Origin: a virus | Length of the DNA stretch: 25,203 nucleotides | Virus record (IMG/VR): IMGVR_UViG_3300013123_000391 | Location: 1 to 25,203 of that record | Reading direction: 5' to 3' (one strand) | Part shown: positions 1-25,203 of the stretch, in pieces | How the letters are laid out: the number at the start of each line of letters is the position of its first letter | How positions within the stretch are numbered: position 1 is the stretch's first letter | Program-made: the position numbers and the translations under genes | The notes under the pieces: generated by a model | Seen by the model: only the letters and a program-made list of their open reading frames with translations | Database searches by the model: none | Told to the model about the DNA's origin: nothing

Positions 1-69
1 CACCACGAGGGTGAGGATCGTGAGCAGTACCAGCCGCCGCTACTGCTCACGATCCTCACCCTCGTGGTG
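1..69. repeat. Perfect 29-bp inverted repeat with 11-nt loop
   Basis: Bases 1-29 (beginning CACCACGAGGGTGAGG) are the exact reverse complement of 41-69; the loop 30-40 is CCAGCCGCCGC. The stem starts at the first base of the window, so it could extend further left. There is no T-run after it (GGGGTGTCGG follows), so it is not a classical intrinsic terminator. A perfect 29-bp stem is longer than usual for a terminator. It could be a structured RNA, a DNA cruciform element, or an assembly artefact at a contig end. Confidence 0.85.
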
Positions 70-81
70 GGGTGTCGGGGG

Positions 82-125
82 CGAGAACCCAGGATGGTAG
101 CAACTATCATCTGGCGGGGTTCTCG
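82..125. repeat. Stem-loop, 9-bp outer stem plus imperfect inner stem
   Basis: CGAGAACCC (82-90) pairs with GGGTTCTCG (117-125). Inside, GATGGTAG and CTATCATC can pair with one G-U around a CAA loop. No T-run follows. It was checked as a possible tRNA and lacks a T-loop consensus and cloverleaf. Confidence 0.6.
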
Positions 126-127
126 GC

Positions 128-179
128 TCTCAGAATCATGACCATCCCAGCAACCGAGGATGGTTTGATGGTTCTGAGA
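128..179. repeat. Imperfect stem-loop
   Basis: TCTCAGAA (128-135) pairs with TTCTGAGA (172-179). A second, inner pairing joins ACCATCC (141-147) to GGATGGT (158-164), with a few mismatches between the two helices. It directly abuts the next inverted repeat. Confidence 0.55.
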
Positions 180-252
180 TCACAGTTTGAGAAATCAGCG
201 ACTCCCACGTCACCCCCTCGTGCCCAGTCGCCTAGCGGTCTCAAACTGTGAT
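179..252. repeat. 14-bp perfect outer stem with nested inner stem
   Basis: ATCACAGTTTGAGA (179-192) is the exact reverse complement of TCTCAAACTGTGAT (239-252). Nested inside, GCGACT (198-203) pairs with AGTCGC (226-231) and CACG with CGTG. The structure is therefore two-tiered. No T-run follows. Confidence 0.7.
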
Positions 253-259
253 GGACGGG

Positions 260-292
260 GAGGCACACCATGGCCGATGATGCCTCATTTTT
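260..292 (+). terminator. Possible weak intrinsic terminator
   Basis: GAGGCA (260-265) pairs with TGCCTC (281-286) and is followed by ATTTTTC, the only hairpin of the array with a real T-run. The stem is short (6 bp, with a possible 3-bp inner CAT/ATG helix), so termination would be weak. It would separate whatever lies left of the window from the small genes that follow. Confidence 0.4.
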
Positions 293-319
293 CCTCTTCC
301 TTTTCCCAAATTCCAGATG

Positions 320-353
320 AACCACCAGAAACTATTCTTGGTTTCTGGTGGTT
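320..353. repeat. 13-bp perfect stem-loop just upstream of the first gene
   Basis: AACCACCAGAAAC (320-332) is the exact reverse complement of GTTTCTGGTGGTT (341-353), with an 8-nt loop TATTCTTG. It ends 14 nt before the ATG at 368. It could be a terminator lacking a good T-run, a processing site, or an element controlling translation of the first gene. Confidence 0.7.
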
Positions 354-367
354 TCTCATGGTGACCA

Positions 368-625
368 ATGAAGCTTTTGGAGATCTCACAGAAGATCACA
401 GCTATCTCAGAAGCAATCAAGAATCACATTCCTTTGCTTTCGGCAGAACTGCTGGAGCTAGCTTCTGAGATCAGAAGTCATTGCCACTTCTGTGAGGATT
501 GTGGTAAAGAGGTCGAGGTTGGTTGCGGGCTGCAGAAGGATGGCGAGAAGCTCACCAAGCTCTGTAAGAGCTGCACCAATAAACGAGTCTGGAATGAACC
601 CATTCGAAGCGAACGAGTGGTCTGA
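368..625 (+). CDS. Small zinc-ribbon-like protein, unknown function
   Basis: 85 aa. Residues 1-36 form a predicted amphipathic helix. Residues 39-70 contain Cys-x-x-Cys (CEDC) followed by CKSC, spaced like a four-cysteine zinc ribbon, with a further Cys between. The ATG at 368 has only a weak ribosome site (GGTGA, 3 nt away) and lies just behind a strong hairpin. The end overlaps the likely start of the next gene (594) by 32 nt in another frame. No family recognised. Small zinc-ribbon proteins are common in phage genomes and often bind nucleic acid, but nothing specific can be claimed. Confidence 0.55.
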   Translation: MKLLEISQKITAISEAIKNHIPLLSAELLELASEIRSHCHFCEDCGKEVEVGCGLQKDGEKLTKLCKSCTNKRVWNEPIRSERVV

Positions 626-818
626 GGTCGAGTCGTCACACATTCTGGCCATCGGTACCCGAGATGATGACCTGATCGTCCAGTTCAAGAATGGGTCTGC
701 TTATCTCTATCCAGGATTGGCGTGCCACTATCCGCTGCTCCTTTCGGCGGAATCGATAGGGAAGTACTTCCATAAAGAGATCAGACATCAGTCTAGCCAG
801 AGACTTCAGTCTGAGTAG
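594..818 (+). CDS. KTSC domain protein
   Basis: 74 aa from ATG 594. The sequence runs VESSHILAIG...LIVQFKNGSAYLYPG...LLLSAESIGKYFHKEIR. This matches the KTSC domain: S-x-I-x-A-I-G, then F-x-N-G-S-x-Y-x-Y, then an S-x-G-x-[FY]-[FL] ending. The family is a short beta-rich domain found in phages and bacteria. Some members are linked to RNA- or lysyl-tRNA-synthetase-associated roles, but function is not established. The frame is open back to 492, but the upstream part (RSRLVAGCRRMARSSPSS) is read out of frame over the previous gene and does not belong to the domain, so 594 is preferred. The ribosome site is weak. Confidence 0.75.
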   Translation: MNPFEANEWSEVESSHILAIGTRDDDLIVQFKNGSAYLYPGLACHYPLLLSAESIGKYFHKEIRHQSSQRLQSE

Positions 819-827
819 GGGGTATCC

Positions 828-1052
828 ATGAAGATCGAAGTAGTAGACCGCACTCAGGTGCATGCACGAAACCAAGCTTTGTTCCTCGCTGCAAAGTGTG
901 TTTTTCGTACTGCTGCGAAGGTCGAGGCTACGTCAACTGACGTGGCTGGTGAGGTCAGGACCAAAGACGGACAGCTTCTGGCTTATGGTTGGTTTGATGA
1001 CAACGGTAAGGTGAGCTTCAAGATTCCTCAGCTTCCTGCTCAGATGAACTAG
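828..1052 (+). CDS. Small hypothetical protein
   Basis: 74 aa, start ATG 828 with AGGGGG 5 nt upstream. The predicted fold is mixed: a helix at residues 8-30 (VHARNQALFLAAKCVFR) then short beta strands (GQLLAYGWFDDNGKVSFKI). No cysteine pair and no recognised domain. It lies 9 nt after the KTSC gene and ends 9 nt before the next start, so it is probably co-transcribed with both. Confidence 0.6.
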   Translation: MKIEVVDRTQVHARNQALFLAAKCVFRTAAKVEATSTDVAGEVRTKDGQLLAYGWFDDNGKVSFKIPQLPAQMN

Positions 1053-1061
1053 GTGATCCAC

Positions 1062-1337
1062 ATGCTAGATTGTCCACTGTGTCAGATGATCTCCGAAGGG
1101 AAAGTGAAAGCCAGTAAGGGGAAGGTGGCCCTGCTGCAGCTTGGGGATGGGACTTTCGTTGCAGCTGGCTGTGCTCACACAGAGGAACCGAGTCCCTCTG
1201 ACAAGATCGAGGCGAGTCTCATGTTGTTCGAGAAGATCCCCAATGGGCTCATTCGAGATCGACATGATTGGCCTGGGCACTGGGCTGCTGAAATCCTTGA
1301 AGGTCAAGGCATCGGTCAGTCATTCAGTCGGGCTTGA
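1062..1337 (+). CDS. Small Cys/His protein, unknown function
   Basis: 91 aa from ATG 1062, chosen because AGGTGA (1051-1056) is 5 nt upstream; a GTG at 1053 in the same frame lies inside that site. The N-terminus is MLDCPLCQMISEG, followed by a beta-like stretch and CAHTEE, so a Cys-Pro-x-Cys plus Cys/His pair may bind a metal. The stop codon overlaps TTGACA of the following promoter-like element. No family recognised. Confidence 0.6.
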   Translation: MLDCPLCQMISEGKVKASKGKVALLQLGDGTFVAAGCAHTEEPSPSDKIEASLMLFEKIPNGLIRDRHDWPGHWAAEILEGQGIGQSFSRA

Positions 1338-1363
1338 CAACCTACCTAGAACCAGCCTACCCT
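1334..1363 (+). promoter_or_regulatory. Promoter-like element, copy 1 of the CTAGAACCAG motif
   Basis: TTGACA (1334-1339) is followed after 6 nt by CTAGAACCAG (1346-1355) and, 18 nt from TTGACA, by TACCCT, a poor match to a -10 box. The same ten-base word recurs in only two other places noticed in the window, both intergenic and both with a TTGACA (see 2523 and 21909). It precedes the gene pair 1392-2500. Promoter function is inferred from repetition and position. Confidence 0.45.
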
Positions 1364-1391
1364 GATCCATCTTTGGGCACGAGGGGATCGG

Positions 1392-1625
1392 TTGTCAGTA
1401 TTAAATCCATCATCTGGGCTGAGCTTTAGGTGTACCTTTTGCGGGGCTGTCTACTACGAAGAAGCTGGAGTAGTGCAGCCCTGCACTTGCTCAGGCTCTC
1501 AAGCTCAAGAGACAGCAACTCGTGAAGCTCAGCGTGCTCTTGCCCGCCAAAGAGAGGCACAGCAGCCCTCATTCTTGGAGATCAGACAACTACGGAAGTT
1601 AAGGTCTCGGAGACCTAGCCACTAG
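1392..1625 (+). CDS. Small zinc-ribbon-like protein, TTG start
   Basis: 77 aa. The frame begins at TTG 1392, which has GAGGGG 5 nt upstream; no ATG or GTG lies early in the frame. Residues 13-32 read RCTFCGAVYYEEAGVVQPCTC, a Cys-x-x-Cys...Cys-x-Cys metal site. The rest is a charged helix rich in Arg, Gln and Ala (residues 36-70). No family recognised. It lies 38 nt before the coiled-coil gene and may share its transcript. Confidence 0.55.
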   Translation: MSVLNPSSGLSFRCTFCGAVYYEEAGVVQPCTCSGSQAQETATREAQRALARQREAQQPSFLEIRQLRKLRSRRPSH

Positions 1626-1663
1626 CCACTTGTTGGCACACACCTACTGCTGGAGAGGAAACC

Positions 1664-2500
1664 ATGGCAAAGATCAGAGTACAAGGCGACATTCCGGAAC
1701 CCATCATGGTTGAGGTGGAGAAGAGGAAGCCCTCTTCGAAGCCAGTGGACTGGGCAAAACCAGGGTGCAAGGACTGCAACGGGCGTGGTGTCGTCGGCCA
1801 GCAGACGGTGACTGTCAAGGGCAACAACACGGTCAAGCAGGAGCTTCTCTGCAGCTGTGCTCGAAAGAACTATCGCGCGTGGGTAGCCAAGACTGCAGAG
1901 ATCGTCAAGGCGGAGATGCTGGCTAAGGAAGGCAAGGAGCCAGCTTCGGATACTCAACCGGACCAGAGTCAGGAGCGCATCCAAAGATGGCTTGATGGTC
2001 GACTGACGGTGATCGAGGACAACATCGATGACCAAAAGATCATCATCGCCAAGGCTGATGCTGACATTGCTGGTCTGCCTCATCACCAGAAGCTGACGGA
2101 ATTGGCTGAGGCGTTGGCGCAGAGTCGCGTTGCACTGGACCAGATGATTCAGACTGAGCAGGAGTATGTGGTTCGGTCGAAGCAGGTCGAGGATGAGATC
2201 GCAGTTCTCAGCGAGAATATCGAGAAGCTGCGGCAAAAAGGCCAAGCTTTGGTGCTTGAGCGTCAGCAGTTTGCTGACGGTCCCTTGACCCAGAAGCGAG
2301 AACAGATCCAGCAGTATCTTGCAGAGCAGGAAGCTACTGAGAAGGACCTCATCCGCAAGTCCCACCCCGCTCGACACTGTAAGCACGTTGCTATGAAACG
2401 TATCGATAAGCTCCAGGAACGTCGTCAGCGTGCCATCCGTGAAGCAGGTCTCGATCCCGTCGCCTATATCGAGACCAAGCTCGCCCCCGAAACTCTCTAG
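1664..2500 (+). CDS. Coiled-coil protein with N-terminal Cys cluster
   Basis: 278 aa, ATG 1664 with GAGAGG a few bases upstream. Residues 34-64 hold CKDCNGRGVV...CSC, resembling one and a half repeats of the DnaJ-type Cys-x-x-Cys-x-Gly-x-Gly zinc motif. Residues about 85-260 are almost continuous charged helix with heptad-like spacing (LAEALAQSRVALDQMIQ, VEDEIAVLSENIEKLRQKG), so a long coiled coil is likely. No enzyme motif. A role as a structural or tethering protein is possible but is inference. It is followed by a 94-nt gap with a promoter-like element. Confidence 0.65.
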   Translation: MAKIRVQGDIPEPIMVEVEKRKPSSKPVDWAKPGCKDCNGRGVVGQQTVTVKGNNTVKQELLCSCARKNYRAWVAKTAEIVKAEMLAKEGKEPASDTQPDQSQERIQRWLDGRLTVIEDNIDDQKIIIAKADADIAGLPHHQKLTELAEALAQSRVALDQMIQTEQEYVVRSKQVEDEIAVLSENIEKLRQKGQALVLERQQFADGPLTQKREQIQQYLAEQEATEKDLIRKSHPARHCKHVAMKRIDKLQERRQRAIREAGLDPVAYIETKLAPETL

Positions 2501-2522
2501 TTCTTCCGATTCTTCAACATCG

Positions 2523-2574
2523 TTGACAAGTTAGAGGGTCCCTGCAATCCTAGAACCAGATTGTGATCGACTGA
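2523..2574 (+). promoter_or_regulatory. Promoter-like element, copy 2 of the CTAGAACCAG motif
   Basis: TTGACA (2523-2528), CTAGAACCAG (2550-2559) and GATCGACTGA (2565-2574) lie in the gap before the long structural operon. GATCGACTGA also occurs in copy 3. Here the distance from TTGACA to CTAGAACCAG is 21 nt rather than 6-7. So either TTGACA is not the working -35 box here or the conserved word is a regulator site rather than part of the core promoter. Confidence 0.45.
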
Positions 2575-2594
2575 TGGACCTACAGGAGACTATG

Positions 2595-3275
2595 ATGTCG
2601 TTTAATCCCATGCGGGCGGCGGCCAAGCAAGCTAGACCCCGTCGGCAAATCGATCCTCGCGCTGGGCGTAGACATAGTGAGATCATGAATCGTCAGGGTC
2701 CACACTCCGTCCAGCTAGCTGACATGTCCCGACGGACACCGACGGAGAATGGGTGGAAGATCACCATCTTCGAGGGTCCAGATTTCGAAGTTCTCTACTA
2801 CTACCTCTGTGCCAAAAACAACACTGGAAAGATCACCAACAAGGATCAAGACCGTGTGGTCAGGGTCCTTTCGGGACGACTTTTCGTTGCTGTTGATGGA
2901 AAGACACCTGAGGAGGTAGGAGTTCACCAGAGTGTCGTCCTCCCACGAGGAGCGGTCTACGAGCTGGCTTCGTCAGGGACAGAAGACACAGAGCTGATCA
3001 TCTGTCAAGGACCTGACTACTTCTCGAAGATCGAGAAGCTCTCGTTGGGGCACACCAACACCATTCAACAGGCTGTGGCCCCTGCTCCTGCTGCACCTTC
3101 TGTCACTCGCCGACCTGTTTCGAAAGCGGTTGCTCAAGCTACTGCTCTCAGCTCCGCCAAGGAAGAGGTCAAAGTTCGGCGGGTTGCTGCACAGAAACGG
3201 GCTCCCTTAGCAGGTCAGCAAGTCACGGGGATCAACCCCAAGCCTGTAGGGGCAGGCGGCTTCGCTGAAGACTAG
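2595..3275 (+). CDS. Cupin-like protein with disordered tails
   Basis: About 227 aa. Start ATG 2595 is preferred (AGGAG 2584-2588, 6 nt upstream); ATG 2592 and 2574 are in frame. Residues about 45-150 look like a single cupin barrel: KITIFEGPDFEVLYYYLCAKNN, DRVVRVLSGRLFVAV, HQSVVLPRGAVYEL, TELIICQGP. The usual cupin metal ligands (His-x-His...Glu, then His) are largely absent, so it may be a structural or binding cupin rather than an enzyme. The N-terminus is basic (KQARPRRQIDPRAGRR) and the C-terminal 75 residues are Ala/Pro/Lys-rich and probably disordered. First gene of the long operon that includes the portal. Confidence 0.6.
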   Translation: MSFNPMRAAAKQARPRRQIDPRAGRRHSEIMNRQGPHSVQLADMSRRTPTENGWKITIFEGPDFEVLYYYLCAKNNTGKITNKDQDRVVRVLSGRLFVAVDGKTPEEVGVHQSVVLPRGAVYELASSGTEDTELIICQGPDYFSKIEKLSLGHTNTIQQAVAPAPAAPSVTRRPVSKAVAQATALSSAKEEVKVRRVAAQKRAPLAGQQVTGINPKPVGAGGFAED

Positions 3276-3284
3276 GAGAAGTTC

Positions 3285-4367
3285 ATGAGTCTCCCGGTGC
3301 TCTACATTGCATTGCCGGCAGCTGATGGGAGACTCGAGAAGTCTCTTCAGTCGGAGCGAGCCAAACATCCTCAAGAGAAGAAGCCTGCCTGGTCTTACTT
3401 CGACGGACTTCTGAAGGCTGTTCTGATCAAGGCAGGACTGATTTCTAGTCCCAACGAACCAAAGAAGCCAACAGGGCCGTTGGTAAGTGCCGCTGGTCAT
3501 GTGACTCAGCCCAAGAATAAGGTCGTCTCACCAGCTCGCAGTCTTGTCACACCTTCTGGACAATCAGTTCATGAGATGAAACCCAGCCAGACACCCCCAA
3601 AGGTCGTCTCACCGGAACATGCTTTAGTAAGCCCAACTGGTCAGCATGTTTCGTCTCAGCAAACTCCAGAGATGCCATCGGGGTTTCGAGGTCGAGTTGA
3701 ACTCAAGAAGCCAGAAGAGCCCTCAAAGATCACTCCTGTAACCTCAACTTCGTCAGTTCGTAGTAAAGAACAGACCCAACAGACTCCGGCGCTAATGAAG
3801 CTTGATGAGCGTCGAGTTCAGTTCAAGCAGCAGGCGGATGCTTTCAGAGCCAGACAGGGTTATGCCCAAGCTTCAAGACAAGCATCCAAACCCCAAGCAG
3901 CTTTGGCCACCCCCACTGCCATGGTTGCTCCAAAGGTTCCAGGCCACGAATCAACGGGTGCATCAAAGCCTTCTGGTGGTTCTGATGATGGAGGATCAAA
4001 ACCAACCAAGAAGACTCCGGAGTTGTCTCCCGCAGCACCTGACAGAAGTAGTGGCACCCGCAGAGGCATCAATGTTCTAGGTGCCTACAACACAGGGCAT
4101 GTGTTGGGGTCAAGTGCCAACACTCCTGGCGGGGGTACGACCGCTCTCAACATGGTGGCGGGCAGAGCAGTAGGAGCTGCTCACGGACTTCTTAACCGCC
4201 ACACAGCTTCACATGTCGAGGGCGCCAGGTCGGGTCGAGAGGGACAGATCCAGAGACAGCAGATCGTCAATCGTCAGCTTGGTGAGGGCGGTGGTGTTGT
4301 AACACAGAAATCACTCGAAGCAGTCAGCATCGCATCAGCGATGGTCCGTCCTGGGATCAGAAGGTGA
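3285..4367 (+). CDS. Disordered repeat protein, probable virion component
   Basis: 360 aa, ATG 3285 with AGGAGA 5 nt upstream. After a short hydrophobic start (LPVLYIALPAADG) comes RLEKSLQSE, then a long low-complexity region rich in Pro, Ser, Lys and Gln. Three copies of an LV-[ST]-P-[ST]-GQ-x-V-like unit lie near residues 66, 87 and 114. The C-terminal 100 residues are Gly/Ala-rich (NTPGGGTTALNMVAGRAVGAAHGLL) and may pack as short helices. Contains two Lys-Ser-Leu words (near residues 19 and 343). No family recognised. The stop overlaps the start region of the next gene, so translation is probably coupled. Its place upstream of the portal suggests a head protein. Confidence 0.6.
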   Translation: MSLPVLYIALPAADGRLEKSLQSERAKHPQEKKPAWSYFDGLLKAVLIKAGLISSPNEPKKPTGPLVSAAGHVTQPKNKVVSPARSLVTPSGQSVHEMKPSQTPPKVVSPEHALVSPTGQHVSSQQTPEMPSGFRGRVELKKPEEPSKITPVTSTSSVRSKEQTQQTPALMKLDERRVQFKQQADAFRARQGYAQASRQASKPQAALATPTAMVAPKVPGHESTGASKPSGGSDDGGSKPTKKTPELSPAAPDRSSGTRRGINVLGAYNTGHVLGSSANTPGGGTTALNMVAGRAVGAAHGLLNRHTASHVEGARSGREGQIQRQQIVNRQLGEGGGVVTQKSLEAVSIASAMVRPGIRR

Positions 4368-4372
4368 TGACG

Positions 4373-5455
4373 ATGAGACTCTACTTGAGTAAGAGTGTCC
4401 AGTTCCCAGATGAGGCAGCTCAGGCATTGCAGAAGACAGAACCGGACACAACCGGTAGGCTTGAGGGTCAATTCAAGCCAGCTGCTTTATCTGAGATGAT
4501 CAAGCAGCTCAATCGAATCGTCAGTGCTGAATACAGCCAATGGCTTCGGTACCATCATTATGCCTTGGTTCTTCGTGGTCATTCCCGTGATGTGCTCGCA
4601 GAAGAGTTCAAGTCACATGGAGACGATGAACTAAGGCATGCTGAGCGTGTTGCCTCAAGAGTAGTTGCTCTCGGTGCATCCCCATCTACAGAGATCGAAA
4701 GTCCAGTAACACTTCATGACACTGAAGAGATTCTGAAAGAACTTCTCTACCGAGAGCAGAAGGGCATTCAGCTTTACCGTGAAGTGCTTGTCTTGTGTGG
4801 GGAGAACGAAGGAACTCGCCAGATCATTGAGTCAAATATCGAAGACGAGCAGCACCATGTGGATGATCTATGGCGATTGCTCGACGATTCGTCTTTGATC
4901 AAGGCTGGGGCAGCTGTTGAGTCGGCTGGCCGTTCGACGTTCCCCTCTGCAGAACAGGCCAAACGACAGTACGACAACAGCTTTGAACGTCAGGCACAGG
5001 GCATCACGGGGGGTGATACACCGGACCTCCCAGACCAAGGTCGGGATTGGCATGGGACGGTCCCAGGTGTCAAAGATGAGCCCCAGGACTCTGCTCAGAG
5101 CGATGGCGGTGGTCAAGACGATAGCGACGAGCAGAGTCCAGTCCAGAAGGTTTGGGCAAATCCACAGACCCCATTTCAGGCGGCAGGAACACCCTCTGAA
5201 CACGAGGAAGAGCAAGCTTCCGCTGGGCCTAAGAACCCGACTCAGGATGCTATCAAGAGCTTCTCTGGGGCTCCTAGATTCGCACAAGGGCCTTTGATTC
5301 CTCCGCGTGAGAAGGAGTGGCTTCTCACACAAGGTTATTCACCTGAGGAAGTTGAAACAGGCCAGGTCCAGATCACTCCTTGGATGAGAGCTGAGTTCAA
5401 TCGTTGGCTGCAGGGGACGATCCGCAAGTCTCTCTTCAGTTTGAATCGGAGGTAG
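4373..5455 (+). CDS. Ferritin-like domain protein in the head operon
   Basis: 361 aa. ATG 4373 is chosen because AAGGTGA (4361-4367) is 5 nt upstream; GTG 4364 and ATG 4367 are in frame. Residues about 36-170 form a four-helix ferritin/bacterioferritin-like domain. Helix A carries Glu53 (AEYSQW), helix B Glu86-x-x-His89 (DELRHAE), helix C Glu128 (YREQK), helix D Glu159-x-x-His162 (DEQHH). That is the full di-iron ligand pattern, so iron binding or oxidation, or a purely structural use of the fold, is possible. Residues 180-300 are disordered. The C-terminus (YSPEEVETGQVQITPWM...FNRWLQ) is a small helical domain ending RKSLFSLNRR. Only 3 nt from the portal start. Confidence 0.8.
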   Translation: MRLYLSKSVQFPDEAAQALQKTEPDTTGRLEGQFKPAALSEMIKQLNRIVSAEYSQWLRYHHYALVLRGHSRDVLAEEFKSHGDDELRHAERVASRVVALGASPSTEIESPVTLHDTEEILKELLYREQKGIQLYREVLVLCGENEGTRQIIESNIEDEQHHVDDLWRLLDDSSLIKAGAAVESAGRSTFPSAEQAKRQYDNSFERQAQGITGGDTPDLPDQGRDWHGTVPGVKDEPQDSAQSDGGGQDDSDEQSPVQKVWANPQTPFQAAGTPSEHEEEQASAGPKNPTQDAIKSFSGAPRFAQGPLIPPREKEWLLTQGYSPEEVETGQVQITPWMRAEFNRWLQGTIRKSLFSLNRR

Positions 5456-5458
5456 CAC

Positions 5459-7324
5459 GTGGCAGCTCCTGCAGTGGACTACACTGACATCCAGAAGTCG
5501 ATCTCGATGTCACCAGATGCGATCTACGAAGAGGTGCAGAGGCTCAAGGAGCTGACGGCCCATATTCCGGCCATAGCTAAGGGTGATCCTAGAGCTATGC
5601 AGAAGGCACTAGCAGTAGCACCTGGCAAGCCTCAACGTGGCCCCAAGTCAGCGTTCTTCGATCCTTTGTCTCTTCAGTATGCAATGGGGTACAAGGATCG
5701 TCGCTACTCGTTGACTTATGATGTGCTGAAGCGGGTGGCAAACCAGCTCTCCATCGTTGCCGCAATCGTCAATACGCGAATTGCTCAGGTTGCTTCGTTC
5801 TCTCAGCCCTATCGGACTACCAAGTCTCTTGGGTTCATCATCAAGCACAAAGACCCTGAGCACATGACGACAGAAGCTGAGCGTCAGTTCATCAAGCAGT
5901 TGGAGGCATTTGTCCTCGATTGTGGTGAGCCTGGCCGCCAGAACCCGTACAGTCGTGGTCCTCGAGACGACTTCGAAGCGTTTCTCAAGAAGATCGTTAG
6001 AGATACTCTCTACTATGATCAAGTGACGTTCGAGGTAGTCCCTAGAAATAACGGCATCCCGTTTGAGTTTCTGGCGGTTGATGCCTCGACCATCCGACTG
6101 GCCTCAACAGACCGTGATGCTGGTGTGGGGTTCAGCTATCACGTTCGCAATCCTGTGGCACCACTGACTGGGCGATTTGCTGGTCTCTACGCTGGACAGC
6201 AGTATGGGTCGAGAGATCCTCTGACCGACAAGGATGTCCAGTACGTTCAGATCATCAATGGGCAGATCGAGAATGTCTACAGCCTGGACGAGCTAACTTT
6301 CGGCATTCGGAATCCGCGCACGGACATCTACATCCAGGGTTATGGATTTGGTGAGATCGAACAGCTCATCACCATTGTGACTTCTCTTCTCTTTGCGGAG
6401 GAGTACAACAAGCGATACTTCACACAGGGTTCACATCCAAAAGGCATCCTGAACTTCAAGGGTGACAACTGGACCCCAGATCAGCTGGAGGCGTTTCGTC
6501 GCCAGTGGGTTGCTTCAGTCTCGGGTGTAGAGAACGCATGGAAGACACCGATCACTCAGTCAGAGGGTATCGAGTGGATTGGGCTCCAGATGACCAACAA
6601 GGACATGGAGTTCAATTCTTGGATCGAGTATTTGATCAAGATCACCTGTGGTGTCTTTCTGATCGACCCTGCTGAAATCAACTTCGATCTTCATGGTGGT
6701 GTGCAACAGACCCCGCTCTTTGAGTCGTCGCAGGAGTGGAAGCTCAAGGCTTCTCGTGATCGTGGCCTCAAGCCACTGCTTCGCTTCATTGCGAAGATGA
6801 TCAATCGTCATGTCATTGACAAGATCGATGACCACTTCGTGTTTGAGTTCGTAGGCCTCGATGAGCTTTCGGAGCAGGAAAAGCATGAGATGCTCAAGGA
6901 GCAGATCGCGAGCTACATGACTCTCAATGAAGCGCGACGCTCGCTTGATCTCCCTGACATTCCTCTTGGTGATGTCCCGATCAACCCGACCTACGTGCAG
7001 CTGCTACAGCTATTTGCCCAGCAACAGCAACAACAGCAGCAGATGGCAATGCAGCAGCAACAGATGCAACAGCAAGATGCACAGCAACAGCAGATGGCGG
7101 GAGCCCAAGGGCAGCTGCCTGAGGGTGCAGAGCAGCAGGTTGGTGGTGTGCCTGGTCAACAAAGTCTTCCACCAGGAGCCACTCCAGTTCCAGGGCAGTC
7201 GGAGACTCCGCAGTATGCTGCGAACTTCAACAAGTCCATGAGGGAGATCGTCGTCACATTTGACGACTTCATCGACCAGCAGCGGAGTAAGACCGATGCC
7301 AAAGCAGCCAATTCACCTCGGTAG
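5459..7324 (+). CDS. Portal protein
   Basis: 621 aa from GTG 5459, with GGAGGT 5 nt upstream. Residues about 65-510 resemble HK97/SPP1-type portal proteins. They show an N-terminal helical segment (LTYDVLKRVANQLSIVAAIVNTRI), the mixed wing region, GYGFGEIEQLI..LLFAEEYNKRYFTQGSHPKGIL, and a helical crown (EQEKHEMLKEQIASYMTLNEARRSLDLP), the last being a very typical portal sequence. Twelve copies would form the DNA entry vertex and bind terminase, scaffold and connector proteins. The C-terminal 110 residues carry a Gln/Met run and then disordered Gly/Pro sequence, ending with NFNKSMREI. Longer than most portals of the family because of this tail and an N-terminal extension (DIQKSISMS). Confidence 0.9.
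   Translation: MAAPAVDYTDIQKSISMSPDAIYEEVQRLKELTAHIPAIAKGDPRAMQKALAVAPGKPQRGPKSAFFDPLSLQYAMGYKDRRYSLTYDVLKRVANQLSIVAAIVNTRIAQVASFSQPYRTTKSLGFIIKHKDPEHMTTEAERQFIKQLEAFVLDCGEPGRQNPYSRGPRDDFEAFLKKIVRDTLYYDQVTFEVVPRNNGIPFEFLAVDASTIRLASTDRDAGVGFSYHVRNPVAPLTGRFAGLYAGQQYGSRDPLTDKDVQYVQIINGQIENVYSLDELTFGIRNPRTDIYIQGYGFGEIEQLITIVTSLLFAEEYNKRYFTQGSHPKGILNFKGDNWTPDQLEAFRRQWVASVSGVENAWKTPITQSEGIEWIGLQMTNKDMEFNSWIEYLIKITCGVFLIDPAEINFDLHGGVQQTPLFESSQEWKLKASRDRGLKPLLRFIAKMINRHVIDKIDDHFVFEFVGLDELSEQEKHEMLKEQIASYMTLNEARRSLDLPDIPLGDVPINPTYVQLLQLFAQQQQQQQQMAMQQQQMQQQDAQQQQMAGAQGQLPEGAEQQVGGVPGQQSLPPGATPVPGQSETPQYAANFNKSMREIVVTFDDFIDQQRSKTDAKAANSPR
7019..7093 (+). repeat. Gln/Met-rich codon run in the portal gene
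   Basis: CAG/CAA codons dominate these 25 codons, broken by ATG, GCA and GAT, giving a Gln/Met-rich tract near portal residues 521-545. CAG and CAA are mixed, so it is not a pure triplet repeat. The tract is probably maintained at protein level, though slippage could vary its length. Confidence 0.8.
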
Positions 7325-8282
7325 TTGGGCAGAGGATGAGCAGAAGGCATATCTGGGGGAAGTGAAGATCGGAAAAGAGGGAGCATCCTATTCGGGTTCT
7401 GGTGCTATGAGAGCCGGAACACCGGTCGGTAAGCCTTCTCATCAGTTTGGTGCTCTGCCTTCGAAAGAAGTCAAAGACATCGTCAGCCCACCGACGGCAA
7501 AGAAAGCCATAGCTGAGGGTACGGTCATGGACATGAAGGATCTTGGCTTTCAACGAGCTGTACCTACGCCCCTACCTGCTCCGGTCGCTTCGGGGAGTAT
7601 GACTGCCAGCCTGAATCAGTTGGAAAAGGCAGCAGAGAAGCACTATGGGCGTCACTACGGAACGAAGGACCCTAAGGGTTCCCTTTCCAGGATCGCTCGA
7701 TACAAGACCAAGGATGGTCAGATCAAGAAGCCGCCCAGGAAGACAGATGCCAAACAAGAGATGGCATCAGAGATGATCGCACACCACATGCATCACCTTG
7801 GCCGCCATCCAGGTGGTGAGAAGCAAGCTGTTGCAATCGGGCTCCATCAGGCGGGCCTCAGCAAGGAAAAGTCCATGAACAAGTCTTTCGATGAGCTGAT
7901 GGAGATCAGTAAGGCAGTGGAGAAATCGGATCTTGAGAAGGCGGTGACAGCCCGTTCGGTGCCTCGTCTCCCTCGAGCACTTGCTCACCGCTCAACGTTC
8001 GAGTCGGGTAGTGCTCTTGTCACCAAGGACATCTCGGCTCTTGCAACAGGTCCACTCACTCCCCAGCTCATCGACGAGCTGAAGCAGGATGAGGCGGAGC
8101 GTACCCATCGGATCGCCAAGGCCCATGAGCACATCAGGTGTGGAGCTTGCGGTCGTGCATTCGCCAAGAGCTTTGGTGAGTGCCCAACCTGCGTCATCAA
8201 CAAGTCACAGTGCTGCAAGAGTTGTGGTGGGCAGATGGTGAAGAAAAGCGACAACACCATGAGGTGTCCGCGCTGCGGGTGA
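7296..8282 (+). CDS. Probable head protein with C-terminal double zinc ribbon
   Basis: 328 aa. Start ATG 7296 follows GGAG (7284-7287) and overlaps the portal end by 29 nt. Residues about 105-200 contain HYGRHYGTKDPKGSLSRIAR and a helical segment ending KQAVAIGLHQAGLSKEKS. This resembles the short 'K-Q-A-x-A-I-G-L-x-x-A' domain often seen in phage and plasmid proteins (DUF6496-like). The C-terminus (residues 284-328) has CGAC, CPTC, CKSC and CPRC pairs, enough for two zinc ribbons. Contains KSM, KSF and KSF words. Function unknown; gene order next to the portal suggests a head or head-associated role. Confidence 0.6.
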   Translation: MPKQPIHLGSWAEDEQKAYLGEVKIGKEGASYSGSGAMRAGTPVGKPSHQFGALPSKEVKDIVSPPTAKKAIAEGTVMDMKDLGFQRAVPTPLPAPVASGSMTASLNQLEKAAEKHYGRHYGTKDPKGSLSRIARYKTKDGQIKKPPRKTDAKQEMASEMIAHHMHHLGRHPGGEKQAVAIGLHQAGLSKEKSMNKSFDELMEISKAVEKSDLEKAVTARSVPRLPRALAHRSTFESGSALVTKDISALATGPLTPQLIDELKQDEAERTHRIAKAHEHIRCGACGRAFAKSFGECPTCVINKSQCCKSCGGQMVKKSDNTMRCPRCG

Positions 8283-8286
8283 TCTG

Positions 8287-9570
8287 ATGCTGCTCACAGC
8301 TACACAACTGTTTGATCTCTCTGTAGACCTGCTGAAGGCCAAAAAAGAGCCGAACCAGACAGGCCCTCGGGGAGGTCGGTACTATCTGTCAGTGACTGGG
8401 GAGAAGATCTACCCAGGGAAGAGTCCGCCCTTGGTTGTCACCAATGCGATGGATGTTCCGCATCTATCGTCGGATCATGGTGATGTCCAAGTGGAGATCG
8501 TTCCTGGAAAGAAGGAACTTCCAAAGGAGTTCCAACAGGTGATGCGTCTTCGTTCTCCCAAGACTAGAGAGGACAAGCGCAGTGCCCGTGCGTTCATCCA
8601 GGCACAGACATCAAGCCACTGGCCATCCTACTTCTGTCGATCTTGCAAGGCGATTGTTCTTCCTGAGCACAACAAGCCCACAGTTGAAGTCAGAGAGATC
8701 GAGAACCCTGCAACGGGGAACAAGACCCGAGTGGAAGAGGTCACAGAACGGAAGACTGCGGTCACTCTTCTTCACACACAAGGCCCCAAGGCTGGGCAGC
8801 GGGAATCCATCGACCCCCCAGACCCAGCAGCTGTTGCACAGAAGCTCTGCCCAGAGTGCTTTGAACAGCACCATGTAGTCGTTCGGAAGGTAGTCGGCAA
8901 GTTTGCCCCTCCGAAGCCTGGAGAGGGCTCCCAGCTCCGGAAAGAGCACGAGAAGGCTCTTGGTAAGACGCTGAAGCAAGCGCTCAAGAAAGAGCCCCAC
9001 CAGAGAACAGAGGAAGAGAAGCGTCTGGTTCGTGAACATGAAGCCAAGCAAGCAGTCTCTACAAGAGCAGCCGAAGAGAGGATCAAGGCTGAGGGGGTCT
9101 CGACTGTCGAGAGGCGAGAGCGAGAGTCGAATCGCGAAGCCAAGAATGAAGAGGCCGCTCTCAAGGAGCTTCGCGAGAAGTACAAGACTCACCTGGTTCG
9201 GGCAGGGATACCTACGAATGAGGCTGAGACTCAAGCCCTTGGTCTTTCTGCCAAGGATGCTCGTGCTTTTGAGCAGCAGCTCCTCCAGGCCCATGCAACC
9301 AGAAGAAGTGAGATTCATCATCGGATGGCAGAAGAGGGTAGTGGGAAGAAGATCGCGCGGGTGGTGAGCATCGGAGATCTCCAGTCTTTCATGGATAGGC
9401 GTCGTGAGGGTGTGAAGGGATCAGAGACAGCTCATGCTGCCTATGAGGAAGGACTGAAGCCGGCTCAAGCCAAACAGAAGGACGTGATTCGGAAAGAACG
9501 GCTTCGTGAACGTGAACGTGAACAGGCCAAGAAGACGGAGAAGAGTCTCAGTCTTTGGGTGGCTATGTAG
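8287..9570 (+). CDS. Charged coiled-coil protein with GG-RYY module
   Basis: 427 aa, ATG 8287, 4 nt after the previous stop (weak ribosome site GGGTGA; probably coupled). The N-terminus LFDLSVDLLKAKKEP then GPRGGRYYLSVTGEKIYPG is a short module also seen in the 1285-aa protein of this window. Residues 118-200 include CRSC and CPEC, a possible zinc site split by about 80 residues. Residues 215-420 are almost entirely charged helix (Glu/Arg/Lys/Ala), a long coiled coil. The C-terminus is EKSLSLWVAM, a Lys-Ser-Leu tail like that of the helicase. No enzyme motif; a probable internal or scaffold-type head protein by context. Confidence 0.6.
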   Translation: MLLTATQLFDLSVDLLKAKKEPNQTGPRGGRYYLSVTGEKIYPGKSPPLVVTNAMDVPHLSSDHGDVQVEIVPGKKELPKEFQQVMRLRSPKTREDKRSARAFIQAQTSSHWPSYFCRSCKAIVLPEHNKPTVEVREIENPATGNKTRVEEVTERKTAVTLLHTQGPKAGQRESIDPPDPAAVAQKLCPECFEQHHVVVRKVVGKFAPPKPGEGSQLRKEHEKALGKTLKQALKKEPHQRTEEEKRLVREHEAKQAVSTRAAEERIKAEGVSTVERRERESNREAKNEEAALKELREKYKTHLVRAGIPTNEAETQALGLSAKDARAFEQQLLQAHATRRSEIHHRMAEEGSGKKIARVVSIGDLQSFMDRRREGVKGSETAHAAYEEGLKPAQAKQKDVIRKERLREREREQAKKTEKSLSLWVAM

Positions 9571-9579
9571 GAGATCAAG

Positions 9580-10044
9580 ATGAGTAACAACCCATTCGCA
9601 GGCAGAGTGCCTCTCAATCTTCGTCGTGATGAAGAGACTGTGGTGAAGTCCACAAGCTACCGTGAGGGAGTCACTCACCCAGTTAGCTACCGGACGCCAC
9701 AGCAAGATTCGTTGCTCATGCGCAACGAAGGCTGCACACCTCTTCGTCGGTATCCAGATGGTCGACTTGACACGGAGTTCGTGGCCCAGGAAGTCGTCTC
9801 TCTTATCCACAAGGCAGAGGACGGTGGGAATCTGACCAGCTTCGAGCAGGGTCTTCTGACTCTCATTCTTCCCCAGAAGTTCCAGCTCGTAGATCCGAAG
9901 ATCGCCGGTACCATGGCCAGACTCACAGAAGAGGAGCGCGGCCTGGTAGCTCTTCGTGTACTGCGACATATGAACGAGGAGTTGAACTGGAACGCTGGCA
10001 GAGGCGGTGGCAGCGTTCCATTTCGGCACACGAGCAGAGACTAA
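9580..10044 (+). CDS. Hypothetical protein, 154 aa
   Basis: Start ATG 9580 with AGGAGA nearby upstream. The N-terminal third is polar (PFAGRVPLNLRRDEETVVKS, HPVSYRTPQQDS). The middle, residues 60-130, is predicted helical (EFVAQEVVSLIHKAE, SFEQGLLTLILPQKFQL, TEEERGLVALRVLRHMNEEL). The C-terminus is Gly-rich. No family recognised. It lies between head-protein genes in one tight operon. Confidence 0.6.
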   Translation: MSNNPFAGRVPLNLRRDEETVVKSTSYREGVTHPVSYRTPQQDSLLMRNEGCTPLRRYPDGRLDTEFVAQEVVSLIHKAEDGGNLTSFEQGLLTLILPQKFQLVDPKIAGTMARLTEEERGLVALRVLRHMNEELNWNAGRGGGSVPFRHTSRD

Positions 10045-10284
10045 GTGCCATCCCAGGTCAAGATTCAGGTGCCTGAAGGCATGGGCACTGATGAGGTGAT
10101 CAAGTCTCTTGAGTTGGCAGTTGCAAAACTCAAGAAGTCGCATGATCACGAAGATGCCGTACTGCCAGATGAGAATGAGGCAGCATCTCATTTGGCAGCA
10201 TTCGTCAACGACTCATTCGATCTTATGATGAGCAGTATGACGAATGAGATTGCTGAGGTACTGGCCGGTGGCCGTGACGAGTAA
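10045..10284 (+). CDS. Small hypothetical protein, GTG start
   Basis: 79 aa if started at GTG 10045, directly after the previous stop codon; an ATG at 10081 is the alternative. GTG is preferred because PSQVKIQVPEGMGTDEVIKSLELAVAKLKK reads as a continuous strand-turn-helix. Contains IKSLELA. The end is acidic and helical (FVNDSFDLMMSSMTNEIAEVLA). Unknown function; coupled to its neighbours by position. Confidence 0.5.
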   Translation: MPSQVKIQVPEGMGTDEVIKSLELAVAKLKKSHDHEDAVLPDENEAASHLAAFVNDSFDLMMSSMTNEIAEVLAGGRDE

Positions 10285-10465
10285 CACAGTTTCAGGTCGG
10301 GTCCAGCTCAAGAAGGGTGCAGCAGGTATGTCCCTTGAGGGCAAACGTGTCCTTCGAATGCTGGTCGAGGACTACCACATGCCAGAGCCAGATGCTGTTC
10401 GTTTTCTGCTGGATGGGGGACCGGCTCTTTCGATAGCACTACTCCAGCTTCAGGGAAGGAAGTAG
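10274..10465 (+). CDS. Small hypothetical protein, start uncertain
   Basis: About 64 aa from GTG 10274, overlapping the previous gene by 11 nt; ATG 10328 with AGAAGGG 10 nt upstream is an alternative giving 46 aa. The C-terminal part, SLEGKRVLRMLVEDYHMPEPDAVRFLLDGGPALSIALLQLQG, looks like a two-helix domain similar in style to UBA- or CUE-like three-helix folds, but that is only a resemblance. It ends 3 nt before the next gene. Confidence 0.5.
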   Translation: MTSNTVSGRVQLKKGAAGMSLEGKRVLRMLVEDYHMPEPDAVRFLLDGGPALSIALLQLQGRK

Positions 10466-10468
10466 GTC

Positions 10469-11680
10469 ATGCAGCTTTTTCTCGATGCGATGCTGTTCCG
10501 GATTGGGGATGCTGGTGACCTGTGGGATCAGGGTACGTTGGTCAAAGCTGCTGATGCTGCAACCATGGTGGCGAAGCGTAGTGCCCAACCCTCAGCCGTG
10601 ACGGGTCACGAAGATACCGTGGCTGCCCCCCGCATGAGTGAAGCTTCCCTGAAGCCAGCACCAACGTTCTCGTCTCAAGAGAAGCCATCGGTGAAGATCA
10701 AAGGCCCTGATGTCTCCTCACCAGGTCACCAACTAGCAGCAGCTAGGGCTATTCAGGGGCACGCTCGCCACTACTATCTCTACCACACCCTCAATAACGA
10801 TCCTGCCAGAGCAGATCAATCACTCAAGAAGTACCACCAGGCCTCGTCGACAATTCAGCATCTCGAAGGTCAGGGTGTACAGGACACGGAGCAGCACCAT
10901 CGTGATTGGATCTTGCACTACAAGGCCAATCCGCATCTCTACAAGAATAGCTCAGTGCCCTCTAGCTCCCGTCAGCAGTTCCATGCTCTTCATGCAGGGA
11001 ATTGGGGTGAAGAGATCGATGCATCGAAGTCTCTTTCTATCGATGATCTCTTCGTCAAGTCGCTGCATGGTAAGCAGTATAAGATCGAGATGGTAGTCAG
11101 TCCCCAAGCTGCTGAACAACTGAAGCCACTTCTAGAGGAGCTGAAGAAGCTAGGTGATTGGGGATGCTCTCGTGGTTTGAAGATCGAAGACTGGGGGCAT
11201 GAGAGGGGCGAGAGAAACCTGTTCGGGTTTGATGGTGATGGTTCGTCCAAGATCCACAGTCTCACTGTTGCTGAGACAACAGAGAAGTCACAGGAGAGTA
11301 CGATGATTCGCCCAGATATGATTGGTCCTCGCCGCCTAGCTCCAGCTAGCCAACCGACGGGTTCCAAGCTCTTTGTTTTCACCGAAGAAGATCCACGCCG
11401 AGTCCTCAAGTCACAGGTCCTTCCGGGTGTCACAGAAGGACAGATCAATGGGGTCATGCCCTCAACCCCAAGTACCCAACCACAGCTCTACATTGAGATC
11501 AAGAAGAGTTCTGATGATCTCAAGAAGGACTATGGTTATGGTGGCAAGGAGGAAGTTGAGGAGCTTTTGAAGCAAAAGCCGACCGGAGTGCCTCACCTAG
11601 GGGTGGACAGAGCTGAAGCCAAACTCGACACGGAGCACAGAAAGAAGCGTCTCTCACAACCTCTGATGGTGAGCCGCTAG
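10469..11680 (+). CDS. Hypothetical protein, 403 aa, probable virion component
   Basis: ATG 10469 with GGAAG/AGGT upstream. The N-terminus (LFLDAMLFRIGDAGDLWDQGTLVKAADA) resembles the short hydrophobic leader-plus-Lys starts of other proteins in this block. Residues 85-160 are a His/Tyr-rich helical segment (HQLAAARAIQGHARHYYLYHTLNNDPARADQSLKKYHQAS is read there in two halves). Residues 183-206 hold two Lys-Ser-Leu words (ASKSLSID, FVKSLHGK). The C-terminal half has short beta stretches (KLFVFTEEDPRRVL, QPQLYIEIKKS). No domain recognised. Gene order between portal and Mu F-like protein suggests a head function. Confidence 0.55.
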   Translation: MQLFLDAMLFRIGDAGDLWDQGTLVKAADAATMVAKRSAQPSAVTGHEDTVAAPRMSEASLKPAPTFSSQEKPSVKIKGPDVSSPGHQLAAARAIQGHARHYYLYHTLNNDPARADQSLKKYHQASSTIQHLEGQGVQDTEQHHRDWILHYKANPHLYKNSSVPSSSRQQFHALHAGNWGEEIDASKSLSIDDLFVKSLHGKQYKIEMVVSPQAAEQLKPLLEELKKLGDWGCSRGLKIEDWGHERGERNLFGFDGDGSSKIHSLTVAETTEKSQESTMIRPDMIGPRRLAPASQPTGSKLFVFTEEDPRRVLKSQVLPGVTEGQINGVMPSTPSTQPQLYIEIKKSSDDLKKDYGYGGKEEVEELLKQKPTGVPHLGVDRAEAKLDTEHRKKRLSQPLMVSR

Positions 11681-11684
11681 GTGC

Positions 11685-12584
11685 ATGGTTCTCTCCAGAG
11701 CACAGATTGAGAAGCTGGCCGAGATCATCCGTTGTCACACCACATGGCTCATGTGGAGGATGTTTGGGGATCAGGAGATCACTGAGAAGGATCTCCATGA
11801 TCTGAAGGCCAGCGGTAAGCTTCCGATGGATGTTAATGCATCAGCTATTCGCTATGCTTACGTCCTTGGGAAGCTTCAATCTCTGCTCAAGGAGGCCGAG
11901 TTCAAGAAGCTCACCTGGAAGCAGCTCCAGGAAGTAGCAACTGGTCGCTACACGGACGTAGATAAGCTGCAGATCAAAGCGGCAGAGCTGTCGGCTCAGA
12001 CTGAGTTTCGCAGTCTGATGGACGACATCAAGAATGGTCTCTACCAGAGACTTGCACAAGCGACTCATCGTACAGTAACCGAAGGGCATGTTAGGTCTAC
12101 AATTTCTGACAAGATCAAGACTGGTACTGATCTAAATCAGACTTATCGACAAGTAGCCAGAGAGCTAGTGGAGGCTCTGAAGGAACCTCATCGGAACTGG
12201 GAGAGGTTGGCTGCTACAGAGTTGCACACAGCTAAGCAGCGTGGAGTGATGACTGCGATCTCTCAGAAGGAGGGTATCTACGCTGACTCTGATGGGATCG
12301 ACAGTGATGTGGCTATTGTACATGATGCCGATATGTGTGATGACTGTCGGCGAATCTATTACGATCCCAAGACTGGGAACCCAAAGATCTTCAAGCTCAA
12401 GGAGCTGTTGGAGAATGAGGGAACGAATTACCAGAGACCTTGGAGATTGCATGCCAAGCCGGTGGTGCCTCCGCTGCACCCACACTGCTTTGGGCGTTTG
12501 AGATACGTGCCCCCTGGTTGGGGTTGGAATGATATGGGTCGCTTCACTCTGTTGCGACCTGAGGAAGCTTTCCCTGAGGTGTGA
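11685..12584 (+). CDS. Mu F-like minor head (head morphogenesis) protein
   Basis: 299 aa, ATG 11685, weak ribosome site, 4 nt after the previous stop. The C-terminal half matches the phage Mu protein F / SPP1 gp7 head morphogenesis family: RNWERLAATELHTAKQRGVMTAI, then MCDDCRRIYYDP (Cys218-x-x-Cys221), then PPLHPHCFGRLRYVPPG (His265-Pro-His267-Cys268), a conserved probable metal site. Residues 1-150 are mostly helical, as is usual. These proteins are minor capsid components that bind the portal and sometimes DNA. In this genome the gene is separated from the portal by six genes, where direct adjacency is more common. Confidence 0.85.
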   Translation: MVLSRAQIEKLAEIIRCHTTWLMWRMFGDQEITEKDLHDLKASGKLPMDVNASAIRYAYVLGKLQSLLKEAEFKKLTWKQLQEVATGRYTDVDKLQIKAAELSAQTEFRSLMDDIKNGLYQRLAQATHRTVTEGHVRSTISDKIKTGTDLNQTYRQVARELVEALKEPHRNWERLAATELHTAKQRGVMTAISQKEGIYADSDGIDSDVAIVHDADMCDDCRRIYYDPKTGNPKIFKLKELLENEGTNYQRPWRLHAKPVVPPLHPHCFGRLRYVPPGWGWNDMGRFTLLRPEEAFPEV

Positions 12585-12587
12585 GTG

Positions 12588-13364
12588 ATGTCGATCCTCG
12601 ATGCCATGAATGAGCTACTTGCAAAGAGCGAGGGAGAGTTTCGTGGTGGTGATCCTGAAGAGCTTCAGATGAAGCAACAGGATGCCAAAGAGTCTCAAGC
12701 TGACGCAGGTGACACTGGGGACGACAACGGAGATGGTGTAGACGAGGATGCTCAGATTGCTGATGCCGACAAGGAATCAGAAGCCGAAGACAAGCTGGCA
12801 AGTTTTGGCAAGTCTGGTCCTTCAATTTCGGTAGGGGGTGCCCAGGTCTCACCTGTGAATACGGACGAGGACTACGAGGGTGATCTGGACGAAAAGCGTC
12901 TGACCTATCCTCTTCGGTTTCGAGGCGAGAAGCATCCATTTGAAGAACCTTGTGCGCTGGATCGAAGGGAGCATCAGAATGAGGTCTGGTCGGAGGCACT
13001 GGGTTTCAAAATCCCTCTTGAGGGAAATCCGATCTTCTATCTTCGTAGGTTTGCTCTACGTGGTGACAAAGACGGTTATCGAAAGGCCACTCAGGAGGTT
13101 TTCAAGGCAGTTGGGCCAGAACCTGTGGCTACCCAGGCTCCCGGTGCTCAACAGCTTCTCGAGAACTTGGACAGTCTGAATCGAGATCAACTGCTCCAAG
13201 TGGCAAAGTCGATCTGGGGTGAGGACTATGACTACGAACCTTGGATGGACGATGACTACATCCGCGAGGATGTCCGTGGGTCTCTGATGGATCTCACGGA
13301 CAACCGTGATGCCAAGCAGCTGGACCAGATTCGTGGCCAGATGACGAGCAGTCTGGAGTGGTAA
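12588..13364 (+). CDS. Acidic hypothetical protein
   Basis: 258 aa from ATG 12588 (GAGGT 7 nt upstream); GTG 12585 is in frame. Residues 15-70 are very acidic and low in complexity (DTGDDNGDGVDEDAQIADAD). Residues 100-180 are more folded (KRLTYPLRFRGEKHPFEEPCALDRREH, IPLEGNPIFYLRRFALRG). The C-terminal 60 residues are helical (LNRDQLLQVAKSIWGEDY). No family recognised. The stop (TAA) is immediately followed by the GTG of the giant downstream gene. Confidence 0.55.
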   Translation: MSILDAMNELLAKSEGEFRGGDPEELQMKQQDAKESQADAGDTGDDNGDGVDEDAQIADADKESEAEDKLASFGKSGPSISVGGAQVSPVNTDEDYEGDLDEKRLTYPLRFRGEKHPFEEPCALDRREHQNEVWSEALGFKIPLEGNPIFYLRRFALRGDKDGYRKATQEVFKAVGPEPVATQAPGAQQLLENLDSLNRDQLLQVAKSIWGEDYDYEPWMDDDYIREDVRGSLMDLTDNRDAKQLDQIRGQMTSSLEW

Positions 13365-16300
13365 GTGTTCGCTCTTTGGATCGATTTAGTCAAAGCTCAC
13401 CGAGGGGAACATCTAGGCGGGAAGTATGTTCTGCGGTGGTGGAAAAACGACCGCTGGAACTACAAGTACTCTGATCTCAGACATCCAAAGAACCATGGGT
13501 GGGCAGCCTCTGCTGTTTCAGATGAGCACTCCGTTACCACTCATTCGGATTCAGTTGCTCGAGGGCACACAGCAGAGCAAGCGTTCCACCATGCACGAGA
13601 GAAAGCCCTCAAGTCGGGTGCTGATGATGTGTCGATCATCCGCTCAGCAGAGGGTAAGCCTGAGCTGAAGCTCGTTGTCAGGCCCTCAGCAAAGCGCCCC
13701 TTCATCATCCTTCCGCACCGTAGTACGAAAGCACGAGATGCGGTAACTCATCTGCCCTCTTACGAGGCTGTTGAGAATTGGATGCGTCGTCGGTCGTCAA
13801 CTGCAACGGTCAACGACGCTTTTGGCAGACCCTGGTTTGAGGTGAGGGAACGAGGCCAGTCGGGGATCGATTCTCCGAGTGGGCGCATGTCGATTCGCTA
13901 CCATGCCGAGAGTCCGTTCAATCGGTTTCCAGAGCAAACAGGTAGCTGGGTCCCAAGTCCATTCTTCAAGCAGAACTTCAAGGAGTGGCTGAAGGAAGAG
14001 TACCGACAGCAGCGGGCATCGGGTCAGCGAGTCAAGCCGGCCAAAGAGTTTCCTATTGATCAGGTACGACCCACCACAACAGCACTGGAACAGGGAAGAC
14101 TCACCTGGCATCGAGTCCTTGAGCCTTACCAGGCCACGGTCAAGAGACAGACAGGGCAGCCGTGGCAGCGGAGAGGTCTGCGCTGGGTGCGCAAGCTCAA
14201 GGCCTCAGAGGCTGAGCAGCTGAAGCTCTGCGCGAACATCATCCGAGAGCATTTCGGATTGGCGGTTCTCTCTGCTCAGCGTCAGCTGACACTCTATAAC
14301 GTATTTGATCCTGGAAACATGGCTCGTCTCCTTGGTTACTATGGAGGGCCAGGTAGAGCCAAGAAGATTGAGATTGACCCTGACTCCCCCACGCTTCGGG
14401 CCGTGAAACGTGCAGTCAACTCTTATGATCCCCAGAAGGGATGGCGATTCAGTACCTACCTTGGACACTGTTTGTGGTGGGAGCACTTCAAAGAGACCAA
14501 GGCGATCCTCGACGAGGTCAAAGAGCGACGTAAGTTCATCTCGACTGTAGACCACAGTGGTCGAACCATGGACGTACTGGACCAAGTGAGCCGAGAAGAA
14601 TTGCCACCTGGCCATGAGGAGATTGTCAGTGAGGGTGCTCATGCTCAGTCAGCGGAAGATGATCTGATTGCTCGTGAAGAATCGCTGCAGGAGTGGTCAG
14701 GAAGACAAGAAGATCGTTTGGCCAAATACGTAGCTTCGGACACTGCAGATCATGAGAGACAGGTCACTTCATTTCTGGCTTTGCATGAATTGAAGGAGAT
14801 CAAGTCACCTGAGCAAGCTCAAGCTTTCATTGTCCATTGGCAGTCAGAGGGTGGGGATGAGTTTGTTGAACCCTTTGAGCGTGAAGTTGAGGAGCCAAAG
14901 GTTCAGAAGCTATCGGGATCGGAGAAGCACTCTTGGGTCACGATGGTCAAGCAGCATCCGTTGCTCACAGCAGCTGAGCGAGCCGCTATTCTGACCTTGG
15001 CCCCCAAGGGAGACCTCCAGAACATCAGGCCATTTACTGAGGTCACAGCTGAGTTGGCCACAAAGCACACACGAGAGTTTCCTCGTCCCCCGACAGAGAG
15101 CCAGCTGGTTGATCTCTTCTTGAGTGCTCATCAGAAGCTGTCTGGCCTACCGGAGTTTCAAGCGATGCAGGCAAAACTATCCCCTGTGGCGAAGGCAATT
15201 CAGCTGCTGCAGAGCCTCAGCATGAATCGTCTCTCGAAGGCTCTCGATATCCTCCGCAAAGCCCAGAAGGGCACCCGTTCCCAGCACTACAAGTACTGGA
15301 GACGGGAGGGAGTTCCTGGAAGCTATCGGTATTACTACCGAGATCATGTGGGGAATGTCATTCAGGGAACGAATGCTCCGGTGGGGCATGCCCATTATGA
15401 CAAGAAGCTAGGAACGCCACAGCTACATCGAGACGAACCTGATCCCATTCAACACCCGCAGTTCTTCGATCCTCGTTCAGGTCGCAAGATGAACCGTGCC
15501 GTTCCGGAGCATGCGGAATGGAACCCAGAGTACAACAAGGCTGTTCCGTTGCGGATGTGGGGGGCCAGGTGGCGGGCAGACCCAAATGACGAGACCTCCC
15601 ATTTCGAACACGGGTACTACGATAGTGATCTCCGTGAGCGAGATGAGTTGAAGTTCAATCAGGACAATCGTCACTTTGATCAGCAGCTCCCAAAGGTGAG
15701 GAAGTTCTATAGTTCTCTGATGCAGTCGAAGCAATTGGCGCATCGGGCACTGGGGCTCATGGTTGCTCTTTTGGATCAAGCCTACATGCGCGCTGGTAGG
15801 AAGATCCATGAGGAAGAGAGGGGCACGATTGGTCTGACGACCCTCAAAGTAGGGAACGTCAAGATCAAAGGCAACATGGCGACGTTTTCCTACGTTGGCA
15901 AGTTGGGCGTCGACCAACAGCAGGTTGTAGTTCTCGATCCCAAGTCGATGTCGATCTTGCAGGAGCTGACACTGGCTGAGGGGAAGAAGAGAACGGACTA
16001 CCTCTTCTCAGTGCCTGTGCGTCGTGGCTCTCAGGTCAAGTTCCAAGAGATTGGGTACAATAAGCTTCGAAGAACCTTGGCCACCTTGGGTGTCACGCCC
16101 AAGCAGTTCCGCACCTATCATGGTACGGAGATCTTCTCTCGAGCTTTTGAGAGACTGCTCCAGCAGTACAGCCAGGGGCGGATTACAGCCAAGACCCTTT
16201 CGGGTGTGACAGAGGAAGCGGCCCTTGAGTCAGCAAAGGCTCTGGGCCACTACATCGGTAAGGGTGAGGACCGCAAGGCCCACGCAGCTACAGCTCTTCG

Positions 16301-17222
16301 GAGCTACATCGATCCGGTGGCGGTTAAGTCACTTTGGATGAATGCCATTGATCCTGACATGCAGAAGGCTCATCCCCTCATGGGTCGGATCAAGTATGAG
16401 GGCATGAACATTGCGATTGAGAACAAGAAGGGTTCTTATCGCGAGTGGTATGACCCTAATGCCAAAGAGCATGGTCGTACCAAGATGAACTACGACTACG
16501 GCTATGTGAGTGGGTCAAAGGGGGTCGATGGGGATGCCGTGGATGTTTACATGGGGCCACACAAGAACTCTGAGCGGGTCTTTGTGATTCACCAGATGAA
16601 GAAGCCAGACTTCACTGAGTTCGATGAGGACAAAGTGATGCTTGGTTTTGACTCCCCAGAGGAAGCCAAGGCCGCCTACCTCAGACAGTATGATAACCCC
16701 AAGTTCTTCGGTAGCTTGACAGAGATGTCATTGGATGACTTCAAGCAGAAGATCAAAGACAAGGGTCTTCGTGGCAAGATGCTCAAGTCCATTGACGAAC
16801 CTGAACCGGGCGACGATGATGAGGTGCCAGCTCATTCTGTGGTGGCAGATCCACCAGATCGGTTTGACCACGAGGTTGGCTTCAGTGAGTGGCTGCACAG
16901 TCATCCTCTCCACGAGAGTGAGCATGAGTGGCAGTACCTGAATCAGATGGCGGGTGGGAAGCTAGATCTCCCGAACCCTGAGACGGATCATGAGGAGCCG
17001 GATGATGTTGACGCAGAGGACGAGCTTGATTCCACTGATCGTAGTGGACCCGCAGACGAATCGACTCCTCAATCTGCTTGGGAAGAGCCTGCAGGAGATT
17101 CAGAAGAGCAGGAAGCTGCTGCCAACGGAGGAGCCCCTTCTGAAGGCGAAGCAGTACAGCCACCAGGAGAAGGCCCACTTCGCGAAGATCAGAGCCAGGT
17201 ACGGAGCCCCAGTCCGACCTGA
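13365..17222 (+). CDS. Giant multidomain protein: sigma-like, topoisomerase IB, pyrophosphatase-like
   Basis: 1285 aa from GTG 13365 (GGAG 6 nt upstream). Residues 17-38 carry a GGKY...WNYKY module. Residues about 280-400 resemble sigma-70 region 2 (AVKRAVNSYDPQKGWRFSTYL..LWWEHFKE), and 530-595 could be a region 4-like helix-turn-helix (LTAAERAAILTLAP...TESQLVDLFL). A second module (LSKALDILRKAQKG, then GSYRYYYRD) at 623-660 starts the next unit. Residues 720-990 are a type IB topoisomerase with all five catalytic residues visible: Arg809 (MRAGRK), Lys846 (YVGKLG), Arg916 (QFRTYHG), His962 (LGHYIG), Tyr981 (SYIDP). Residues 1002-1135 match the inorganic-pyrophosphatase-like domain of polyvalent proteins (DYGYVSGSKGVDGDAVDVYMG, KVMLGFDSPEEA). 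The tail is acidic. Relaxation of DNA supercoils is the expected activity; a role after injection is inferred. Confidence 0.85.
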   Translation: MFALWIDLVKAHRGEHLGGKYVLRWWKNDRWNYKYSDLRHPKNHGWAASAVSDEHSVTTHSDSVARGHTAEQAFHHAREKALKSGADDVSIIRSAEGKPELKLVVRPSAKRPFIILPHRSTKARDAVTHLPSYEAVENWMRRRSSTATVNDAFGRPWFEVRERGQSGIDSPSGRMSIRYHAESPFNRFPEQTGSWVPSPFFKQNFKEWLKEEYRQQRASGQRVKPAKEFPIDQVRPTTTALEQGRLTWHRVLEPYQATVKRQTGQPWQRRGLRWVRKLKASEAEQLKLCANIIREHFGLAVLSAQRQLTLYNVFDPGNMARLLGYYGGPGRAKKIEIDPDSPTLRAVKRAVNSYDPQKGWRFSTYLGHCLWWEHFKETKAILDEVKERRKFISTVDHSGRTMDVLDQVSREELPPGHEEIVSEGAHAQSAEDDLIAREESLQEWSGRQEDRLAKYVASDTADHERQVTSFLALHELKEIKSPEQAQAFIVHWQSEGGDEFVEPFEREVEEPKVQKLSGSEKHSWVTMVKQHPLLTAAERAAILTLAPKGDLQNIRPFTEVTAELATKHTREFPRPPTESQLVDLFLSAHQKLSGLPEFQAMQAKLSPVAKAIQLLQSLSMNRLSKALDILRKAQKGTRSQHYKYWRREGVPGSYRYYYRDHVGNVIQGTNAPVGHAHYDKKLGTPQLHRDEPDPIQHPQFFDPRSGRKMNRAVPEHAEWNPEYNKAVPLRMWGARWRADPNDETSHFEHGYYDSDLRERDELKFNQDNRHFDQQLPKVRKFYSSLMQSKQLAHRALGLMVALLDQAYMRAGRKIHEEERGTIGLTTLKVGNVKIKGNMATFSYVGKLGVDQQQVVVLDPKSMSILQELTLAEGKKRTDYLFSVPVRRGSQVKFQEIGYNKLRRTLATLGVTPKQFRTYHGTEIFSRAFERLLQQYSQGRITAKTLSGVTEEAALESAKALGHYIGKGEDRKAHAATALRSYIDPVAVKSLWMNAIDPDMQKAHPLMGRIKYEGMNIAIENKKGSYREWYDPNAKEHGRTKMNYDYGYVSGSKGVDGDAVDVYMGPHKNSERVFVIHQMKKPDFTEFDEDKVMLGFDSPEEAKAAYLRQYDNPKFFGSLTEMSLDDFKQKIKDKGLRGKMLKSIDEPEPGDDDEVPAHSVVADPPDRFDHEVGFSEWLHSHPLHESEHEWQYLNQMAGGKLDLPNPETDHEEPDDVDAEDELDSTDRSGPADESTPQSAWEEPAGDSEEQEAAANGGAPSEGEAVQPPGEGPLREDQSQVRSPSPT

Positions 17223-20200
17223 GCTGGACGGGCAGGGCAAGATTGTCATCAGTAGTGTTCCAGTGGGGAGTACCTTCTGGTGTACCCCTCAGTCTGGACC
17301 TCTGTCTCATCGACACGTTCTTGTAGCCAGGCTACCGGACAACAAGGCTGCTATTGTGGGTGGGGCTGGTGTAGTGCCTCCACAAAAAGAGACTGATCCA
17401 GAGACAGGCAAAGAACGAGTCACTGGTGGGAAGGGGGCAGAGTATCTTCACTTCGCTTCCAAGATGGGTGATCGGCAGTCCAAGGCCCCTCCGACTCCAG
17501 AGGAAATGGAGGCGACTCAGAAGCAATCAAAGGTCAAGGAACACATCAAGAAGATCCATGATGAGGCTGCTCCTCTCAAGAAAAAGCTGATGCGCCAAGC
17601 CAAGAGGCTGAAGGACAATGTGCTTGGTGCCGTGGGTATCCGAAAAGATGCGGCTTCATTGTTCGGCCAACAGCTCGAGGGAGTGAAGGAGCATCTCGCA
17701 ACACAGCTTCGACAAGCAGGTCTGGATGAAAAGAAGATCGATGGTGCAGTCGATCTTGCCATTTCTCGTATGAAGTCAGAGAAGAGAGATCGTGCATCAG
17801 AGGTACTGGGAAAGACCATCGAGGCTCTGCAGGACGCCAAGAAGCAAGTTGAACAGGGCAAAGAGCCCAAGCTCAACGTCAAAGACTTCACGTCTGAGAT
17901 GCACCTCGACATGAACCTCTCGGGGGAGGATATCAACAAGCTTGCTGACGCTGAGACCCCTCAGGAAGTTCAGGTCGCAATGCACGACATCATGGATGAC
18001 AAGATCCATGAGGCTCAGATGCGTGGTGGTGAAGCCTTATCAGGGCCAGGTGCTGTGGACCTTTCCATTCGCCCCTCGGAGCCTAAGCTTCCTATCAAGG
18101 ATCAGAAAGAAATCCTAGCAGCGCAAAAGACTGCTGAGAGTCTGGTTCAGACACTCAAACAGACCGATGCCTATGATAGGAAGATCGAAGATGTGAAGCG
18201 GAAGGCGGTCTATGCGTCCAGACAACCAGAGGGCATGGATCCTGACGTAGAAGAGATGCGTCTTCACGCAGTGCTTGTTGATCACCAGGACCTTCTCGAC
18301 ATGGGAATCGATGAGAAGGATATCTATGCTGCTGCATCCAACATTCGAGAGACAGCAGCGTCGATGCCCAGGGAGACCAACCTTTACAAAGCTCTTGCTT
18401 CCCACTGGAAAGACGAGACGGGCGGCAATGTCAAGGGCTACATGAATGACGGTGCCACAAGCACTCTCACAGGGTTTGTGTCTGGTTTTGCTCCAGGTCT
18501 GGGTGTCCCAGATCTGAAGAAGCTAACCGACAGTCTTGGGCCAGAGTTGGCCTCTTATGCCATGGCTTCGTACCTTCACGATCTAGCAGAGAAGGGTACT
18601 ACAACCATCTCTAACCCAAAGACAGGCAAGCGAGAGAAGTTCACGCTCGAGCATTATGATCAGATGGTTCACGACATCACGATGTGGAATCGCGTGAATC
18701 AACATGCAGCTGAGGAGCGTGCGCTTCAGAGGCTTGGCGAGATCGAAGATGCGCAGAAGGTCTTGCGTGAGCAGATGGCTTCGGGGGATATCGCTGTCAA
18801 CGATGAGTTGATCGAGCGTCTGAAGAAAGCAGGACTCAGCACCAGGAATGTCCAGAAGATCGACACCGAAGGTCTTCGGGATCGAATGGCAGCTCTTCAG
18901 ATGGACAACCGCTATCTGGATGAGCAGGAGAAGCTAGTCGGAGAGACGATTGGTGGTCTCCAGACAGCTGCTGGGTTCCTCTACTCTCTGAAGTCTGTTC
19001 GTCGAGGTCGTGAGGCCAATGAGGATCTCCGAGACCTATCCATGCATGTGGGTGGAGAGGGCTTGTCTGAGGGTGAACAAGAGAAGCTGGTTCGCGAGAA
19101 GCTGAAGAGCTTGGGCATCAAGTCACGTGAAGAGGTCGCAGTCGAGACGGGGCCTGAGGGAGCAACGATTCGATTCCGTGGTGAGAGACTTGTGCCTCAC
19201 CTTGAGCGGTGGGTACAGGATGCGCAGAAGGCATCCAAGCTGAACGCGATCAAGGACGACACTTCTCAGATCAACGAAAAGACCAATGACTGGATTGACA
19301 AGCCCTTGTCCAAAGGTGGACTTGGGACTGCTCAGGAGATTCTGCCTCAGCTCAAGTCTGGGGAGAAGCTACGTGGCAACCAAGCGACAGATATTCGTTG
19401 GCTGATGCAAAGTGGTGGTGGAGTCATCACCAGATCAACTGCTGCTGGCAAGACACTGACGGGGTTGGGCTATCTTGGGGCTCGAGTCGACCAAGACATG
19501 AAGGGTCCCAACGCTGGTTATCGTGGGGTGGTGATCGTTCCACCAGCAAAGGTCAGTGAGTGGGTCCAGGAGGCTGCAAAGTTCTTCGATCCTGAGAAGA
19601 TCAGCATCGTTCACTGGAAGCCAGTCCTCGACAAGAACAAAGAGCCAACAGGGAAGTTTGTCGACCCCAAGCTCCCCAAGCAGGGTGAAGGTCGAGCCTA
19701 TATCGTCGAGGTCCCGGAGCATTACTCAAAGGGGCAAATCGACAGTCTGCTCAAGCAGACGAAGCATCTCAAGCACGCCATCTTTGTCATGAACCACCAG
19801 TCGGCAGCAGAGAACAATGAGTATCTCGAGCGCCAGATGGGTGGTTCTGGTCGCCCACCGAATGGGATCGTTGTGGATGAACCGCAGATGCTATTGGGTC
19901 TGCGTGGGCGCAACCGAATGAACATCGGTAAGCGCATCTTCAGCATTCCTTCCACGCACAAAGTGGCCCTCACAGCGACTCCGGCTCGTGAGAATCTTCG
20001 TGAAGCCTATGATCTTGTGCGCTGGTCAGCGCAGCGTCCTGCCGTAGATGAGAAGGGTGCTCCGATCTACAAGGAGACAGTGAACCCTAAGACCAAAGAG
20101 CCAACTGGGAGAATGCGTCCAGTCTATGAGAAGGAGGCAGGCCGCCAGGTCGGGAAGAAGAGTGCCCAGCCTCGGCCATTCATCCCCTACGAGATGTTCA

Positions 20201-21345
20201 AGCAGCTCGAGGGTGGTAGCACGAGCGCTCAGCGTGACCTTCTTGCCAGAGACATCATGGACCAGATCGGTCCATATGTGAGTGGTGACGATGTCAAGAA
20301 GGTCTCCTTCAAGATCAATCATCACGATGTGCATGTACGCCGTTCTGATATCCAAAGAGTGTCTCAGAAGCAGATCGAAGCTCAGCAGGCTGCTGTCTAC
20401 AAGAAGCATCAGGACAAGGCCCAGAAGGGTGGCATTCTCACGACCGAGGATGGCAGAAGAATCAAGTATGCCAAGATCAGTGCAGATGATCCCGCCGGTC
20501 GTAGAGAACAGATGAAGAGGGCAAGACAGAACGCTGAGAATGAGATTGCCAATCTTCATCGGCTCAATGTCGATGCTGCTGATCCTGATGACAACCCCAA
20601 GATTCAGTCTTTGGTCCATAACCTCAAGGCTGAGATCCAGGGTGGAGTTCGCATTCGGCATGAGGGGAAGACAGAGAAGCGTGAGAAGATCTCTGGCAAG
20701 AAGCGAAAGCACATTGTAGTGGTCAGCTCTCCCCAGCAGGCAGCAGCTGTACAACATGCACTTGATCAGGCGGGAATTGCCAATGTCAGTATGGCAACCT
20801 CACTGCGAGATGCGAAGAACCCTGAGCTACTGACCAAGGACATCAAGGATGGAGGTCAGCTCAAGGGGACAGTTGTCGATGCTCGGAAGAAGATGTGGAA
20901 AGAAGACTCAGACAGGATCGATGACAAGACCGGTAAGTACGTCAAGGGTGAGTACAAGATTCCTGTTGTGATCATCGACAAGGATACTGCAGCTGGGCAC
21001 AACCTTCAGGAGGCTGACACACTCCACGTTGTTGGTGCTCCAGATGACGCAGCGACTCTTCTCCAGGCTCACGGTCGGGCAGCTCGTGACCCGAAGTTGG
21101 GTGATCAACTTGACATCTACACCTATCGCCACACAGACAGTCCCTTTGAACACGCTCATTGGGACAATCTGCACCGGCAGATGGATTTCATCCGAGCAAC
21201 CTCTCCGGGCATGGTGACAAAGCCTCAGATGATGCCTGAGAAGCGCAAGGAAGTGCTCCATGCGATTCGTGAGGCCAAAGAGAAGGCGGCCTCTGCACCT
21301 CAGAAGCCTGTTCGTAAGAGCTTGGGGCTCTTCGTGACGGCATAG
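17005..21345 (+). CDS. Giant SF2 helicase
   Basis: About 1446 aa from ATG 17005, chosen for GAGGAG (16992-16997) 7 nt upstream; ATG 16990 and 17002 and GTG 17044 are alternatives. Residues 80-145 hold a small domain (SHRHVLVARLPDNKAAIVGGAG) typical of large phage polyvalent or helicase proteins. Residues 160-760 are mostly helical. The helicase core is near residues 785-1380: QAT before it, motif I STAAGKT (Lys816), motif II VVDEPQ (Asp958-Glu959), motif III ALTATPAR, motif VI QAHGRAARD. So it should be an ATP-driven DNA or RNA translocase of superfamily 2. It ends with VRKSLGLFVTA. It overlaps the upstream topoisomerase gene by about 218 nt in a different frame. It is located inside the structural operon, not with replication genes. 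Confidence 0.85.
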   Translation: MLTQRTSLIPLIVVDPQTNRLLNLLGKSLQEIQKSRKLLPTEEPLLKAKQYSHQEKAHFAKIRARYGAPVRPELDGQGKIVISSVPVGSTFWCTPQSGPLSHRHVLVARLPDNKAAIVGGAGVVPPQKETDPETGKERVTGGKGAEYLHFASKMGDRQSKAPPTPEEMEATQKQSKVKEHIKKIHDEAAPLKKKLMRQAKRLKDNVLGAVGIRKDAASLFGQQLEGVKEHLATQLRQAGLDEKKIDGAVDLAISRMKSEKRDRASEVLGKTIEALQDAKKQVEQGKEPKLNVKDFTSEMHLDMNLSGEDINKLADAETPQEVQVAMHDIMDDKIHEAQMRGGEALSGPGAVDLSIRPSEPKLPIKDQKEILAAQKTAESLVQTLKQTDAYDRKIEDVKRKAVYASRQPEGMDPDVEEMRLHAVLVDHQDLLDMGIDEKDIYAAASNIRETAASMPRETNLYKALASHWKDETGGNVKGYMNDGATSTLTGFVSGFAPGLGVPDLKKLTDSLGPELASYAMASYLHDLAEKGTTTISNPKTGKREKFTLEHYDQMVHDITMWNRVNQHAAEERALQRLGEIEDAQKVLREQMASGDIAVNDELIERLKKAGLSTRNVQKIDTEGLRDRMAALQMDNRYLDEQEKLVGETIGGLQTAAGFLYSLKSVRRGREANEDLRDLSMHVGGEGLSEGEQEKLVREKLKSLGIKSREEVAVETGPEGATIRFRGERLVPHLERWVQDAQKASKLNAIKDDTSQINEKTNDWIDKPLSKGGLGTAQEILPQLKSGEKLRGNQATDIRWLMQSGGGVITRSTAAGKTLTGLGYLGARVDQDMKGPNAGYRGVVIVPPAKVSEWVQEAAKFFDPEKISIVHWKPVLDKNKEPTGKFVDPKLPKQGEGRAYIVEVPEHYSKGQIDSLLKQTKHLKHAIFVMNHQSAAENNEYLERQMGGSGRPPNGIVVDEPQMLLGLRGRNRMNIGKRIFSIPSTHKVALTATPARENLREAYDLVRWSAQRPAVDEKGAPIYKETVNPKTKEPTGRMRPVYEKEAGRQVGKKSAQPRPFIPYEMFKQLEGGSTSAQRDLLARDIMDQIGPYVSGDDVKKVSFKINHHDVHVRRSDIQRVSQKQIEAQQAAVYKKHQDKAQKGGILTTEDGRRIKYAKISADDPAGRREQMKRARQNAENEIANLHRLNVDAADPDDNPKIQSLVHNLKAEIQGGVRIRHEGKTEKREKISGKKRKHIVVVSSPQQAAAVQHALDQAGIANVSMATSLRDAKNPELLTKDIKDGGQLKGTVVDARKKMWKEDSDRIDDKTGKYVKGEYKIPVVIIDKDTAAGHNLQEADTLHVVGAPDDAATLLQAHGRAARDPKLGDQLDIYTYRHTDSPFEHAHWDNLHRQMDFIRATSPGMVTKPQMMPEKRKEVLHAIREAKEKAASAPQKPVRKSLGLFVTA

Positions 21346-21355
21346 GAGTAGATTC

Positions 21356-21652
21356 ATGCCTGGGCGATTCTTCACTGAGGATGACATTGATCGTGCCAAT
21401 GAGCATAAGGATGCAGAGGAGACAGGTAAGTTCCCTCCACCATCAAAGGACATGACGAAAGCCGCTGCTGGGACACAACTTCATCATGCCAAGCTCTGTC
21501 AGAATCTTGAGGACATCGTGGAGATATGCGATCTCAAGATCGAAGCAGAGATGGAGAAGCCAGTACCAGACGCTGCTGAGATAGAGAAACTGAAGAGGAT
21601 CAAGTACACAGCCCAGACAGAGCAGGCTCAGCGCCGTTATGGAAAACTGTGA
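21356..21652 (+). CDS. Small helical hypothetical protein
   Basis: 98 aa, ATG 21356 with AGGAG 7 nt upstream. The first 40 residues are polar (RFFTEDDIDRANEHKDAEE); the rest is helical with Cys and His near residue 45 (HHAKLCQNLEDIVEICDLKIE). No family recognised. The stop overlaps the next start (TGATG), so translation is likely coupled. Confidence 0.6.
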   Translation: MPGRFFTEDDIDRANEHKDAEETGKFPPPSKDMTKAAAGTQLHHAKLCQNLEDIVEICDLKIEAEMEKPVPDAAEIEKLKRIKYTAQTEQAQRRYGKL

Positions 21653-21888
21653 TGATAGAGCACTTCTACGCTTGTAGTTGTGGTGAAGTCATCATGAAGT
21701 CCCAAGGCGATACAACCAAGATTCGAAACAAGACCATTGTGTTTCGAGGTCAACGAGCCTATGCGATCTGCAAAGGCTGCGGCAAAGAGCACCCCATTCC
21801 TATCGTCTTAGACCAAGACCTTATGAAGTCTTTCGCTTCAAATCCTAGTCTATTTGTCCGCAAAGTCAGCAACTTACCTCGCCGCTAG
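21652..21888 (+). CDS. Small zinc-ribbon protein
   Basis: 78 aa from ATG 21652, overlapping the previous stop as TGATG; GTG 21649 is in frame. Residues 8-45 contain CSCGEV and CKGCGKEH on either side of a beta-like stretch (TIVFRGQRAYAI), a good single zinc ribbon. The C-terminus has LMKSFASN. Last gene of the long operon, followed by a 143-nt gap with a promoter-like element and a hairpin. Confidence 0.6.
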   Translation: MIEHFYACSCGEVIMKSQGDTTKIRNKTIVFRGQRAYAICKGCGKEHPIPIVLDQDLMKSFASNPSLFVRKVSNLPRR

Positions 21889-21908
21889 ATCGTATCCCAC
21901 GAAGATCC

Positions 21909-21963
21909 TTGACAGCTATTTCTAGAACCAGTAGGTTCGACAGTCGAGCATAGGATCGACTGA
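21909..21963 (+). promoter_or_regulatory. Promoter-like element, copy 3 of the CTAGAACCAG motif
   Basis: TTGACA (21909-21914), 7 nt, CTAGAACCAG (21922-21931), then TAGGTT (21932-21937), which is 17 nt from TTGACA and a weak -10 candidate. GATCGACTGA (21954-21963) follows, as in copy 2. It stands before the protease-scaffold-capsid group. Separate transcription of the capsid genes would fit their need for high expression. Confidence 0.5.
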
Positions 21964-21982
21964 AAAGCGAAAGGGTCTCCAG

Positions 21983-22017
21983 AGAGGGAGACGGGCTTTA
22001 CCGCCCGATCTCCCTCT
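21983..22017 (+). terminator. Strong stem-loop upstream of the protease gene
   Basis: AGAGGGAGA-CGGGC (21983-21996) pairs with GCCCG-A-TCTCCCTCT (22003-22017): 14 bp with a single bulged A and a TTTACC loop. It is followed only by TTTG, so as an intrinsic terminator it is imperfect. It lies between a promoter-like element and the protease ATG (15 nt upstream of it). It could be an attenuator, a 5' stabilising hairpin, an RNase site, or the terminator of the upstream operon. Confidence 0.55.
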
Positions 22018-22031
22018 TTGCGTATCTGGGC

Positions 22032-22910
22032 ATGATTGATCTCATCAAAAGTAACGAGTTTGACTTCTGGCTACCGCTCGATATCAACAAGAGCGACACA
22101 GCCAAGAAGACTCTCGGCCACACTCGGTGGGTTCAGGGCATCTCCTCCACCGAGGATGAAGATCTTCAGACTGAGATCGTTGAGCAACGTGGGATCGATA
22201 CTGAGTACTTTCTGCAGTACGGGTACTACAATAACGACCACAAGCCCGGTTTTGAGAACAAAGTCGGTCAGCCAACTGAAGCAAGGATCACCAAAGAAGG
22301 TCTTTGGACCAAGGGCTTTCTTTGGGAGCCTGGCACCCACAAGGTCGCTGATGCGATCTGGGAGTTGGCCAACGCTCTCGCTGCCTCAGGCTCTACTCGC
22401 AAGCTCGGTTTCTCTATCCAAGGCAAGGTCATCCGTCGGGCGGGTCGTCGCATCCTGAAGTGCTGGATTCAGGATATCGCGATCACTGCTGCACCGATCA
22501 ACACCCACACATGGCTGGACGTTGTGAAGTCTCTGAACGCAGTTCCAGCTGATATGTGGTGTGTACATGATCAATCCGGATTGATCATGCCGGAGACTGC
22601 ACTTGGAAAGTCGGTCGCTTGCGTTTGCAAGAAGCCTTGTGGCGCCTGCAAGAAGGGCATCGTAGAGGCTCCCTCGAACGAGGGTGATCTCGATCTGAAC
22701 AAGACTGAGGATGAGCAGAAGGCGTTTACGACTTCCAGTGGTGCGGCGTTGGTTCCTGAAAGTCTTGACTCCAAGGTCAGAGATCAGAAGTGGGCAAACA
22801 AGTCACTCTCATTCGATGAGTGTGTGGATCTGCTTCACAGGGAACGTGGACTTTCAAGAACCGAGTCCATCGTCCTGACTGAAGCGGTCTTTGAGATCAA
22901 CCGGAACTAG
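22032..22910 (+). CDS. Prohead (capsid maturation) protease
   Basis: 292 aa, ATG 22032, weak ribosome site. Residues 10-165 match the HK97-type prohead protease family (peptidase S78-like, herpesvirus-protease fold). They show YYNNDHKPG with likely catalytic His70, RITKEGLWTKGFLWEP, RKLGFSIQGKVI with likely nucleophile Ser128, and WIQDIAITAAPINTHTWL containing the family's typical 'i-t-a-x-P-x-n' ending. It would cut scaffold and other head proteins during assembly. VVKSLNA at residues 165-170 directly after the protease domain may be a self-cleavage point. The C-terminal third is extra and holds CVCKKPCGAC, a Cys cluster, and another NKSLSF. It precedes scaffold and capsid genes as usual. 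Confidence 0.85.
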   Translation: MIDLIKSNEFDFWLPLDINKSDTAKKTLGHTRWVQGISSTEDEDLQTEIVEQRGIDTEYFLQYGYYNNDHKPGFENKVGQPTEARITKEGLWTKGFLWEPGTHKVADAIWELANALAASGSTRKLGFSIQGKVIRRAGRRILKCWIQDIAITAAPINTHTWLDVVKSLNAVPADMWCVHDQSGLIMPETALGKSVACVCKKPCGACKKGIVEAPSNEGDLDLNKTEDEQKAFTTSSGAALVPESLDSKVRDQKWANKSLSFDECVDLLHRERGLSRTESIVLTEAVFEINRN

Positions 22911-22926
22911 CAAGGGAGACAAGAAG

Positions 22927-23925
22927 ATGTCCGACAAGATCACGCAGCACGACTTCTTCAAGTCCCTGGCTCGACTGGAGGCTCTCGCCAAGGGTGAGAC
23001 CGGGGAGCAGACGGACATGAACAAGTCGCAGATCTGCACCGGTCCCAACAGCGAGGTCTCGAGCTGGGCAGGGAGCACCAAGGACCAGATCGGTGACAGC
23101 TGGGATGACAGCATCACTGGTGGCGGAACCGACTACAACGGTGGCGCCAAGAAGGTCCGCAAGTCCATCGCCGAGAAGGTCATGAAGGGCCAGCCGCTGA
23201 CCCCGCAAGAGGTTGCACTTCTGAAGAGCGATCTCGAGCACAGCGAAGTCTCGAAGGGTCAGGACGAGCTGCCGCCATTCATGGCTGGTGGCAAGGACGA
23301 CGACAAGGACAAGAAGGACGACAAGGACAAGAAGGACGACAAGAAGAAGGACGACAAGGACAAGAAGGACGATGACGAGCCCGAAGACGAGATGTTCGGG
23401 AAGTCTCTCCAGTCCGAAGTCGCAGCCAACGAGACCCTGCGCAAGGGGATCGAGGTCAGCGAGTTCCTGTCGGAGTTCGCGAAGTCCTTCGCTGCTGGTC
23501 TGCAGGGGCTCGAGGCTCGTGTGACCAAGCAGGTCACGGACCACGTGACCAGCCGGGTTCTTGGCGCCCTCACTGAGTTCGCCAGCAACCAGGGCGAGTT
23601 CAACAAGAGCCTGGCTGATGCCATCGTCAACATCGGTCACGGCATCCAGGGGACGATCCAGCAGCAGGAGCAGATCGCTCAAGCTCCGGCTGGCGCCCCC
23701 AAGTCCCAGATGCGTGTGGCCCCGGCACCAGGCCGCCCAAACCTGCAGGTTCTGAGCAAGAGCCAGGGCGAGCAGCAGCTCACCAAGGCCCAGGTTCTGG
23801 ACCGCATGGGTGATCTCGTCGAGAAGGGCAAGCTGAACTCGCTTGACGTGATCAAGTTCGAGATGACCGGCCAGATGGGACCGGCGGTCGAAGATCTCGT
23901 GATGAAGAGCTTCCAGGCGGGCTAA
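22927..23925 (+). CDS. Scaffold-like protein
   Basis: 332 aa, ATG 22927 with AGGGAG upstream. Position between protease and capsid, high charge, low complexity and helical character fit a scaffolding protein, which fills the prohead and is removed by the protease. A Lys/Asp repeat lies near residues 123-151. Six Lys-Ser-hydrophobic words occur (FFKSLARL, VRKSIAEK, FGKSLQSE, FAKSFAAG, FNKSLADA, and VMKSFQAG at the very C-terminus), the densest in the window. The C-terminal 60 residues (KAQVLDRMGDLVEKGKLNSLDVIKFE) are a compact helical part that may bind the capsid protein. From this gene onward third codon positions are mostly C or G, unlike upstream genes. No sequence family is claimed. Confidence 0.7.
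   Translation: MSDKITQHDFFKSLARLEALAKGETGEQTDMNKSQICTGPNSEVSSWAGSTKDQIGDSWDDSITGGGTDYNGGAKKVRKSIAEKVMKGQPLTPQEVALLKSDLEHSEVSKGQDELPPFMAGGKDDDKDKKDDKDKKDDKKKDDKDKKDDDEPEDEMFGKSLQSEVAANETLRKGIEVSEFLSEFAKSFAAGLQGLEARVTKQVTDHVTSRVLGALTEFASNQGEFNKSLADAIVNIGHGIQGTIQQQEQIAQAPAGAPKSQMRVAPAPGRPNLQVLSKSQGEQQLTKAQVLDRMGDLVEKGKLNSLDVIKFEMTGQMGPAVEDLVMKSFQAG
23293..23379 (+). repeat. Lys/Asp-coding tandem repeat in the scaffold gene
   Basis: The unit GACGACAAGGACAAGAAG (Asp-Asp-Lys-Asp-Lys-Lys) is repeated about four times, once shortened, within 29 codons. The result is a run of alternating acidic and basic residues, likely a flexible or single-alpha-helix spacer. Near-identical DNA units suggest recent expansion. 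Confidence 0.85.
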
Positions 23926-23953
23926 GCCGCCAACAACCCAGACGCAGAAAGCG

Positions 23954-23960
23954 AAGGAGG
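23954..23960 (+). promoter_or_regulatory. Full-consensus ribosome binding site of the capsid gene
   Basis: AAGGAGG lies 5 nt before ATG 23966. It is the strongest Shine-Dalgarno sequence seen in the window and decides the capsid start. Very high translation is expected for a major capsid protein. Confidence 0.85.
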
Positions 23961-23965
23961 ATCAC

Positions 23966-25203
23966 ATGTACGGACAGATTTCGCTGCGTCACTACGAAGG
24001 GCTGAACGGCTTCGGTTCCGCACCCGCCATGGATGTGGCCGAGTTGTCGAAGGCTCTTGAGGCCGGCTATCAGCTGACCAACCAGACGGGTGGCTCCGCT
24101 CTCCGTGTGGAGTCGCTCGAGGCCAGCCTCAAGGTGGTGACGTACTCCAACTCTCACATCAAGTTCTGGAAGAAGATCCCGAAGAGCCCTGCCTACTCGA
24201 CGGTTGAGGAGTACAATCAGCTGATCGACTACGGCACCAATGGCGCGTTTGCGTTCACGCAGGAAGGAGAGCTTCCTCCCAGCACAGACAGCAACTACGC
24301 CAGACGCACGCAGCTCGTGAAGTTCCTCGGGACCACGAGGGAAGTGACCCATCCAGCCACGCTGGTTCACCCGGCGCATTGGGATGTGATCGCACTCGAG
24401 AACCAGAACGGCATCCTCTGGCTTCTCGAGCGTGTCGAGAACGCTCTCTTCACTGCTGACAGCTCGCTTGCTTTCGACGGCGAGAGTGAGCAGTGGGATG
24501 GTCTCGATGCCCTGGTCGATGCCACCTCGTTCGTCGATCTCGAGGGTCAGCCGATGCAGGAAGCTGACATCGAGGAAGCTTCGAACATGATCATCGAGAA
24601 CTACGGCTACCCAACGGATCTGTTCCTGGGCACCCGGGTTCTGAGTGATCTCGTCAAGACGATGTATCCGCGTGAGCGGATCAACCTGCCGGCTCCTGTC
24701 AATGGAACCATCGGGCAGGCAGTCACCTCGATGGCAACCCAAGCCGGGACCATCGAGTTCAACCCGGATGTCTTCATCCGTCGGCTTCCGAGCCCACCGT
24801 CGGCAGCCACACATGCGAACGCTCCGGCGGTTCCGCAGCAGATCACCACTGGTGTGGCTGGTGTGGACGGTGACTTCAACAAGAACGCCGCTGCTGGCAC
24901 CAACTCCTACGCCTACGTCTGCACAGCCTGCAACCGCTTCGGTGAGTCGGCCTTCTCTCCGGTCATGGCGGCGGTTCAGGATGTCACCCAGGTCAACAAG
25001 GACGCTGGCGTGCATGTGGCAGTCACCCTGACCAATGCGGCAGCTATCGGTGCCTTCCCGACCGAGTTCTTCCGCATCTACCGCACAGCCCCCATGGCAT
25101 CGGGTGCGGCAGTCCCGACTGGTGCAGCTTCCTACAGCCTGATCATGCAGGTTCCGGCAGCTTCGCAGGCGGCTGGTGGCAACACCGTGGTGAACGACGT
25201 GAA
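23966..25203 (+). CDS. Major capsid protein, 3' end outside the window
   Basis: At least 412 codons, still open at the right edge. It begins MYGQISLRHYEGLNG. Residues 30-290 have the shape of large-phage HK97-fold capsid proteins that enter the shell without a long delta domain: SLEASLKVVTYSNSHIKFWKKIPK, TREVTHPATLV, WLLERVENALFTADSS, AFDGESEQWDGLDAL, FLGTRVLSDLVKTMYPRERI. Residues about 295-412 look like an inserted Ig/FN3-like beta domain (NSYAYVCTACNRFGESAFSP, then EFFRIYRTAP), which would decorate the outer surface. Strong C/G-ending codon choice and the best ribosome site of the window fit a highly expressed protein. Identity rests on gene order after protease and scaffold plus these motifs. 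Confidence 0.85.
   Translation, partial: MYGQISLRHYEGLNGFGSAPAMDVAELSKALEAGYQLTNQTGGSALRVESLEASLKVVTYSNSHIKFWKKIPKSPAYSTVEEYNQLIDYGTNGAFAFTQEGELPPSTDSNYARRTQLVKFLGTTREVTHPATLVHPAHWDVIALENQNGILWLLERVENALFTADSSLAFDGESEQWDGLDALVDATSFVDLEGQPMQEADIEEASNMIIENYGYPTDLFLGTRVLSDLVKTMYPRERINLPAPVNGTIGQAVTSMATQAGTIEFNPDVFIRRLPSPPSAATHANAPAVPQQITTGVAGVDGDFNKNAAAGTNSYAYVCTACNRFGESAFSPVMAAVQDVTQVNKDAGVHVAVTLTNAAAIGAFPTEFFRIYRTAPMASGAAVPTGAASYSLIMQVPAASQAAGGNTVVNDV

Follow-up and report, generated by a model that had tools for sequence, protein, structure and literature searches.

This locus raises the question of whether one viral reading frame joins sigma-70-like segments, a topoisomerase IB (TopIB), and a pyrophosphatase-like domain (InPase) in a single protein, as a preliminary description had claimed, and what such a protein would do. 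The DNA analyzed, here called the window, is an IMG/VR virus fragment of 25,203 bases that represents the entire extent of its record. We asked whether the fusion is real, how well each of its domains can be assigned, and which role its gene neighborhood and relatives favor.

The fused reading frame and its conservation

The frame and its parts, as delimited by alignment, Pfam matches, and fold prediction, are as follows.

13365..17222, + strand: whole fused ORF, 1285 residues in a single 1285-codon frame with a GTG start abutting the upstream stop codon
13365..13976, + strand: N-terminal tag (residues 1-12, ..LWIDLVKA) and conserved N-terminal domain, residues 1-204, from the three-phage alignment
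14202..14534, + strand: sigma region 2-like domain, residues 280-390, with the core motif at 349-385, RAVNSYDPQKGWRFSTYLGHCLWWEHFKETKAILDEV, from sequence and fold
14907..15182, + strand: sigma region 4-like domain, residues 515-606, from fold only
15192..15554, + strand: linker, residues 610-730, with the K610-A site and a second tag-like segment, HYKYWRREGVPGSYRYYYRD...; in sister phages its homologue is the N-terminal part of the stand-alone TopIB-like proteins
15555..16319, + strand: topoisomerase IB, residues 731-985, with catalytic R809, K846, R916, H962, and Y981, from Pfam and alignment
16368..16784, + strand: InPase domain (PF18823), residues 1002-1140, with the D1055-G-D1057-x-V-D1060 motif, from Pfam
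16794..17219, + strand: acidic C-terminal tail, residues 1144-1285

Residues 1-1143 were found in the same fused form in two further IMG/VR phage contigs, G001 (77.5 kb; ~59% identity) and G002 (115 kb; ~52% identity), both of them incomplete records. This rules out, for residues 1-1143, a frame error or a set of separate genes, and the earlier claim of a single protein holds. A TGA reported in the G001 match leaves its 1165-residue ORF uninterrupted. Among the three phages, all segments of the fusion show little non-synonymous change although synonymous sites are near saturation, indicating that the fused frame is maintained by purifying selection. In G001 and G002, the acidic tail is encoded by a gene of its own downstream, and it is thus a local addition outside the conserved fusion. 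The N-terminal domain (residues 1-204), for which no matches beyond the three phages were found in the loci searched, has no assigned fold. A third viral contig gave match values identical to those of G002, of which it is probably a near duplicate.

Domain assignments

The multi-domain content ascribed to the frame, that of one polyvalent-type protein with sigma-like, TopIB, and InPase parts, is supported by domain matches and predicted folds. The two C-terminal enzymatic domains gave high-scoring matches. Pfam Topoisom_I (PF01028) matched residues 758-962 with an E-value of 6.6e-26 (91.5 bits against a cut-off of 23.7), and R809, K846, R916, H962, and Y981 are all present and invariant in the three phages, in agreement with the complete TopIB that had been described. 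The profile built from the three phages matched one archaeal and one Deinococcus TopIB at ~1e-12; the nearest matches to named phage TopIB were weak and came from large phages (NCTB, E 6e-5). Judged by its residues, the TopIB looks catalytic in the clade of the window and eroded in sister phages. The InPase, previously placed at residues 1002-1135, matched PF18823 over 1006-1131 with an E-value of 2.9e-40 (137.7 bits against a gathering score of 26.8), and its DGDxVD residues (D1055, D1057, and D1060) are invariant in the three phages. PF18823-type InPase was also found in portal and minor head proteins, including the solved portal chain 9b41. This InPase clade is described as occurring mainly in phage polyvalent proteins and as likely packaged (PMC5512222), as the assignment of the domain to the polyvalent-protein type had anticipated.

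An RFSTY-type sigma region 2 had been proposed at residues 340-380, and the matches obtained were short and below cut-off but specific for sigma factors. In a six-frame search, Pfam Sigma70_r2 gave an in-target match at the equivalent aligned place in 3/3 phages, scoring 12.4-13.9 bits against a gathering score of 24. NCBIfam RpoS, the best of the sub-cut-off hits, matched over residues 205-640 (E 9.9e-6), and 17 of the 18 NCBIfam families reached by the 205-640 segments of the three phages were sigma factors, as were all 26 PDB sequences reached by a profile of residues 225-400 (best E 0.021). The whole protein matched SigA at E 0.0019. Residues F362, T364, Y365, W371, and W372 are invariant in the three phages, and we take them to be the counterparts of the sigma70 residues responsible for recognition and melting of the -10 element, in an alignment that requires a three-residue gap to include both tryptophans. 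The segment before residue 349, at the place of the region 2.2 that binds the beta-prime clamp in sigma70, has diverged: the HMM alignments begin downstream of it, and by eye it has no clear counterpart. We therefore describe it as a derived, sigma-like module and stop short of classifying it as a sigma factor.

An AlphaFold model of residues 205-640, built on three sequences, had a mean pLDDT of 50 that was unevenly distributed, with moderate confidence at ~280-390 (about 70 in domain 2) and ~515-605; residues 390-510 were unreliable, and for this reason no claim is made for region 3. When this model was compared with known structures by Foldseek and VIA-align, the matches were almost exclusively sigma chains, so that the fold check proposed earlier for residues 270-600 favors a sigma-like fold at the moderate confidence of the model. 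Single-domain rows for domain 2 (pLDDT ~70) had Z-scores of 7-8 and an rmsd of 2.4-4.0 Å over 74-109 residues. TM-scores of the whole 205-640 model were low (0.12-0.16, by length of the query), as the model does not fix the relative placement of its two domains. A chance RFSTY-like string is disfavored by the near-pure lists of sigma matches and by the folding.

A memorized region 2 motif could attract complete sigma folds, and the putative region 4 was therefore modeled by itself. The resulting model of residues 512-615 had a pLDDT of 79.6, and in VIA-align its six best rows were all sigma region 4, from four bacteria (Z 5.1-6.1), led by E. coli sigma70 residues 535-612 (Z 6.1, rmsd 3.5 over 75 residues). 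Foldseek alone returned nothing significant for this model, and no match to region 4 was found in the fusion by sequence with PF04545, PF08281, or the PDB profile search. The region 4-like segment proposed at residues 530-595 thus finds moderate support in the predicted fold and none in sequence profiles, and we assign it tentatively from the model. Among the domain assignments, the sigma call, drawn from sub-cut-off matches and predicted folds, is the weakest. Relatives of the sigma part were confirmed in no viral contigs beyond the three phages and the G002-like contig and in no genome contigs, and the only tblastn matches in the phage collection had E-values of 0.5-0.7.

Head-gene setting, candidate cleavage sites, and sister phages

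In the window, the gene order is ferritin-like protein, portal, MuF-like protein, fusion, SNF2-related ATPase, head maturation protease, scaffold, and capsid. The neighbors used here are the following.

5459..7324, + strand: portal protein, a context gene
11685..12584, + strand: MuF-like head morphogenesis protein, from a weak profile match
16990..21345, + strand: SNF2-related ATPase protein, overlapping the end of the fusion ORF, although it may begin at 17002 or later
22032..22910, + strand: head maturation protease, the candidate processing enzyme
22924..23925, + strand: head scaffolding protein, a context gene
23966..25201, + strand: major capsid protein, SU10_MCP-like, truncated where the window ends

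The fusion lies between the MuF-like gene and the protease-scaffold-capsid genes, in identical order, in all three phages examined (the window phage, G001, and G002; 3/3). Two marks of polyvalent proteins are therefore present: the fusion is encoded with virion or packaging genes in each of these phages, and it holds several globular domains of differing function in one polypeptide. Relatives of the portal, sought as a clue to the host, were absent from the genome contigs. A beta-type RNA polymerase (RNAP) subunit was not found in the incomplete records of G001 and G002, which fits reliance on host RNAP.

The only positions at which Lys is followed by Ala or Ser in each of the three phages are residues 10, 610, and 1001, which correspond to the end of the N-terminal tag (K10), the joint between the sigma-like module and TopIB (K610), and the joint between TopIB and InPase (K1001). 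A hydrophobic-K-A/S motif in the first 40 residues was more frequent among head-module proteins than among others both in G001 (13/17 vs 8/39, p 1.6e-4) and in G002 (13/19 vs 15/59, p 0.0018), an enrichment that serves as a lead and not as a test because the motif was chosen post hoc and the two phages share orthologues. The invariant Lys-Ala/Ser at the tag and at two joints suggests, as a sequence pattern, possible processing by the head protease. In phage SPN3US, the prohead protease cleaves head proteins that are packaged and ejected (PMC10052503).

Five sister phages (G003, G004, G005, G007, and G008), with portals 55-58% identical, encode a TopIB-derived protein at the equivalent place in the head module, behind an equivalent tag-like segment and homologous to residues 640-930 of the fusion. 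The common place and tag-like segment imply that the TopIB domain has been in the head module since before the clade split. These proteins are shortened in the region of the first Arg and the Lys, and their downstream Arg, His, and Tyr are lost or unalignable; since the domain is kept without its catalytic residues, it can evidently serve without catalysis. InPase is an ORF of its own directly downstream of the portal gene in four sister phages, and the sigma part was not found in the sister phages.

Proposed role and comparison with known systems

The reading that we favor, with a probability of roughly 50%, is that the fusion is a virion-packaged polyvalent protein of a tailed phage that would deliver a sigma-like factor, an intact TopIB, and an InPase together with the DNA. 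We infer packaging from the gene context; that the protein is cleaved, binds RNAP, and uses promoters, and in which order, is likewise proposed. Expressed together with the head genes, the fusion protein would be packaged in the prohead and enter the host along with the DNA. The head maturation protease would most likely cut at some of the Lys-Ala/Ser sites, and the domains would enter the cell as separate proteins. There, the sigma-like part together with host RNA polymerase could initiate transcription from the injected genome or bias it, TopIB could relieve torsional stress in incoming or transcribed DNA, and InPase could remove pyrophosphate or a signaling nucleotide. A packaged kit that relaxes incoming DNA and redirects host RNAP, as the preliminary description had envisaged, is plausible and fits the gene order, the InPases known from virions, and the intact TopIB residues. 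Counted against a delivered kit are the sub-cut-off region 2, a region 4 that is silent in sequence, the diverged 2.2 segment, the catalytically eroded TopIB of the sister phages, and the post hoc choice of the Lys-Ala/Ser motif. The most specific form of the proposal, in which a polyprotein split by the protease carries a working sigma factor in the head and reprograms host RNAP before any phage gene is expressed, we hold only tentatively and consider somewhat unlikely.

The fusion gene sits among late genes, and its product could instead remain unpackaged and serve the producing cell late in infection, its sigma-like and topoisomerase parts assisting late transcription and the packaging of DNA. 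Some phages make late sigma factors inside the infected cell, T4 gp55 being one, and TopIB could relieve the strain that packaging places on phage DNA. We nevertheless consider such a late regulatory enzyme unlikely, given that its InPase partner belongs to a polyvalent, virion-associated clade and that its tag is common to other head-module proteins. In G001, moreover, a regulatory role could fall to another, small sigma-like gene, which lies apart in the early region (PF04542, E 1.3e-5; TIGR02937, E 3.1e-6).

Also improbable is a structural or DNA-condensing inner-head protein in which the sigma-like and TopIB folds are reused for DNA packing with little or no catalysis. Such reuse would agree with the retention, at the equivalent place in sister phages, of a TopIB-derived domain devoid of catalytic residues, and with a sigma module that has no recognizable core-binding segment. 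A purely structural role would not, however, require the invariance of the five TopIB residues and the InPase DGDxVD, and the aromatics of the -10-reading type (F362, Y365, W371, and W372) are likewise invariant. A sigma mimic that shuts off host genes by competing for RNAP or promoters would account for the retained regions 2 and 4, the low confidence at 390-510 (the place of region 3), and the altered core-binding segment, but is very unlikely because the invariant -10-type residues suggest DNA engagement over pure competition.

Among known systems, the fusion is best placed with the phage polyvalent proteins (Iyer et al. 2017, PMC5512222), which it resembles as a large, multidomain protein encoded with head genes, with an InPase of the PF18823 clade and an adjoining SNF2-type ATPase, and from which it differs by the addition of a sigma-like module and TopIB. 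Sigma factors are unmentioned in that survey, where topoisomerase appears solely in a reference title. No description of the combination of sigma-like module, TopIB, and InPase was found there, in PMC7824862, or in the other literature searched, consistent with the preliminary view that it had not been described; the sigma-like module and TopIB are components that we did not find described for polyvalent proteins.

Each part also has relatives from which it departs. The sigma-like module resembles the sigma-70 family, including free-standing phage sigma factors, in its region 2 sequence and, as far as the models predict, in region 2-like and region 4-like folds that follow one another as in that family. 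Unlike members of that family, it scores below the Pfam cut-off, has diverged before the region 2.3/2.4 motif, has a long low-confidence stretch between its domains, and sits within a 1285-residue protein. The TopIB-like proteins of the sister phages share with the fusion the head-module place, the tag-like segment, and homology to residues 640-930, but have lost the catalytic residues, contain no sigma part, and accompany an InPase that is separate where found. These separate and eroded versions show how such fusions form and decay.

Virion-borne transcription devices include the N4 virion RNA polymerase and T4 Alt, an RNAP-modifying ADP-ribosyltransferase (PMC5512222). As proposed, the fusion would have in common with them that the virion carries an activity directing transcription. 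N4 carries a polymerase and T4 Alt is an ADP-ribosyltransferase, whereas the sigma-like factor of the window would recruit host RNAP. If this reading is correct, delivering a sigma-like factor from the virion would offer a further and simpler route to the capture of host RNA polymerase, and its joining to a topoisomerase would couple the entry of DNA with the relief of torsion and the onset of transcription in a single package. Since the domain borders are clear and candidate protease sites are present, recombinant fragments could be used to test each of these steps.

The stand-alone TopIB of large phages (NCTB and others; PMC7824862) is likewise a topoisomerase I of the tyrosine-recombinase type, but is encoded by a gene of its own that is unfused to sigma-like or InPase parts. 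In the unrelated phage L068, an intact TopIB protein is encoded between a Mu-type portal gene and the capsid gene, and this arrangement is a second association of TopIB with head genes.

Topoisomerase IB (TopIB)-derived proteins in other phages

Five sister phages, whose portals are 55-58% identical, encode TopIB-derived proteins at the same place in the head module:

L061:10897-12168, TopIB-derived protein
L066:522-2087, TopIB-derived protein
L065:12219-13460, TopIB-derived protein
L064:18323-19621, TopIB-derived protein
L062:8999-10528, TopIB-derived protein

Sequence comparison revealed loss of catalytic residues in all five, and the proteins represent a natural series of topoisomerase erosion.

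Separately, an intact TopIB domain was observed in a 692-aa protein (L068:3332-5407) of an unrelated phage, whose gene has a Mu-type portal gene on one side and the gene for capsid protein E on the other.

Variation among neighboring and early genes

Immediately upstream of the portal gene, the window protein at 4364-5455 contains a ferritin-like domain (E 4.2e-21); its match in the related contig G001 begins at residue 178, and the N-terminal, ferritin-like part has no match there. The product of 2574-3275, also ahead of the portal gene, matched cupin weakly. The MuF-like protein of G001 (L052:17807-19207) carries an additional C-terminal part (YRQKEKYTCGPSAFLAVLEYYK...), absent from the window copy, which by eye resembles a C39-type peptidase.

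A small gene in the early region of G001 (L050:7807-8331) is sigma-like by TIGR02937 (E 3.1e-6). Judged by eye, a small early-region gene of the related contig G002 (L054:1386-1931) looks like its counterpart, although it gave no sigma match; it lies beside a VWA-like neighbor, and G001 has a similar neighbor.

Terminal motifs of head-module proteins

Close to the N-terminus, many head-module proteins (window 1664-25201) carry the motif hydrophobic-x-K-A/S, and KSL-hydrophobic sequences (RKSLFSLNRR, KSLSLWVAM, RKSLGLFVTA) form the C-terminal end of several. These motifs, picked post hoc, are possibly capsid-targeting or prohead-protease sites.
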